From positions 378,963-442,962 of the forward strand of contig NZ_QNRT01000001.1 in assembly GCF_003315245.1 (NCBI RefSeq): DNA of 64,000 nt, written 5' to 3'. A program made the position numbers and the translations under genes. The notes beneath the pieces are model-generated. The model made no database searches, was not told where the DNA came from, and saw only the letters and a list, made by a program, of their open reading frames with translations. How positions within the stretch are numbered: position 1 is the stretch's first letter; each line of letters opens with the position of its first letter. This document shows, piece after piece, positions 1-64,000 of the stretch. This DNA is from Arenicella xantha. Its GTDB lineage: Bacteria > Pseudomonadota > Gammaproteobacteria > Arenicellales > Arenicellaceae.

Positions 1-1
1 A

Positions 2-667
2 TCTTTAGCTATTCGCTTTGCTGAGTCTTTGTCTCCAGGATTCCCAAGATTATATCTCGATGCCGACATAATACTAGCGACCGCGGATGCTAAAGCTCTA
101 TTCGATGCCGGAACCAAACAGGAAGCTCCCGCATTGATTGTACCCAGCTCAACTATCATCACTCAGCAAAGCCAAATGGCAGTTAAGCGCTTTTATAAAG
201 TGTGGTACAACACACCATTTGTTCAGCAACTTGGCTATGGCGCTGGGGCTTATTTGCTAAACCAGGCCGGTCGAAAACGATTCAATGAGTGGCCTCGTTT
301 GATCGCCGATGATGGTTTTGTTCGAAGTCAATTCAACACATCTGAAATACACATCCTGCATTCTTTAAAAGTTATAGTAAAAGCACCGCTTACTACCAGC
401 ATATTAATTAAAGTAAAAGCACGTTCAAAACTCGGGAATTTGGAACTAAAGCAATTTTTAAATGACCACCAATTTGAAGACCGCCATATCCTGGTTCCCA
501 AAAAAACAACCGAGAGTGAATTGGAAACTGATAGCATGGCAACAGCACCAATAAACGCCATCGATATACTGATTTACAAGTTGGTAAATATTGCTGCGTT
601 ACTGTTGGCAAGGTGGCAATTCTTTACAGGTAATGACTCATGGGCCAAAGACAACAGCAACCGCTAA
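2..667 (+). CDS. Family-2-like glycosyltransferase, 5' end cut by the window
   Basis: The frame is open from base 2, so the gene begins upstream; the TTG at 29 is only an internal leucine codon. The visible 222 residues start with a segment leading into LDADI, the acidic metal/nucleotide-sugar motif of GT-A glycosyltransferases, followed later by an ADDGFVR segment typical of the acceptor/catalytic region. It probably transfers a sugar during assembly of the surface glycan encoded here. The 3' end overlaps the next gene by 28 bp, so the two are in one operon. Acceptor and sugar cannot be read from the sequence. Confidence 0.65.
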   Translation, partial: SLAIRFAESLSPGFPRLYLDADIILATADAKALFDAGTKQEAPALIVPSSTIITQQSQMAVKRFYKVWYNTPFVQQLGYGAGAYLLNQAGRKRFNEWPRLIADDGFVRSQFNTSEIHILHSLKVIVKAPLTTSILIKVKARSKLGNLELKQFLNDHQFEDRHILVPKKTTESELETDSMATAPINAIDILIYKLVNIAALLLARWQFFTGNDSWAKDNSNR

Positions 668-1590
668 TTGGCAGCCTATTTATTGTTGGGGTCTCGACTA
701 TATTGGCGTTAAGCCACTTTACGTCGGACCTGCATTCACCTGCTCTGTTTATTTTCAAGGCCGCTTTGCAGCCAATCACAGTCGCCACACTCCTCTGCTT
801 TGGTATCTACGCTGCCTGGAGAAAACACAAATGGTTATACTCGGCGCTGTGCTATGCACTATTTATCAATCTAATATTTATAGCCCCTAATTTCCGCATT
901 AGCGACACTCTAGACCAAAAAGACGCTGTTAGTTCATTGACCATTGCCACGTTCAGCACATTAACCAGAACCAGCAATACCTCGGACATCATCAAGTTCG
1001 CCAGATCAGAGGCTCCTGATCTTTTATGCTTACAAGAAGTGGCACAAAAAGATCGGAAACTTATTGCTGAGCAATTGAATAAGTTATATCCACATAAAAC
1101 ACAGAACACGAATAACCAGCTGACCTTGAGCCGTTTCCCGCTAAGGTCTATTAAGGACGTAGGCTACTTTCAAGCAAGCTTACTTAGCCATCCTAAATTT
1201 GGCCCGATACGAGTCATTAACGCTCACATGCATCGCCCATATTTGTCGGACGGCATTGCCGAGAGTTGGCAAGAGCTGTTCAAGTTTATCGACGATTCTT
1301 CAGCGGCCATTATATGTGGAGACCTCAATATCACTCCAAATAACTCCTTGTATGACTTATTAATTTCTCGCTACGGCTTTAATGATTCAATTATCAGTGG
1401 CTATGGGTTCACTTACCCAAATGCGCAACGTAGGTCAGCTATCCTCGGCACGTTGATTAGAATAGATTATATTTTAGGCCGTGCATTTATACCCATTCAT
1501 ACCCAGACCGTGAATGCATCGAATTTAAGTGATCATCGCGCGGTAGTAAGCGAATTAATTTTTGACGTTAATCGACAAAGCTCTCCATGA
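640..1590 (+). CDS. Endonuclease/exonuclease/phosphatase (EEP) family membrane protein
   Basis: This 316-residue protein has about three N-terminal membrane helices (residues about 10-85) followed by an EEP fold. Catalytic signatures are visible: LQEV (metal-binding Glu, E133), GDLN near residue 230, and SDHRAV near the C terminus. EEP proteins are metal-dependent phosphodiesterases that act on nucleic acids or phospholipids. Membrane anchoring and the glycan context suggest a phospholipid or lipid-linked phosphate substrate rather than DNA, but this is inference. It overlaps the upstream glycosyltransferase by 28 bp and the downstream gene by 4 bp (ATGA). Confidence 0.75.
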   Translation: MGQRQQQPLIGSLFIVGVSTILALSHFTSDLHSPALFIFKAALQPITVATLLCFGIYAAWRKHKWLYSALCYALFINLIFIAPNFRISDTLDQKDAVSSLTIATFSTLTRTSNTSDIIKFARSEAPDLLCLQEVAQKDRKLIAEQLNKLYPHKTQNTNNQLTLSRFPLRSIKDVGYFQASLLSHPKFGPIRVINAHMHRPYLSDGIAESWQELFKFIDDSSAAIICGDLNITPNNSLYDLLISRYGFNDSIISGYGFTYPNAQRRSAILGTLIRIDYILGRAFIPIHTQTVNASNLSDHRAVVSELIFDVNRQSSP

Positions 1591-2054
1591 CTAAAGCGAA
1601 CATTAATACTAAAAAAGTTCTTGCGGTCGCCTCTGGTGGCGGCCACTGGGTTCAACTATCTTTATTAAGTGAGTCTTTCAAGCATTGTGATATTCACTAT
1701 GTGACGACTGATCTCAACCTAAGTGCGATCGAATCTCAAACAGATCTCAGCGTGGTTATCGATGCCGATCTGTCGCAAAAAGTCAGGTTAATTCCGTTAA
1801 GCATACAAATGGCAGCCCTAATCATTAGGAAAAGGCCTGATTACATTATCTCCACCGGCGCGGCACCAGGTTTCTTTGCTGTATTGTTTGGTCAGCTAAT
1901 CGGTGCTAAAACCATTTGGGTCGACAGCATGGCAAATCATTCCAAATTGTCCGTTTCAGGAAAGTATGCCAGTAAATTTTGTGACCTATGCCTTACTCAA
2001 TGGCCGCACCTTGCAGATAATAAACGGGTTAAATACTCAGGCAGCTTACTATAA
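1587..2054 (+). CDS. PssD/Alg14-like glycosyltransferase subunit
   Basis: The 155-residue protein begins with a short beta strand followed by SGGGHWVQL, the glycine-rich N-terminal motif of the Alg14/PssD/CpsF half of split GT28-type glycosyltransferases. It ends in the usual hydrophobic region. In known systems this half anchors a separate catalytic Alg13/PssE half at the membrane to add the second sugar of a lipid-linked repeat unit. No PssE gene follows: the next 500 bp hold an inverted broken gene. The system may be orphaned or the partner may be elsewhere. The start overlaps the upstream stop (ATGA). Confidence 0.75.
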   Translation: MTKANINTKKVLAVASGGGHWVQLSLLSESFKHCDIHYVTTDLNLSAIESQTDLSVVIDADLSQKVRLIPLSIQMAALIIRKRPDYIISTGAAPGFFAVLFGQLIGAKTIWVDSMANHSKLSVSGKYASKFCDLCLTQWPHLADNKRVKYSGSLL

Positions 2055-2122
2055 GCCCGAAGGTTTTAACTATTTCTTCAGCAAGGCAATGAGTCGAATT
2101 AGCCAAGCCACAGGAAACCATA

Positions 2123-2575
2123 TTAGCGCAAGCGGAAAAAGTAATCTAAATATCCATGTACACATACGTGAATAAACAACGTTGTGAACGGCAGGCTTGC
2201 GACCGGCTTGCCATTAACTGAAATAAATTCGACCTTAGCCAATAACGCGTGAGTTTCTACTGGAATGGTAAAGCTGTCAGCTATGCGCCAGTGTAAGTCG
2301 ATATATTCCACGCCCAACGACTTCTTTCTAAAACCGATATCACGCCACCGGAACCAATGCTCATAACTTTCGATAAAGCTAATAAGCTTGCTAATATCGC
2401 ACGGCTCTCGCTGTTGGTAATCAGCTGATATAATAGTGTCAGAGGCAAGCCTGAGTGAGCTGGACTCAACCAATATATCTATATCACAGGAGTGGCGGTT
2501 GTCTACAAAACCTTTATAAAAGAGCTTCTGTCATTCTATCTGCGCCAATAAGCCTCTTATACCTATCGACAAACA
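2123..2575 (-). pseudogene. Remnant of a PF14907-type nucleotidyltransferase
   Basis: On the minus strand the frame encodes DIDILVE, then IDLHWRI and a terminal HVCVHG segment. These match the DiDlLv, DlHw and lH..vHG landmarks of the uncharacterised nucleotidyltransferase family PF14907, which is frequent in exopolysaccharide loci. The frame has an in-frame TGA at about 2531-2533, just ahead of QKLFYKG, and upstream sequence in the same frame remains open and family-like. The C-terminal half is missing after about 2123. It lies inverted between two plus-strand glycan genes and is best read as a decayed fragment. Family assignment is by eye. Confidence 0.5.
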
Positions 2576-2704
2576 GTGTACGTTGGTGTAATAGTTATTG
2601 CACAAAGATGTCCTCATACTAATAATAATCTTGTAGATAGACATGAGTATTTTCACATTCATTTTCACCCTGTGAGTAAGCGTCCACGACATACTCAAAG
2701 GCAT

Positions 2705-4111
2705 ATGCAATTTCGTCATCTCGCTCCAAATAGGTTGTTCCAATTTCTTGATATATTGGCGATTGTCTTGTGCGCGGTGATCATGTATAGAATTCGAAAT
2801 AATTTTTGGTTGCCAAAAGGCGATTACCAATTATTGTTATTAGTCATTATCTTCGTCACTCTCTACGTGTTTTCTTGGTGGGGGGTCTATAAAACCGAGC
2901 ATGGACGCTGGCTATACAAGTCTCTTAGCAATTTAACAACGGCTTGGGTCATCGTGGCATTGTGCTTGGGTATGATTACCTTCTTCACAAAATCGGGAGA
3001 AACCTTCTCACGCCTATGGGTATTGATGACATTTACCAGTACCTACATCGTCATGATTAGTGCTCGCTTATTTGCTTGGAGCTACTCGCAAGCACAACAA
3101 AAAGGGGCACAGAACCGACGTAATGTCGTTATCATCGGTGCTGGGCAATTGGGTAGAAACGCTTGTGACGCCATTATCGAGGAGCGTTGGGCCGGACTAA
3201 AGGTAGTCGCCTTGTTCGATGATGATATTAACCTTGAAAATACACGTTATCGTGACGTTGAAATTGTTGGGCCGATTTCTCAAGCTATCGACTTTATTGA
3301 GGATCGACGCCAAGCTCCCGAGGCCGCCATAAAGGAAGTTTGGATTGCATTACCATTAACGTCGGCCGAAAAAATCGAACATCTACAGACGAGTCTGCAA
3401 AACACCGCGACTAATGTGTTTTTAGTGCCTGATTTATTCGGCGCAAGTTTCACTCAATATTCGCTGGTAGAGTCCGCAGGCATCATGATGATAAACCTAT
3501 CAGCAACGCCAATGATTGGTGGATCAGATCGATTGAAGCGAATAGAAGACTTGTTTCTATCCAGCATAATGGGACTAGTGTTAAGCCCAGTCTTTGTGAT
3601 AACGGCTTTGGCGATTAAACTGGAATCTAGTGGACCGGTATTTTTCAAGCAGCGGCGTTACGGTCTGGACGGTAAAGAAATCATCGTCTGGAAATTTCGT
3701 TCAATGACAGTAGCTGAAGATGGCGATGATGTTCCACAGGCCAGTCGCTGTGATTCTCGTATTACCAAAGTAGGAGCGGTAATTCGCAAATACTCGATTG
3801 ATGAACTTCCTCAGTTGATAAATGTATTCAATGGAAGCATGTCTTTAGTTGGACCTCGTCCTCATGCTGTCGCGCACAATGAATATTATCGCGATAAAGT
3901 TCATGGCTATATGGCACGTCACAAAATTCGTCCTGGCATTACAGGTTGGGCTCAAATTAATGGTTGTCGCGGTGAAACTGAAGTCATCGAAAAGATGCAA
4001 AGGCGCTTAAGGTATGACTTAGAATATATTCAGAACTGGTCTATTGCTTTGGATATACGCATTCTGTTTAAAACTCTGCATACTATTTTTACAGATAAAA
4101 ATGCGTACTAA
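2705..4111 (+). CDS. WcaJ-type undecaprenyl-phosphate sugar phosphotransferase
   Basis: This is a polyprenyl-phosphate hexose-1-phosphate transferase, the enzyme that starts a repeat unit by loading a sugar phosphate on undecaprenyl phosphate at the inner membrane. It has four N-terminal helices, a Rossmann-like CoA_binding_3 domain (GAGQLGR) and a C-terminal Bac_transf domain with FFKQRRYG, WKFRSM, DELPQL, LVGPRPH and RPGITGWAQ. The ATG at 2705 gives 468 residues, the usual WcaJ length, and has AAAGG just upstream. A GTG at 2576 would add an unlikely 43-residue tail. It begins a single-gene unit facing the minus-strand exporter. Confidence 0.9.
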   Translation: MQFRHLAPNRLFQFLDILAIVLCAVIMYRIRNNFWLPKGDYQLLLLVIIFVTLYVFSWWGVYKTEHGRWLYKSLSNLTTAWVIVALCLGMITFFTKSGETFSRLWVLMTFTSTYIVMISARLFAWSYSQAQQKGAQNRRNVVIIGAGQLGRNACDAIIEERWAGLKVVALFDDDINLENTRYRDVEIVGPISQAIDFIEDRRQAPEAAIKEVWIALPLTSAEKIEHLQTSLQNTATNVFLVPDLFGASFTQYSLVESAGIMMINLSATPMIGGSDRLKRIEDLFLSSIMGLVLSPVFVITALAIKLESSGPVFFKQRRYGLDGKEIIVWKFRSMTVAEDGDDVPQASRCDSRITKVGAVIRKYSIDELPQLINVFNGSMSLVGPRPHAVAHNEYYRDKVHGYMARHKIRPGITGWAQINGCRGETEVIEKMQRRLRYDLEYIQNWSIALDIRILFKTLHTIFTDKNAY

Positions 4112-4194
4112 AAGAATTTAGACTATTGCGTTAAATAATGGCGCATACATAGACTTTGAGCTACTTTTATATGAGACTGCGCACGTTTCGTAGA

Positions 4195-5829
4195 CTAGAC
4201 TAAGACAATCCGGTTTTGGACATGCTCAATCGTGGCTTCATTGTGAGCAATAATCAAAATAGTAAGCTGGCCATCTAAAGCCACCAGTGCATCGCGTATT
4301 AATTGTTCATTTTTATTATCAAGGGCACTGGTCGCCTCATCTAAAATTAGCACATCCGGATCGGATAGCAGCGCTCGTGCTAATGCCAAACGTTGACGCT
4401 CACCACCAGACAGCTTAATACCTCGGTCGCCAATAATCGTCTCCAAGCCATGAGGAAGAGATCTAACAAATCCGTCCGCTGCCGCCAATTTTAAAGCTCG
4501 CCACAAATCATCGTCAGAACATACTTTGCCATTCGTCACCCAGTCCAAATTTGCTCTGACGGTGTCATGAAACAAAAATACTTCCTGAGTTACATAGGCT
4601 ACTTTGGGTCGCCATGCGAGGCGGTTATCATCACTCAATAGCACATCATCAATCCATATTTCACCAGATGTCTGAGGCAATAGTCCAGATAGAATATCAG
4701 CCAACGTTGACTTGCCAGCTCCCGACCGACCAACAATAGCAACAGTCTCGTTGCACTGAATACATGCGTCTATACCGCTAAATGCGTAGACGCTCTTATC
4801 GGCATATTGATAAGAAAGCCCTTTAATTTCGATTTTCTTTCTAAATGTCGGCGCATCATGGCTACTAGTAATATTAAATTTCTCAGACCACTGATTTAAT
4901 TCTGCTAACCTTCGCATCAGATCCTCAAAAGTAGGAGCCTGATGGATCAAGCGCTGAATGGTATTTTGAATACCTGAAACTTGCGGCATTAAGCGCGAAA
5001 AAATAAACAGTATCACCAGCAAGTTTGCGATAGGCAGATTTAGCCATTGAAATGAACTATAAAAAAGCACAGTAAATATAACCGCAGCACCTACCAAATT
5101 TACCCAGCGAGTAAGCGCGTTGAACTTCGCCAAGCGTACTAGTTGAGATTCGAGCACGGTATTGCTGCGCATCATACGAGCCAAATATTGCTCTTCTGCC
5201 GCAAAGCTTTTGATGATCTTCAAACTATTAACGTTGTCGTAAATACTTCGTTGAATATCAATATTGGCACTCAGGCCAACGCCACCACTTTTGTGTATGC
5301 GTTTATTGATTGGCAGTAACGCCGCTGCTAACAACAGAGCACATAAAAGAGCCAGGGCCGTCAATTCAACCGAAACCAACATAGCAAAAACCACATAGAC
5401 ACAAACAAGAATCAAACTGCTTATCAAGCTCAGCAAGGAATTCAAACAACTCCCGACGCGGTTAATTTGTCCAGTCAATAAACGTATAAAGTCAGATAAA
5501 TATTGCCCATTAATGTATTGCCATTGGGCATAAAACAACGATCTATTAACTTCATTACGCAAATCAATAATGAATGACTGCGTTAACGCCGTAGTGACAA
5601 CTGAGCTTACAAAGCTCAAACTAGCCATAAATATAATTACAACTAAATACAAGCATAAAACCAATGCGAAGTTAAGCTGTACCCCCACGCTCTCGCTAAA
5701 ATCAACAATGTATTTAACCGCGCCTGAATTTGTAGAGTTGTCGCCTACGTCGATGCCCACCGAAGCCAACAAGGGGATGATCAAGATAATACTAATTCCC
5801 GAGCTAACACTATTTAATAGCATCAACAA
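4195..5829 (-). CDS. Fused ABC exporter (membrane and ATPase domains)
   Basis: One polypeptide carries an ABC_membrane domain (about residues 1-300, six helices expected) and an ATPase domain. The ATPase shows Walker A GRSGAGKST, signature LSGGERQRLALARALL, Walker B VLILDEATSALD and H-loop AHNEAT. It resembles MsbA/PglK-like flippases or peptide/lipid exporters and may flip a lipid-linked glycan. The ATG at 5829 falls inside the first helix. The frame is open to about 5920 with plausible coding (HIFLLTLKPL), but no ATG, GTG or TTG lies upstream of 5838. AGGAG sits a few bases before an ATC codon at 5904, so the true start is uncertain. Confidence 0.85.
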   Translation of the reverse strand: MLMLLNSVSSGISIILIIPLLASVGIDVGDNSTNSGAVKYIVDFSESVGVQLNFALVLCLYLVVIIFMASLSFVSSVVTTALTQSFIIDLRNEVNRSLFYAQWQYINGQYLSDFIRLLTGQINRVGSCLNSLLSLISSLILVCVYVVFAMLVSVELTALALLCALLLAAALLPINKRIHKSGGVGLSANIDIQRSIYDNVNSLKIIKSFAAEEQYLARMMRSNTVLESQLVRLAKFNALTRWVNLVGAAVIFTVLFYSSFQWLNLPIANLLVILFIFSRLMPQVSGIQNTIQRLIHQAPTFEDLMRRLAELNQWSEKFNITSSHDAPTFRKKIEIKGLSYQYADKSVYAFSGIDACIQCNETVAIVGRSGAGKSTLADILSGLLPQTSGEIWIDDVLLSDDNRLAWRPKVAYVTQEVFLFHDTVRANLDWVTNGKVCSDDDLWRALKLAAADGFVRSLPHGLETIIGDRGIKLSGGERQRLALARALLSDPDVLILDEATSALDNKNEQLIRDALVALDGQLTILIIAHNEATIEHVQNRIVLV

Positions 5830-5904
5830 TAATGCACCTAGAAACTTAATTGGTGAAAACCGAAGACAGCGTAAAATTAATGGCTTAAGAGTTAATAAAA
5901 AGAT

Positions 5905-6314
5905 GTGCTCTCCTGAAGTGACTTACAAGTTAACTTCATAAAGTGTAATTAAAACGCACTGCTTTTACTATGCAATTACCCTACTAGGTTCGGCCAACTC
6001 ATCTGCCTAGAGAAAGCAATGGCTCATAACGTCTCGGACACTATAAAACTGTAATAGCTAGTAAATTTTTTTAAGTCAAATATCATACTACCTTTAGTCA
6101 ATTATAAAACGGCGTCGATTGTGTATAAGGTCACCAATGCACATCAAACTAACCATGGTAAACAGCATCGGCAAGCGAGATACCCAAAATAGTGTTTGCC
6201 GACTACTTTTCGCTCACCTGCATTTGCAGCTTTTAATATTCTTCCTTTATTTTGCTAAATCCTATTCCGCTATTGAACAATACCGATCAGCTACCGCGAT
6301 TCATATTTTAATAA
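5905..6314. other. Non-coding gap upstream of the ABC exporter
   Basis: This AT-rich stretch lies between two minus-strand genes and presumably holds the exporter promoter. I found no convincing gene. A plus-strand frame at 6119-6382 has no family-like content and overlaps the 3' end of the sulfotransferase gene. Confidence 0.5.
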
Positions 6315-6998
6315 CTAGTTGGTGCTGGTATTTAATCGGTAACCATCGCAGTCAATGTCACCATATCCAATACTCTGCATAAACACTTTTAGATTATCGC
6401 CAGAGTCATATTGAAAATATACACAATGATCAAAAACAATCGATAGCAAGGCCCGTTTTCGTTCATAGTCAAATAACCAGGAGTCTGATTCTACATAACG
6501 GTATGAGTCCAATTGTTCAGAGAATGTGATCCCTTGAAGAGTTAAATGCTGAGCATAAGAATTCTTAAAAGACTCTACATCTCGGAAACAACAAACAACT
6601 TGTACTTGGTCTGAATATTGAGAAAAAAGCCCCTTCAAAGACTCATATTCGGAGACTGAATTTAACAAATATAAACCTTCATTTGACCATAAGACTGTCG
6701 TACATTTACGAGCCAATGCTTGTCGATAAACTTTTTCTATACCCGTGCGAATGTCTATTTTTAATTTATTGAGATATGCATGACCCCTTGCAGCGATAAT
6801 TTCATCTTTTTTTGGTGAATATCTGTTATCAGCTAGAGCATATAGGTTAAGTACATAATGAGATTTATGAGTATGTCCGGCTACTTTCGACGGCACATAT
6901 AGACCTTTTTTTAAGAGACGTTTTTTATTATCTCTTAAAAAATACTGTAACGATGTTGTACCAGTTCGATGCTGACCGATATGAACTATTGTTTTCAA
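6315..6998 (-). CDS. Sulfotransferase-like P-loop protein
   Basis: The 227-residue protein opens with a strand and GQHRTGTTS (residues 8-16), the PAPS-binding P-loop of the sulfotransferase superfamily. A central VVCCFRDVESFKNSY segment fits the 3'-phosphate-binding strand (RDxxxSxxS type). It could sulfate a glycan hydroxyl, but members of this fold in glycan loci are often uncharacterised. The start is TTG at 6998. It sits just downstream of the ABC-2 exporter genes on the same strand, with a 36-bp gap, suggesting co-transcription. Confidence 0.7.
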   Translation of the reverse strand: MKTIVHIGQHRTGTTSLQYFLRDNKKRLLKKGLYVPSKVAGHTHKSHYVLNLYALADNRYSPKKDEIIAARGHAYLNKLKIDIRTGIEKVYRQALARKCTTVLWSNEGLYLLNSVSEYESLKGLFSQYSDQVQVVCCFRDVESFKNSYAQHLTLQGITFSEQLDSYRYVESDSWLFDYERKRALLSIVFDHCVYFQYDSGDNLKVFMQSIGYGDIDCDGYRLNTSTN

Positions 6999-7034
6999 TG
7001 GTCTATGCGCCTATGTTTAAAAAAGTAGTGTTTA

Positions 7035-7697
7035 CTAGTAAGACGATTGTAGGCGACCGCCCTCTAATTTAACAACCTTGTCACAAATAGTTTCAATAAT
7101 CGACGTATCGTGCTGTACAAGTAAAATTGATGTCCCATTAAGCTTTAACTCAAGCATTCTCTGCATAATCCGGCAACGAAAACTCTCATCCCCCACTGCA
7201 AGTATTTCATCGGCAAGAATAAGATCGGGGCGAACGCTGCTAACAATACTGAATGCTAGTCTAACTTTCATTCCTGTTGAGTAATTCTTAACCTTGTTAC
7301 CTATAAACGCTCCGATTTCAGCAAAGTCAACAATCGCATCGAACTGCAGCTTCAGCTCTTGGTGTTTAATTCCGATCAATGCCCCATAAACAAAAATATT
7401 GTCTTTACCGGTTAGCTCCTCGTGAAATCCAGCTCCCAGCCCCAATAGTGGGGCAATTTTGCCATCAACATTTACATGCCCCAAAGTTGGCGTAGTAATA
7501 CCGCTTATTATTTTTAGTAAGGTTGACTTCCCTGCCCCATTTGAGCCAGTCAGGCCAATACAACAGCCCTTCTGCATTGAAAATGAGACATCTTTTAATG
7601 GCCAAAACTGATTTTTCTTTCCAGAGACAGGGTCAGTGCGCCAGTACATTTTACCGATAGAATCCACTTCCAAAATTACTGCCTTATCTTTGCTCAT
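7035..7697 (-). CDS. Wzt/KpsT-type polysaccharide ABC transporter ATPase
   Basis: A 220-residue ATPase with Walker A GSNGAGKSTLLK, a degenerate signature NYSTGMKVRLAF and Walker B LILADEILAVGD. This pattern is specific to exporters of O-antigen, capsule and teichoic acid. It is short (KpsT-like) and lacks the carbohydrate-binding C-terminal domain of Wzt, so it should not need a specific terminal sugar cap. Its start overlaps the permease stop by 4 bp, which defines a two-gene transporter powering export across the inner membrane. Confidence 0.9.
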   Translation of the reverse strand: MSKDKAVILEVDSIGKMYWRTDPVSGKKNQFWPLKDVSFSMQKGCCIGLTGSNGAGKSTLLKIISGITTPTLGHVNVDGKIAPLLGLGAGFHEELTGKDNIFVYGALIGIKHQELKLQFDAIVDFAEIGAFIGNKVKNYSTGMKVRLAFSIVSSVRPDLILADEILAVGDESFRCRIMQRMLELKLNGTSILLVQHDTSIIETICDKVVKLEGGRLQSSY

Positions 7698-8509
7698 AGT
7701 CGGTCTGCCAAATGAATATCTTCCATGCGGAACCAGACAAAACCAACAATAAAGACAATAGCTGAATACAGCGTATAAAAAACTACTGTCATAGTTTCAC
7801 CGCTGTCAGTGAATATCCCAGATCTGAAAATATATAAAATGCCAGCTATTGGGTTCCACTCTAATACTGTTTGAATGGTTTCATTTTCTATTGCAAAAAA
7901 GGGGTTGTAAACAATAGGTGAACTAAAAAAAAGTGATTGAATCAGAAAGGGATAAAACATTTGAAAGCTTTTAAAACGAACATATATCACTGAAAATGCA
8001 AGGTAAATACCTGTCGAAACAAGTATGAAGTTTATTATGCCGAGTACCGAATAAACAATGAAGGCAAACCAGTTCAGCTCTAAATCAGAAATTAAGACAC
8101 AACAAACGAACACCGTAAAAGCAATAAAAAAATCAATCAGCTTGGATGCTAAAAAAGTAAGTGGCAATAAAAACCGAGGAAAATAAATTTGCTTGACCAT
8201 GTCAGCATGCTGCAGAAAACTTGGGTATGCCTGCGATAAGCCTCCGACAAACGTATGCCAAAAAATGATTCCAGAAAGGACATAGATAAAGTAATGTGGA
8301 ATATCTACACCAACTCGCTTGTTAAGGACTATGTAAAAAATACTAGCCATCAATAATGGGCTGACAACGTTCCAGCAGAAAACCAATAAAGGAGAATGGT
8401 AATACAGACGCAAGTTTCTCCAAGAAAGAATCAAAAACGTTTCCCAATAGTAAGGAATCAACTTTATATCTTCGACTAAGCTTGGCTTACTTGATACTGA
8501 ACGTTTCAT
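7694..8509 (-). CDS. Wzm/KpsM-type ABC-2 permease
   Basis: A 271-residue integral membrane protein of the ABC-2 family, with an amphipathic N terminus (LSWRNLRLYYHSP) and six predicted helices ending near residue 262. The length, topology and ATP-overlap with the KpsT-like ATPase identify it as the channel half of a polysaccharide or glycolipid exporter. Together with the WcaJ enzyme it suggests ABC-dependent rather than Wzy-dependent export, although the fused exporter at 4195 leaves two possible routes. Confidence 0.88.
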   Translation of the reverse strand: MKRSVSSKPSLVEDIKLIPYYWETFLILSWRNLRLYYHSPLLVFCWNVVSPLLMASIFYIVLNKRVGVDIPHYFIYVLSGIIFWHTFVGGLSQAYPSFLQHADMVKQIYFPRFLLPLTFLASKLIDFFIAFTVFVCCVLISDLELNWFAFIVYSVLGIINFILVSTGIYLAFSVIYVRFKSFQMFYPFLIQSLFFSSPIVYNPFFAIENETIQTVLEWNPIAGILYIFRSGIFTDSGETMTVVFYTLYSAIVFIVGFVWFRMEDIHLADRL

Positions 8510-8524
8510 CTAGAAGCCTCAACA

Positions 8525-9169
8525 TTAGTAGGTATGAATCAAATTTTCTTGTGCTATTTTTCTAAAGATGGCTATAAAATCAGCTAAAGGAATATGTGAT
8601 ACGATCGGAGATAGTTTCTGGTACAAATACTCAGGGTGACTCATCATATAAGGGAACTGTATGAAGGTTACCGGGATATGATATTGAGATACTTGAAGCA
8701 ATAAGCCAAACAATTTTTCGATTAGTATTGCTTCCTGCACACCCTTAGTGTGAGAGTGCGTACCTAGGAGTCCGCCAGGGATCAGATATGGTTTTGTTAT
8801 AAAACATAACTTTTCTTTAAACGACATCCTTTTAATATGTTCTTTTTCATTATGTCTTCTACTAGCTGCGACCGAATTAATATCTCTTATTGGAATAAAT
8901 ATATGTTCAATAAAGAGATCTTCTCTGGCAAAAATTTCTTCAGCGTAATCACAGAAGGATGGATCTTTGGCAATATAGGGGCAAAAATCAGACCCTATTT
9001 GATATTCCAAACCCGCATTAGCGTGCTGGTAACTATTATCAACTAGCGTGTCGGGAGTAAAACCTGTGTCGAGGCCAAAATGCGTAAATAGCTCAATCAA
9101 GAAGGTCGTCCCAGCTCTTCCCGTTCCGGTTACAACCACATGATTTTTCTTATTGCTCATTATTGTCAT
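8525..9169 (-). CDS. Second sulfotransferase-like P-loop protein
   Basis: This 214-residue protein begins with VVVTGTGRAGTTFLIEL (P-loop at about residues 15-22), as in sulfotransferase-family proteins of glycan clusters, and has an IPIRDINSVAASR segment at the expected second PAPS-contact position. It is unrelated in detail to the protein at 6315, so two different modification steps are possible. Its start (ATG at 9169 or 9160) lies inside the end of the MBOAT gene, a 20-bp overlap, so it is translationally coupled. Substrate unknown; it could also be a P-loop protein without sulfotransferase activity. Confidence 0.65.
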   Translation of the reverse strand: MTIMSNKKNHVVVTGTGRAGTTFLIELFTHFGLDTGFTPDTLVDNSYQHANAGLEYQIGSDFCPYIAKDPSFCDYAEEIFAREDLFIEHIFIPIRDINSVAASRRHNEKEHIKRMSFKEKLCFITKPYLIPGGLLGTHSHTKGVQEAILIEKLFGLLLQVSQYHIPVTFIQFPYMMSHPEYLYQKLSPIVSHIPLADFIAIFRKIAQENLIHTY

Positions 9170-11675
9170 TTAACGACCGAACGATCTCAAAACGTCGCGT
9201 TATGGTATCGAGTAATTCAACATAAAGTTCAGCCGCGATTTTACCATTAGCTGATAAATTAGGGTGGCCTGCCGAGTCCATAACAAGGTCTTCTACTTCA
9301 CTCCCATTAAATATTGATGTTAAATCTATAAATTCGTAGCCAATGCTCTCAGCAATCACAGCGTGGTTATATCGAACATCAGTATGGCCCGTTCGAAGCT
9401 CGGGCATACTCACAACCACCGGGAAAATATCATTATCAACGGAAACAGCATAAATATCACTGTAAGCTTCATGAAAAAGACGCTCTCTAAACTGCTCAAG
9501 CTCAAACATTAATTCAGTAAAGGTCTTTCTTTGTAATGATTGAATCGACGTGTATATTTCTCCTACCACACCATTAAAATCCTGAGAATAATCGTACTCC
9601 TGAAACCCATTCACAATATTTAGCCATTCATGTTCGTCGTGATCAAAAATGACCACCATATGTGGCTTAAAACTAAGTATGTGGTTATTTAGAGCGTAAC
9701 GATGGTTAAGGATGTTTCTGGAAGGAACAGAAAAATTAAGAATTTCAATATTAGTATATTGAGACTTTGAAAATATAGCTTCCTCGTTCAGTCGTGCTTC
9801 AATTAATTTGTCTAAGCCTTGCTCGACGGGAATGGCCCACCCCATCTCTATAGAGCCACCTAAAAAAGCGACTCGATAAGTGTCATCTGGCGCTAGCAGA
9901 CTATATTCTTTATCGTACATACCCCATTTGTTGATGGATACGTCAATGCCTTGTAGTGTCATCTGAGAAGATGGTGTGAATACTCTCTTAAGTGCGTCTT
10001 CGCTAGCTACTAAAATTTCCTTACTGTATAAGCCCTTTTGAAACATTTTCGACTTAGTCACGCTATCCCTCATGATCGGAGTCATTAGATCTCCTACAGT
10101 CAAAATATTGTCGTAATAACTAGCTATCTCACGCTGGCTGTCCTCCTTGGTCAGTACAAAATTGAAGATCCGATGGATATCGTTGCCCGCAAGCTGCTTA
10201 TTCCAGTACACACTTAGCGTTTGCTGATTAAAAGCAACCACTAATATAAGCAGTAATACAATCGGAAGGTGATGGATCAACCTCTTATGCTTAGTGAAAG
10301 GCAAATGCTGAGCAAAATGATAGAGACAACCGCCCCCAACAACCATCAGAAATACAACAGCGCCCAACCCTAGCAAGCCAGACAGGGAAACTTGCATAGC
10401 GTTTTTCGTGAACTCAAACCATTGACTAAGACCTTCACTTATCCAGATGGACCATAACAGTGAGACTAATGAAAAAGTGAGACAGACTTTTGCCATCAAT
10501 AAGATGGAGGTAGACAGCGAACTTGCAGGCCTTTTCACTTTAATCAAACTTTGGCAAGCAACCACACTCCCTAACACTCCCCAAAAAACAAGGTCTTTGC
10601 CCTGAACTTCGAATACCCCTGTCAACCAAAACGACTGATACTGATGAAATATCATGGTGGCAATAAAGGCTGCAATGGTAGAAATGAAAATAGCTCGCTT
10701 AGCACCATATGTTCTCAACATGAAATAAAGCGGATTAAAAAACAGCTTAGCAATAAACTCCTTCCAATAAATATTTAAGCGCCGCCAAAGATCTGAAAAG
10801 CTTGAAGCAAAAAAGTGGTTATTAAATACATCAGGTAATTTATAACCAAAAAGGTGTAAGACACCGACCGAAAAGTGAAAAATTCCAGCTAAACGTATAG
10901 TAAGCAAATAGGATAAGCTTATATAAACCATAAATGCTTGTGGCGAGTCCACGTCTGACTTCGATGGTATTAGGAAAGAGTAGATCAAGCGATACACAAA
11001 GAGATAAAGTACACCTTTAGCAATCAGGTACACCCCCCTCTGACAACGCTCGATATCAATTGAAGATAAGTAATTCCGTTGAAACAGTTTATAGTCAACT
11101 ACAGGAAAAAGAGGAAAAATCACATTAGGCAGCATTAGAAAGTAGCTGACCTGAGTTGCGATGGGCACCGCTTCCTTTTGGTGCTTAAGCTCAAATAGAA
11201 GTAATAACATTCTGAACATAAACATGCTACTCAGAAGTATTAATGTCGAAGACGCTAGCCATTGAACGCCGAAACCGAACCTAATAACTCCAAGCCAAAT
11301 GGCTATTCCCAACAGAATAAATTGACGCCATTTCAGGTGTATTGGCAAATTACAAACACCAATCATCGTCAGTGCAATAGCCAAGAAGATAAGTGTTTGC
11401 TGCCAAGCGAGCACAATAAGCAAGGCACCGATTGTAACCAGCACAAAAAACCATTGCCGATACGTGCTGGGAATGAAAAACCGCAATACAAATGCACCAA
11501 TCACCAACAAGAACAAGAGTGGCAAATTAAACGCTGACTCCACATTAAAATGGTGGATAAATGCAGCGATAATAAGAAGCTGGAAAATCAGCAGTCCATA
11601 TTGGCCAAGGTCAGCAACGTATGAATTAAAACCAGCAAAGGAATTATCAATGTTTGAATTAGCTTTGCTGTTCAC
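9150..11675 (-). CDS. MBOAT O-acyltransferase fused to an SGNH-like domain
   Basis: About 841 residues. The N-terminal two thirds is a multi-helix MBOAT (AlgI/DltB-like) domain with the conserved histidine in an FHQYQSFW segment about 360 codons from the left-most possible start. The C-terminal third is periplasmic and SGNH/AlgX-like: GGSIEMG (block I), FSVPS (block II) and DSAGHPN (block V Asp/His). The architecture suggests transmembrane transfer of an acyl group to a glycan completed by the SGNH domain. Two starts are possible: TTG at 11729, or GTG at 11675 preceded by GAGG; the second is preferred. It heads the minus-strand operon with the transporter and sulfotransferases. Confidence 0.8.
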   Translation of the reverse strand: MNSKANSNIDNSFAGFNSYVADLGQYGLLIFQLLIIAAFIHHFNVESAFNLPLLFLLVIGAFVLRFFIPSTYRQWFFVLVTIGALLIVLAWQQTLIFLAIALTMIGVCNLPIHLKWRQFILLGIAIWLGVIRFGFGVQWLASSTLILLSSMFMFRMLLLLFELKHQKEAVPIATQVSYFLMLPNVIFPLFPVVDYKLFQRNYLSSIDIERCQRGVYLIAKGVLYLFVYRLIYSFLIPSKSDVDSPQAFMVYISLSYLLTIRLAGIFHFSVGVLHLFGYKLPDVFNNHFFASSFSDLWRRLNIYWKEFIAKLFFNPLYFMLRTYGAKRAIFISTIAAFIATMIFHQYQSFWLTGVFEVQGKDLVFWGVLGSVVACQSLIKVKRPASSLSTSILLMAKVCLTFSLVSLLWSIWISEGLSQWFEFTKNAMQVSLSGLLGLGAVVFLMVVGGGCLYHFAQHLPFTKHKRLIHHLPIVLLLILVVAFNQQTLSVYWNKQLAGNDIHRIFNFVLTKEDSQREIASYYDNILTVGDLMTPIMRDSVTKSKMFQKGLYSKEILVASEDALKRVFTPSSQMTLQGIDVSINKWGMYDKEYSLLAPDDTYRVAFLGGSIEMGWAIPVEQGLDKLIEARLNEEAIFSKSQYTNIEILNFSVPSRNILNHRYALNNHILSFKPHMVVIFDHDEHEWLNIVNGFQEYDYSQDFNGVVGEIYTSIQSLQRKTFTELMFELEQFRERLFHEAYSDIYAVSVDNDIFPVVVSMPELRTGHTDVRYNHAVIAESIGYEFIDLTSIFNGSEVEDLVMDSAGHPNLSANGKIAAELYVELLDTITRRFEIVRSLNDNNEQ

Positions 11676-11729
11676 CAAAACCTCATTGTATGTATAGAAC
11701 CGGATTAGTGCAGCAGGAAGAGGGCTCAA

Positions 11730-11984
11730 CCCTAGTGGTCTTTCTAAATGATTTCTAAGCCTATTTCAAGATATTTTCTTATTATCAATAGCAATGTGGA
11801 TCATTCCTAGAGAGTGGTATATTAGCAAGTTATTTCTCGCCTTTTAAAACCGTGCCCTCGCTGGAACCAGTCATGTCAAAGCGATGAGTGTTAGCCTGAA
11901 TTGAATTAGTCCTAAATTCGCGACAACTAGCACTGCTTTATCGAAGCAGAAATTTATTAGCATCTATAATTATAGGTAACGCCT
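11730..11984. promoter_or_regulatory. Divergent promoter region between MBOAT and SGNH genes
   Basis: This 255-bp gap separates divergent genes, so it should carry both promoters. On the plus strand a perfect TATAAT lies at 11965-11970, only 14 bp before the TTG start of the SGNH gene, which would give a very short leader. A 6-bp inverted repeat CTGCTT/AAGCAG with a 5-nt loop sits just upstream at 11933-11949, where it could overlap the -35 region. Assignments are by eye. Confidence 0.35.
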
Positions 11985-13028
11985 TTGAATACCAGACCTC
12001 AAAGCAATAAAACAGATCGTAAAACCAATCTCTGCCGAATACTCAGCTTTGTCGGCCTCTATGCGATGATCACTTTTATAGGTCTTGAGCTCTCGTTGAG
12101 ATTTCTTGGTTTTCAACCACATATGTCTCGAAAATCGCTTGAAGGACCGATCTATCATCAGGAAGATCTGGAGCTTGGGTGGAAATTCGCTCCGGGCCAG
12201 TATGACGTCCCAGTGAATAGATGGGGGCATTCAATGCATGCTAGCATCTTGCCAGAGGGCGGTCGAGCAACCACTAGCGAAGACCGGCCAGAGGGGTTAG
12301 AAAAACTAGTATTTATAGGTGGTTCCTTTACGTTTGGTAGCGGTCTGAATGATGATCAAGTCTTCACGTGGAAGCTTCAAAGCAGGTTCAAAAATTTAGA
12401 TATTCGCAACCTCGGAGTGGGCGCTTACGGAACCTATCAATCACTAATAGTTTTAGAACAAGAGCTTAAAAAGGAAGATAAACCGAAAGCAGTCATCTAT
12501 GGCTATATTGGCGCTCACCGCTTTCGCAATGTTGCCCACCCTCGATGGCTTCAATTAGTGCACTATAACAGTCGAAAAGTGCACCCCAAAACTCCTTATG
12601 TAACCTTGAACGACCTCGGTGAATATCAACGTCAAGTACCAATAGGGATGACGAAGATACCATTTAGCGAAAAGTTGGTTACCTTGTCAAAGGCTGAAAC
12701 CCTCGTCAATAAATTGCTCGCCTACCGGCGAGTACAGAATATGAGCAAGCTAACTCAGATATTGGTGCTAGAAATGCAGCGACTGTGTCTTGAGAATGAC
12801 GTAAAGTTTTATCTATCTGTATTTATCAAATCAAAAACCGATGACCCCATTACAGATAGTTTCATCGATGAAAATCAGATCAGTTATATCGATAGCCAAG
12901 TGCCTCTCACCCACAAAAACACAATCCGTGGTGATGGTCACCCAATTGAAGCAGTTCATGACATTTGGGCACAAAGAATCGGTGATAGATTGATACGAGA
13001 TAACGTAGCCACTGACCAATCTTTTTAA
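11985..13028 (+). CDS. Membrane-anchored SGNH/GDSL hydrolase-like protein
   Basis: A 347-residue protein with one N-terminal signal-anchor helix (about residues 18-42) and a periplasmic SGNH fold: GGSFTFG (nucleophile serine block), NLGVGAYG (block II) and a GDGHP motif near residue 315 supplying the Asp-His pair. Such enzymes esterify or de-esterify glycans. It lies divergent to the MBOAT-SGNH fusion and may finish or reverse the same acylation. The start is TTG at 11985 with TAGG upstream; no better start is visible. Confidence 0.7.
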   Translation: MNTRPQSNKTDRKTNLCRILSFVGLYAMITFIGLELSLRFLGFQPHMSRKSLEGPIYHQEDLELGWKFAPGQYDVPVNRWGHSMHASILPEGGRATTSEDRPEGLEKLVFIGGSFTFGSGLNDDQVFTWKLQSRFKNLDIRNLGVGAYGTYQSLIVLEQELKKEDKPKAVIYGYIGAHRFRNVAHPRWLQLVHYNSRKVHPKTPYVTLNDLGEYQRQVPIGMTKIPFSEKLVTLSKAETLVNKLLAYRRVQNMSKLTQILVLEMQRLCLENDVKFYLSVFIKSKTDDPITDSFIDENQISYIDSQVPLTHKNTIRGDGHPIEAVHDIWAQRIGDRLIRDNVATDQSF

Positions 13029-13152
13029 ATTGCAAAAGCACAAATTGAGCTAACAGAACAGTTGATATCAGAGGCACTCGCTAAGACAACAACCGTAGTC
13101 AAATAACCTGGGTTCATGCTAAATAAACAATCTAGTATAGAAGGAGGCCTTT

Positions 13153-13902
13153 TTGGACAGTAAAAAACGCTGCAGTCAATCATCGGGGGTCGAAAAAAAT
13201 AGATCAATCTACTCGCACAGTTGGGATCACTTTTACTCTTCTGCCGATAACTCACTCCCTTTCTGGGAGAAAGCAATGACTGATGTAGATGCAATATTAT
13301 TAAAGCAATATTTTAACCAATCATTGCCCGTTGTCGATTTTGGCTGCGGTTTTGGTAAACATACTCTCGCTCTGTCTGCTTTCTTTAATAAGGTGATAGG
13401 GGTCGATACATCACAGGTGGTAATCGATAAAAACAATCGGAACCCAATGTATTCGGATATTGAGTTCTCACAATTTGACGGAGTTAATGTGCCAGAAGCA
13501 GTTGCTTTGCACTCTAAACTAGGCGATTGCAATGTGTATGTAAAAGGCGTTTTACATCAAATACAAACTAGAGACCGAGAGTTTGTCGCCCAATCTTTAA
13601 AAACCTTATTAGGCCACGGTGGTGCCTTGTTTATACATGAAGTAGATAGAAAGTTTTTAAATGACCTTAAAAATCATAAATTTTCTGAACTACCTTACAA
13701 GTTGAGACAAACATTGGCAGGGAATCTACTTCCTTTGGGTATTGACCAACCTGAGATAGAAAAACTTTTTCTAGATGACGATCGCTACGAGTTATGTGAC
13801 TACGGAAAACGATATATTAAAACTGAACTTCATCTCAAAACAGGGCAAAATATTTATGTTCCCTGTCTTTACTTTTGTATTGTAAAAAGGTGCAGCGACT
13901 AA
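13153..13902 (+). CDS. Class I SAM-dependent methyltransferase
   Basis: A 249-residue methyltransferase with motif I VDFGCGFGKHT and an acidic post-I strand (VIGVDTS). The TTG start at 13153 is supported by an excellent Shine-Dalgarno (AAGGAGG at 13141-13147, 5-nt spacing). It presumably methylates a sugar, a lipid intermediate or the pyrrole-derived moiety of this locus. It is co-oriented with the SGNH gene 125 bp upstream and convergent with the glycosyltransferase that follows. Substrate is not deducible. Confidence 0.75.
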   Translation: MDSKKRCSQSSGVEKNRSIYSHSWDHFYSSADNSLPFWEKAMTDVDAILLKQYFNQSLPVVDFGCGFGKHTLALSAFFNKVIGVDTSQVVIDKNNRNPMYSDIEFSQFDGVNVPEAVALHSKLGDCNVYVKGVLHQIQTRDREFVAQSLKTLLGHGGALFIHEVDRKFLNDLKNHKFSELPYKLRQTLAGNLLPLGIDQPEIEKLFLDDDRYELCDYGKRYIKTELHLKTGQNIYVPCLYFCIVKRCSD

Positions 13903-13946
13903 TTTATCGTTATTCCAATGTGCACACTCATTAAGAAAAATATACT

Positions 13947-14801
13947 CTATTTATCGACTGCAGTCATGGCTCCATAAAAAGTGCATAACTGACTTAGCGC
14001 TAACAATAATAATATATTGAGCTTATTGACTGCGCTGTATTTCTCTTTATGGCAAACAAAGCTGACTAACCGAAAATAAAAACGCATCGTAAAGGCGTTT
14101 TCTTGAATGCCCCATTCACGCAACTTGACCCTAAAATGGGCAGCGGCTTTCCCGTATTTTGAATGCAGTGAACAAAAAGAAGACAATGTTAACTCATGCG
14201 AATGCCAAACGAGTGCACTAGGAACGTATTCTAATTGATACCCATACTTAATCCAGCGTGCACAAAAAGCTCGGTCCTCTCCAGCCGATGTTGTAAATGA
14301 TTCGTCAAAGCCACCTATATTAAAAAAACTTACTTTGTCCATTACAAAGTTATTTGAGGTAAAAAAATACCAAGGTGTTTCTTTAAAATAAGAGTAAAGA
14401 TAGCTGACCAACAACTGACTCGCTTCCGAATAAGTATTGTTAGACAGTTTATTTTTGGTATAACCACCAAGCAATACGCCGCTTCTAAGCTTGACCGCCA
14501 CGGCACGAATCCAGTTAACATCTGGCTCGCAATCATCGTCAAGAAAAGCTAAATATTCACCACTGGCTTGATATGCTCCAGCATTTCTCGCACTGGCTGG
14601 CCCTTTGTTACGAGCTTGCCGAATTAGTGTGATGTTTAATTTTGTCTCGAAACCAGCAACCACAGGTGATAGGTTATGAAGACCACCATCATCTACTATG
14701 ATCACTTCCCATTGGCCATCATATTGTTGCAATGACAAAGCCGAGATACATTTCAGCAATGCTTGGGGGCGGTCAAAGGTAGGGATAATGACGGAAATCA
14801 A
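13947..14801 (-). CDS. Family-2 glycosyltransferase
   Basis: A 284-residue GT2 enzyme with a typical N terminus (VIIPTFDRP), VDDG, FLDDDCEP (the DXD metal motif) and GEDRAFCARW, the ED catalytic-base region. It ends in a hydrophobic segment. It transfers one sugar from a nucleotide donor at the cytoplasmic membrane face. The 4-bp overlap with the upstream GT39-like gene indicates translational coupling at the end of the minus-strand operon. Confidence 0.85.
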   Translation of the reverse strand: MISVIIPTFDRPQALLKCISALSLQQYDGQWEVIIVDDGGLHNLSPVVAGFETKLNITLIRQARNKGPASARNAGAYQASGEYLAFLDDDCEPDVNWIRAVAVKLRSGVLLGGYTKNKLSNNTYSEASQLLVSYLYSYFKETPWYFFTSNNFVMDKVSFFNIGGFDESFTTSAGEDRAFCARWIKYGYQLEYVPSALVWHSHELTLSSFCSLHSKYGKAAAHFRVKLREWGIQENAFTMRFYFRLVSFVCHKEKYSAVNKLNILLLLALSQLCTFYGAMTAVDK

Positions 14802-16330
14802 CGCGCTACCTCTAGTTCAAATTCGTATAAAAATACGCCAGACGGTAGAGAATATTCCGTAAAACTTAAATAATTTGAATGCAACAATTTTTCGGTATAG
14901 GGAAAGTCAGTCACATAATAAAACTTAGACGAATCAAAGCCAGGAGCATCTAAGCGACGCAGTTTACTGGTGGAACTTTGAAAATAGTCTACTAATTTAA
15001 TTGGCTCTTTTGGACTTCGGATTCTGAAAATATAGGCCCGAAGCTCTTCTTTAACCGCCATTTTCAATCCATGCCTGGACCACCCTCTATCGCTGCGCAA
15101 TGAAAATATAACATTAGGACGCTTTAAAGTATGACGGTCAGTTTGACTAATATGTTCAACAATTTGTTTGAATGTCGCTATATTTGAACGCCCCTGTGTT
15201 AGGTGCGGCAACCCTGCATAGAGCGCCACCGCGGCAACAATGCTCAAACACCCTAAAAGAACGGTCTTTCTTGGTTGTTGCTGATTGCTACTTTGTAGAA
15301 CTAAGGCTCCAGTCACGGCAATCAATACGCTAAAAAACACACTGCTTGTATTATGGGTCACAAACCAGCTTGGCAGAGATAACACCGCAAAGAATAAAGT
15401 TAAACCTACAAAGATAAAACTATCAAGATGCCTCGCCCTTAAGCGCAGACCGTTACGAACAACTCCGAGATAGGTCACACAGCCTACTAGTAGCAGGACC
15501 GGAATGGCCTCGTACAATACTCTTGCACTACTTTTTAGCACTAAATATGCACTGAGTTTAATGTTAGTGAGCAAGGGGAAAACAGACCATTGCCTGAGCT
15601 CTGCAAACAAAGGAACATTATCAAATACGGTTAGCAGCAGTTTCTGAAATAGCCATATTGAAGCAACCGACAACAGCAGTAAAAGACCCATTTGTCTAGC
15701 GGACAACGCATAATGTCGATACACCAACATGACGACCAAAGCCGGAATAACGAAGAACACAAACCACATGAAATTTAGTGTTGCAAATATGGCTATGAAT
15801 ACGATTAGAAAATAGAACTTAGGCTGTGCGGTGAAAATCAAAAAGCTCAGCAACCAAAATGGCAACAACCACATATCGGCAAAAATAATATTTCCGTAGG
15901 TAAGATGTTGTGGCAACACCACAAACAAGATTGTGCTTAAAACGGCGACATTAAAGTCGAACTCGGAGCGCAATAAGAAAGCAAAAAATAACACTGTCGT
16001 GCAAGCATACAATAAGGCAACAAGTAGCCTCGCGTTGTCGATACTATCTTTTCCAAGCAACTGATACCAAGCGGCAATTGCTTTAAATCCTAACGCCGGC
16101 CAATTGGGGTAAACATTGAAATCTCCATTATTGATATATCCCGGTTGGTTAACTTTTACTCCCAGATTAGGATCATAATAGGTTCGGCTTAATGCCACCC
16201 CCGTTGCACTCATCGCCATATCCGCATTGTGAGTGAACCCCTGTGGTTGAACCGCTATGGTGGTTACCATCGCACCAAGAAAAAGCGCGATTGCTGTCAA
16301 AAAAACAACGCTACACCGGCTATTTTTCAA
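14798..16330 (-). CDS. GT39/ArnT-like membrane glycosyltransferase
   Basis: A 510-residue polytopic protein with about 10-11 membrane helices in the first 370 residues and a soluble C-terminal domain of about 140 residues, an architecture shared by ArnT/PMT-type (GT-C) enzymes. These use polyprenyl-phosphate sugars on the periplasmic side. An acidic pair just after the first helix (HNADMAMS) fits the catalytic loop. It overlaps the neighbouring genes by 11 and 4 bp. It could add a late sugar after export; specific donor unknown. Confidence 0.65.
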
Positions 16331-17873
16331 AATAATCCTGTTCCGTATTTACTTCCCAGATATTATCTTTGCCGGTCTCACCTGTAAGGATATTTTTAAC
16401 CGCCTCCATCGCTGTTAACATCGAATGATCTTGATTATTATATTTGTGCATACCGTTGCGCCCAACTAGAAACAAGTTGTCGAAGCGATCAAAGTACGCC
16501 TGAGCACTTTCTAAACTATTATAGGTTCCAACATAGGATGGGTAAGCTTTCGGCATTCTAACAACAACACCGTCGAGCTTCATGCTAGCATCAATCAAGC
16601 CTAGTACTTCTAGCTCCTTAGTAGCTAACTGAATTAAATCATTGTCAGCCATACTCCAGAGATCATCACCTTGCTGGCAGAAATATTCCGCACCAACCCA
16701 TAGGTGGTTTTCATTTGCGACCATATTAGGACTCCAGTTGTGAAACAGCTGCAGCCGACCTAAGGTTACGCTGGAATCTTGAATATAAAGCCAGTTATCA
16801 TCAATGCTGGAGATGTTGCTAAGATCACTGCCATCAATAAGTAGCCCGACAATCACGAAGTCTCGATATTCCAAATTGGTCGCGATGTCTTTGACCTCAA
16901 GAGGGAGACCGTCGCCGAAACTTTTCGCTAAATCACGAATTGCCATGCTCGAAATAATAAGATCACAATTGAGCTCATAAGTATCATTAGTGGCTTTGTT
17001 GACAACCGATACTTTATTTACCTGCCAGTCTTCAGAGAGCACTCCTTCAACCATGTGTTGGCAACGTATATCGACACCTTCACGACGACAGGCTTGTGCG
17101 ACTTTATCCCACAGTTGCCCAGGTCCTTCTTCTGGGTACAGAAAGTACTCGGAAAGAGATCGCTCAGTACTACTGCTCATAAAGGCTTGACCGGCTGTAT
17201 AGAAACGAGTCACTAAATAATGTTTAACGATACTTCTAAGCCCTAACCCTTGAACTCGTTGACGCCCCCATTGAGCATCGATATCGCAACAGGGCTTACC
17301 CCACACCTTTTGCGTATACGCTTTGAAAAAAGTCTTATAAAGCTCGTCTCCAAACCGGTTAATGTAAAAATCTTCTAAACTCTGTTCATTTTTTATAGGC
17401 TTAAATCGACGATAAATAATACTGAATAAAATCTTAACGCTCTTGACGACACCGATTTTCCAAAGAGTTGTGAAACTGAGCTTTAACGGGTACTCGAAGA
17501 ATTTTTTATTGTAGTAAATTCTGGATTTACGTGGCCTAAGAAGCATTTTTGGCTCGTGCTCGCTCGCCGCTCTATCTACGGTGACCTTCTTAGTTTTCTT
17601 TTGGTAGGTAGTTAGAACTTCGCTACTAGCAGAGTCCAGGGGCAGAAAATGTTGCCACCAATTCAACACCGTATCGGACTTAGAAAAAAATCGATGACCA
17701 CCAATGTCAATTTTATTGCCTTTGTAGTCGACAGTTTTACTAATACCGCCAACCTGCTGATCAGCCTCGAGCACGATAATATTATATTCAGAGCCCTGAA
17801 TAGCTAACTCGTAAGCCGCCGTTAACCCAGCCGGACCCGCTCCAATAATGACTACCGTTTGCTTTTGTATCAT
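16320..17873 (-). CDS. FAD-dependent oxidoreductase/mutase-like protein
   Basis: A 517-residue flavoprotein with the dinucleotide-binding [13 protein letters not shown] (residues 12-24), the ribose-binding acid ([10 protein letters not shown]) and GGHRFFSKS, the signature of a COG1232-type group often found with glycan genes and related to UDP-galactopyranose mutase. A role in sugar ring contraction or oxidation of a nucleotide sugar is plausible but unproven. It sits between glycosyltransferases, overlapping both neighbours by a few bases, so it belongs to the same pathway. Confidence 0.75.
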
Positions 17874-18889
17874 CGTTTCGTAGCACGTATCAAACAGGCA
17901 CTTCTACTGAACTGAATCAAACGATAATTGATAGCCGCATAGGCATAACCGAACACGGCACTAAGGTAATACAACCAATGCAAAAATACCGCTAGCGGTA
18001 GCTCATATAACGAAAAATGATGCGCTAAAAAAATATAAAAACGAGCCTGAAGCACTAAAATGGACACGATTAATATTGGAAATAATAACCACACAGCAGG
18101 CAACAGAGCACCGACAATTAGGCTAACAACAGCCAATACCAATAGTAGTGCTGATACTTTTTCTCTTGACTTGATATTCAGGTCGTCTTGCTTAACACTT
18201 TTAAATCGAAACAAAAGCTTGCTCCAAGGCACAGCTCTGCGAAAAATATCCGTGTGTATCATCTTCAACAGAATCCAAGATTTTAGGTGTTTAACTCTGA
18301 GCTCCTTATCGAGAGTGATATTTCCCTCCGCACTTATAAGACGATAGCCCAGCTCAATGTCTTCTACGCTGGGTTGTCTATAAACACAATCAAATCCACC
18401 TAAAGACCAAAACACCTCTTTGCGTATAGCACCAAAACCACTCCAAAATGTAGAAGCAACAGGGGATCCATGCAAATGAGTATAATGATGTAATAAATTT
18501 CTAAACTTAGAGACCAAGGACGGGTCACTAGGTTGGTCATCATACATACCAATTAGCGCGTCGCCAGAATCAAACTTATTAAACCATTGATCAACTTTAT
18601 AAATACTGTCTTTTTGAATTGCAACATCGGCGTCAATGAAAAGTAACACCTCTCCGTTGGCATATTTTGCCCCTTGATTACGTGCAAAGGCAGGTCCTTT
18701 ATTCTCAGCAAGCTCTATAATATATGAATCAATAGAGTTGATTTTTTTAAAGAAGCCGAGATCCTTCGCTATACCATCCAAAACGATAATCAATTCAGTA
18801 CTATCTGGCATTACAGCATTTTCAATGGCCAGTAAGCATCGTTCAAATTTCTCATCAAGTCTATTTGATGGAATAACAATCGATATCAT
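17870..18889 (-). CDS. Family-2 glycosyltransferase with C-terminal membrane helices
   Basis: A 339-residue GT2 enzyme: IVIPSNR start, [23 protein letters not shown] (DXD), [11 protein letters not shown] (ED motif), then an arginine-rich interface and about three C-terminal helices. Membrane-tailed GT2 enzymes commonly use polyprenyl-linked acceptors. It directly follows the halogenase gene with an 87-bp gap and overlaps the flavoprotein by 4 bp, linking the pyrrole cassette to glycan assembly in one transcriptional direction. Confidence 0.85.
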
Positions 18890-18976
18890 AATGTAAAGGG
18901 GTTGTTTCTGAGTTCACGACAACGATCACATGATCCAGTGTAAGTAGCGGCCTCTTGTAAATAAATCGAGTAAACG

Positions 18977-20287
18977 CTATTCACAAAGGGCTCCTCGGGA
19001 TATTTCTTTTTGATCAATTAGCTGAAAAAAGCCTTCAATCTTTTTCTTACTGTTTAATATTTCCAAAGCCCGATTATATTTTTCTTGATTAGCAAAAAAA
19101 TCACCCGCTAACAGAAAGTGTATCATCGCGTATGCCCCTTCTTGATCATCGAATGTCAGTGCTTGCTGTGCGTCGGAAAACCTGACAGCGTCAGGGTTAT
19201 AATAAATGTTAATCATTTTCTCTATGAGAGTATAAGCCCCATCAATAGTACTATAGGCTTCTTTCAATGCTGATTTGTCATCATGATTTAGTTTTTTTAC
19301 TAACGCTTGTGCGAGTAACTCTGCACTTTTCATCGCAAGATAAACCCCACTCGCAAACATAGGGTCCAAAAATGCTGACGCATCTCCTATCGCAGCGTAA
19401 TGCTCGCCATATTTGTCAGTATTGGTATAAGAATAGTCCCCGTTGGTCTGTATTTCATTAAGAGTGTTTGCTTCATCGAGTATCTGTTTACCGAGTGTTG
19501 TTGTAAAAATTTCCTGTCGATAAAATTCAGCACACCACTCTTGACCAAACTCAGCAAGTTGTTTTTTTCTTGCTAAAAAATATGAGCTTTCAGTTACTAC
19601 ACCTACACTCAGCTTGCCTTCAGCGACTGGGATCATCCACAACCAGCCTTTCTTCTCACCTTCCAAATGAATAATCCTGAGGCCGCCTTTTCTTAAGGTC
19701 GCATCGAGATTAGCGTTACCCCACTGACACGACACAGCAATTCTTGGTGATAATTTACGATTAGGTTTTTTGCTTTTTTGGGTATTGCCAAGAAAGCAGT
19801 CTTGACCGGAAGCGTCAATTAAAAAACGCGCTTCGTAGCTATCGCCATCTTGTGTTTTCACCCAAACTTTTTGTGTTTCCTGATCTATTGAACTCGATAC
19901 AACTCTTGTGTTTTGACAAACCACAACACCTTCTTTAACTGAGTTTTTCAGTAACATGTCATCAAAGCGACTTCGTTCAACATGAAAAGAGAGGCTTGAC
20001 TCATCTCTAATTAAGTGTGCGAAGCACCAGTTTGAATGGCTACTATTATCTTCGCTAGAGAACGTAACACCAGGCTTTCTTGAAAAGTCCCTCTCCATTT
20101 GTTTCAGCACGCCTAGGTCCTCAAATAGATGATAGCAATACGGCAGCAAGGTTTCTCCGATGTGAAAGCGGGGAAAAACATCCCTCTCCAACACCAGGAC
20201 TTTAAAACCAGCTCGCGAAAGATAGGTTGAAACAGTGCTACCCGCTGGGCCTCCCCCAACAACGATTACATCAAATGTTTTCTTCAT
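18977..20287 (-). CDS. Flavin-dependent halogenase, PltA/PrnC-like
   Basis: A 436-residue flavoprotein with GGGPAGS (residues 11-17), RFHIGETLLP, and the halogenase-defining WxWxIP motif (WLWMIP, residues 215-220). A DPMFASGV segment at the flavin C-terminal site matches the halogenase FxDPxFSSG pattern, and K71 is a candidate for the conserved Lys. The PltA type chlorinates or brominates pyrrole bound to a carrier protein, using reduced FAD and halide. It is the fourth gene of the carrier-adenylation-dehydrogenase-halogenase run. A non-halogenating monooxygenase of the same family remains possible; no flavin reductase gene is nearby. Confidence 0.75.
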   Translation of the reverse strand: MKKTFDVIVVGGGPAGSTVSTYLSRAGFKVLVLERDVFPRFHIGETLLPYCYHLFEDLGVLKQMERDFSRKPGVTFSSEDNSSHSNWCFAHLIRDESSLSFHVERSRFDDMLLKNSVKEGVVVCQNTRVVSSSIDQETQKVWVKTQDGDSYEARFLIDASGQDCFLGNTQKSKKPNRKLSPRIAVSCQWGNANLDATLRKGGLRIIHLEGEKKGWLWMIPVAEGKLSVGVVTESSYFLARKKQLAEFGQEWCAEFYRQEIFTTTLGKQILDEANTLNEIQTNGDYSYTNTDKYGEHYAAIGDASAFLDPMFASGVYLAMKSAELLAQALVKKLNHDDKSALKEAYSTIDGAYTLIEKMINIYYNPDAVRFSDAQQALTFDDQEGAYAMIHFLLAGDFFANQEKYNRALEILNSKKKIEGFFQLIDQKEISRGALCE

Positions 20288-20309
20288 TATCTGGTTACTC
20301 CCGAGTAAC

Positions 20310-21470
20310 TTAAATTAGCTTCGAAATGATGTTTTTTTGCACTTCGGAGGTGCCTGAATAAATAGTACTGCCTAAAGCGTCTCTCATTACTCTCTCGGCT
20401 TCATGGTTATTGACGTATCCTTCTCCCGCATAAATTTGACAAATAATTAATGAAAAATCTTTGAACAATTCGCTCACACTCAGCTTAGTCATCGAGGCAT
20501 CGAGTGCCATCCCTCTTTTTGATTTACCAAGCTTCCAGGCACTTTGATACGTCAACAATCTAGCCGCTTCTAAGCGCGTACGCAAATCTGACAATGCGTG
20601 ACTGATGGCTTGATTCTGCCCAATGGGGACACCACTTGACATACGTCGTTTGGTAAATGAAACCGCTTTAGCTAGCATACGATTCATAACGCCCAAATGT
20701 GTCGCTCCTAAACAGACTCTCTCCCACTCCATGGAGCGATTAAAAACAGTTCCGCCTCCACCGACATTACCCAGTAGCGCAGAATGACTTACGATTAAGT
20801 TTTCAAAAACCACTTCCCCCATCTGACACGTTCGTGCCCCCATTTTATCGATAGGCTCAGAAACTTTAAAATTGTGCTCGGACTTATTCAAAATAAAACT
20901 GGAGATGCCACCAAAAAAGCCTTTGCTGTAATCAGTGCTTGCATAAGTCAGCAAAATATCGGCATGCGGCGCATTCGACACATAGGTCTTATGGCCGTTA
21001 AGTTCAAATTCGCGCGTTTCATCTCCGGCGCTTATATCTACTGCTGCAGTGGCGAGGTTAAAAACGTCGGACCCAGATGTTAATTCGGTCATTGCGTTAG
21101 CGGCAACCCAAGTACCATCACAAAGGTTAGGCAAGTAATGTTGGCGCTGCTCATCCGAACCAAAAATCCAAATGGGTACCACGGTTGCAAACAAATGTGC
21201 CGCAATAGCAAAGCAAAAACCACCGTCCTCACAACCCTCACCAAACGCTTCAAGGGCAACAACAGTCGTCAAGGGGTCTAACCCTCTGCCACCATATTGC
21301 TCTGGAATGCAAAGCCCCATTAACTTATGTTTTCCGGCAGTCCGCCATAAGTCTCGATCGAATTTTTGATTCTTATCACGCTCGATCAAATCATTATTAA
21401 AATGCGCACGAGCAAAATCGAGTGTTTCACCTTTGATTTTTTCTTGTTGTTCTGTAAGAGAGAAATCCAT
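20310..21470 (-). CDS. Acyl-CoA dehydrogenase, PltE-like prolyl-carrier dehydrogenase
   Basis: A 386-residue acyl-CoA dehydrogenase with MTELTSGSD (flavin-binding), ALGSTIYSGTSEVQKN at the C terminus, where EVQKN places the usual adenine-contact motif, and a catalytic-base region consistent with short-chain or prolyl enzymes. Flanking genes indicate a PltE-like role: two desaturations of prolyl-S-carrier to give pyrrolyl-2-carboxyl-S-carrier. It is separated from the adenylation gene by 2 bp and from the halogenase by 22 bp. Taken alone the sequence would only be called an acyl-CoA dehydrogenase; the pathway role rests on context. Confidence 0.8.
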   Translation of the reverse strand: MDFSLTEQQEKIKGETLDFARAHFNNDLIERDKNQKFDRDLWRTAGKHKLMGLCIPEQYGGRGLDPLTTVVALEAFGEGCEDGGFCFAIAAHLFATVVPIWIFGSDEQRQHYLPNLCDGTWVAANAMTELTSGSDVFNLATAAVDISAGDETREFELNGHKTYVSNAPHADILLTYASTDYSKGFFGGISSFILNKSEHNFKVSEPIDKMGARTCQMGEVVFENLIVSHSALLGNVGGGGTVFNRSMEWERVCLGATHLGVMNRMLAKAVSFTKRRMSSGVPIGQNQAISHALSDLRTRLEAARLLTYQSAWKLGKSKRGMALDASMTKLSVSELFKDFSLIICQIYAGEGYVNNHEAERVMRDALGSTIYSGTSEVQKNIISKLI

Positions 21471-21472
21471 GA

Positions 21473-23014
21473 TTATGCTCTGTCGTAATCGGCTAGCGCC
21501 TTGTAATCAATTTTATCAGTTCCGGTCAGTGGCAAGCTATCTAAGCATATCCACTGATCTGGCCACATATAGTTTGGCAACCGCTCTTTGACATAAGCTT
21601 GAATAACCCCCAATATCTGAAGACTGTTATCCGTAGCCTCGGTCTCATTAAACGTACTATTTTGATCTTTATAAAATGCAATGATAAACGGTGTCTTATT
21701 CCTATCTACTGAAATAACGCCAGCTCGTTCAACGCTAACACACTGATCGATTGTTTGCTGAATCTCATCTAATTCTATTCGGTAACCCCTCTTTTTAATC
21801 ATTCGATCAAGCCGACCAATGTACTTTAGACAAAGTTGATCGATCACACGCACATGATCTCCCGTCTTATACCAGCGAACGCTGTCACAATGGATTGTGT
21901 GTTTGAGATCCATGGTGTCATTATTTAAATACCCTGGACTAAGCGCAACACCACTAACAAGTAATTCGCCCTCAAGCCCCAATCGAAGCGGCTTAATTTC
22001 TCCCATTTTCAATATCGCCACAGCGGCGTGCTCGCAACACTGACCAATACGTGACACATCGTAATCATTAGCTAAGGCGTCATCAATTTTGATCCACGTC
22101 ACTACATTGGTCTCTGTGGGCCCATACAAATTATATAATTTAGCTTTATGCCAATGGGATTTGATTTTAATTAAACTCGAAAGCGGTAAAACTTCTCCGG
22201 CGAAAAGCACGACACGCATGGATAAGTGAGCGTATTTGTATAGTTTTCCATATTGCTCAAGTAACACCAGAATGGTTGGTGTTGAATACCATACCGAAAT
22301 ATTGTGTTCTTCAATTTGTGCCGCCAGTAACAAAGGATTGCGAATATGCTTATCATTAAACAGTACAACCTTCGCGCCGTGGTATAGCGATACAAACAAA
22401 TCAAATACTGACAAATCAAAGTGAAATGGCGCGATAGAAGAAAACGTATCTGACGCACTTAAATCGAATGTGATCACCACCCAATTAATGAAACTGAGGG
22501 CGTTTTCGTGAGTAATTAATACGCCCTTTGGTTTCCCTGTGGAACCAGAAGTGTAAAGTATGTAGGCTAGCTTGGAATCACTGCCAGTTTGCTTTTCGAA
22601 ACTAAATCCAACGAAGATTAGTGACGTGCCTTCAACAGGATGAACGGATATATTTTGAAATTCCTCACCAATATCATCGAATAACGTCGCATCAAGCAAA
22701 ATACCAGCTGGAGCACTGTCGTGGATGATCTCTTTAGCTCTCGCACTTGGTGCAAGCGGATCAATAGGAATATAGCAGACACCAGACAGAACTAAAGCCA
22801 ACAACGCGGCGTAACTCTGGGTATTTTTGCTTACATAAAGGCAAACTCTATCGCTTTGTTCTACGCCAATAGCGAGTAACTGTTGCTCGATATGTTCAGC
22901 ATCTCGTTTAAGTTCGGGATAGCTACGACTCACTAACAAGTCATCACAGGCCTGGCCCGAAAAAGAATCTAAGCTGTTACGTACTAATTCACCTAGCGTT
23001 GCAAAAGGTAGCAT
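21473..23014 (-). CDS. Adenylation enzyme, PltF-like L-proline-specific
   Basis: A 513-residue free-standing adenylation domain with core motifs A3 YTSGSTGKPKG, A5 NLYGPTETN, A7 YKTGDH, A8 GRLDRMIKKRGYRIE and A10 LTGTDKIDY (catalytic Lys). Aligning by eye to GrsA numbering, the substrate-binding residues read D L F Y L A L V V K. As I recall, the published proline code of PltF/RedM-type enzymes is close to D-L-(L/F)-Y-L-A-L-V-C-K, so L-proline is the likely substrate. It loads proline as an AMP ester onto the carrier protein encoded immediately upstream (0-bp gap). Confidence 0.8.
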   Translation of the reverse strand: MLPFATLGELVRNSLDSFSGQACDDLLVSRSYPELKRDAEHIEQQLLAIGVEQSDRVCLYVSKNTQSYAALLALVLSGVCYIPIDPLAPSARAKEIIHDSAPAGILLDATLFDDIGEEFQNISVHPVEGTSLIFVGFSFEKQTGSDSKLAYILYTSGSTGKPKGVLITHENALSFINWVVITFDLSASDTFSSIAPFHFDLSVFDLFVSLYHGAKVVLFNDKHIRNPLLLAAQIEEHNISVWYSTPTILVLLEQYGKLYKYAHLSMRVVLFAGEVLPLSSLIKIKSHWHKAKLYNLYGPTETNVVTWIKIDDALANDYDVSRIGQCCEHAAVAILKMGEIKPLRLGLEGELLVSGVALSPGYLNNDTMDLKHTIHCDSVRWYKTGDHVRVIDQLCLKYIGRLDRMIKKRGYRIELDEIQQTIDQCVSVERAGVISVDRNKTPFIIAFYKDQNSTFNETEATDNSLQILGVIQAYVKERLPNYMWPDQWICLDSLPLTGTDKIDYKALADYDRA

Positions 23015-23260
23015 CTATTGCTTTGCAACAATAAATCTTTCGATATTGGAGAGCGTATCGAGATTTTCTCTGTCCACCTCATGCGCTTCAAACTCAATAT
23101 TAAAACGCTTTTCAATGAAATCTACCAATTGAAGTGCCGAAATTGAGTCAATAAGCCCATCGCTTATCAGCTTTACATCGTCATCCAAGTCACCACTATA
23201 CTGAGGGCACAATTCATTCAAGAGGAATTCTTTTATGCTTGCTTTAATCATATCATTCAC
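23015..23260 (-). CDS. Acyl/peptidyl carrier protein, PltL-like
   Basis: An 81-residue carrier protein with the phosphopantetheine site in DGLIDSISAL; Ser39 is the attachment residue. The LIDSI context is characteristic of the PltL class of proline carriers. It starts the four-gene run (carrier, adenylation, dehydrogenase, halogenase), and its stop adjoins the next gene's start with no gap. It should hold prolyl, then pyrrolyl, then halopyrrolyl thioester in the cytoplasm. A phosphopantetheinyl transferase is not encoded in the window. Confidence 0.85.
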   Translation of the reverse strand: MNDMIKASIKEFLLNELCPQYSGDLDDDVKLISDGLIDSISALQLVDFIEKRFNIEFEAHEVDRENLDTLSNIERFIVAKQ

Positions 23261-23295
23261 TTAACACCACAGCCGAAAGCGCAGTCAGTTTGTAC

Positions 23296-23327
23296 TTTAA
23301 TTAGGCTACTATTTAATTAGGCTACTA
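23296..23327. repeat. Perfect 16-bp tandem repeat before the carrier-protein gene
   Basis: Two exact head-to-tail copies of TTTAATTAGGCTACTA occupy 23296-23311 and 23312-23327, 36 bp upstream of the carrier-protein start and downstream of the likely promoter zone. The spacing of about one and a half helical turns could suit a regulator, or this may be a neutral duplication in the leader. Confidence 0.6.
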
Positions 23328-23419
23328 AGAGGCCATGTACCATAACATTAATAAAAATTGAGAACGAACCACTCGCTATAATGTCAATTTCCATGTGATT
23401 TTTAAATTAAGGTAAAAAA

Positions 23420-24385
23420 TCAAACTTGTCTATAAAGTTCAGGATCATAATACTTACCCGTGACACCAAGGTATGAATGCAATACCCCAAGAACTTCAAA
23501 GCGATTTACTTTTGACATATGTTTGCTTCTAAAAACATTGGCTATCACAAGGCGTTTTAATACTGTCGTTAAATAGTGAAAGGCCAGCATCTTAGAACCG
23601 TGCCTCAATATTAAGCGATGAAGGTTACGATACAGGTAATAATCTACTCTCTTTTGTAAACAAGGGTTAGAGGCAATACTTGCTTTTTCTTCATGCATAA
23701 TAACACTACCACTTACCATATAAGATGGAACTCCGAGCTCAAGCAAACGCAGGCAGTAATCTGTTTCTTCAAAATATAGAAAAAAACTGGTGTCGATAAA
23801 CCCATAAGCTTCTATGAGACTTAATGGTACCAACATGCTACACCCTAAAACGTTTGCAACCTGCTTGATTGGCATTTCGGTTAACTCATCTTGAGTCAAT
23901 GCTGCAAAACTACAGACAGCACCATTGAGCTGTTCGGTAACACCCCAGATCACGTCTTCACTAATATCACCATCACAGTTGATCGCAAGGCTGCCATAAA
24001 TAGCCACACCTTCTCGGTTGTAAGCATTTAACAATGGAGGCAATGTCTGGTCGGTTACAACTGTATCGTTGTTGAGTAACCAGATAAGTTCGGCATTAAC
24101 CGACAAAGCATAATCAAGGGCTTTTAAATGCCCTCCCGCATAACCTAGATTTTGGCCGTTCTTTAAGATTATTAAATTTGGAAACAACGATAGTAAGTGT
24201 TTTTCATCAAACACCGCTGAATGATTGTCAGTAACACAGACTATTAGATTTGGATAACCCTTTTCTATCAGAGATGTGAGACAGCGCACAGTCAATTCAA
24301 ATTGATTCCAATTTAGAATTGAAGCAACAATTAACGGTTTAGATGAAGGTTCAAGTAGTGAGTCAGGCAATAAATTAACCCTCAC
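23420..24385 (-). CDS. Family-2 glycosyltransferase, rhamnosyltransferase-like
   Basis: A 321-residue GT2 protein with ASILNWNQ, VTDNHSA, LWLLNNDTVV (DXD equivalent NND) and LYFEETDYCLR, the ED motif typical of WcaA/rhamnosyltransferase-like enzymes. It overlaps the upstream glycosyltransferase by 11 bp. A 159-bp gap separates it from the carrier-protein gene, so the pyrrole cassette likely has its own promoter. Sugar unknown. Confidence 0.85.
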   Translation of the reverse strand: MRVNLLPDSLLEPSSKPLIVASILNWNQFELTVRCLTSLIEKGYPNLIVCVTDNHSAVFDEKHLLSLFPNLIILKNGQNLGYAGGHLKALDYALSVNAELIWLLNNDTVVTDQTLPPLLNAYNREGVAIYGSLAINCDGDISEDVIWGVTEQLNGAVCSFAALTQDELTEMPIKQVANVLGCSMLVPLSLIEAYGFIDTSFFLYFEETDYCLRLLELGVPSYMVSGSVIMHEEKASIASNPCLQKRVDYYLYRNLHRLILRHGSKMLAFHYLTTVLKRLVIANVFRSKHMSKVNRFEVLGVLHSYLGVTGKYYDPELYRQV

Positions 24386-25226
24386 TTAAAAATTCTCTTT
24401 CTTGTTTCAGGTAACCCAAATACATGCACCCCCACTGAAGAATGACCAACACGTTATTAATCAATGTTTTTTTTTCGTTCGCTGTAAATGGAGCAGGAAA
24501 ACGGTAATCTGGATGTTTTTCTTTAACCAATCGAATACCTTGACCATAGCGGAAAAACCGCTTAATGAAACCGATCAAACCATCGTTAAAATCGTGGAAA
24601 ACAACGGACTCAGATGCGAACGATAAGGCCCCGAATTGTTTAAGCCTAAGCGCTAAATCGATGTCCTCTCCTCCCGCTAACACAAAAGACTCATCAAACC
24701 CACCAACACTATCAAATGCGATTTTACACACTAGTGCATTAGCGGTTACTAAGTATTTGGGTGAGTATTCAGCATCTGAGTTTACAACTTTAGGAGGCAG
24801 GTGAATATTTTGGCTCACATAATAGTTCGATAAAACGTCATCTCCTAGCGCATCAACAAACCCCGAATACCCCACAGAATTGTATTTGTCTTGAACCCTC
24901 GCCTTCACATAACCAGTCAGTAAACTTGCAGCTGGCACACAGTCGCTGTCGATGAAGAGTAAAAATGCACCCTTTGCTTTCTTAGCTCCGGTGTTTCTTG
25001 CTGCACCGGGCCCTCGCTTAGTACAAGTTAACAGTCGAACAGCACAGTAACGACCCAAAAACACGGGATCTATGCTTATAGATGGAGCCGATCCATTATC
25101 AACGATAATGATCTCGAGCGGACAATCTTCAGCACTAAAGGTATCGAAAAATGTCGTTAATAAAACATCTATACCCCGCTGATTATCTTTAACCGGTACG
25201 ATTATTGAAATTTCGTTAACGTTCAT
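24375..25226 (-). CDS. Family-2 glycosyltransferase
   Basis: A 283-residue GT2 enzyme: IIVPVKDN start, IIVDNGSA, GPGAARNTGA, LFIDSDCVP (DXD) and LAGGEDIDLALRL (ED motif). It is the promoter-proximal gene of the last minus-strand glycan operon and is preceded by a gap of over 450 bp, which probably marks the right edge of the glycan locus. Confidence 0.85.
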   Translation of the reverse strand: MNVNEISIIVPVKDNQRGIDVLLTTFFDTFSAEDCPLEIIIVDNGSAPSISIDPVFLGRYCAVRLLTCTKRGPGAARNTGAKKAKGAFLLFIDSDCVPAASLLTGYVKARVQDKYNSVGYSGFVDALGDDVLSNYYVSQNIHLPPKVVNSDAEYSPKYLVTANALVCKIAFDSVGGFDESFVLAGGEDIDLALRLKQFGALSFASESVVFHDFNDGLIGFIKRFFRYGQGIRLVKEKHPDYRFPAPFTANEKKTLINNVLVILQWGCMYLGYLKQEREFLSEG

Positions 25227-25845
25227 TAGATTACATTTATGATGCCCACAGAATAAAAGTGTAGCTCAAAATAGGATGGATTGTTCAAATGGTATTGCAG
25301 AGCTTTTCAGATCGGAAATAACGGATGAGTGTCCGTGCGATCGGGGGAACTCCATATAACGCTATTTAGGGTCTAGCAAACCCTGGGAAGTCCATCTTGG
25401 TCAATTACACTCACCGTCATTCCGGTATTCCTAACTTTTTTGGGGGAGGATTACCCTATTAGCGCCTTCACAATTCTATCAAGAAGAAAATTTCGTAATT
25501 GCATGCGAAAACCAAGGTATCGAGATACGCGAGAAGAAAATTATTAACATCAATAGTCAAAGAGGTAATAAATATCTGTAACAACTGGCTTGGTCAGAAG
25601 GTGCAGCCTGCTAATTTGAAGATAACTAATCGACAAATTATTTAGCAAGCCCTAAGCGATTGTCTCCCCATTGATTTATCAACTAGAAACAATCAAAACT
25701 CTTCCAACGCCGAGACAAAACTGACCAGCCGCATGTAATCGAGTTTGTTGACTCGACAAGAGAATAGAACCGAATGACCCGCGACAATCGGCGCTTCTGG
25801 GCCTTGAAATTTGTCCTCGCTGCTACCGACTCAAAACCTGATGAA
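25227..25845. other. Intergenic boundary between glycan locus and defence island
   Basis: No convincing gene is present. The right part (25693-25830, minus) has a 45-codon open stretch without a normal start, containing DKFQGPEAP, vaguely like the DKFQGQEA motif of SF1 helicases. It lies in frame behind the next gene's stop codon and is too short to call. The left part should contain the promoter of the minus-strand glycosyltransferase operon; no JUMPstart/ops element was seen. Confidence 0.4.
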
Positions 25846-26373
25846 TTACGTCTGCTGCGTTAGCTGTTGCACTAGCATCGCTCTTAAATCAAAACTAACA
25901 CCATCAAATGGTGAACCTTCAAACAAATCGTCAATCGCGCTGCATACTCGGTTTTGCGCATTGTTGATCAAGCCCCGCACCTCCTTTAGTTGACTTTGAT
26001 ACTCGCGCTGCGTGATCTCATTCTTGATGAATAGCTTACGTAGACCTTGCTTACGAGTCCGAAGGTCAGCCGCCAACTCGTTAACGCTTGATTGTAATGC
26101 AGGAATACTACTCGAACGAAATCGTTCGACCAATGTCGAAAAATGCTTGTCGATTAATGAACCAAACTCATAGAGCTCAATCAAAAGCTGGTTACACCGA
26201 CTCTCTAACATCTCACCTTGGTACTGAGTGTGCGCTCGCGCAAAGGTAGGCACAGACAACGAGGTAGTGTGATTGGCGTAGGGTGAGGTTATTTGAACTT
26301 CAAGAAATGAGCGGGTGTGATTCAACAACTCGCTGGTGATTTGCTCACCGTTATAAACCGTAGAAATTTGCAT
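25846..26373 (-). CDS. Uncharacterised 175-residue protein
   Basis: Not recognised. The ATG at 26373 is chosen because AAGGAG stands 6 nt upstream; an in-frame TTG at 26400 would add nine residues. The protein is soluble, rich in Gln, Glu and Ser, with a helical C-terminal half (about residues 70-150) suggesting a coiled coil or small helical bundle. There are no cysteines except one pair of isolated residues and no membrane segment. It is followed by the DUF6994-like gene upstream on the same strand, but a 190-bp gap separates them. Confidence 0.6.
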   Translation of the reverse strand: MQISTVYNGEQITSELLNHTRSFLEVQITSPYANHTTSLSVPTFARAHTQYQGEMLESRCNQLLIELYEFGSLIDKHFSTLVERFRSSSIPALQSSVNELAADLRTRKQGLRKLFIKNEITQREYQSQLKEVRGLINNAQNRVCSAIDDLFEGSPFDGVSFDLRAMLVQQLTQQT

Positions 26374-26563
26374 TGCTTTCTCCTTGATAAGAATAATCAA
26401 GGCAACGGCGAAGCCTAAAATAAGGATAACGCTTTAGCTGAATTTGTATACCGCTCGCAAGTTGCCAGTTAAATCAGCGGTGTTCCTTCGGAATGGAGAA
26501 TATCTTAGTTATGTAGCAAGCGCAAATACCACCATTGCATCATCAATCCCCGATTATTTAAAA

Positions 26564-27160
26564 TCATGCAAATACTTGTTCAGCAATCCGTGCGTTTCTA
26601 GCGCTCAAAAATTCGACTGTTGCGTGCTTCAGCTGAATGTATTCATTGACGTTTGCGGGGGTAGCATTCCGCTGGAAGCCATCGAAGGGTAGAAAGAACC
26701 GTACTTGATATTGATCATCAGCTAAATCGTTCAGCAACCAAAAGTCGACATACTGAGCAAAATCAACGAATAGCTCGAAGAAGTCCGAGTAGCGCTCTAA
26801 CACATCGGTCATCGGCGATACTTCGCCAACATAGTGACGACGAATAGTTTCAAGCGTTAAATCCATTCGGACACTAATCTTCGACAGCATGCCGCGTGCG
26901 CCATTTGGTAGCCGTTTCGTCCAGAGAAGTTGATGAGTCGCTTGTAGCGGCTTGCTTGACGAGTCTGGATCTCTTGATCCCTTAGCATCCCAGATGCTGA
27001 GGCCAGGACTAATGTCGGCCCAATAATCAAAGTGCGTGTCGATGCGCAATGTTAAGTCCGTGTTAGATTTCTTTGCGTTACAAGTCGGGGAGTACACCGG
27101 TGCGATATTGAAATTGGAGTCAAATACAAATTGGTGTCTTGGCAAGAATAGTCCGCTCAA
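26564..27160 (-). CDS. DUF6994-like protein of unknown function
   Basis: A 198-residue protein containing DPDSSSKPLQATHQLLWTK and LPNGARG, which I associate with the DUF6994 family (conserved DPDs.SptL..yHq.LWsK.LPnG). Function unknown. Start is TTG at 27160; nothing better lies nearby. It sits 57 bp downstream of the PDDEXK_4-like nuclease on the same strand, so it may be co-expressed with it. The family assignment is from memory of the motif and should be treated as tentative. Confidence 0.6.
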   Translation of the reverse strand: MSGLFLPRHQFVFDSNFNIAPVYSPTCNAKKSNTDLTLRIDTHFDYWADISPGLSIWDAKGSRDPDSSSKPLQATHQLLWTKRLPNGARGMLSKISVRMDLTLETIRRHYVGEVSPMTDVLERYSDFFELFVDFAQYVDFWLLNDLADDQYQVRFFLPFDGFQRNATPANVNEYIQLKHATVEFLSARNARIAEQVFA

Positions 27161-27217
27161 ATTAATGTGTAAAGGACCGTCACTATTAAGCTTAACCGTT
27201 GCTCGGAAAAGTTAAAG

Positions 27218-28375
27218 CTATGAAATCTGAGAGCAAATTTTGACTATTTCTTCGAGCCAATATATGGCTTCCTCCGAAGAGAAGGAGTCGCGTTTCACAC
27301 CTTCATCTGAGTCAGACACTTCTCCTTTGCTCCCTGATAAGAGTGCAGTAAGGTAATCTTTATGTTCATTCGTGTAATCGAAGTTTCTGCTGAGAATAAA
27401 ATAAAACCGTAGGTTCTTTCCCAACTTACTCAGGCTGAGAACCTTCTTATCGTCATAAAAAACAGATATAGGATGCGTTTTTGAGCATCGGTAAGTGATG
27501 TGCGGACTTTCGTAAGTCGTCAGCCAAGACTCGACGTCCGACAAAATAGCCCATGCTCTTGAATTAATCAGCTGTGGTTTTTTTTGTTTTAGGCTTGCAA
27601 CGCTATGGCTGAGATCTCTTTGATATTTCCCTTCTTTATTTTCCTTTCTTTCAGTGGCCTCAGACTTAAAGCCACTTTCTATGAATTTCAAAAACGAAAT
27701 CAGTGTGTGCCTCGTGTACACATCTATTGCTTCGATTCTTCCTATGCTTTCCTCATAAATGATCGACTCAATGACTCTTGAAATAGAACTAGTTATTTCA
27801 TCATCGATATTCAGATCACCGATATCTGCTTCGCTCTCCCAGGTCAGGTGAAACTTATGCCTTTGGTTGTCAAAGCTCATAAATTCAGTAGAGTAATTTT
27901 TCCCGGTAGGCGTTACATACAGGCTGATTACTTTATTTGAATCCGCCTCCAGCCCGAGTGCACCAATGCTGGCGGCATACTGACGAGAGAGTTGTTGAGT
28001 ATTTTTAGCACCCTTAGTGATTTTATTCTCTATTAAGAAAATGTTCTTAAGCGTCCTTTCAACTGATAGCGCGCTTTGCACAATTGATTGCTTGCCAGTG
28101 TTCTCCGCTCGTTCAAAGCAAAGAATAACAATATCCACGATTTCTTTTTTCGCCGTAGTCTCACGTTGAAAGCCTTGTTCGAAGTGAACTTCATAGTCAT
28201 ATTTTCTTAGTTGAAAATCCTCGTTAATGTTAAGGAATTGATCAAGAAACCGCTCAAGAAAAACGAATTCTAGTCCGTGGTTTTGATTGGGGTCGAGCAG
28301 ATACCCCAAAAACGCTGACACATTCGGCTCATTTAGAGAGCCATTACCATTAGCTAAAATTTTGAACAGGTTCAT
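27218..28375 (-). CDS. PD-(D/E)XK nuclease superfamily protein (PDDEXK_4 type)
   Basis: A 385-residue protein with NEPNVSAFLGYLLDPNQNHG at the N terminus and VDIVILCF followed by IFLIENKITKGAKNTQQLSRQY. The D...ExK pair (D in VDIV, E-N-K) plus the Q-rich helix are hallmarks of the PDDEXK_4 family, found in defence islands and thought to cleave DNA. The C-terminal half is unassigned. It is probably a single-gene defence nuclease or acts with the downstream DUF6994-like protein. Confidence 0.7.
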   Translation of the reverse strand: MNLFKILANGNGSLNEPNVSAFLGYLLDPNQNHGLEFVFLERFLDQFLNINEDFQLRKYDYEVHFEQGFQRETTAKKEIVDIVILCFERAENTGKQSIVQSALSVERTLKNIFLIENKITKGAKNTQQLSRQYAASIGALGLEADSNKVISLYVTPTGKNYSTEFMSFDNQRHKFHLTWESEADIGDLNIDDEITSSISRVIESIIYEESIGRIEAIDVYTRHTLISFLKFIESGFKSEATERKENKEGKYQRDLSHSVASLKQKKPQLINSRAWAILSDVESWLTTYESPHITYRCSKTHPISVFYDDKKVLSLSKLGKNLRFYFILSRNFDYTNEHKDYLTALLSGSKGEVSDSDEGVKRDSFSSEEAIYWLEEIVKICSQIS

Positions 28376-28549
28376 GCGTTTTTAAAACTCTAAAGTAAAG
28401 GTTTTAGTAGTGAGGCAATCGCTATCTAATTTCTTAATCACTATATTGTGATCAAGTTTGATTTGTATGAGACTCGGATTATTACCTGATCTTTTTTGTG
28501 GCTACCTACTATTAATAAGTGCTGTTGGTAAACCATAGCGAGATTAAGG

Positions 28550-29305
28550 TCAATACGAATCTATGTTTTCCATTGAAACTGTTTCTGGCTTTGGAGTGAA
28601 CGTGCTTGCTGGATTTCGAAAAATAAACTTGAATAGAAAATATGAAATTATTGCGACTAAGCTCGAAATGATAATCATGTCCCAATCGCCGGCGGCGGTT
28701 GGTAGCTGATTTTCGCTACCTCGAAATGGGTTTGAAGCCATTGCAATGTAAGCAGAAAGTACATCTCGAACTGACTCTACCCCCAGTTTCACTGAGTAAT
28801 AGATGAGTGTTGAGACCCAGGCTAAAATTGCAAAAATCGATGCAAAGCGCTTTTTCAGATTGTCGTTAAACTCGCTCCAACGGGAAATCGGCAGCTCTGA
28901 TATCAGTATTAAATAGTCTAACGAAGCTGTTCGATTGGGCTGATATCGCTCAATTGTCGATCTAAGTTTCTTGCCTAATTTACTCCTAGCGCTAAAAGTT
29001 CCGTCTTTGTTGCGACTAACACCTTCGCTTTTACCGAGACTATTGGCCTCTTGAATCAAATGGTCGGCATGTTGGTATTCTGTTAGTGTTTGCTTATACT
29101 CAGATTTTTCACTTTCGTTTAACCAAAAATCTGACATGTCACCAGCCAGCGTTCTTTTAACACTGTCCGATTTATAAGTGTAATAAGAAAGTACAATTAG
29201 CAAAACTATAGGCGTAGCGACCGCGATCATAGAAACTAAAAATACCAAAGCTACTATAAATATAGCTGCAATTATCAATGCTGAATCACCTTTTTTAGCT
29301 GTCAT
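28550..29305 (-). CDS. Uncharacterised four-helix membrane protein
   Basis: A 251-residue protein with two N-terminal helices (about residues 8-45), a charged cytoplasmic middle (about 50-155) and two C-terminal helices (about 157-180 and 205-228). No family was recognised. Membrane proteins of this size in defence islands are often effectors that permeabilise the membrane or partners of nucleases; this is speculation. It stands alone on the minus strand with gaps of 174 bp and about 160 bp. Confidence 0.6.
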   Translation of the reverse strand: MTAKKGDSALIIAAIFIVALVFLVSMIAVATPIVLLIVLSYYTYKSDSVKRTLAGDMSDFWLNESEKSEYKQTLTEYQHADHLIQEANSLGKSEGVSRNKDGTFSARSKLGKKLRSTIERYQPNRTASLDYLILISELPISRWSEFNDNLKKRFASIFAILAWVSTLIYYSVKLGVESVRDVLSAYIAMASNPFRGSENQLPTAAGDWDMIIISSLVAIISYFLFKFIFRNPASTFTPKPETVSMENIDSY

Positions 29306-29462
29306 TGTCTCTCCTCAAATGTTGACTATTGCTCGGGACGTCAAGATTACACTCTGCCGACATGGCTTTCGAATTGACTTACTCAATTTCTCGCTTGTGA
29401 CACGCGTCGACTTTAAAAACTAATCGTTCTATTAACTCCCTTATGCGTAGATGGAGCCTCGA

Positions 29463-29621
29463 TCATAATAGAATACTAGATTGGGTACTCTTGACGCGTG
29501 TTAATTTGTTCTCGCAAACCTTTTTGCATGCTAAATAGAACTCTTCTATCTCAACCTCATACTCTAAACCGAGCAGTGATCTAGCGGTGCATATTATCTC
29601 TAGGCAAGCTCTACTAGCCAA
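29463..29621 (-). CDS. Possible 52-residue small protein after the island nuclease
   Basis: A frame starting TTG directly after the TAA of the nuclease gene (29622) reads as an amphipathic, Glu/Lys-rich helix (LEYEVEIEEFYLACKKV) to a TGA at 29463-29465. It is in the same frame as the nuclease gene, so it could also be a former C-terminal extension lost by a stop mutation. No homology is recognised and coding status is uncertain. Confidence 0.3.
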   Translation of the reverse strand: MASRACLEIICTARSLLGLEYEVEIEEFYLACKKVCENKLTRVKSTQSSILL

Positions 29622-30083
29622 TTAAAAGCGATGCTTTAAAAAGCTGCCGACCCTTGTCTCTTCGTCAAATTCGCAAAACTCGACATCGTCAGGGACTAAA
29701 TGTGAGTATCGTCGGAGGTAATATTCAGCTAGTGATTCATTTCTTTTTGCGCTGTAATCTTTGAGCACGAACATTATCTTGCGGTAGCCCTTAGGGGCGC
29801 TCATAAAGTAATACATCGCCTCATTCCATACCGTTAATTTTGCGCTTGGAACATTTCTTCCTGAAGTCCACCTATGTGATTTGCATTCAACGATTATGCG
29901 TTGCTCAGCGCAACCTAAATCGAATGCATGAACTTTCTTATTTTCGTTCACTCCCACCGGAACCTTAAAATTTCTAACTAGATTGATTTTTTGAGCCTCG
30001 AACCAAGCGAGCGCAGCTTTCTCAAAATCAGAGCCAACTTGTGAGTTCGATTTAGAACCAATTCTTTGAAACGGCTGATTCAT
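29622..30083 (-). CDS. Restriction endonuclease-like protein linked to hsdR
   Basis: A 153-residue protein with a PD-(D/E)XK core: HAFDLGC, then IIVECKSHRWTSG (ExK). The N-terminal GSDFEKAALAWF helix matches the family's first core helix. It follows hsdR by only 4 bp, so it is the last gene of the restriction operon and could be an accessory nuclease or modulator. Its length equals a minimal nuclease domain, with no specificity domain visible. Confidence 0.7.
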   Translation of the reverse strand: MNQPFQRIGSKSNSQVGSDFEKAALAWFEAQKINLVRNFKVPVGVNENKKVHAFDLGCAEQRIIVECKSHRWTSGRNVPSAKLTVWNEAMYYFMSAPKGYRKIMFVLKDYSAKRNESLAEYYLRRYSHLVPDDVEFCEFDEETRVGSFLKHRF

Positions 30084-30087
30084 TTTA

Positions 30088-33000
30088 TTAATCTACCAAC
30101 TTCAACATATCAAAAATCACTTTAGCGAAATTTTTGGCACGCGCAGGATCAGACAGTAACTGTAGCATCTGCGTTTTGTGCGCTTTTTCACTGTCCATCA
30201 CGGCATCATCTATGGCTTTGCTGAAGTCTCCTAACATAGCTTGCTCAGCTGAGTTGTTTTTAATCTGTTTCATTACCCGAGCATTTTCTCTAACCTTATC
30301 TCTAATGGTGTTCGCATAGCTCACCATGTCGGCTTCGGTCAGTTCATCGGCAAGAAATATCTCATTGAGTCTTTGAATAATCTGCGATAAGCGTTCTTCC
30401 TTTTTGTCCTTTGCTGTGGCTGACCCTAACCCTTCACCAGGCGTTAGTGAGTAGAGCTCACCCGTTTCCATGGTTAAATCTTGTTGGCGAATTTTGGAAA
30501 GGCGGTAATGGCTTAAAACAATATTGTCTAATTCGATCTCATCCTCTTCAATTGCAGACTCCCTCAGCATTGGCCGCAGGTTTCGTGCATATAAGCTGAG
30601 CTTCTCTAAGTTCTTATCATCGTAGTCGACAATCTGCGACATAAACTCATAAAAACGAACAAACGTACCCAAATCTTTTTTGAAAATTTCTAATGCGTCC
30701 TTTTCCTTTTTGCAGTCGTTAAAACTATTTTCGGCATTGGCCATTAAGACTGCATCACCAGACTTCTTGGTCCGCTCAAATATATCCTTAGCCTGCTTGT
30801 AAGCCTCTACAGCAGACTTATAGCGCATGGTCCAACGTTCTACCGCGGGCTTGCATATATTTGCGATAGCCGCATTGCTCTTATTCTTTACATAAAAGGC
30901 CTTACAAAATTGTTCCACTTCATGCCACTGAAATATGCTGGAGCCACGTAACTTTTCGAATAACTCAAAGATTAAATTCGGGTCAGACACATCATCCAAT
31001 TCAGCAGTTTTGAAATAGGGTCTAAACGCACCCAACACATCATCAGGCTCATTGAAAAAATCTAAGACAAATGTGCCGGTTTCCGCTTTACCCGGATAGG
31101 TGCGATTTAATCGAGATAAGGTCTGCACGCATTCCACGCCGCCCAGCTTTTTATCCACATACATCGCACATAGTTTGGGCTGATCAAAACCAGTTTGAAA
31201 CTTATTGGCAACAATCATCACTTGGTAATCGTCCGAGTCAAATGCCTTGCGCATATCTCGCCCCTTGAGATTCGGGTTCATACTAATTTCGGTGAATTTT
31301 TCCCCTAGTAATTCTTTGCTATTCGGATCTTTTTCATCGAATTGCACGTCGCCAGAAAATGCCACCATGGCATGTAGTTTTTTGTAACCTTTATCCGCAA
31401 TGTATTTATCAAATCCCAGCTTATAACGTACCGCTTCTTTACGACCACTGGTAACTACCATTGCCTTGGCTTGACCACCTAATAGCCCCATTACATTGTC
31501 TTTAAAATGCTCGACTATCACCTGTACTTTTTGCGCAATATTATAATCGTGCAATCGCACCCATTGGTTTAGCTTTACCTTAGCTCGCTTACTTTCAACT
31601 TCGTTATCAGCTTCTTCGATTTTAAGTGCAAGGTTATATGCCACTTTGTAATTGGTGTAGTTTTTAAGCACATCCAGAATAAAACCTTCTTCAATGGCTT
31701 GGCGCATGCTGTATACATGAAACGCTTCAGGTAAATTATCGATAGAGGCTGGTTCCTTCGGGTTCGGTAAACGCCCGAAGAGTTCTAATGTTTTAGTTTT
31801 TGGTGTTGCGGTAAAGGCGTAATAGCTTAAATTAGGGCTTACTCGGCGCGCGGCAACCGCTGCATCGATAATATCATCAGCACTTAGGTCGTCGTCGGGT
31901 TGACTACCATCAATCATTAGCACTTCCTTCAGCTGACGGGCAGTTGAGCCAGTCTGTGACGAATGCGCTTCATCCGCGATGATTGCAAAGTTTCGTTCTT
32001 TCAAATTGACGCTGTTTTCAATCGCTTTCAAGACAAATGGAAACGTTTGAATAGTCACGATAATAATGGGCTGTGAATTTTCTAAGGCTGCAGCCAGCTT
32101 TTCTGATTTTGAGCCATCGCCCGTTTCACGATTGATGCGGCCAACCACGCCATCCACATGCTCGAACTGATAAATGGTATCTTGCAGTTGGTCATCCAAT
32201 ACCGTGCGATCAGTCACTACTATCACTGAGTCGAATTGCTTATTGCCTGCGTCGTCGTAGAGTGCTGATAGCTGATGCCCAACCCAAGCAATTGACATTG
32301 ACTTACCTGAGCCGGCGCTGTGCTGAACAAGGTATTTATGGCCTGGCCCTTCCGATTTTGAAGCAGCAATAAGCTTTGTCACTACATCCCACTGATGGTA
32401 TCGCGGAAAAATCAGTGTTTCTTTTTTATACTTTCGGCCTTCCCAGTCTTCTTTCTCTTCAATCTGCAAATGTACATAGCGCGCTAAAATATTCAGTAGA
32501 TTATCGGGCAGTAGCACTTCATTCCATAGGTAATCAGTTGCATACTGATTTATATCTTCAGGCACATCGTTACCCGCCCCGCCATCAGCCGTGCCTTTAT
32601 TAAACGGTAAAAAGAATGTGTTTTCGCCATCTAAGCGAGTCGCCATATACACTTCGTATTGACTTACTGCAAAGTGCACCAATGCGCCGCGTTTAAAGGT
32701 TAATAAGGGCTCTGGTTTTTTGGTAACGGGGTCTATGGCAAAACGTGTTGTTTTATATTGCTTAATAGCGTTTTGCACCGCCTGTTTAAATTCAGATTTT
32801 AATTCCAGCGTCGCTACTGGCAAGCCATTCACAAATAGAACTAAATCAATTCGCCATTTATTAGCCCGCACTCCCGTTTCTGCTTCATGCTCAGCCGTAG
32901 CCCAAGGCGAATACACTAGTTCGGGCACCACGCGTAAACGGTTCATTCCATAACGTGCCAATGTATCTGGGTTTAGATCATGCTCAGGCTTAAATTGGCA

Positions 33001-33330
33001 AAGATTAAAGCGTGTACCCCGGTCACGAATTTGATGCCGCAGCACGCCCAATGTGCCAAAGGTGCGCATTTCCTTATTCGCCGCATTGGGGTCTGCTTTA
33101 TTTAGCTGGGTTGCAACGCGCTTTAAAAACGTATCCTCTGGGTCATTAGGATAAAGCGTACAAAACTTTTGCCATTGCTCATCTTGAGACTCTTTAACAA
33201 AACCAAGAACGTCCTCTTCATACAGCGCCAGTTCACGGTTATAGTTTTCTGGTTTGCCGAGTAGCCAGCCGTTTGCAACTAGCTGACGAATCATGTCGTT
33301 TTGAAAGGTTAGTTCGTTAGCCTTAGCCAT
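30088..33330 (-). CDS. hsdR: Type I restriction enzyme R subunit
   Basis: The 1080-residue motor-nuclease subunit. The N-terminal HSDR_N nuclease shows WRIDLVLF and VATLELKSEF (D...ExK, about residues 160-185). The SF2 translocase follows, with Walker A HSAGSGKSM, DEAHSSQ box and a motif VI region LSRLNRTYPGK. A helical C-terminal region contacts the HsdM/HsdS core. It translocates DNA after recognising unmethylated sites and cuts at a distance. The gene follows Fic by 31 bp. All motifs are intact, so the enzyme should be active. Confidence 0.95.
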   Translation of the reverse strand: MAKANELTFQNDMIRQLVANGWLLGKPENYNRELALYEEDVLGFVKESQDEQWQKFCTLYPNDPEDTFLKRVATQLNKADPNAANKEMRTFGTLGVLRHQIRDRGTRFNLCQFKPEHDLNPDTLARYGMNRLRVVPELVYSPWATAEHEAETGVRANKWRIDLVLFVNGLPVATLELKSEFKQAVQNAIKQYKTTRFAIDPVTKKPEPLLTFKRGALVHFAVSQYEVYMATRLDGENTFFLPFNKGTADGGAGNDVPEDINQYATDYLWNEVLLPDNLLNILARYVHLQIEEKEDWEGRKYKKETLIFPRYHQWDVVTKLIAASKSEGPGHKYLVQHSAGSGKSMSIAWVGHQLSALYDDAGNKQFDSVIVVTDRTVLDDQLQDTIYQFEHVDGVVGRINRETGDGSKSEKLAAALENSQPIIIVTIQTFPFVLKAIENSVNLKERNFAIIADEAHSSQTGSTARQLKEVLMIDGSQPDDDLSADDIIDAAVAARRVSPNLSYYAFTATPKTKTLELFGRLPNPKEPASIDNLPEAFHVYSMRQAIEEGFILDVLKNYTNYKVAYNLALKIEEADNEVESKRAKVKLNQWVRLHDYNIAQKVQVIVEHFKDNVMGLLGGQAKAMVVTSGRKEAVRYKLGFDKYIADKGYKKLHAMVAFSGDVQFDEKDPNSKELLGEKFTEISMNPNLKGRDMRKAFDSDDYQVMIVANKFQTGFDQPKLCAMYVDKKLGGVECVQTLSRLNRTYPGKAETGTFVLDFFNEPDDVLGAFRPYFKTAELDDVSDPNLIFELFEKLRGSSIFQWHEVEQFCKAFYVKNKSNAAIANICKPAVERWTMRYKSAVEAYKQAKDIFERTKKSGDAVLMANAENSFNDCKKEKDALEIFKKDLGTFVRFYEFMSQIVDYDDKNLEKLSLYARNLRPMLRESAIEEDEIELDNIVLSHYRLSKIRQQDLTMETGELYSLTPGEGLGSATAKDKKEERLSQIIQRLNEIFLADELTEADMVSYANTIRDKVRENARVMKQIKNNSAEQAMLGDFSKAIDDAVMDSEKAHKTQMLQLLSDPARAKNFAKVIFDMLKLVD

Positions 33331-33361
33331 TGTTGATTTCCCTATGATTCCATTTTAATTT

Positions 33362-34570
33362 TTAAACCTGTGGCGCTAAGTTTGGAAAATACCATGGCTC
33401 TGCATGTTCAGGTATTTCCCAGCGCAGTGATGATCGATTGCTAGTATCACTTAATAAACCATCGCTTTTTAATTGGCTTAATAGTCTTCTAGCTGAGCGA
33501 TCAGGCATTCCACAGAGCTCTAACGCATGAGATCGCTCTAACTCGCCATACATAAAAGCCGTATGCAATATCAAGCTTGCAATCGGTTTAAGCTCGCCTT
33601 GAATACCCGGCACACGATGATCATTCCGAGCGCTAACATATGCGTCTATTCGTTTTCGCAGCTCAGACAAATCAAGCAAGCTATTAATATAGTCGATCTG
33701 ATCAATGGCGGTGGCCATCATATAATCGCAAAATATAAGCAAGCCTTTTTCAGTTAACTGGCCGCGCCCATCCAAATCGCCCTGCCTTGTTATATCAGCC
33801 GACGCCAGTAACTGTTTATAGTCACCAGTTCTCTTTGCCAACCCTCGGCTTAGGCACCACACGCCATAACTTTCAAGCCCTGCCGCTTTTAGTGCTGCGT
33901 CGGTTATTAGTCGACCTACTCGGCCATTACCATCTAGAAATGGATGAATCCAAGCAAAGCGATGATGTGCAGCCATAATCGCAATTAATCGTTGGTCGCC
34001 TTTAAATCGACCTGAGCCATAGGTGTCACTAAACGAACTAATTAAAGCCGAAATATCATTAGCCTTAGGCGGCACATGCCTACCCACAATTACCGGTTGG
34101 CTACGCCATTCTCCAGGAACGACTCTACCTAGAACTTGGCCTTGTTGGTCTTTTACATCCCATAAGCTTTCGGGCAATTGCTGGTAAAACCGCGCATGCA
34201 CTTGTTTAATAAAGCTTGGGCTAAATACCTCAGTTAAATCCGGCGATTGATTTTGTAACCACTGTTGTACCGCCATATGCGCAACAGACTCCTTTTGTAG
34301 ATCGCGTTTTGCTGGATCGCTACTGTATTGACCACTATGTGCCGCTCTAATCTCATGCGGTCGTGTGGCATTGCCCTCAATCAAATTAGAATAATAGGAA
34401 TTAATTACCCTCATATAACGCTCAAGTGTGGCTTGAGCCGGTTTGGCTAAACGCCCAGTTAGCTGAGCCGACAATCGGTTTAGCTGTGTTGCCTGATCAG
34501 GCAGCGACGATGCCTGCAATGCAATATCGCTAGGCACAAAAGGTGTTAAATTTAAAATTGAGTCAGACAT
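33362..34570 (-). CDS. Fic-domain AMPylase with inhibitory helix and winged helix
   Basis: A 402-residue Fic protein. The active-site motif HPFLDGNGRVGR is complete (His, Gly-Asn-Gly-Arg), so AMP transfer or related activity is plausible. An N-terminal SNLIEGN segment matches the [S/T]xxxE[G/N] inhibitory helix of class II Fic proteins, implying autoinhibition. The C-terminal about 70 residues form a winged helix (RSARRLLSQLKSDGLL), consistent with DNA binding. It is embedded between DUF262 and hsdR in the restriction operon and has operator-like repeats upstream, so it may be self-regulated. Confidence 0.9.
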   Translation of the reverse strand: MSDSILNLTPFVPSDIALQASSLPDQATQLNRLSAQLTGRLAKPAQATLERYMRVINSYYSNLIEGNATRPHEIRAAHSGQYSSDPAKRDLQKESVAHMAVQQWLQNQSPDLTEVFSPSFIKQVHARFYQQLPESLWDVKDQQGQVLGRVVPGEWRSQPVIVGRHVPPKANDISALISSFSDTYGSGRFKGDQRLIAIMAAHHRFAWIHPFLDGNGRVGRLITDAALKAAGLESYGVWCLSRGLAKRTGDYKQLLASADITRQGDLDGRGQLTEKGLLIFCDYMMATAIDQIDYINSLLDLSELRKRIDAYVSARNDHRVPGIQGELKPIASLILHTAFMYGELERSHALELCGMPDRSARRLLSQLKSDGLLSDTSNRSSLRWEIPEHAEPWYFPNLAPQV

Positions 34571-34622
34571 TAAGCCCTGCTGATCGTGTGGATTAAGCTC
34601 ATAGCACTGGCACTTATCTATA

Positions 34623-34730
34623 TGGCCAGTTTATTGGCCAGTTATTATTTAATTTAAAGCATTGATATTATTGTAGTTAGATCAAAACAACAACAGCTCA
34701 AACCCAGTTTATGGCCAGTTCTTTGGCCGG
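34623..34730. promoter_or_regulatory. Two phased pairs of TGGCCAGT half-sites upstream of fic
   Basis: The 184-bp gap before the Fic gene carries TGGCCAGT at 34623-34630, 34635-34642 and 34712-34719, plus a variant TGGCCGG at 34724-34730. In each pair the starts are exactly 12 bp apart, and the pairs are 89 bp apart. This spacing suggests a cooperative DNA-binding protein, possibly the Fic winged helix. The gap also suggests a separate promoter for fic-hsdR. Confidence 0.5.
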
Positions 34731-34754
34731 ATAATTTCTGGCGCGAATCATCAT

Positions 34755-36392
34755 TTACTCGCAAACTTTTAAAATTGCTTTATGCATTTCAGTAGCTCTC
34801 GCATCCAAAAAAGTTTCGTAGTCGTCTAACATTAATTCTTTCATGGGAATGTAGTGAGCGTTGAGCCTTCTCATTATTTCATCAGAGCCTACTTTCATTC
34901 TTTCCTCCATATAAACCGAAGGTGCCTTCGCTGCCATCGTGCGGTTGGTTTTCCATGTAACAAGCGCACAATTTAGAGCGAGGTAAATTTCGTTAGACTC
35001 AACTCCTCTACTTGTTAGCCACGCATCAGGAAATAAGTGGTGATACTCTCGCTTACCAATGTTCTCAGACGATAGTTGGCTCCCATCAGCAAAATCAAAC
35101 GCACCACTATTGAGACTCAACGCTAGCATCGCCCTAGGTAGGCGATCGCGTCGTTTAGGCCAACCTGCAGTTTTTAGTTCCTCTTGTTCAGGTAGAGGGA
35201 ATAGTGTGCTATCGAAAATGATAGGACTTTTTACGCTCTCACCTTTTAGTAAGTTTGAAAGATCTTTAAAGTCAACTAAGGCTCTTGTGGCCGATGTTTT
35301 TTCATACCTCTCAGTAAAAAACGCACGCCACAAATATTTCTTTAATATTACTCGGGCTTCTCCCTCCGAGTCTCCGCCGTCACTAACCTTAGACCATAGT
35401 GCCGCCAACGGGTAGAGAACCACATCTGTTGCGAGCCGCTGATTATCATAAATATGTTGCTCCCTCAAAAACTCGGTCGCTCTGCGAATGCCGCGTTTAA
35501 CGTCTTCCCAGTTTTTGATTAAGGCAGCGCTGAAATCCGGTTCTAGATAAACAGATTTAGTCGTTGTCTTATCTTGTAACAAAGCCCCGACCGCTAAAGC
35601 CCAGTCAGCAGGATGAAGATAGTTTTCAGCAAATGGTGCGGCCTCTTTAACCTCATCCACTAAATCATGCAAAGATTGCCCAGTACCCGCTTCAACTTGA
35701 GCTACCACAATGTCGTAGGCTGTTAGTGGAGAAGACGATGTATTCATTTTTATAAAAACATCTAACGCTACGTCTTTACTTGTCTCTTTCTTCAGAGATA
35801 AAAAAGGAATATTAAAGCTAGAGATCAATTCTTTGAGTGTTCCAACTAAGCTGACCAATTCTAGAACTTCGTCAGAGTTGCTGCCGGCTGATTTAGCCCA
35901 ATCGTTAACTTTTGTCCCATTTTCAAGATTAGGGCACAGCAACGTTAAAGGGATTAGATTGCGACTCCATTGCTCTTTTGCTTCATCCGCCCACAAAGGA
36001 TAAACCTTGTTTGATTTATGCAACCAACGTCCTACAGATTCAGTGCTGAACGAGCCGTCATCACTCACTTTGACGAAAAAATTCCTATTTTCATAGCCAT
36101 CATGCAGGCTTCGCCATAGCGCCGTTAAACGTTGTTGCCCGTCTAACAAATACGCGGTCTCTTTGTCATGTAAGTCAGGCGCTCCCACAACAGCACGCGA
36201 TATAAACGGTTTCTTGTCTCCTACGTCTAACGTTAAAACAGCTCCTGCCGGTAATTGGTTCAACACTGTATCTAGCAATGCGCCGACTTGTTTATGTGAC
36301 CAAGCTTCATGCCTTTGAAAGCGCGGCAACGCTAAGTATCCATTCCTGATTTCAGAAAACCAATCCTTTAGTGGTCTATTTCTTGCTTCCAT
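34755..36392 (-). CDS. DUF262/DUF1524 protein (GmrSD-like)
   Basis: A 545-residue protein with the DUF262 (ParB/sulfiredoxin-like) motif LLDGQQRLTAL in the first 100 residues and a C-terminal DUF1524-like HNH nuclease segment (REYHHLFPDAWL, then NCALVTWKTNR). GmrS/GmrD-type proteins use DUF262 NTP binding to control HNH cleavage of modified phage DNA. Here one polypeptide carries both. It is inserted between hsdS (41 bp) and fic, so it probably complements the type I system against phages with modified DNA. Confidence 0.85.
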   Translation of the reverse strand: MEARNRPLKDWFSEIRNGYLALPRFQRHEAWSHKQVGALLDTVLNQLPAGAVLTLDVGDKKPFISRAVVGAPDLHDKETAYLLDGQQRLTALWRSLHDGYENRNFFVKVSDDGSFSTESVGRWLHKSNKVYPLWADEAKEQWSRNLIPLTLLCPNLENGTKVNDWAKSAGSNSDEVLELVSLVGTLKELISSFNIPFLSLKKETSKDVALDVFIKMNTSSSPLTAYDIVVAQVEAGTGQSLHDLVDEVKEAAPFAENYLHPADWALAVGALLQDKTTTKSVYLEPDFSAALIKNWEDVKRGIRRATEFLREQHIYDNQRLATDVVLYPLAALWSKVSDGGDSEGEARVILKKYLWRAFFTERYEKTSATRALVDFKDLSNLLKGESVKSPIIFDSTLFPLPEQEELKTAGWPKRRDRLPRAMLALSLNSGAFDFADGSQLSSENIGKREYHHLFPDAWLTSRGVESNEIYLALNCALVTWKTNRTMAAKAPSVYMEERMKVGSDEIMRRLNAHYIPMKELMLDDYETFLDARATEMHKAILKVCE

Positions 36393-36433
36393 TACTTTTC
36401 CTCTTTTGTTAGATGAATAAATTCTTAATTTAT

Positions 36434-37687
36434 CTACTCTGGGGCTTGCCAGTTTCGGACGTCTATTTTTCCAGTGACTACAGCTGAAATTAAGGAAGTG
36501 CGTTTTTCATTTAGCGTAGAAATCACTTTTTTTATTCTTTCCTCAATCTTCCTTTCACTCCACACTAATCGCGAAATTGCCAATTGTTGTATCATTGAAG
36601 GCACCGGAATTTTTTCTTTCATCAGGTAGCTTATATTGAGAGGTCTGTTTCTGCCCGCTGCCCCTCTCGAGCATTCATTCATCAGAAACGCCCCTTTCTG
36701 AGAAGTGAAAAATGCCCAAAGGTATGCGGTATCCAAAATGCCATCGTTTCCTTTGATTACAGGGTAACGATGTGATGCGATACATCCTCTATCCTTCTCA
36801 TCAGTTAGCGCAACAGCACCTTCCCAGGCAAACTGCCCACTAAAAATCAGATCATTATCTTCAATGTAAAAAAAATCCGAGTCCCCAAGCTCTTTTCCTA
36901 AAGTTGGATCTTTGTGGAAAAGCCCTCTACCTTTATTGTATAGCCCTATCGGCGTATAAAATTCATCATCAATGCAAACGACTTCCCTGGCAATAAGGTC
37001 AGAGCAATTCTCCAATCTGACGAGCTCAGCGCCCTTTGATGCTATATCAACTAACGCAAGGCGTTTTTCTTTTAGCAGTTTGATCAGCCGTTTTTGCTTT
37101 TCGATCAGGGTGTCGATTTTGGCGGTTTCGTGGTCGAGGAAGTTGGCGATTTTTTGCTGTTCGTCAATTGGTGCCAGAACTGTTGAGGTGCTAACAAGAT
37201 CGCCCATATATACCCCACTTTGCGCACTCGCTTTAGATTGTGCTTCCAATTGAGATTGATAAGTCTTCGACTCAACAAAATACTTATAGAACTTTGGATC
37301 TGCCAGTTTTGACAATCGAAGAAATGCAACGCTCCGCTGGAATGCATAAGGCACGTCAAACTCGTAAACACAAGTGCGGCCGATTGTTCCGACACAAGTT
37401 ATTAATAAATCCCCCTTCCTAGGAAAACCATTCCCTGTAATTTCTTGATGATCTTTTTCTGAAATCATGCTTTCAGACTCAGTGATTTCAATGCCTTTGT
37501 GTAATACATTTTTGGCGCTTAAAAATGGCAAACCATCATTAACCCTGACATGAGTTCCATGCGTACCATCTTTTATTTCATTCACAATTCGCTTAAATAA
37601 AATTGGCTCCCAATGCACTGGAATTTCAGGCACCCATTTTGAGCCTATATTCTTATACTCAGGATACCCCTGATATTTCCCCGCCAT
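36434..37687 (-). CDS. hsdS: Type I restriction enzyme specificity subunit
   Basis: A 417-residue subunit with two target-recognition domains, each followed by a conserved helix: the first spacer is QQKIANFLDHETAKIDTLIEKQKRL near residues 175-200 (quoted in part; QQKIANFLDHETAKID), the second near the C terminus (IEERIKKVISTLNEKRTSL). The two TRDs define the two halves of a bipartite recognition site. The start overlaps the hsdM stop (TAATG), so M and S are translationally coupled. The recognition sequence cannot be read from the protein. Confidence 0.92.
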   Translation of the reverse strand: MAGKYQGYPEYKNIGSKWVPEIPVHWEPILFKRIVNEIKDGTHGTHVRVNDGLPFLSAKNVLHKGIEITESESMISEKDHQEITGNGFPRKGDLLITCVGTIGRTCVYEFDVPYAFQRSVAFLRLSKLADPKFYKYFVESKTYQSQLEAQSKASAQSGVYMGDLVSTSTVLAPIDEQQKIANFLDHETAKIDTLIEKQKRLIKLLKEKRLALVDIASKGAELVRLENCSDLIAREVVCIDDEFYTPIGLYNKGRGLFHKDPTLGKELGDSDFFYIEDNDLIFSGQFAWEGAVALTDEKDRGCIASHRYPVIKGNDGILDTAYLWAFFTSQKGAFLMNECSRGAAGRNRPLNISYLMKEKIPVPSMIQQLAISRLVWSERKIEERIKKVISTLNEKRTSLISAVVTGKIDVRNWQAPE

Positions 37688-40011
37688 TACGAATGCACCT
37701 GTTGCAGCAGATTCATAATTTCGCTGCTCACCGCATCCAAATCGGCATCAATCTCCGCTAAATCCCTAGGCGGCTGATACTGATAAAAATGCCGGTTAAA
37801 TGGGATTTCATAGCCAACAATGCCGACTTCTTGATCTTGCTCGTCGGTTTTACTGGCATCAATCCAAGCATCTGGCACATGCGGTTGCACCTCTTTTTTA
37901 AAGTAAGCCTCATTTAAATTATTCACTGACTGCGATGGGTCAAGCGCCACATTTTCATAATCACGCAGGTCGGAATCGGGTTTGTATTCGATTGTTTGAT
38001 CACCCACATCGAACAGGCCATACAGCGGATTAGCTGCGGTACTTTTATGGATTTTTTTAATAACTTTTTTGGCTTCAGGATTCTTCCAACTAACCGCAGC
38101 GGTAATTTGTTTTTTCTCCTTAGCATCTAGGTTGATCTCCTGCGCTTTGCAGGCGGTTTTTAGACTGGCCTCGTAGCCATTCATATCGTTAAACTGTTCG
38201 GTGCCGATTTGCTGCTGCAATTGCTTGGCTTTAAGTAAAACGTGTTTTTGAGCCAGCCAAATTTCACTGTTTAGTAGGTCTTTTATTTTGGCTTCTTTCA
38301 GCTCGCTGAAATTGGCTTTCAGATGTATGCGAATATCCACGGCATGCTCGGCGAGCATGCCATAGTATTGGCAGCTTGGGTCGTCTGACCAATCGGCACC
38401 ATAGGTTTCATAAATCCATTGCATTGGCGCGTTAAGTGGCTTGGGCGCAAAGCGTAATGCGGCTATACGCTCATCGTTAAACTTATAACTTTCGCGTAAG
38501 GGGCGCTCAATAGTAATGCGGCGGTAACCAAATTCATGGTTAGCAAATATTTTGCTGGCAAAGGTTTTGGCTGTTTCCTCTTTGGGGTTAGCTGATTGAC
38601 GACCACGGTTACTTTTTTGCTCAGCGGGTTTATCTAACTCGCGTGCATCGATTGCCTCAAACCCACCAAAGGCGCGGGTAATAATGGCCACATCGTCGGC
38701 GTCTATCTCTTTGCGTTTGGAGCCGAGCGACTTACGCATTTTGGCATACAGATTAACACCGTTAATCAATTGCACTTTGCCTTTGCGCTCGTTGGATTTT
38801 TTATTGGACAACACCCAAATGTAGGTCGCAATGCCAGTGTTGTAAAACATGTCAGTGGGTAACGCGACGATGGTTTCTAATAGGTCCGCCTCGAGAATAT
38901 AGCGACGGATCTCAGACTCACCTGAACCGGCTCCGCCCGTGAATAACGGTGAGCCGTTAAGGATAATGCCGATTCGGCCACCGCCCTCGGATTCATCACG
39001 TAATTTACTAATTAAGTGTAATAGGAATAGTAGCGAACCATCTGATACGCGAGGTAAGCCTGGGCCAAAGCGGCCTTCAAATCCTTTTAACTTGTTTTCG
39101 TCTTTGATGGTTTCTTCAATTTTTTTCCAATCCACGCCAAACGGTGGGTTGGATAGCATGTAGTCGAATTTGTCTGCGTAGAGCTGATCATTAGACAGTG
39201 TATTACCAAGCTTAATGTTGCTAACGTCTTGGCCTTTAATCAGCATATCGGCCTTACAGATAGCGTAACTTTCTGGATTAAGCTCTTGACCAAAGGCCCG
39301 CATCACCGCTTGTGGATTTAACTCATGCACATATTCCATACCCGATGATAGAAAGCCGCCAGTACCCGCCGTGGGATCATAGATAGTACGAATAATGCCT
39401 GGCTTGGTAAGCGCGTCGTCGTCTTCCAAAAAGACTAAAGCAGTGGTTAAGCGAACAATGTCGCGCGGGGTAAAGTGCTCACCGGCAGTTTCATTCGAAC
39501 TCTCTGCAAAACGCCGAATCAGCTCTTCAAACACCAAGCCCATATCATGGTTAGATACAGCCTTAAGGCTAAGGTCCATTGTGCGAACTTTCTGGACCAC
39601 TTTATAAAGCAAATTGGCATCGCTTAACTCGCCAATAAATTCGGCAAATTTAAAGTATTCAAAAATCTGGCGAGCATCTTTTGAAAAGCCTTGAATGTAA
39701 GACTCCAAATTATCTTTAATGCCGGCCTCGCCCAACTTGCTCAAATCCATTTTTGAGGTATTAAAAAATGATAGGTTATCTGTGGCGCGCAGAATTAGTT
39801 TTTCTTGCGCTTCTTCTGACACCTGCATCTTTTGAACATTCTGATATTCGGCAAGTACATTTTCTTTACTTGCCTCAAGCACGCATTCCAAGCGGCGTAG
39901 CAGTGCAAAGGGCAAAATAATACGCCCGTATTGACTTTGCTTGAAATCGCCACGCAGCAAATCGGCCAATGACCATATGGCGGCCGCTAAATTATTTGAA
40001 CCTACGCTCAT
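37687..40011 (-). CDS. hsdM: Type I restriction enzyme DNA-methylase subunit
   Basis: A 774-residue N6-adenine methyltransferase subunit. HsdM_N is at the N terminus, then SAM motif [14 protein letters not shown] and catalytic motif [11 protein letters not shown]. It is longer than the usual 500-550 residues because of a C-terminal extension of about 250 residues ([11 protein letters not shown] at the end), seen in a subset of type I systems. With HsdS it methylates host sites. It is the promoter-proximal gene of the operon. Confidence 0.93.
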
Positions 40012-40577
40012 CCCTAACCTTCCTTTTTTATTGTTTTAAGCAACTCGCTTTTAGCTTGCGTATTGCTAGATATTACTACTGTTGCACAGCTTTAGCGCCG
40101 AATTAGTAATCTAATTTCGGACTTGGTATTCCTGACAACGCTTTAGAGTTTACCCATGACGATAGGTAATTAAAACCTTGTTTTAAATCCAGGGCTAGAG
40201 CACGTAAAAAAACACTATGGTGTAGACAGTTCTTAATAGAACCATATTAGAGGGCTTGACAAGCAACCTGCTGATTGGATTAACATAAAGATTTATTTTT
40301 TTGTTTAGTACTTAACCTTGGAGTGTTGCGCAACTAAATAAAATAAAAGCAACATATAACAATAAAAGCACCATAGCTTAGAAGCGTGGATTAGGCATGG
40401 GTTTAGTTTGATTAGCTGTAATATGAAAGCAAAAACCAACGCCCCAAAAGTCTAACAGGGAGTTAATCATTGTGAAAACATGTCCTCAAAAATTGACGCT
40501 CCTGAAAAGAGAAGGCCATAATGTGCTGCATATTGTGATTGTATAAAAACTAAATCGCTCGGGTAGGGGAATATCAT
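40012..40577. promoter_or_regulatory. Divergent control region between hsdM and zorA
   Basis: A 566-bp gap that should carry promoters for both defence operons. TTGACA at 40256-40261 is followed at 19-bp spacing by TAACAT, a weak plus-strand promoter candidate. A perfect 10-bp palindrome GTTGCGCAAC at 40325-40334 could be an operator. A 24-codon GTG-started frame at about 40471 is too short to call. No other gene was found. Confidence 0.35.
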
Positions 40578-42485
40578 TTGAACTGGTTTATTGATTTTAC
40601 ATTGAGCCTTCTAAGTGGGTTGAGGGCTGATTTTTTAAGCAGCGCAGATTCTATTACAGCATGGTGTGAATTTCTGATCATCATCTTATTTTTGGTGGCT
40701 ATCTTAAAAGTTATTAGTGGAACATTCAGCGGTTGGACAGCAACAAACCAATATCTAAATGCCATTAAAGACCTCGATGAGCGGAATCTCGTCCAAACAA
40801 GGCAAACAATAAAGCGTAATCTGGGTGAAAAATATAGATCACTTTGGAATGAGTTTGATGAATCTCTTGTATTAACCGGAGAAGAAAAAAACCGCTTGGG
40901 CAACACTATTGACGCCGTGCATTTCTTCAATATGGAGAACATTGCGCCAGTATTTATAAATAGCCGCTTTGTCAAAGCAACCCCAGGCTTACTAACTGGA
41001 ATTGGAGTATTGGGGACTTTTGCTGGTCTATGGTTTGGCTTAAAGGGAATCAATGTTGGCGGAGGCAATGCAGAAGAACTCCGTGGCGGCATTAATGTAA
41101 TGATCGCTGGAGCAAGCTCCGCATTTTTCACATCAATTTGGGGGGTCGGCGCTAGCCTACTTTTTAGCGTAATTGAGAAACCTTGTGAGTCAGTTGTTCG
41201 TAGACAAATACTAAAACTAAGGAATAAAATAGATTTCTTATACCCAAGAGTTACTTCTGAAGAGAGCTTAGCGAGTATAGACAGAACGTTGACTAGCTCT
41301 CATATTGCGTTAAAAACACTTGCCGAGCAGATAGGCGACCGCATGCAAGAAGTGATGTCTGAAGCAACCGACTCAATGAGCAACGCAATTGTCGAGGGGC
41401 TGTCTGGTGTTGCACCAGTAATGGAACAGTTGACTAACGGCGCCAGAGAGTCATCTGAAAAAGTACTTGAAGCGCTGCTTGAGAAATTTCTTGAGAAAGT
41501 CGGCAATGCTGGTCAAGCTCAACAACATCTCATGCAAGAAAGCTCAATCGCCCTGTCATCGTCGATTGAAACCGTAACACGTGATCTCAAAAATACAGTC
41601 ACAGCGATGTCAACCGACATTGCCAGACTAAGTGCTTCACAAACATCTGCAATAGGCAGCAGCGCAAGCGCATTAACGGACACAGCAGCAGAGGTGAAGT
41701 CTGCAATTATTGAAGCTGGCAACCATCAAGTTAGCACCACATTAGAGGCGACTCAGGGCTTCAACTCCGCCTCCGACTCAATCGCTTCGAACATGCAAAA
41801 AATGTCCGAAAAAATCTCCAATATGATGCAACTTGCAGAGGCCAGAGAACAAGCTCGATTGCAAGGAACAACGGACGCAATCACCCAAGTGAACCAAAAT
41901 CAACAGGTGGCGGTGGAGCAACTCCTAATAGTTAGAGAGTCGTTTAATGATTTAATAAAAGCGCATGAAGCGGCCGCCCTTGAAATGAGAGTCACAATTG
42001 AAAAAATGCGTGAAGTATCCGGTGATTTTTCTGACACAAGTGGAGCACTAAAGGATGCTAGTAGCCATCTGGGCCGAGATATCAAAAACGCTACAACGCT
42101 TGCCCTTGAGGTTGTTGAAAACTCAAAAGAGGTTTCGACTCTTTTAGCTAGTTTACCACCAGCTTTCGAACGCACCTCTTTATCACTTTCAGACACTTCG
42201 AGCGCATTAGGAGAAACCGTAGTCGACGCCAAGCAAGGGTTCGATCATGTGCGAGAGTCGATCAAAGATTATCAAGAATCACTCATCGATCACGTTAAGG
42301 AGATCGAAGAAAAGATGGCTGAGTTACTTAATGAATATGCAGCGTCGACGTCAGCATCGGTTGAAAAGCGAATGTCTGAGTGGAATACGCAAACAGAGAC
42401 CTTTACCGACAATATGCTGTCTGCAATGAATGCTTTACAAGGTGTTGTAGATCAAATGGATAGAGTCACCAAATCTAAAAACTAA
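40578..42485 (+). CDS. zorA: Zorya defence protein ZorA
   Basis: A 635-residue MotA/ExbB/TolQ-like stator subunit. Membrane helices lie at about residues 29-47, 137-159 and 175-198; the last two include the conserved TGIGVLGTFAGLW and SSAFFTSIWGVG proton-channel segments. The remaining 435 residues form a long Ser/Thr-Ala-rich helical tail, the intracellular rod typical of type I ZorA. The start is TTG at 40578 with a GGGGA upstream. ZorA-ZorB senses phage at the envelope using ion flow and signals to ZorC/D. Confidence 0.95.
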   Translation: MNWFIDFTLSLLSGLRADFLSSADSITAWCEFLIIILFLVAILKVISGTFSGWTATNQYLNAIKDLDERNLVQTRQTIKRNLGEKYRSLWNEFDESLVLTGEEKNRLGNTIDAVHFFNMENIAPVFINSRFVKATPGLLTGIGVLGTFAGLWFGLKGINVGGGNAEELRGGINVMIAGASSAFFTSIWGVGASLLFSVIEKPCESVVRRQILKLRNKIDFLYPRVTSEESLASIDRTLTSSHIALKTLAEQIGDRMQEVMSEATDSMSNAIVEGLSGVAPVMEQLTNGARESSEKVLEALLEKFLEKVGNAGQAQQHLMQESSIALSSSIETVTRDLKNTVTAMSTDIARLSASQTSAIGSSASALTDTAAEVKSAIIEAGNHQVSTTLEATQGFNSASDSIASNMQKMSEKISNMMQLAEAREQARLQGTTDAITQVNQNQQVAVEQLLIVRESFNDLIKAHEAAALEMRVTIEKMREVSGDFSDTSGALKDASSHLGRDIKNATTLALEVVENSKEVSTLLASLPPAFERTSLSLSDTSSALGETVVDAKQGFDHVRESIKDYQESLIDHVKEIEEKMAELLNEYAASTSASVEKRMSEWNTQTETFTDNMLSAMNALQGVVDQMDRVTKSKN

Positions 42486-42520
42486 GATAACCGACGATAA
42501 TTAAGATAATCAACGATAAC
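42483..42520. repeat. Imperfect 19-bp tandem repeat between zorA and zorB
   Basis: Copies at 42483-42501 (TAAGATAACCGACGATAAT) and 42502-42520 (TAAGATAATCAACGATAAC) differ at three positions. The first begins at the zorA stop, and the second ends next to the zorB ribosome-binding site (AAGGAG at 42523-42528). It may be a slippage product. Confidence 0.6.
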
Positions 42521-42535
42521 TGAAGGAGCACCAGT

Positions 42536-43276
42536 TTGGCCGTCAGAACATACAGAAAAAGTACGGAAAATGAAGAAGAGAACCCTTACTGGGTGTCATT
42601 TTCAGACATTATGGCGGGCCTATTAGTCTTATTCATATTAGCCGCGTTAGCTCTCATCTTAGAATTAATGGCCACTAAGATTCGAGTAAGTCAAAGCCTC
42701 CAAGAACTCGTAAAGGCTGAGAGCGTGCGTGCAGATATTTTGCGTGAAGTCAGAGAGGAATTAGCAAAAGCCAATATTGTGGTTGAAATTGGTGATAATG
42801 ATACCGTTTTACGTATTCCTGAGAGCACCCTTACGTTTAAAACCAATAGGTTTGAAATCCCCGACAATGTTGAACTAAGAAACAGGGTTCGAGCAATAGG
42901 TTCGGTGCTTTCTCAAGCAATTCGAAAAGAAAACAGATGGGGATATCTTGATACTATCTTTGTAGAAGGTCACACCGATATTCGACCAAGCAATCGAAAT
43001 ATGGGTAACTGGGGCTTGTCTACTTTTCGTGCGGCTTCAGTCTGGTTGTTTTGGGAGGAATCGCTAGATAACAATAGCAAGCTAAGCTCATTAATGAACC
43101 ACAGCAATGCTCCTCTATTTTCTGTGAGCGGGTATGGAGAAACACGCCCCACACAAAAAATACAACAGACAAATGAGCAGCTTAGACAGAATCGACGAAT
43201 AGACTTGAGGATTACCGTTAAACGCCCAAAGAGCGAAGATATCAGAAACATTCTCAATGAATTCAGCAAAGGTTAA
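42536..43276 (+). CDS. zorB: Zorya defence protein ZorB
   Basis: A 246-residue MotB/ExbD-like protein: cytoplasmic N terminus, one helix at about 25-47 preceded by SFSDIMAG with Asp24 as the candidate proton carrier, and a periplasmic OmpA-like peptidoglycan-binding domain (VEGHTDIRPSN, then RRIDLRI) at about 130-232. TTG start at 42536 with AAGGAG 8 nt upstream. It pairs with ZorA in a 5:2 type stator anchored to the cell wall. Confidence 0.95.
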   Translation: MAVRTYRKSTENEEENPYWVSFSDIMAGLLVLFILAALALILELMATKIRVSQSLQELVKAESVRADILREVREELAKANIVVEIGDNDTVLRIPESTLTFKTNRFEIPDNVELRNRVRAIGSVLSQAIRKENRWGYLDTIFVEGHTDIRPSNRNMGNWGLSTFRAASVWLFWEESLDNNSKLSSLMNHSNAPLFSVSGYGETRPTQKIQQTNEQLRQNRRIDLRITVKRPKSEDIRNILNEFSKG

Positions 43277-43282
43277 TCGCTA

Positions 43283-44797
43283 ATGCCATTGCCTACGTCA
43301 CTCTGGAAAGGTAGTAATGTCATCGAAGAAACATGGTCGAGTTTTGCCTTTGATAAGCTTAAGAAAAATGAAAAAAAACTAGTCGCTCTCGCCCAATCAG
43401 CTGGACAAGGTTCAGACAGATACAAAGCAGCGAGGAGCGAATTAGAACGGCATATAGCCCACGGGCTTGATAACCATCTACACATTAAAATTGTCAGCTT
43501 TTTTCATGCCAAGGCCATTTTGGACATCATTAGAGAGGCTGAGTCACTCACAAATATACAACTCGACACGAACCTCATTCAGTCTCTTAAACTAGATGAA
43601 GACACAATAAGTAAAATCACATTATTAAATTTGATAAGTGTCTATTTCGAAAAGTACGATTCAATACGACAGCAAGGGAACATACTCCATTTAAGCGTTT
43701 TTATTGCTGAGAGCTTAAAGATCTTGAACGAGAGCCAGAACGTTACGCAGCTTTCAAAATTTAAGGCGCAGTCATCTGTGCTTTTCAATAGTGACGCGCC
43801 CAAGATGATCGTTCAACGAGCTATCGACCAGGATATTGAGTTGACCGCTGTTTTCAAAGAAATGGGACTGAGACACGTAATTTCTGGCGAGTTCACTCAA
43901 CTCTGTTCAAGTTTGTACTATCTAGAAAAGCTGCAGACCATACCTCTGGGAGAGCCACACAGAGTATTAGAAGAAGTGTGTAGTGAATCCGTCAGTAAAT
44001 TATCTATCGACGAACATAAAAGAGTTGGTCATGCGGCCTTAGAAATATTAATCGAGCGATCAAGTGCATCAGGTATTTCAGAGTTTTGGCTTGATACGAT
44101 CTTATCTATTGCAAGCGACCCGAGAGTGCTAAAGACATCTGAAAGCTATCAGCGATGGTGGGCTCATCTCGACCAGAATTTAGTTGCTAAGGTTCGCGGT
44201 TGGATGTCAAAAGTTGATCTAAAATTGTTTTTGGATATTTTAGAGCAAAGTGCAACGGATGAAGACATGCGACGCATGTATGCCGATAGAAAAACCGTAA
44301 TAGAAGGGTTAGATAAGTTAGGCGTGATCGATGAATCGAGATTATTTCTGAGTCGACAGGCAGAGCTCCACCTAAAAAGGATGAAAGACTTAGACCGTTT
44401 GCCGAACTATAAAAAAGTCAACGACGCGAAAACCTCCATGATTTATCTAAAAATTGGTTCAAAGCATATTATTGAGGGAACACACAGCTTTAAGCTTAAG
44501 GTAATGGATCAAGTCCCATCCAAGTTGCCGATTATGGACTTTTCTAAGTCGGCAGTGGACCTTTCTGATTTCAGAGGGCAAGGATTTAAAACTATGTGGA
44601 TAAAGGAATTTGCTACGAAGCTGGGGTATATAGAAAAAACTCACGCAGTAAATTTAAGCTGGGTCAACGACCTTTTAGAAGAGTTGAGAAAAGCGAATAT
44701 CGATGTAACAGAAGCCGATATTGTACCGCGTGAGAAAATGCAATGGTTTATCCGAAAATACGGTAAACGGTCACGTTTACGAGGAATCTGGCAGTGA
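43283..44797 (+). CDS. zorC: Zorya defence protein ZorC (EH_Signature)
   Basis: A 504-residue soluble protein between ZorB and the SNF2 protein. It contains the EH_Signature-type region in its middle and C-terminal part (SISEFWLDTI, YQRWWAHL). In type I Zorya, ZorC binds DNA and cooperates with ZorD downstream of the ZorAB sensor. It begins 6 bp after zorB and overlaps zorD by 4 bp, which supports one operon. Identification rests on position, length and overall pattern rather than on catalytic motifs. Confidence 0.9.
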   Translation: MPLPTSLWKGSNVIEETWSSFAFDKLKKNEKKLVALAQSAGQGSDRYKAARSELERHIAHGLDNHLHIKIVSFFHAKAILDIIREAESLTNIQLDTNLIQSLKLDEDTISKITLLNLISVYFEKYDSIRQQGNILHLSVFIAESLKILNESQNVTQLSKFKAQSSVLFNSDAPKMIVQRAIDQDIELTAVFKEMGLRHVISGEFTQLCSSLYYLEKLQTIPLGEPHRVLEEVCSESVSKLSIDEHKRVGHAALEILIERSSASGISEFWLDTILSIASDPRVLKTSESYQRWWAHLDQNLVAKVRGWMSKVDLKLFLDILEQSATDEDMRRMYADRKTVIEGLDKLGVIDESRLFLSRQAELHLKRMKDLDRLPNYKKVNDAKTSMIYLKIGSKHIIEGTHSFKLKVMDQVPSKLPIMDFSKSAVDLSDFRGQGFKTMWIKEFATKLGYIEKTHAVNLSWVNDLLEELRKANIDVTEADIVPREKMQWFIRKYGKRSRLRGIWQ

Positions 44798-47700
44798 CGG
44801 TAAAAGAGATAATCAATTCCATTTTCATATCTGAACCATCTAAAAATGATTCGTTCACTGTCGACTTTGAAGCAGATGCAGCGTATTTTTTAGTTGAAAA
44901 CAAAGCTGCTCTGGATCTTTTAAAATTAACCAACGGATCAGAACTCGCTACATTTCAATACATTCATTTAGAGATGCTTGCTGAACGGGGTTTAGCGGAA
45001 CCAATTCCAAATGGCTTCAAAGTCCCTAATGAGATGGTGGTTCAATTTAACAAAGACCTACGGCGGCTATTTGAATTACCCTCTCGTTTTCCTGGCTACT
45101 TTAAAATTGAAACAGTATCTCAGCTAGATCAGGCCGAATTCAGGCTAACAATTATACCTCATCTCCCTAATGGAGAAGAGGTGCATCACCAACACGGTTA
45201 TAAGATCAGAGGCGCACTAATTGAAATAATCGGTGATGCAGAATATCTAATGACGTCTGGAGAATACCTAGCATTCGATGCTTATTCAAAACATAAGAGT
45301 GATTCAACAACACCGACCGAATTAAGGAATCTCCAGTTAATACATGCGCTGCAGCGAGCAAAAAAAATTGATGAAACCGAGTCTGAAAACCCAGAGAGCA
45401 GCGACGAATTAATGGAATCGGAGTCGATGTCAATCAAGTTAGATCAATTTGATAATATCGACGTTGTGTTACCCACCGAAGTAAAAGTGAGTTTGGATCC
45501 ACAGGGTGATGGTAGCTACTTATTATTACCCGATTACGGTAATGACATCCATCAAAGCGATCTAGTAAACCGACTTGCGCAACTCTCTCACGGTGAGAGA
45601 GTTGGTTCTCTTAGGGTTGGCCATAAAAGACTGATTCTCGATGAAAGGATCATGGCGGCCACACGAGAGCTACTAGGTAAAGGCTCACGGCCTAAAGTAA
45701 TCACAAAAGATAATTTAAAAAAGTTTCTTCAAAACCCTTCTGCTTTTATCGACTCCACCCTAATTAATTTGGATGAAGGGTTCTCATCAAGAGTCTTAGG
45801 GCTGACCGACTACATTCCTGTCAAGTTCACTGAATTTGAAGACTCTGAAAGAGACTGGTTTGGGGAAGCCCCTCTTGAGGAGGCGATAATAGCCTCGGAG
45901 AAAATTCAGAGAAATGCTCCTCAAGATCACGAAACTAGCTCGGATAGTGACACTGAGTCAGACTCAGGATCAGAGACAGGGGAACAACCCAGCAAAAAGG
46001 CGCTGGCGATACATGAAAACATCGATGGCATTACCTATGCACGTGATGCTCAAGAATACTTCTCTGGCAAAACGATTAATGAAGTAGCGTGCAAGGCTGA
46101 CATTGATTGGACAAAGTACCGATATAAACCCTATGACTACCAGGAGGAAGGCATTCGGTGGATCGTTGGTTTAGCTCAACAATCTATGAATATTGAGTCT
46201 AACGACATGGGAAAACTTGGCGCGCTGCTAGCTGATGATATGGGCTTAGGTAAAACCTTCATGTCACTCGCAGCCTTATCCGAATACATGGAATTATGCA
46301 ATAAAGCCAATAAGAGCCACAAACCGATGTTGATAGTTGCGCCATTGACCTTGATGCAAAACTGGAAGGCTGAGGTCGCCAAATTTTTTGGTACTGAAAA
46401 TGGACCATTTAGAGACATAGTTATTCTGCAAGCAGATGCAGATTTGCGAAAATATCGTAGCAATAACCACGGTGGGAATGAGATAAACCTTAATAGAGGA
46501 GCCAATGAAGCCTCTATTAAATACGCTCTAAAGGTAGGTGGCGAATACTTAAATTCCCGTTTAGATATGCCCAAACGCCTAGTAATCACCACTTATGAGA
46601 CCCTAGCAGGCTATCAATTTTCGCTAGCAAAAGTTGATTGGTCCATCGTTATTTTTGACGAAGCTCAAAGAATAAAGAACCCTAACACGCTAGCAACCAT
46701 CGCAGCAAAAGGGCTGAAAGCAAACTTTAAATTGCTGGCAACTGGCACTCCTGTCGAGAACGGGCTAAACGATTTTTGGTGTCTAATGGATACTGCAAGA
46801 CCGGGATACTTAAGCTCATATCGTGATTTCAATAGTAAGTATATGAAACCGGTATCGGTGGCTAATGATGAGTCTAGAAGTAGAATAAAAGTCGAGTGCG
46901 GCGAAGCCCTTCGCAAGCAAGTTGGCGCGTTAATGTGCAGAAGAACTAAACAGGATAATTTGAATGGACTCCCTAGTAAAACAGTCTTTGTTGGCACAAA
47001 AGAAACAACAGGGCCTGAGATATATTCAGAGATACTTGACTCGACGATGTCGGGCTATCAAGAGATAGTTTACGATCAAATCATAAAGTATGTGTTAAAT
47101 CCTGAGGATACGCGAAAAGGAAAAGTATTGACGGCACTGCACGCGTTAAGGAACGCATCACTTCATCCAAGACTAGCGGATGATACCGGTCTGAAAAAGC
47201 TTCCTACGTCTATGAGTGATGCTCAAAATATTATTGCAGAGTCTAGTAAGCTTCAAAAAATGACAGAATTATTAGATCAAATCAAACTTCGAGACGAAAA
47301 GGTGCTAATTTTCTTGGTAAATAAGGATCTTCAAGTCTTCCTAAAAGCTGCATTAGGCAAGATTTATAATCTGAATATTCCGATCATAAATGGCGATGTT
47401 AAAGCAACAGCGAAGAACCCCACCGCTGAGACTCGAACTAGTCTAATTGAACAGTTCGAGGCGACCCCCGGGTTCGGTATAATGTTGCTGTCACCAATTG
47501 CTGCAGGAGTTGGCCTAACTATCGTAGGAGCCAATAACGTTATTCATTTGGAGCGCCATTGGAATCCCGCAAAAGAGGCGCAAGCGACGGATCGTGTCTA
47601 CCGAATTGGACAGATAAAAAACGTTAATGTCTACTTGCCTGTGACGCATCACTCAAACCGCCTAGTAAAAAGTTACGAACAAAATCTTAATGACCTACTA

Positions 47701-48276
47701 GCCAACAAAACGAGCTGGAGCGATGCAGTGGTTGTCCCAGAACAGTTCTCGGAATCAGAGTTTGACTGCTTTGGCTTAGTAGGTGGTAACGAGGAGGCTA
47801 ATAACTCTCCAAGCATTACAATGGACGATGTGGATAGCGCCTCTTACGAGTGGTTTGAAGCGTTTTCAGCCTTGCTATTAGCCAAGCATTTCGACGGTAG
47901 TGTCGAACTAACCACGACAGGTGGTGATGATGGCATCGACAGCATAATTCGATCCATTAAGGCCAACTATGCAGTACAAAGCAAACACTCCAATAACCCG
48001 AAGCGCAGGAAATTGGCTTCTAAGGATGCCATTATAGAAGTTGAAACTGGATCTAAAGTTTATAGTCAATATTTAGAAATAGAGCTAGAAAAGGTTGTGA
48101 TTTCAAACCAGTTGATTGCCCGAAAAGTTAGGGGTTATGCAAAGATGTTTGAGCCAATCTATATTTTTGATCGTAATGGCATCGAAAAATTGATGAAAGC
48201 ACACCCATTGACTAAGCTACAAGTAAGCCAGCTCCTAAATAAAACTCGACTTGAAAAACCGGCTAAATTACTTTAG
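44794..48276 (+). CDS. zorD: Zorya defence protein ZorD (SNF2 helicase-nuclease)
   Basis: A 1160-residue SNF2-family ATPase fused to a nuclease. Walker A ADDMGLGKTF lies near residue 480, the DEAQ box (IFDEAQRIKN) near 620, and motifs V/VI (GVGLTIVGA, ATDRVYRIGQ) near 910-945. The C-terminal Mrr-like PD-(D/E)XK region has GGDDGIDSI and AVQSKH (D...QxK). In type I Zorya, ZorD degrades invading DNA. The N-terminal about 440 residues carry an acidic Ser-rich stretch near 390-400. All catalytic motifs appear intact. Confidence 0.95.
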   Translation: MTVKEIINSIFISEPSKNDSFTVDFEADAAYFLVENKAALDLLKLTNGSELATFQYIHLEMLAERGLAEPIPNGFKVPNEMVVQFNKDLRRLFELPSRFPGYFKIETVSQLDQAEFRLTIIPHLPNGEEVHHQHGYKIRGALIEIIGDAEYLMTSGEYLAFDAYSKHKSDSTTPTELRNLQLIHALQRAKKIDETESENPESSDELMESESMSIKLDQFDNIDVVLPTEVKVSLDPQGDGSYLLLPDYGNDIHQSDLVNRLAQLSHGERVGSLRVGHKRLILDERIMAATRELLGKGSRPKVITKDNLKKFLQNPSAFIDSTLINLDEGFSSRVLGLTDYIPVKFTEFEDSERDWFGEAPLEEAIIASEKIQRNAPQDHETSSDSDTESDSGSETGEQPSKKALAIHENIDGITYARDAQEYFSGKTINEVACKADIDWTKYRYKPYDYQEEGIRWIVGLAQQSMNIESNDMGKLGALLADDMGLGKTFMSLAALSEYMELCNKANKSHKPMLIVAPLTLMQNWKAEVAKFFGTENGPFRDIVILQADADLRKYRSNNHGGNEINLNRGANEASIKYALKVGGEYLNSRLDMPKRLVITTYETLAGYQFSLAKVDWSIVIFDEAQRIKNPNTLATIAAKGLKANFKLLATGTPVENGLNDFWCLMDTARPGYLSSYRDFNSKYMKPVSVANDESRSRIKVECGEALRKQVGALMCRRTKQDNLNGLPSKTVFVGTKETTGPEIYSEILDSTMSGYQEIVYDQIIKYVLNPEDTRKGKVLTALHALRNASLHPRLADDTGLKKLPTSMSDAQNIIAESSKLQKMTELLDQIKLRDEKVLIFLVNKDLQVFLKAALGKIYNLNIPIINGDVKATAKNPTAETRTSLIEQFEATPGFGIMLLSPIAAGVGLTIVGANNVIHLERHWNPAKEAQATDRVYRIGQIKNVNVYLPVTHHSNRLVKSYEQNLNDLLANKTSWSDAVVVPEQFSESEFDCFGLVGGNEEANNSPSITMDDVDSASYEWFEAFSALLLAKHFDGSVELTTTGGDDGIDSIIRSIKANYAVQSKHSNNPKRRKLASKDAIIEVETGSKVYSQYLEIELEKVVISNQLIARKVRGYAKMFEPIYIFDRNGIEKLMKAHPLTKLQVSQLLNKTRLEKPAKLL

Positions 48277-48380
48277 AGCTGATAGGTCTGAAGCAAAGTT
48301 CCCTGACTTACCCTTGATACTGTTTAGTAGAACTCTCAACACTGATAATCAATCAATAACTCCTGACCTTTCCCCAAAAC

Positions 48381-48542
48381 TTAGTAGCATTTCTTAGATG
48401 AAATAGTTCTTCCTTTTTCAACAGCAGGACTTAGGCCAATTACCCAAATACGGCTATTAGTCTTCGCCTCAATGAACTCCTCAGGTTTATAGCATCGATT
48501 AAACTCGAGCCCAAATTCCTTGCATTTATAACAACCGTACAT
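48381..48542 (-). pseudogene. Truncated N-terminal gene fragment with CxxC and WVIGLSPA
   Basis: A 53-codon frame from ATG 48542 encodes an N-terminal CYKC zinc-like pair, a second cysteine and RIWVIGLSPAVEKGR before TAA. The WVIGLxPA strand is the start of a Rossmann-like or uracil-DNA-glycosylase-like domain, so the frame looks like the first part of a longer enzyme. It continues the reading frame that ends at 48552, two codons away from it. I read it as a decayed minus-strand operon; family uncertain. Confidence 0.35.
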
Positions 48543-48551
48543 ATTTGAATC

Positions 48552-48764
48552 CTAAGAGGTTCTCGAAAGACCTCTTCTCAAGAGTTCATATCTGATTGAT
48601 AGATCACGAGATATTGATTCCTCAGACTGAAATGTTCCAGCACGAGTATATGAGACCCGTATACTATTTGGAAATAACGCAATGCCAATCGCTTGGTTCT
48701 TTTTGAGTATACCTAAAAGTATCGATATTACCTGTTGCGCCTCCGCGCAATGAGTCTTATCCAG
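48552..48764 (-). pseudogene. Remnant reading frame, 70 codons
   Basis: An open frame on the minus strand with coherent, conserved-looking sequence (AIGIALFPNSIRVSYTRAG) but no start codon. It begins directly after a TGA at 48765-48767; upstream codons in the same frame read NLNFHAV, so the original gene may have continued through that position. It ends with TAG 10 bp before the next fragment. It is not recognised and probably inactive. Confidence 0.3.
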
Positions 48765-49177
48765 TCAGACTGCGTGAAAATTCAAATTTTAAATTCGCCA
48801 AGAGTATGTGAGAAATTGTTGTGCGGAGAGGGCTAAAAAGCTCTGTAATTGATTGGTTTGGCTGTTGCTGCAGAGGTTTTCTATAATATTTTTGAGGCTT
48901 AAAGCTCAGTTCACGAGTTCATCTTTTCGTTTTCGCACAGGCTGTACCCATAACAGTCACAGGGATCTTTCAACATTAAAATCAGATTTTGGTGTGATAG
49001 GGTTATTTGTAAGCTTTGACATACAGGGGTTTATAAACTGAACGGTCAACAAATACTTATAGTGTAGATCGCTTCTGAAACACGGACTTTACGGGTTTAA
49101 CTCAATTGCATAATTTGCGAGAAGTTCAGTAGTGTTTTACTCTATATATAATCCAACAGGCTTGGCAATATTCGTTC
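48765..49177. other. Gap before the T5orf172 gene
   Basis: About 410 bp with no gene I can support. It presumably carries the promoter of the plus-strand T5orf172 gene; no clear -35/-10 pair was identified. A 62-codon plus-strand frame at 48853-49041 has no family-like content. Confidence 0.4.
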
Positions 49178-50344
49178 ATGAAATCTACATCAAACAAAGG
49201 TGGCTACATATACATAATGTCAAACCCAGATATCCCTAACTTAGTGAAAATTGGGTATACAACGCGCGTAGCTCATCAACGGACCGACGAGAATAGTAGT
49301 TGGGCTGGAGTCCCTTCGCAGTACAAGGTAGATCATGCATTCAAATCTGATAATCCACGTCAAGATAAAAAAAAAGCACACCGAGCGCTTAACTCCGTAC
49401 ACCATGATAAAGAGTTCTTTAAGTGCAGCGTAAAACACGCGTTTGAAGTTCTAGATAGAGAGCTTGGAGCGGCAGCTAAAGCCATTGAGGACAAGGAAAA
49501 GTTCACAAGACGTGCTCGAGCAGAAGCTAGAGATCGGCTTCGCTTGGTTGAGGAAGAAGGTCGACGGCAGAAGTGGGTAACCGACAAACTCAAACAAGAA
49601 CAATTACATCGAGGATTCTGTCAAACCTGTGGGGTATTTGGTTCGATAGGCCTTATTGCATTCGGTGTATATAGTTCCTCACCCCTTTTGTTTTGTTTAG
49701 GGTTCGTCTTAGCGGTATTGACTAAAGTTAGACTTGATGGCCTGCGACCTAAACCGATTCCAGATAGAAGTGATCTTGACCATCTTCGAAATGTATCACC
49801 GAAGAATAGTTTTCCGCGGCGAGCTATGGTTTTAGGTACAGCCTCTATTGTGGGAATAGTCATATGGAATATAAATTTAGACCAAAACCAATTGCGGGAA
49901 GGGAAGAAAGTTGAATCTTCTATTACGAAAAAAGCTCAAATTGAAGCCGAGAATCTAGAGTTTAATAATGAGCTTTATAGGGTGTATGAAAATATAGAAT
50001 CAAGACAGAAGACTGCTGAATTGAGCGCCCCTATTACGAAAAGGGCTCAAATTGAAGCCGAGAATCTAGAGTTTAATAATGAGCTTTATAGGGTGTATGA
50101 AAATATAGAATCAAGACAGAAGACTGCTGAATTAAGTGCCCCACAAGAGTCATATGCTGAGTATAAATGCATCACCATTGGCATGAAGATGAAGCAGATA
50201 CAGTCGATTCAAGGGAACCCTTCAACAGTACACAATCATACCAACGAAATCGTTTGGAGGTATGGAGTGAGTACGGTTGTTTTTGTTGAAGGGGTGGTCA
50301 CAGAGTGGTCAGATAAAGGGAATAACTTAAAATTGACTCGATGA
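49178..50344 (+). CDS. T5orf172 (GIY-YIG-like) membrane protein with internal repeat
   Basis: A 388-residue mosaic. Residues about 5-100 are a T5orf172/MUG113-like GIY-YIG domain (GGYIYIMSN, LVKIGYTTR, EFFKCS). Two hydrophobic segments follow (about 157-185 and 212-235), then two almost identical 37-residue Glu/Asn-rich helical repeats (about 248-284 and 285-321), and a C-terminal SmpA/BamE-like segment (TIGMKMKQIQSIQGNPS). The GIY-YIG module may be an effector nuclease or binding domain; membrane topology is unusual for it. It is isolated between two convergent terminator structures. Function unknown. Confidence 0.75.
   Translation: MKSTSNKGGYIYIMSNPDIPNLVKIGYTTRVAHQRTDENSSWAGVPSQYKVDHAFKSDNPRQDKKKAHRALNSVHHDKEFFKCSVKHAFEVLDRELGAAAKAIEDKEKFTRRARAEARDRLRLVEEEGRRQKWVTDKLKQEQLHRGFCQTCGVFGSIGLIAFGVYSSSPLLFCLGFVLAVLTKVRLDGLRPKPIPDRSDLDHLRNVSPKNSFPRRAMVLGTASIVGIVIWNINLDQNQLREGKKVESSITKKAQIEAENLEFNNELYRVYENIESRQKTAELSAPITKRAQIEAENLEFNNELYRVYENIESRQKTAELSAPQESYAEYKCITIGMKMKQIQSIQGNPSTVHNHTNEIVWRYGVSTVVFVEGVVTEWSDKGNNLKLTR
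49920..50141 (+). repeat. 111-bp tandem duplication inside the T5orf172 gene
   Basis: Units start at 49920 and 50031 (period 111 bp, 37 codons) and differ at only about four bases (two near the start, two near the end). In-frame repeat length preserves the protein. The near identity points to a recent duplication and probable copy-number variation among strains. Confidence 0.9.
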
Positions 50345-50374
50345 AGGTTAAGTGCCTAATTCATTAAGGTTTTA

Positions 50375-50401
50375 GAGGGCGACTAACGTCGTCGCCCCCT
50401 C
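50375..50401. terminator. Hairpin between convergent genes
   Basis: GAGGGCGAC (50375-50383) and GTCGCCCCCTC (50391-50401) form a GC-rich stem around a 7-nt loop, with extra cytosines bulged in the right arm. It lies 31 bp after the T5orf172 stop and just before the convergent toxin gene's 3' end. No clear T-tract follows on either strand, so it may work as a bidirectional terminator of modest strength. Confidence 0.45.
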
Positions 50402-50411
50402 AACACGCCTA

Positions 50412-50882
50412 CTAAAAAGCAGAATGCAAGTGAGGTAAGCGCTGCTCTATCGAAGCCATTATTTCTCTTTGATGTCCCCTTCTTATCTCTATATTCCCTT
50501 TCACCGCTTGATAAACGGCGACTAAGCAGTCATCGGTCAGCCAACCCTTAAAGACATTACGATAGTTCTGCGCAATTTCTTGCTTAAGGTCAGTACAATC
50601 AAAGGCACGGTGGGCCGCGACACAATTCGCGTATGAGTCGTGTGTTAGAAACGCATGACTCTCTGCATCTATCTCAACGTGAAACTGATCAGTATTGTTC
50701 ATATAAAAATATTGATTGATTTCTGAATTAATCATCAATACCAATAGTCTAGGCTCCATTGACGCGACAACCATGAACTTATGCTTGGGTGGGGTAGTGA
50801 AATCACAAAACTTATATATCACCGACCCAACTCTCAAGTTGTTTACTGCTAAAGTGGACAACGGATTGTGACCAACTTGCAT
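50412..50882 (-). CDS. Putative toxin of a Panacea-type toxin-antitoxin pair
   Basis: A 156-residue protein starting at ATG 50882 (AAGGA 8 nt upstream; a TTG at 50915 is less likely). The N-terminal half is strand-rich (GSVIYKFCDF, HKFMVVAS, LLVLMINS), loosely like a PemK/MazF-type SH3 barrel, but no family is certain. It lies downstream of the DUF4065 gene with only a 42-bp gap, the typical antitoxin-then-toxin order of PanAT. A toxin role is inferred from that position. Confidence 0.55.
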   Translation of the reverse strand: MQVGHNPLSTLAVNNLRVGSVIYKFCDFTTPPKHKFMVVASMEPRLLVLMINSEINQYFYMNNTDQFHVEIDAESHAFLTHDSYANCVAAHRAFDCTDLKQEIAQNYRNVFKGWLTDDCLVAVYQAVKGNIEIRRGHQREIMASIEQRLPHLHSAF

Positions 50883-50924
50883 ACAGCTTTCCTTGCCAGA
50901 AACACTCCGTAACAAACAGATGCT

Positions 50925-51440
50925 CTAGTTATACCTATTCTGATTCAGATTAATAAGAGCATCACTATTTTGAAGCGTAGATAGAATCGCTTCGACTGGA
51001 ATTAGTTGATTGCGCTGAGTGGCCTCCCATGCGGAATCATGACTTAACTCACCTAAGTCCTCTGTTTCACTTAGAGCAATCACTTCATCTAAACAAAGCA
51101 GATCAGACCCGCTAAACAAATCCTCGTCTGCTTCTCGCTCAGCACGAAGAACATGCTCCTCCACGAACCTTACAGGGGACTCAATAGAGAGCGGAAGCTC
51201 ACTTCCTGCTTTAATGGCTTTGATAAGGTCATAAGCTGCCGATGGCACAGGGCCACGCTGCATAGCCGAGTATGTATCATCAAAAATAAAGCGCCCATAG
51301 CGTTCCATATGTAACTTGTCAGCAAGGTAAAATACCTTCAAGACGTTATACATATTTCGCTTATGAGTTGGAGCGCGTTTCGCTATGTAAGCAAACGCTT
51401 CAAGGGTTCTTGAAATGCTCTCCTTCTGGATATTGTTCAT
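50925..51440 (-). CDS. Panacea/SocA-type (DUF4065) antitoxin
   Basis: A 171-residue protein with the DUF4065 signature: VFYLADKLHMERYGRFIFDD, then QRGPVPSAAYDLI (in part), found in SocA-like proteolysis adaptors and Panacea antitoxins. It would neutralise the adjacent toxin by direct binding. Its C-terminal extension (about 135-171) includes a short acidic stretch. First gene of a two-gene minus-strand operon next to defence genes. Confidence 0.8.
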   Translation of the reverse strand: MNNIQKESISRTLEAFAYIAKRAPTHKRNMYNVLKVFYLADKLHMERYGRFIFDDTYSAMQRGPVPSAAYDLIKAIKAGSELPLSIESPVRFVEEHVLRAEREADEDLFSGSDLLCLDEVIALSETEDLGELSHDSAWEATQRNQLIPVEAILSTLQNSDALINLNQNRYN

Positions 51441-51867
51441 AATCTATAAATAATCGAATAGAACTCCGAGTTACACACATATGATAGGGCCTATCAGAAT
51501 GAAACTAAAGGCCATTTGCGTAGAAAGCCAAACGCAAGACGCGAGAGCAACCTTCAAATTCAAGCGTGAAAATCAAAAGGGGTGATTCTCTGAAGCACCT
51601 TAACCCACAACAAATAGCTAACAAGGTTTCCATAACTTGAGCGACTAGCTCGACATCAGGCCCTGCGCCCTACAACCATCAATCAAGACTAAGTTAGCAC
51701 GACCAACTCTCTATTTTCAGTCTGCAATATATTGATTTTAATAAGAAAAGATGGTGGCTATGGGTGGAATAGCCACCATACCGTTGTAAGTCATTGTTTT
51801 CATGGTCTTACGATACTTCAGAACTGCAATGTATACGACCGTTGTAACAGACTAGATCAACCATACT
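51441..51867. other. Gap between the STAND gene and the toxin-antitoxin pair
   Basis: This holds the promoter of the toxin-antitoxin operon and a terminator for the STAND gene (listed separately). A 10-bp sequence ACCGTTGTAA recurs at 51780-51789 and 51838-51847. No gene is visible. Confidence 0.4.
51751..51779 (-). terminator. Strong terminator hairpin downstream of the STAND gene
   Basis: ATGGTGGCTAT (51751-51761) and ATAGCCACCAT (51769-51779) form a perfect 11-bp stem with a 7-nt loop. On the minus strand it is followed by CTTTTCTTATT, fitting a rho-independent terminator about 90 bp after the STAND gene stop. Confidence 0.75.
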
Positions 51868-54105
51868 TTAGTCGTCTACATCTACGAACAGCTTCTCTAA
51901 CTCCGTTGGTTCATGTCGTGTCGAGATTTCTGGTGCTGAGTCATGTTCTGGAGTCTCGTATTGCTCGTATAAGTCAGCAACATAATTGTCAATCTCCTTA
52001 GCTACGGCCTGCATAACTCCTGCCAATTGATCTTCAGGATAAATTCTTTCAGCAAAATTTTTGAGGTCGTCAGCAATAGGTTCAAAGTGATTTTCTGGGT
52101 CATAGTCAGAATCCCAACTATCCTTAAATTGGTCTAGATAGTAAGGGACGTTACCAAATACCTTTTCTTGGACTTCAAGCAATATTCCTTCTAACTCTTC
52201 CTCGGTCAGCAAGTCAGATATCGTGTAGTCGTCGATAACACTCGAATCAGCCTCAGTCGTTGCAGCTATTCTTGCGCTCTCAACAAATATTACTCTCCTT
52301 TGTTCGTCAATTAACCCTTGCTCATTCAAGGCACAGAATAGCGTAACGTCGCGGTCATCCCTCAATGGCGCATAAAACCAGTTAAACCTTTCTAATATTG
52401 ACGGTCGAGCGTCAATAACCTTTTTCGAAAACTTTTGATTTGACCTATACGAAAGAAATGTACAAAGCCTGCTTTCAGGAATGCTTGAAAGGCGATCAAA
52501 TAATAAATTATGCCGTGAATCAGGTATCACCACCGATACCCCACCGAGCTTACAACCTGCACATACAACTTCTTTTAGGATTGAATCTGTACTTGCACCT
52601 TTTAAATAGATATCAATTAACTCTGGAGTGCTCGCAACATAACTTGAGAAGGCATCACTAATTGTGGGGTGCTTATATGTCCAAAATGATCCTGTATCTC
52701 GTTCCATCAACACAAGTAGACTTCCGTTCAGTGCATCTAATTGGTCTCTAACGTCTGCTGCGGGAACACCGAATGCATCTGCTGCCCCCTTAAGCTTACA
52801 CGGCGTAACAGGTGACTCAACTTCTCCCTCATTCAGAAATATGAGACCAATCGCAGCCTTGCAATCAGCAGCTAAATTAAAAATCGTATCTCTTAGAAAC
52901 TGCTGGGGATTTTCAAAAAAACCACTGACGCTTTCCTGCGAAACATAAAGCTCTTTAGTGAAAAAATGAGACCCAAGCCTTCGTGCTGACTCTGGAAGAA
53001 AACTTTTTTTACCACACACTTCGGGTAAATATGGTTTAACTTTAGAAATGAATTTCTTATCTTGGTCTCCAAGCTTAAGATGATTGTAAAGTATTTGAGC
53101 TTTTTCTTGCTCTGAAAGCTCTTCAACATTGATGATCACCTGACTTTGTGTGAGCGCAGGAAGAGCATGTAATTTTAAATCTTTCTGCGCAGAGTTCCAA
53201 ATATAGTCTCTCGAAGTTATTAGGAACTTTGACCCTGCGTGCATAGCCGCCTGCATCAATGGAAATATTTGATTCCACGCTTCAGTCCTATCTTTTTGGT
53301 ATTGAGTATTGCCCCATGCATCATCGATCCAAAAAAATTGATTTGCTGCGGAACTTAAATGCCGTTTCACATCCTCTGGTGAGGTTGCCCTGATAGTTGC
53401 AGATTTCCAAATATCTGATGCACCAATTGCTAAGCTAGCACCGATGGTCGACTTTCCAGCCGCTGGTGCGCCTAACAACAGGACAAAATTATATGAAGTT
53501 ATAGCTTTGACACTCTTTTTGTGGGCATCCGTAATCACCAATTTCTCAAGATCATTTCCCATTGCACTCAATATTAATCTTGCTTGATCGTATGCTCTGG
53601 CATCAAGCAATTCACTAAGGTCCCCTAGACCATAAAGGCGAGGCGCCATCATTCGCAAATTCGGAGTGGTCTTGATTTTTTTGACTATCCAACCATGATC
53701 AAATACACGACAATTACCTGCTCCAGCTTTTTTAAAAGCTATCTTTATCTTTAACTCGCTGACTCCCGTAATCTTGTGATTGGTCAAGATGATGTAGTCT
53801 TTGACTAATCCCTCGCTGGCTAGTTTACGAACTTTCTCAATTTCGCCAGACAGCATAGAGAGTGTTAAATTAAGATCAGGCTTAGACGTGAATTTACACT
53901 GAATAGTGGACTCTCCAGCATTGTCGTCATCCTCGCTCCACGCTCCGACAAACGCACCATCGCGTCCACCATCATTTGTATCCAAAAAACTTTGAACGGG
54001 TCGTTTTAGACATTCCTCAGCGATCACGAGCGAGATATCTTGAAAGGCTTTCCACCCGAGAAGATGCAGAGGATATTCTGAGTTTTGTGATAACAGTGAA
54101 ATCAT
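51868..54105 (-). CDS. Mrr-like nuclease fused to a STAND NTPase (nSTAND3-like)
   Basis: A 745-residue predicted defence protein. The N-terminal domain has NDGGRDGAF (Asp45/Asp49) and IQCKF (Gln69, Lys71), the Mrr-type PD-(D/E)XK pattern. A STAND NTPase follows, with Walker A LLLGAPAAGKST near residue 213 and Walker B FFWIDDAWG near 262. The C-terminal about 350 residues are helical sensor-like and end in an acidic tail. Such proteins oligomerise on sensing a phage component and activate the nuclease. It is shorter than classical Avs proteins and lacks obvious TPR repeats. Confidence 0.8.
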   Translation of the reverse strand: MISLLSQNSEYPLHLLGWKAFQDISLVIAEECLKRPVQSFLDTNDGGRDGAFVGAWSEDDDNAGESTIQCKFTSKPDLNLTLSMLSGEIEKVRKLASEGLVKDYIILTNHKITGVSELKIKIAFKKAGAGNCRVFDHGWIVKKIKTTPNLRMMAPRLYGLGDLSELLDARAYDQARLILSAMGNDLEKLVITDAHKKSVKAITSYNFVLLLGAPAAGKSTIGASLAIGASDIWKSATIRATSPEDVKRHLSSAANQFFWIDDAWGNTQYQKDRTEAWNQIFPLMQAAMHAGSKFLITSRDYIWNSAQKDLKLHALPALTQSQVIINVEELSEQEKAQILYNHLKLGDQDKKFISKVKPYLPEVCGKKSFLPESARRLGSHFFTKELYVSQESVSGFFENPQQFLRDTIFNLAADCKAAIGLIFLNEGEVESPVTPCKLKGAADAFGVPAADVRDQLDALNGSLLVLMERDTGSFWTYKHPTISDAFSSYVASTPELIDIYLKGASTDSILKEVVCAGCKLGGVSVVIPDSRHNLLFDRLSSIPESRLCTFLSYRSNQKFSKKVIDARPSILERFNWFYAPLRDDRDVTLFCALNEQGLIDEQRRVIFVESARIAATTEADSSVIDDYTISDLLTEEELEGILLEVQEKVFGNVPYYLDQFKDSWDSDYDPENHFEPIADDLKNFAERIYPEDQLAGVMQAVAKEIDNYVADLYEQYETPEHDSAPEISTRHEPTELEKLFVDVDD

Positions 54106-54198
54106 CGGTTTGGCTCTATCAAATTTGCTTTGGTTTCAGAGAAGCAATGATTAGTTAAAGCTTCTCTTTCTAAATTGCGATATCGAGATTCAGCGCAC

Positions 54199-55836
54199 TT
54201 AACCAGATTTTTCAACAACGTCATTAACCTTATCGATAATAGCGATAATTTCTGGGTCTAGGCTGTCACCATTTTTTTGCATTAGCCTAGCTCCCTTCGC
54301 CCCCAGCACCTGCTTTATACGTTCCTTAGAGCCCATTTTGGCTCGATTCCAGAGCAATGCTGAATAACCAGAAATTCTAGCATCACCCGACCAATTTGGA
54401 TCAAAGTCGCTATCAGTTAAAGGCGGGTCAGGTTGAAATTCAGAGTTGAATACTTCAAGAGCTATGGAAGGTGGAAAATAGTCTTCAATTGTCCCTTTAG
54501 AGAGGACGAAAATTTCTCGAATATTTGCCAATCCGCCAGCAGCCATCCTGTGTTCTAACTCGCTCTTTGTGCCCTGAGCATCGTTGTCTAAAACAATCAC
54601 ACACGGAATATCATAACTATTCAACAAATCGACAATTAACGAAGTCTTAGTATTATCTGAACCGCCAATATTGATTAAGGCTATTCCTAATCTAAATTCA
54701 CTAAGACCCTGCATCTCCAAAAATGTCGGAAAACTCTCCTCTTCGGTATTACCTTCAACTAGTAAGGCACAATTGCCCCCTCCTTTTAGTAATGCGTCCG
54801 AAGCTCGAATACCCAAATCATCTCTGACCGAAGAGAGTTCATCCGCCCTAAAACTTCGACTAACGGTATTTCCCTGTATTGTTCTACTTAAAAGCACGTT
54901 ACTTTCATATTTACTTCGGTCTATGAATACTGGGGAGTGAGTTGTAACAATGACTTGAGTGTTTTCACTAATTTCTTGGATCACACTAAGTAATTGCCTT
55001 TGAGCTTTGGGATGTAAGCTATTCTCGGGTTCTTCCATCGCAAATATGAATGTACCCAAAACGTTGGTCTTGGCAATAAGTCTAAATAGAGCGATTATGA
55101 GGTTACTTTGTGTGCCCGCTCCTCGGTCTTCAATATTTATGTTACTAGCACGATCGTCAGATAAAGAAATTGAAAATTTGACTCCCTCTGTAGGATCAAT
55201 CGTCAGTTCATCGAAACCGACTTTAAAAGACTCGTTATTGAGCTGCTCTCTAAGGAACGCCTCAATATCTAAGCGAGGCTCAGTCAGTGATTCTCTAAGA
55301 ACAGCAATAACCTCCTCCAACTGAGTTCTCGATCCTTGCTCTTCAATTGCTATCTTCATTCTTGCTCTCAACAACTTCCCCAACATTGCCGCTTTATTCA
55401 TAGAAAATTGAATATTTAAATCACGTCTAACTGGGATGAAGTGGAAGTTATCTGACGAAAACCATTTTGATTGAACGTTGCTGGGCACAGTCAAGACAGT
55501 ATTATCCGATAGCTCTGCTTGCCATGTCGCATTTTGATTAAACTTAAATAGCTTGTTAATTACAACGCTTCCATCGTCTCGCAAGAAGGGTTGGATAAGA
55601 TCGCAATCGCCAAAACTCTTAAACGTAATTACAATCGATATATCAACATCAGTCTCATCCTTATACCAATCTTTAGAAGAGCTTAACTTTTTCACCCCAA
55701 AGAATGTTTCTAATGCAATTAGGAAAGACGTCTTCCCTACATCGTTTTCGCCAATTAGCACGCTGAATTTTTCAATTGGCACACTAACGTTCTTCAGCGC
55801 TCTAAAGTTTTTAATGTCAACATTTACGATTTGCAT
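54199..55836 (-). CDS. OLD-family ATPase-TOPRIM nuclease
   Basis: A 545-residue protein with an ABC-type ATPase: Walker A GENDVGKTS (residues 28-36), SNLIIALFRL signature region, and Walker B FAMEEPENSLHP. A TOPRIM domain follows (LLVEGNTEE near 350, VIVLDNDAQG near 410). OLD-family enzymes cleave phage DNA or act with a UvrD partner (Gabija). No UvrD-like gene is adjacent, so it is either a stand-alone class 1 OLD or works with the STAND protein 93 bp downstream. Confidence 0.85.
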   Translation of the reverse strand: MQIVNVDIKNFRALKNVSVPIEKFSVLIGENDVGKTSFLIALETFFGVKKLSSSKDWYKDETDVDISIVITFKSFGDCDLIQPFLRDDGSVVINKLFKFNQNATWQAELSDNTVLTVPSNVQSKWFSSDNFHFIPVRRDLNIQFSMNKAAMLGKLLRARMKIAIEEQGSRTQLEEVIAVLRESLTEPRLDIEAFLREQLNNESFKVGFDELTIDPTEGVKFSISLSDDRASNINIEDRGAGTQSNLIIALFRLIAKTNVLGTFIFAMEEPENSLHPKAQRQLLSVIQEISENTQVIVTTHSPVFIDRSKYESNVLLSRTIQGNTVSRSFRADELSSVRDDLGIRASDALLKGGGNCALLVEGNTEEESFPTFLEMQGLSEFRLGIALINIGGSDNTKTSLIVDLLNSYDIPCVIVLDNDAQGTKSELEHRMAAGGLANIREIFVLSKGTIEDYFPPSIALEVFNSEFQPDPPLTDSDFDPNWSGDARISGYSALLWNRAKMGSKERIKQVLGAKGARLMQKNGDSLDPEIIAIIDKVNDVVEKSG

Positions 55837-56055
55837 AAGCCCTCCTCAGAGCATAATAACGCTTCGCCAAACCATATACATACTCATCTCCCCATCAGCA
55901 GCTATACATGTTCTCAGGGCGAGCCACGTGCAATATTTCACCATTTTCGACACCAGTTAAAAATAGAGAAACGCTTCTTCATAAAGCCCTTGTTATGCAA
56001 ATTTTTGGCCTTTTCGAACAGTCGGTCTTTATCCATTATCATGAACCTTTACGAT
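55837..56055. other. Gap upstream of the OLD gene
   Basis: Contains the ribosome-binding site GAGGAGGGC directly before the OLD start and a very basic 32-codon frame (minus, 55938-56036, beginning MDKDRLFEKAK) that might be a tiny protein, with weak AAAGG upstream. Nothing else is visible. Confidence 0.3.
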
Positions 56056-56295
56056 TCATTTAACCTTGTCCTTTATCCATTGCCTAACGCTGCCTTTGTA
56101 AATAGGTGTTGCGCCATGGTTAATTAAGAAGCTAACCACATCACCACAATATGATCAATAGGTTAAAGGATCAAACTCGGACAGGGGTAAACTTGACCCA
56201 CTAACAAAAACTTCATCATCATGAACATCAGAGAATAGGTGCTGAAGTTTTACGTACTCTAAACGACTAAGGGTAGAGGCTTTTTTATTTGCCAT
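56056..56295 (-). pseudogene. Small gene interrupted by an in-frame TGA
   Basis: The frame begins ATGGCAAATAA overlapping the DUF2726 stop, with GAGG upstream, and reads 46 codons to a TGA at 56155-56157. The same frame then continues SYCGDVVSFLINHGATPIYKG for 33 codons to a TGA at 56056. The sequence on both sides reads as one protein of 79 residues, with Trp (TGG) a natural residue at the break (TY-W-SYCG). Family not recognised. It is either a recent nonsense mutation or two overlapping small frames. Confidence 0.5.
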
Positions 56296-57007
56296 CTTTC
56301 GCCTCTATATGCCTGCACTTCGGAAAGGCGCTGCATGCCCAAAACTCCTTGCCTACATTCTTTCCTTTTTTGGCAATTTTCATCGCCATGCTAGAAGAGC
56401 ATTTCGGGCAAACTTTTTCAGAAGTTGATTTGACACTAGCTATCTCTGGAGCTGATTTTCTTCCAGCAAATTCTGGGGCAATCTTAGCTTTGATCGATTC
56501 TATTTGAGGCAAATGTGCAGACAAAACCTCATTAATATCTGTTACTTGATATGTAGCTTTGGCGGGGATTTGGACTAGTGGCATTCCTGCCGATTTGCAC
56601 GCACTTTCTAAGAATCTATCTCTTTCTTTTCCCTTCTTAGAATTATGACTTTTATCGTTTAATTCAATAGCACAGATAGGCGAAAGATCATCTTTATCGC
56701 AAATTATGAAGTCAAAATGCTTACTAGATATCTTATTGAACGCCTTTTGCCAAGCACTCCTATCTTGGCCTTTTCTAGGCGTTATGACATCGGCAACTCG
56801 AACCTTTCCAAATACCTCGAACTTATTTGTCAGGGAGAGTTTTAGAACTCCTAGGAATGACCTCTCAGCTGCTGTAAACAAAATATTGAGTTTTTGATAC
56901 TGTAGGTTTCCAGCACCCTGAAGTTTCCTTGGCGATTGCTTTACAATTATTGCAAATGCAATAAGTACAATTACTATAGTGAATGCAGCGATCAGTATCG
57001 AATCCAT
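56285..57007 (-). CDS. DUF2726 protein with topoisomerase-type zinc ribbon
   Basis: A 240-residue protein: one N-terminal helix (about residues 3-23), a DUF2726 domain (about 40-170; AAERSFLGVLK, then ICAIELNDKSHN, a PD-(D/E)XK-like pattern, FDFIICD) and a C-terminal zinc ribbon CPKCSSSM...CSAFPKC like zf-C4_Topoisom. DUF2726 is thought to be a nuclease-like domain; the membrane tether would place it near incoming DNA. It is the first gene of a minus-strand run with the broken small gene and OLD. Confidence 0.75.
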   Translation of the reverse strand: MDSILIAAFTIVIVLIAFAIIVKQSPRKLQGAGNLQYQKLNILFTAAERSFLGVLKLSLTNKFEVFGKVRVADVITPRKGQDRSAWQKAFNKISSKHFDFIICDKDDLSPICAIELNDKSHNSKKGKERDRFLESACKSAGMPLVQIPAKATYQVTDINEVLSAHLPQIESIKAKIAPEFAGRKSAPEIASVKSTSEKVCPKCSSSMAMKIAKKGKNVGKEFWACSAFPKCRHIEAKDGK

Positions 57008-57246
57008 GATCTTTCTATCTCTTGTCTAAATTGAAATTTCCACCCAAGTAAGCCAATTGGATTGGTTCCAAAACAATTATTACTGTTGGAGTTTATATTC
57101 AAACATGAGCTAACACCTCACTCAAGTATTTTTCACCAATCCCCATAGTCAATTGAAATCAGATTGCTCATCGATAATTTTAAGTAATTTAAATGGACTG
57201 CTCGCTAGCACTACGACTCTGATCTATATGCAGTGATGAATCACTT

Positions 57247-57420
57247 TTAGTTAGATTCTACTTCGAGATCATCAGGTGCCCTCTCGAATTTTTTGCACAA
57301 GTGATTACGGTGGGGAATAAGAAATAGCTTGTTATCGACCTTATTAGCCGAGTGCCTGCACCTCCAACCCAGCCCTAGCCCGACAAGCCGCAGACAGTAT
57401 CTACAAATTGAACAAGACAT
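57247..57420 (-). CDS. Small Cys/His-rich protein
   Basis: From ATG 57420 (AAGGTG upstream), 57 residues with CSICRYC, GWRCRH and HRNHLCKKF: at least five cysteines and three histidines spaced as in zinc-binding peptides of phage and island origin. An in-frame upstream extension to 57546 is less convincing. The product could bind zinc; partner unknown. Confidence 0.45.
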   Translation of the reverse strand: MSCSICRYCLRLVGLGLGWRCRHSANKVDNKLFLIPHRNHLCKKFERAPDDLEVESN

Positions 57421-57791
57421 ATCACCTTCGTAAGTGTACTCGTGATCGGTTGAATGAGTGTGGTTGATGTTTTCACCCCATATAAATACAAGTGATGAGT
57501 TGTTTAATCTTAGTTTGGGATTGAGGGGGCGGGATGTCGAACTCAACTTGGCATCTCGCTCCCCGTGGCTTCCTAACGTCCCTCAATATTGTAAAACATA
57601 TAAATACGCAATGAGGGGGAGAAACCAGCAAAATTGAAAAATTTATAAATACACCTTGAGATAGTAGAAAACGAGCACACCACCGTAGGACAACTTCTCC
57701 CTCGAGCCGCTGATTCAAAACCATTTAGGATAGCTCCCTATATTAGGTTAGTTGCACCCACAGTAAACTTAACCTCATAAAAATTATTAAA
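57421..57791. other. AT-rich gap before the first HUH-like gene
   Basis: Contains the promoter of the plus-strand HUH-like gene (no clear consensus) and a minus-strand 83-codon frame at 57473-57724 with no coding features. Nothing else is supported. Confidence 0.35.
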
Positions 57792-58526
57792 ATGACTATA
57801 AAAACTGAAGGAAATACTCATATAAATCATCAGCTTTCCCTATCAACAAAAAATGATTTTATTAATAAAAGGAATAAGCGATTTAATTTTTCAAAACACG
57901 AATTTAATGAATTCAGCTCTCGCACCCAAGAATATTTAGATAAAACGAATACTAGAATAGCAAGACATGATGTTATTAAATGGATAAAGAGTGAGAAACC
58001 TATTGCTGCTATTACAATGGTTTTTAATTGTGCAATTAATCACGATCAAAGCATCGATCTTCTAAATCGCTTTTATGGCTGCCTATGTAAATATCAATTT
58101 GGCAGAACTTACAAAAAGAGAAATGAATTCATTTCGATGTTTGCGTTTCTCGAGAATGCTGTTAAGGATAAAAACAAGCAAACGTCCCTAAAACACGAAG
58201 ATTCAAACCACTTTCATCTAATTTTATGTGATGACAATGCCATCTTCGATGACACTAGTTCCATAGTTATAGATATCGAATCTGCCAGATGCCAAGCAAA
58301 TAGTGATTTTAAAAAGGCCATGTTGGCCGATAACACTGATAAGTGTTTTGTCCCGCAAATAACAAGATGCAAAGTTCAGGAATACTTCAATCATGGTGAT
58401 GATGGACTGGAAAACTATGTAACCAAGAATCTCGAAAACCACGCTAGAAATAATGATCTGAAATTTGATCAAATAGCCTATCCTAGCATCGAGGGCTTCA
58501 CCTTCGGAGAAAGAGTATATAACTAG
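57792..58526 (+). CDS. Putative HUH endonuclease, replication-initiator-like
   Basis: A 244-residue protein showing the three rolling-circle replicase motifs in order: motif I ITMVFN (residues 74-79), motif II HFHLIL (140-145, the HUH pair), and motif III YVTK (209-212; Tyr209 the nucleophile). It would nick a single-strand origin and join ends. It recalls Rep proteins of small satellites or inoviruses. No phage structural genes are nearby. It is followed by a paralogue. Identification is motif-based and by eye. Confidence 0.55.
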   Translation: MTIKTEGNTHINHQLSLSTKNDFINKRNKRFNFSKHEFNEFSSRTQEYLDKTNTRIARHDVIKWIKSEKPIAAITMVFNCAINHDQSIDLLNRFYGCLCKYQFGRTYKKRNEFISMFAFLENAVKDKNKQTSLKHEDSNHFHLILCDDNAIFDDTSSIVIDIESARCQANSDFKKAMLADNTDKCFVPQITRCKVQEYFNHGDDGLENYVTKNLENHARNNDLKFDQIAYPSIEGFTFGERVYN

Positions 58527-58865
58527 CACTCAAACCGCCTCATTGCCCGCGCAAGCCGCGCGACAGCACACAGAGGCCACTTCCTGAATCAGCCGAACTT
58601 AGAGCCCCAGAGAGCGAGTCACCCCCCCTAGACGCCGCAATAGACACACCCACACGCCACCTGAAATCAAAAGACGACACTGAACATGAATTTCAGATAT
58701 AACGTTTCAATATCAATGGTTTAGCTAAATAAAATTCATTTATCAAATCATTTCAATAAGTTAATGTTATGGACTATCTGATTCTCATGTTGATTGATTA
58801 AAACTCAAAGGCATCCGTTTTTCTGGACTTATAAATACTCATATAACGATTAATCACAAACAACA
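58527..58865. other. C-rich spacer between HUH-like paralogues
   Basis: Bases 58530-58680 are strongly C-rich and T-poor, unlike the AT-rich flanks, and contain a short inverted GCGC-rich element (CCGCGCAAGCCGCGCG near 58546-58562). Such strand-biased composition can mark a nick site, single-strand origin or recent insertion. No gene found. Confidence 0.4.
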
Positions 58866-59549
58866 TTGAGTAGGAAACCAATAATGAAAACTAATCTTAA
58901 TAACTCGTCCAATGAGCTCTCATCTCTAGAAGAATATCAACTACAAAAAATGAACTTTATGGGCATGAGACTGCGCTATTTTGAACAACTGCAACCAAGG
59001 CTAAAACGGTATATTTCGGCCGCTTGCGGAAAACCAAACGCCGACAAAATACATAGCTGGATCAGGTCAGAAAAACCAATCATACATCTTACTTTTTCAA
59101 TTAATGGAATGGTCAGCAGTGCTGAATCAATATATATTTTGAACAGATTTTATGAACGACTTAACCAAAGCATCGGCCCAACAAAAGATGGATGCACTCG
59201 CTTATATGCTTTCTCGAGTGATTTACTACTAGATCAAAGTCTATCCAGAACCAATTTTTCTAGTTCTACTAATATTGAAGCCATTTTTTGCGACCCCGAT
59301 TCTATTTTCACTAATCCTGAATTGATAAAATCGCTAATACGCGATGCTTTAATATGGGCTATTAATGAAATGAAAACATGGAAGGGCTTTGTAGATGACA
59401 CTGAAATCATCAATTTAACAATAGCCGACATCCCCATGAATCAGGCTTTCAAAACTAGACACTTTGATTTACGTACGAGCGTAGAGTTTGATTGCATCGG
59501 ATTTCCGAGTAACGGTGGCATCCGATTTAGCCGTGCTATAAGTGACTAA
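58866..59549 (+). CDS. Inactivated HUH-like paralogue
   Basis: A 227-residue paralogue of the previous protein. The N-terminal half aligns well (IRSEKPIIHLTFSIN, ILNRFYERL, CDPDSIF), and the ends agree (FPSNGGIRFSRA). Both catalytic parts are gone: the HUH position reads NIEAIF with no histidine, and no YxxK follows. It may bind the same DNA as a repressor or regulator of the active protein. Start is ambiguous; a downstream ATG at about 58884 would also do. Confidence 0.5.
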   Translation: MSRKPIMKTNLNNSSNELSSLEEYQLQKMNFMGMRLRYFEQLQPRLKRYISAACGKPNADKIHSWIRSEKPIIHLTFSINGMVSSAESIYILNRFYERLNQSIGPTKDGCTRLYAFSSDLLLDQSLSRTNFSSSTNIEAIFCDPDSIFTNPELIKSLIRDALIWAINEMKTWKGFVDDTEIINLTIADIPMNQAFKTRHFDLRTSVEFDCIGFPSNGGIRFSRAISD

Positions 59550-59561
59550 ATCAAATTCATG

Positions 59562-60128
59562 CTACCTCTTGATTTTTTTGGCTTGTTCTTGGGTTAATTC
59601 ACTTACTAACACCGCGCTTGCTTCATCGAATACCTTAAGCAACGTATACAAGTTTCGATGCTCCCGTTGAATCATTTCATCTTGTTTATCTAGCTCTATG
59701 ATCAACGCCCTACAACTAGGATCCGATGCAGCATCAAAACCCATAAGCATGTGATGAATTAACCTGTTTCGTTCAGAAACCAAGAATGAAAACGCTGCTT
59801 TTTGTTGAGCTAAAGAGCTATCTTCATTGTCGATCTTGAAACTGAGGGACACCCATGGTTCGTCCCTTCCTTCAGGATACTTATGAATATCCTCGACGCT
59901 TCTATCAAAGGATTTGAAATACTCTTTAGCTAGCACTCCCATCGTTTTGTTTTCAATCGACATTTTACGCTGAACCAACGTCTCTGAAACTTTGCTCACG
60001 GGTGATTGAAAATTACTTGCACCGACAAATTGCTTCAACATGCCCTCGATCTTCTGAAAGTTCAGTACGTTTCTACCGATTTTCCTAAGTGCCAATTCTT
60101 TTAAATCATCCACATGAATAAAGGCCAT
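59562..60128 (-). CDS. HEPN-like protein
   Basis: A 188-residue helical protein with RNRLIH at residues 120-125 in a helix (SERNRLIHH), matching the HEPN RNxxxH ribonuclease motif. HEPN proteins are often toxins or RNases in defence systems. No NTase antitoxin is adjacent. The start ATG is at 60128. The role as an active RNase is inference from the motif. Confidence 0.55.
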   Translation of the reverse strand: MAFIHVDDLKELALRKIGRNVLNFQKIEGMLKQFVGASNFQSPVSKVSETLVQRKMSIENKTMGVLAKEYFKSFDRSVEDIHKYPEGRDEPWVSLSFKIDNEDSSLAQQKAAFSFLVSERNRLIHHMLMGFDAASDPSCRALIIELDKQDEMIQREHRNLYTLLKVFDEASAVLVSELTQEQAKKIKR

Positions 60129-60268
60129 CTAGCCCTACCTAGTATTCCATCAAAAATTTCATCAAGAAATATATGCCTACTGTTGCGACGAGCGAGTTCC
60201 AATTCATCTATAACAATAGTCAATCTATTTTATAAATGAATGATATTGGCCTGTAGAGATAATCACAA

Positions 60269-60730
60269 CTACTCTGACTCCTTCCGGATACGTGCGATAA
60301 GGTCTCTATGCCTAAACAATACTGGTTTTATATCGTTATAGATTCTATGTGATGCCCCAATATTCTCTCCATCACTAATCGTGATCGTATCGTTCGAAGT
60401 TTTAACGGCCTTAGTTTTAGTGATATCTACACATTCATAAATGGCAGAGCTTCTTGAATTAACGCCACCGGTCCAATAATTAGCCTTCATCTTCGTGTCA
60501 TGAGACAACTTCCTAAAATGTGTACAGCCCCTTGACGAAGACACTAGAGCGGCCTTTGCTTCTATCCATGTCAACATCATAGTACCGTCGAATATATAAC
60601 CATCTTTAGAAAACACATCAAAGGTGTACGGAGAGGACGGGTCATCAATAACATTAAATTTCGGCGCAGTAGCACACCCAGACATGAAGCATAGAATAAT
60701 AGCCAGTGCTGCTAATTTAGTGATTTTCAT
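60269..60730 (-). CDS. Small lipoprotein of unknown function
   Basis: A 153-residue protein with a signal peptide and lipobox (FMSGC, Cys18-19), so it is anchored to the outer or inner membrane. The mature part has about four cysteines and an Asp/Lys-rich surface. Family not recognised. The start overlaps a minus-strand frame by ATGA, suggesting either an upstream partner gene or chance. It lies within the recombinase region of the island. Confidence 0.65.
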   Translation of the reverse strand: MKITKLAALAIILCFMSGCATAPKFNVIDDPSSPYTFDVFSKDGYIFDGTMMLTWIEAKAALVSSSRGCTHFRKLSHDTKMKANYWTGGVNSRSSAIYECVDITKTKAVKTSNDTITISDGENIGASHRIYNDIKPVLFRHRDLIARIRKESE

Positions 60731-61125
60731 AAACTCTCCTGTTTGTATATTTTATAATTTAGAGATGTTTCAATAGCCTGTCCAATGATAGCTTTAGCTG
60801 AAAGCTTTGGTCTGCCATTTTGGGCTATGCCCTTACCACCATTGTACAGGTTTGCCGAATTATATGCAGACCCTACAAAAACCTGTTCAGCAGACGATCA
60901 AAAACGAATTTGACTGGTTAATTCCGATTGATCCTAACGAGGTATCTGCAACGGAAACCTAACACCAAGCCAAGGTGCGGCTCGGCAATTTCAATTATCG
61001 TACCAGTTATTCCACTCGGTATTTCTGAACCACCTACATTGAGTCTGTGTACAACACTATACATGTCTCAAAACAACCCTTTTGTGACATGTGTGGTATA
61101 ATAAACCTTTATAGACAAAGGGCTT
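60731..61125. promoter_or_regulatory. Upstream region of the FimB-like gene with IR and TATAAT
   Basis: Inverted repeats ACATGTC (61061-61067) and GACATGT (61086-61092) flank an 18-bp spacer and sit just before a perfect -10 TATAAT (61097-61102), so they could be an operator. Two overlapping coding-like frames exist in 60785-60962 (plus, frameshifted at an A-run) and 60731-60905 (minus); neither can be assigned. Confidence 0.4.
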
Positions 61126-61734
61126 ATGACTATGAATACCGCAGCAAAAAATGATCGTAATGTGACAAGTTTTACAAATCCATCTATTGATCGCTCAAAG
61201 GATAGGAATTTCATCACAGTAACTGAACTCGATTTATTATTAAAAGGCGCGTCCAAGACTCGTCATCCAATTCGAAACAAAGCAATATTACTTACTATGT
61301 TTTGGCACGGACTTCGCGTTACTGAGCTCTGCGAACTCAATCGAAATGATTTAGATGAAAAGAATGCTCGCTTGATTGTCAAACGACTAAAAAATAGCTT
61401 ACCAACAACGCAGCCTATTCGCCCAGATGTTTTACGCAACTTGAAGAAGTATCTTAAGATACGTCAAAGCAATCAGAGATCACTATTTCTGAACGAGAGA
61501 AACGATCAGTTTGTGAGACGCGGAATTAACCACCTTTTAGAACAATGCTCAAAACTTGGCGGCTTACCCTTTCATGTTAATCCGCATATGCTTCGCCATG
61601 GATGCGGTTACGCTCTTGCTGAGTTAGGCCACGACACTCGATTGATACAAGACTACCTCGGTCATAAAAACATTCAGCACACCGTAATTTACACTCGCAC
61701 ATCAATTAAACGATTTGAGGCAATTTGGGACTAA
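61126..61734 (+). CDS. FimB/FimE-like tyrosine recombinase
   Basis: A 202-residue recombinase with catalytic R64 (HGLRVTE), H154xxR157 (HMLRHGCG), H180 (YLGHKN) and Y189 (VIYTR), all present. The length and C-terminal block (DTRLIQDYLGH...F-IWD) closely follow FimB/FimE, which invert a promoter segment for phase variation. No core-binding domain is present, as in FimB. The HEPN-like gene starts directly after its stop. No matching invertible repeat pair was located here. Confidence 0.8.
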   Translation: MTMNTAAKNDRNVTSFTNPSIDRSKDRNFITVTELDLLLKGASKTRHPIRNKAILLTMFWHGLRVTELCELNRNDLDEKNARLIVKRLKNSLPTTQPIRPDVLRNLKKYLKIRQSNQRSLFLNERNDQFVRRGINHLLEQCSKLGGLPFHVNPHMLRHGCGYALAELGHDTRLIQDYLGHKNIQHTVIYTRTSIKRFEAIWD

Positions 61735-62397
61735 ATGGTAAATCTGAATTTTAATGCTGTTGCTTTTGAGCAAAAATTTCATCTGGGATATCTAGTGCGC
61801 TACATGGATACCATGGAGCTACAATTCAAGACTCTTTACAGCGAAACGAAAACCAAGGTTCATGAGGAGCTTAAGCAATCGGGCATAGATGAAAATAGTG
61901 AAGACTATCAACTAGAAATGTCTGTTATCGAACATCAGTTTGTTGATAAGTATCCTCAGATTTTCCGAGAACAAATGCTTGCCTCTATTTGAGGATTTAT
62001 CGAGTCATCGGTATTTGATACCGCTGAATTTTTTAAAAGAAGGCTTGAACATAAATTGTCCCTAAAAGATACTCGCGCTAGAACACCTCAACAACAATGG
62101 AAGAAGTACTTCTCACATATTTTGAAGCTGAACTTGCAAATCGAAGCTAATCTTTCAGAGCGACTTAGTCGTATGCAAAAAGTACGCAACATTTTGGTTC
62201 ACACTGGAGGACTGGAATATCAAATCAAAGAAGCAAATCGAGTCGAATTATTGAAAATAGTACCTTTAGAAGAAGGTTTAATCATCAGCGGATCAAATAT
62301 TGAAATCGACCCCATTTATTTGAGAAACCAAACGGTGTCAGCTAAATCGGTCAATTCAATTTTGACAGATATGATGAAACACCCCGAACAATTCTAG
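61735..62397 (+). pseudogene. HEPN-domain gene interrupted by an in-frame TGA
   Basis: The frame starts at ATG 61735, abutting the recombinase stop, and reads 85 codons to TGA 61990-61992. The same frame continues 21 codons to a TTG at 62056 and on to 62397. Across the TGA it reads MLASI-x-GFIESSVFDT, fitting the conserved helix of HEPN proteins, and RNILVH later matches the RNxxxH motif. A TGG-to-TGA change is the simplest explanation. The downstream piece might be re-initiated, which would retain the HEPN motif. Confidence 0.7.
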
Positions 62398-62407
62398 CTC
62401 TAGTACT

Positions 62408-63985
62408 TCACTTAGGCCGCCATAATCTTATTCTAGAAAAATCAATCCCGTAATCCATAGCCTCTATCATTTCTGCTTTCTTAGCTAAACTCAAAGTATG
62501 CGTATATCCGCCCGTAATCGTAGTATGAGTATGCCCAACTAGCTCACCTATCCTAGACAATTCATAGCCTTGAGAATCCCACAGGTGCTGCACAGCGGTA
62601 TGTCTAAAAGAATGAAAGACTTTCTTACTCTTCCCGATGTCTTCAATTCCGCATTTGCGCTTGTACGTATCTCGAAACCATCTACCTAACGCATGGTTGT
62701 GTTTTCCGTTTACTACCTTAATTTCTGGAAATAAGGCATTGCTACCTTGATTGATCACAGTCTCAACGTATCCAAGAAATCCTAGTTCAATCAACTTCGA
62801 ATGTATTGGCACAACCCTTCTTGCGGCTGGTGTTTTAAGCTCCTTGTCTTCTTCTTCATTAATATCTATATACGTAACTACCCTGTGATCAATTTTTTCG
62901 TGCCGAATATCTGAAACCAGAAGTTGGCAAATTTCATTTGACCGTGCCCCAGTAAATAACGCTAACAGGGGGGCCCAATAATTGGATGCCTTTGTGTGCT
63001 TTCCCTTCAAGTACTCATCGCTATAAAATAACTTTTCTAGGTCACTTTTGTCGAAAGGTAGATATGGATTTTTTTCTTTAGTTGTAAATTCTTTCTCGAT
63101 CGCCGTAGCAGAAATCGGATCGATATAACCCTTCTTGACGAACTCTTGTAAGAAGCTTCGAATAGTTCGCGCATACTCCTTCAGAGTATTTTTTGCCAAA
63201 GTATTATATGTGCCAAATTGTTGCTCAATAATCTGGTCAATACTCAGACCTTGATATCTTCCATTGTTTCTATTCGTAGGGATTTTTGGAAGAACCTCTA
63301 CAAACTTCTCTACATCCCTATACGTTAACTCACATGATTGGCGGTCGCCCACATATTCGATAAATGTTTTCAAATAGCTTCTGTAAAGCTTAATCGTCCT
63401 CGGGTTAATTCCTTTTCGTTCCAATCTGGCTGAGTGCTTTTCAGCCAGATTACTTAGCAGTTCTGTTTGATTCGTGTTTTTTTGAATAGTCTCGTCATGC
63501 CTCTCACTACCCACCGCCATGTTAGTTTGGGCTCGATAGGCACTAAGATCAATTCCTTCAGACGAAACCCACTCCATAGCCACTCTTTCAGCTTCGGTCA
63601 TTGACATCCAAAGATGCTCCCTCTCTAAAGCATCCCACTCAGCGATGGCATTATATCTTTCAGTAAAACTCAGAGCCGATCTAATCAACCCAGCCTCGTA
63701 TAGCTCTTGATGCTGAGACTCTTCTTCAATTTGAAGAAATTCTTGATAGTCATTATTTGATTTGTCCGTTGAAGACTTGTCACCCATCATTAATTTCCTC
63801 TCAAGTGTGTTCCAATATCGACGAGCCAAATGGATTGCTTGACCTTTGTTTTTTGTCCTTAAAGATTTTCTAAATAAAGGCGGTTTTAAACCCAGTTTTG
63901 TCGCTTCAGATATAGAGATTCTTATCTGGAAATAATACACACCATGCTTAGTCTTAGTAATGTATGAACCTTGCCTGCGAGTCAT
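62408..63985 (-). CDS. Site-specific tyrosine integrase of the island
   Basis: A 525-residue integrase: N-terminal DUF6538-like DNA-binding domain (HGVYYFQIRIS), a core-binding domain (about 180-300) and a catalytic domain with R in TGARSNE, H-x-x-R (HSFRHTA) and a final GHTHTTITGGYTH block carrying His and Tyr. It is the likely integrase of the defence island. An attachment site or tRNA was not seen, and the gene lies at the right edge, so the att site may lie outside. Confidence 0.9.
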   Translation of the reverse strand: MTRRQGSYITKTKHGVYYFQIRISISEATKLGLKPPLFRKSLRTKNKGQAIHLARRYWNTLERKLMMGDKSSTDKSNNDYQEFLQIEEESQHQELYEAGLIRSALSFTERYNAIAEWDALEREHLWMSMTEAERVAMEWVSSEGIDLSAYRAQTNMAVGSERHDETIQKNTNQTELLSNLAEKHSARLERKGINPRTIKLYRSYLKTFIEYVGDRQSCELTYRDVEKFVEVLPKIPTNRNNGRYQGLSIDQIIEQQFGTYNTLAKNTLKEYARTIRSFLQEFVKKGYIDPISATAIEKEFTTKEKNPYLPFDKSDLEKLFYSDEYLKGKHTKASNYWAPLLALFTGARSNEICQLLVSDIRHEKIDHRVVTYIDINEEEDKELKTPAARRVVPIHSKLIELGFLGYVETVINQGSNALFPEIKVVNGKHNHALGRWFRDTYKRKCGIEDIGKSKKVFHSFRHTAVQHLWDSQGYELSRIGELVGHTHTTITGGYTHTLSLAKKAEMIEAMDYGIDFSRIRLWRPK

Positions 63986-64000
63986 AGTAACAGACCCCAG

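Follow-up and report, generated by a model that had tools for sequence, protein, structure and literature searches.

A putative Rep-type HUH initiator and its catalytically dead paralogue in a tRNA-Met island of Arenicella xantha

Two adjacent and related genes, here called P1 and P2, lie near the right-hand end of the window, the whole 64,000-nt stretch of the Arenicella xantha genome that was analysed (Table 1). Their surroundings have the features of a tRNA island: a tyrosine integrase gene adjoins a tRNA-Met gene just past the window end, and the 3' end of that tRNA gene is repeated exactly, over 17 bp, as a direct repeat at the far border, with the second copy outside the window at 64074-64090. 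Taking this repeat as the border defines an island of about 12.3 kb (51752-64090), although the left border at 51752 is not certain. Of the 12 relative loci with sufficient flank, five have a hairpin (TCAGCC..GGCTGA) directly after the tRNA 3' end, perhaps representing the unoccupied state. This hairpin is absent from both island junctions and from the entire window, and hence further inserted DNA may extend to the left of 51752 and include, for example, the Zorya genes described below. The cargo includes defence-like genes, among them those for an nSTAND3 protein and an OLD/GajA-like ATPase, together with genes for a DUF2726 protein and a short invertase-type recombinase. The earlier note had suggested that P1 and P2 formed a minimal satellite or transposon; the integrase, tRNA-Met and repeat bear out the mobile-element setting, but the pair is contained within a larger island rather than constituting a minimal element.

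Table 1. Features of the island and of the noncoding DNA around P1 and P2, in window coordinates
Feature	Position	Strand	Basis or remark
Left attachment-like repeat, identical to tRNA-Met 3' end over 17 bp	51752-51768	+	second copy in L012
nSTAND3 protein (PDC-S73-like), cargo	51868-54105	-	
OLD/GajA-like ATPase with TOPRIM domain, cargo	54199-55836	-	
Three WTATAAATAC copies (57480, 57598, 57643), each with TGAG 3-6 nt after	57480-57652	+	
Conserved noncoding block preceding P1 and the orthologue; candidate origin and/or promoter-leader	57641-57790	+	alignment, blastn
P1, putative HUH initiator of one-tyrosine Rep type, 244 aa	57792-58526	+	ORF, motifs, orthologue
P1-P2 spacer, GC-rich, C-rich, T-poor (60% GC, 9.7% T)	58527-58680	.	
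Fourth clustered WTATAAATAC, 45 nt ahead of P2 ATG	58829-58838	+	
P2, P1 paralogue without HUH histidines, E or tyrosine, 221 aa	58884 (ATG)-59549	+	BLASTP, alignment
Short tyrosine recombinase, DNA-invertase type	61126-61734	+	Phage_integrase E 1.1e-35; NF007370 E 7.1e-49, below curated cut-off
Tyrosine integrase of island, adjoins tRNA-Met	62408-63985	-	Phage_integrase E 2e-14
tRNA-Met gene, just past window end	64074-64150 (= L012:3037-3113)		read in L012

Several neighbouring loci merit description in their own right. To the left of the island border, four genes at 40578-48276 match the complete set of type I Zorya components (ZorA, ZorB, ZorC and ZorD), and the interval between these and the border (49178-51440) encodes a T5orf172 protein, which matches PDC-S57, as well as a protein of the Panacea (SocA-like antitoxin) type. 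By eye, the T5orf172 gene contains an in-frame tandem duplication at 49934-50150, with two near-identical copies 111 bases (37 codons) apart. HEPN RNases are characterised by an RNxxxH motif, which is resembled, by eye, by the ERNRLIHH of a 188-aa protein without a family match that is encoded at 59562-60128; a 113-aa ORF at 62056-62397 contains RNILVH, and its HepT-like match is weak and below cut-off (E 4e-4). Elsewhere in the genus, three genomes (L056 in G003:C68, G012:C133 and G002:C7) contain matches of 46 to 51 bases to the tRNA-Met 3' part at sites apart from the full-length gene, which suggests this tRNA gene is an integration hotspot.

P1 contains the sequence NHFHLI, in which H140-F-H142 forms the HUH motif, preceded by E121 and followed 67 residues later by the YxxK of ENYVTKN (YVTK, 209-212), with Y209 and K212; together with a predicted motif-I-like hydrophobic strand at residues 70-78, these are arranged in the order I-II-III. 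The strict pattern HUHuu-45..110-YxxK was present in one of the 45 window ORFs of at least 150 aa starting with ATG, and shuffling P1 20,000 times reproduced it 58 times, although the P1 ORF had been picked out of the whole window by the earlier note. A loose form was found in two of these ORFs and 347 of the 20,000 shuffles. All of E121, H140, H142, Y209 and K212 are identical in the single orthologue of P1, which is weak evidence alone, as 65% of all positions are identical anyway. The comparison of these two genes (pN 0.22, against a saturated pS of 0.77) indicates that P1 is under purifying selection. The motifs ascribed to P1 from its sequence are therefore present and retained in the orthologue, and it is likely, but unproven, that P1 is an HUH nuclease.

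The homology of P1 and P2, which the earlier note had set out beforehand as a point on which its proposal could fail, was upheld: BLASTP aligned them with 52 of 211 residues identical (25%, E 1e-11), a profile of P1 and its orthologue matched P2 (E 1.2e-13), and the orthologue was recovered with P2 as the query (E 9.8e-14). P2 was translated from the ATG at 58884, whereas the automatic ORF list begins it at a TTG at 58866. In agreement with the earlier description of lost histidines and tyrosine, the HUH histidines of P1 are replaced in P2 by N and E, and E121 by S, and the tyrosines of P2 (18, 32, 43, 84, 90 and 108) are all N-terminal to the HUH position. Hence, whichever fold it adopts, P2 cannot function as a tyrosine HUH nuclease. 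Blocks common to both proteins include WI(K/R)SEKPI, LNRFY, CDxxxIF and FDxxxxPSxxGxxF, and the main helices and strands are predicted in the same order in each, although the same three sequences lie behind both predictions, which are not independent. P2 is 24-28% identical to P1 and to the orthologue, and about equally far from both in a direct comparison (24 and 26%), implying that its branch predates the divergence of P1 and the orthologue, unless it evolved unusually fast. At this level of identity P2 is probably old, yet its 221-aa frame is intact, without a stop or frameshift. No copy of P2 accompanies the orthologue, such that the pairing is found at one of the two loci.

Structure prediction, proposed by the earlier note as a check, gave a divided answer for P1. 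Mean AlphaFold pLDDT was 53.3 for P1 and 54.8 for P2, using three-row alignments. The core predicted for P1 consists of a strand (70-78), a helix (84-100), two strands (115-121 and 140-146, the latter with HFH), a further helix (155-176) and a final strand (188-193), and this beta-alpha-beta-beta-alpha-beta arrangement, with HFH on the third strand, is compatible with a Rep-type HUH domain. On the other side, the YxxK segment was modelled as low-confidence coil (block pLDDT 39 and 31), which speaks against the assignment because the catalytic YxxK motif is always helical in HUH enzymes, according to the available portion of PMC5714925. Comparisons with known structures were similarly equivocal. 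Foldseek found no match to P1 in the PDB at E <=0.001, the best being a SAM-AMP lyase (E 0.03), with a parvovirus NS1 nuclease tenth. VIA-align listed 50 matches for each protein. Those which we take, from their titles, to be HUH nucleases numbered four for P1, which are AAV Rep domains (Z 6.5-6.6 over 116-122 residues, with rmsd 3.5-4.2), and six for P2, which are parvovirus B19 NS1 and five entries for HUH-type transposases (Z 6.2-6.6). Other entries in these lists, among them peptidase domains, multidrug pumps and de novo ferredoxins, scored equally or higher. In a viral structure library, P1 had no match at E 0.001 or better, with several parvovirus NS1 entries from E 0.01, whereas P2 had one at that level, its best, to a putative metalloprotease of a poxvirus (E 7e-4, TM 0.28). 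With pLDDT at 53-55 and HUH structures ranking level with unrelated ferredoxin-like folds, the models make an HUH fold of P1 compatible, not shown.

Sequence libraries offered few relatives. P1 matched no Pfam or NCBIfam family, and its PHROG matches reached only E 0.0076 and 0.014; all family-library matches of the orthologue were at E 0.02 or worse, and searches of PDB sequences returned chance matches alone. Rep_trans (PF02486) was absent from the Pfam matches of both P1 (E up to 1) and the orthologue (E up to 0.1). The orthologue itself is in a genome of the same genus (G015, probably an Arenicella), on the minus strand at L007:8911-9642, while P1 and P2 were the sole matches when the A. 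xantha genome (G000) was queried with P1. Searches of whole genomes with P1 or its profile found two positives among 18 genomes of the genus, 21 of the family and 109 of the order, always G000 and G015. The class sample of 369 genomes, evidently without G015, contained two, G000 and G423, the latter (E 0.0038) being an HflK-like protein by eye that was dropped as false, and the phylum sample of 398 contained G000 alone. Five scans of viral contigs revealed no further relative; genome contigs yielded no match to P1, and one to the P1/orthologue alignment, which was the G015 locus again. Among plasmids, P1 had no match at thresholds of E 0.01 and E 10, nor did P2 at E 1, and the two matches to the orthologue, at E 8, were taken as chance; phages yielded nothing for P1 at a threshold of E 0.1, or for the orthologue at E 10. 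The evidence base is therefore three proteins at two loci.

The neighbourhood of the orthologue includes an integrase gene, matched by PHROG at E 9.3e-18 and by Pfam below cut-off, and genes for a resolvase and an HTH protein; no bounding direct repeat of at least 13 bp was found there. When 11 island proteins were compared with L007 by tblastn, P1 and P2 alone matched beyond chance, both at the orthologue. The noncoding DNA preceding the gene is also conserved: the 150 nt upstream of P1 and of the orthologue had a local alignment score of 108, relative to a maximum of 56 in 200 single-base shuffles, and blastn against the orthologue locus gave 79% identity over 62 nt (E 6.2e-8). This block occurs once in its own genome, and although 12 of the 18 genus genomes matched it at E up to 1, the best match outside G000 and G015 covered about 21 nt (E 0.047). 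By contrast, the DNA downstream of P1 scored 48 against that of the orthologue, a value reached by 11 of 200 shuffles, so the region proposed in the earlier note for nicking (58530-58680) is not conserved beside it. Judged by sequence conservation, the upstream block is a better candidate for the origin than the P1-P2 spacer. A Rep and its origin being retained while the cargo changes is the pattern expected of a replication module, although a promoter or leader would give the same picture. The search for hairpins in the proposed origins gave none that was significant (z 0.47 for the upstream block, -1.58 for that of the orthologue).

Other noncoding features were examined around P1 and P2. 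Four of the six copies of WTATAAATAC in the 64 kb (0.53 expected) cluster before P1 (three) and P2 (one); the motif, which was chosen after inspection of the sequence, may be a regulatory site common to both genes. Allowing one mismatch, TATAAATAC was found nine times in L007, relative to 7.08 expected, and was not enriched beside the orthologue. Over 150 nt, the spacer reaches the highest GC content of the island portion covered by the window, and the lowest T content of the window as a whole. It was considered as a repeated element, with 14 of the 18 genus genomes matching at E up to 1, and rejected as no shared element was seen in the nine loci inspected; the best match outside G000 (E 2.6e-4 over 28 nt) is inside an ORF. 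Nothing reached the gathering level in Rfam, below which were two chance matches to eukaryotic snoRNAs, and seven sigma-70-like promoters were found in 57000-60300, against 10.9 expected. A repeat family, D1 (57658, 58509 and 59916), was judged to be chance.

The interpretation we favour, with a probability of roughly 0.4, is that P1 is a divergent Rep-type HUH initiator of the integrative island, and that P2 is an old, dead paralogue acting as a DNA-binding or heteromeric regulator. The integrase would excise the island at the tRNA-Met repeat, and P1 would bind the conserved block of about 150 nt upstream of its own gene, where it would nick one strand via Tyr209, with the metal held by H140 and H142, thereby priming replication of a rolling-circle type. 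P2, having kept the DNA-binding and interaction parts but lost the active site, would occupy the same sites, or form inactive heteromers, and so damp the expression of P1 or initiation. We infer the HUH fold and nicking by P1, the location of the origin, excision and the role of P2, which might include the competition or copy-number regulation put forward in the earlier note. In favour of a Rep is that P1 and P2 were the only island proteins with counterparts at the G015 locus, where the upstream block was also kept; counted against it are that no helicase and no circular form were seen, and the orthologue lacking a P2 counts against the model of a pair.

Three alternatives need to be weighed against this. 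It is unlikely, yet deserves serious consideration, that neither protein is of the HUH type, and that both are instead other ferredoxin-like island proteins, such as regulators or parts of defence systems, with HFH and YxxK arising by chance and the upstream block being a promoter or operator. The dearth of useful library or PDB matches for P1, the unrelated ferredoxin-like folds ranking level or higher, the persistence of P2 without any catalytic residue and the defence-like genes of the island are all in keeping with this; however, all five candidate catalytic residues are kept at 65% identity, few shuffles reproduce the strict motif pattern, and both the order of the motifs and their position on the strands agree with those of Rep nucleases. 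That P1 is an active Rep, and P2 a useless relic drifting after duplication, we regard as improbable: the loss of all catalytic residues and the missing P2 beside the orthologue would follow naturally, but drift is difficult to reconcile with an intact and probably old frame that has retained the blocks in common with P1.

A quite improbable third explanation is that P1 serves transposition or conjugative mobilisation, rather than replication of the island. IS200/IS605-type (Y1) transposases have a compact HUH fold with the tyrosine after the HUH motif, and transposases of the HUH type are among the fold matches of P2, but unlike these elements P1 has no further copy in the genome, where the upstream block is also single. 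No transposon ends were found around P1 and P2 in a search that was not exhaustive. As for mobilisation, Mob proteins carry their motifs in reverse, with the tyrosine before the HUH (III-II-I), as described in the available part of PMC5714925; as Y209 of P1 follows H140 and H142, as in Reps, the classification of P1 as an HUH relaxase (MOB) was rejected.

Returning to P1 as a Rep-type initiator with P2 as its regulator, a broader proposal, which is itself unlikely, is that control of replication is built into a bacterial integrative defence island through a pair of HUH initiators, one active and one dead, of which P2 would bind the origin or the live Rep and set copy number. They would be a bacterial two-gene counterpart to the inactivated HUH origin-binding domains of papillomaviruses and polyomaviruses, from a Rep lineage absent from the searched libraries. 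If P1 does nick DNA, then these libraries miss such a lineage, and Rep-bearing islands are under-counted in bacteria of this kind. If P2 regulates P1, then duplication followed by loss of the active site would be a simple route to replication control in an integrated element.

Among named families, the YagK/YfjJ C-terminal proteins (inovirus Gp2-like, PF11726) resemble P1 in being island-borne and of similar length. Locally, HYHLILC of YfjJ aligns with HFHLILC of P1, and HYH and YxxK are invariant across seven aligned members of the family, where P1 has HFH and YxxK. For this comparison, 67 plasmid records and one phage record were matched, from which seven stretches were taken and six aligned with YfjJ, leaving out that of the phage (L036). 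However, PF11726 (YagK_YfjJ_C / inovirus Gp2) had no hmmscan match in P1, nor any in the 18 genus genomes. Without controls, hhalign of alignment A1 scored 21.1 against YfjJ alone (12 columns, probability 2%) and 13.3 against the seven-row family alignment; alignment A2 scored 17.5 against those seven rows, relative to 18.4 for the best of 100 column-shuffled controls, and membership of P1 in this family was rejected. The likeness is best treated as an analogy.

A parallel in organisation is offered by integrated bacterial plasmids, whose one-tyrosine Rep-type HUH endonucleases (such as those in PMC6668415) share with P1 the order I-II(HUH)-III(YxxK) and an integrase-bearing island with an attachment repeat. 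In most groups of the viral-like, helicase-fused bacterial Reps, 97.5% of genes sit in site-specifically integrated elements, according to the same source. P1 differs from the Reps of integrated plasmids in having neither detectable sequence similarity to a library family nor a helicase domain, and in adjoining a dead paralogue. No bacterial pair of a live and a dead HUH protein is reported in the titles and abstract openings of the papers listed, and the matches listed for Arenicella genomic islands contained nothing on point. Rather, the precedent for P2 comes from viruses: the excerpted account in PMC6668415 has the initiators of papillomaviruses and polyomaviruses containing an inactivated HUH domain without all three motifs, such that a dead HUH-derived domain binds DNA at the origin. 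In these viruses the dead domain is fused to an SF3 helicase in one protein, whereas P2 is a separate protein, encoded beside an apparently live one.
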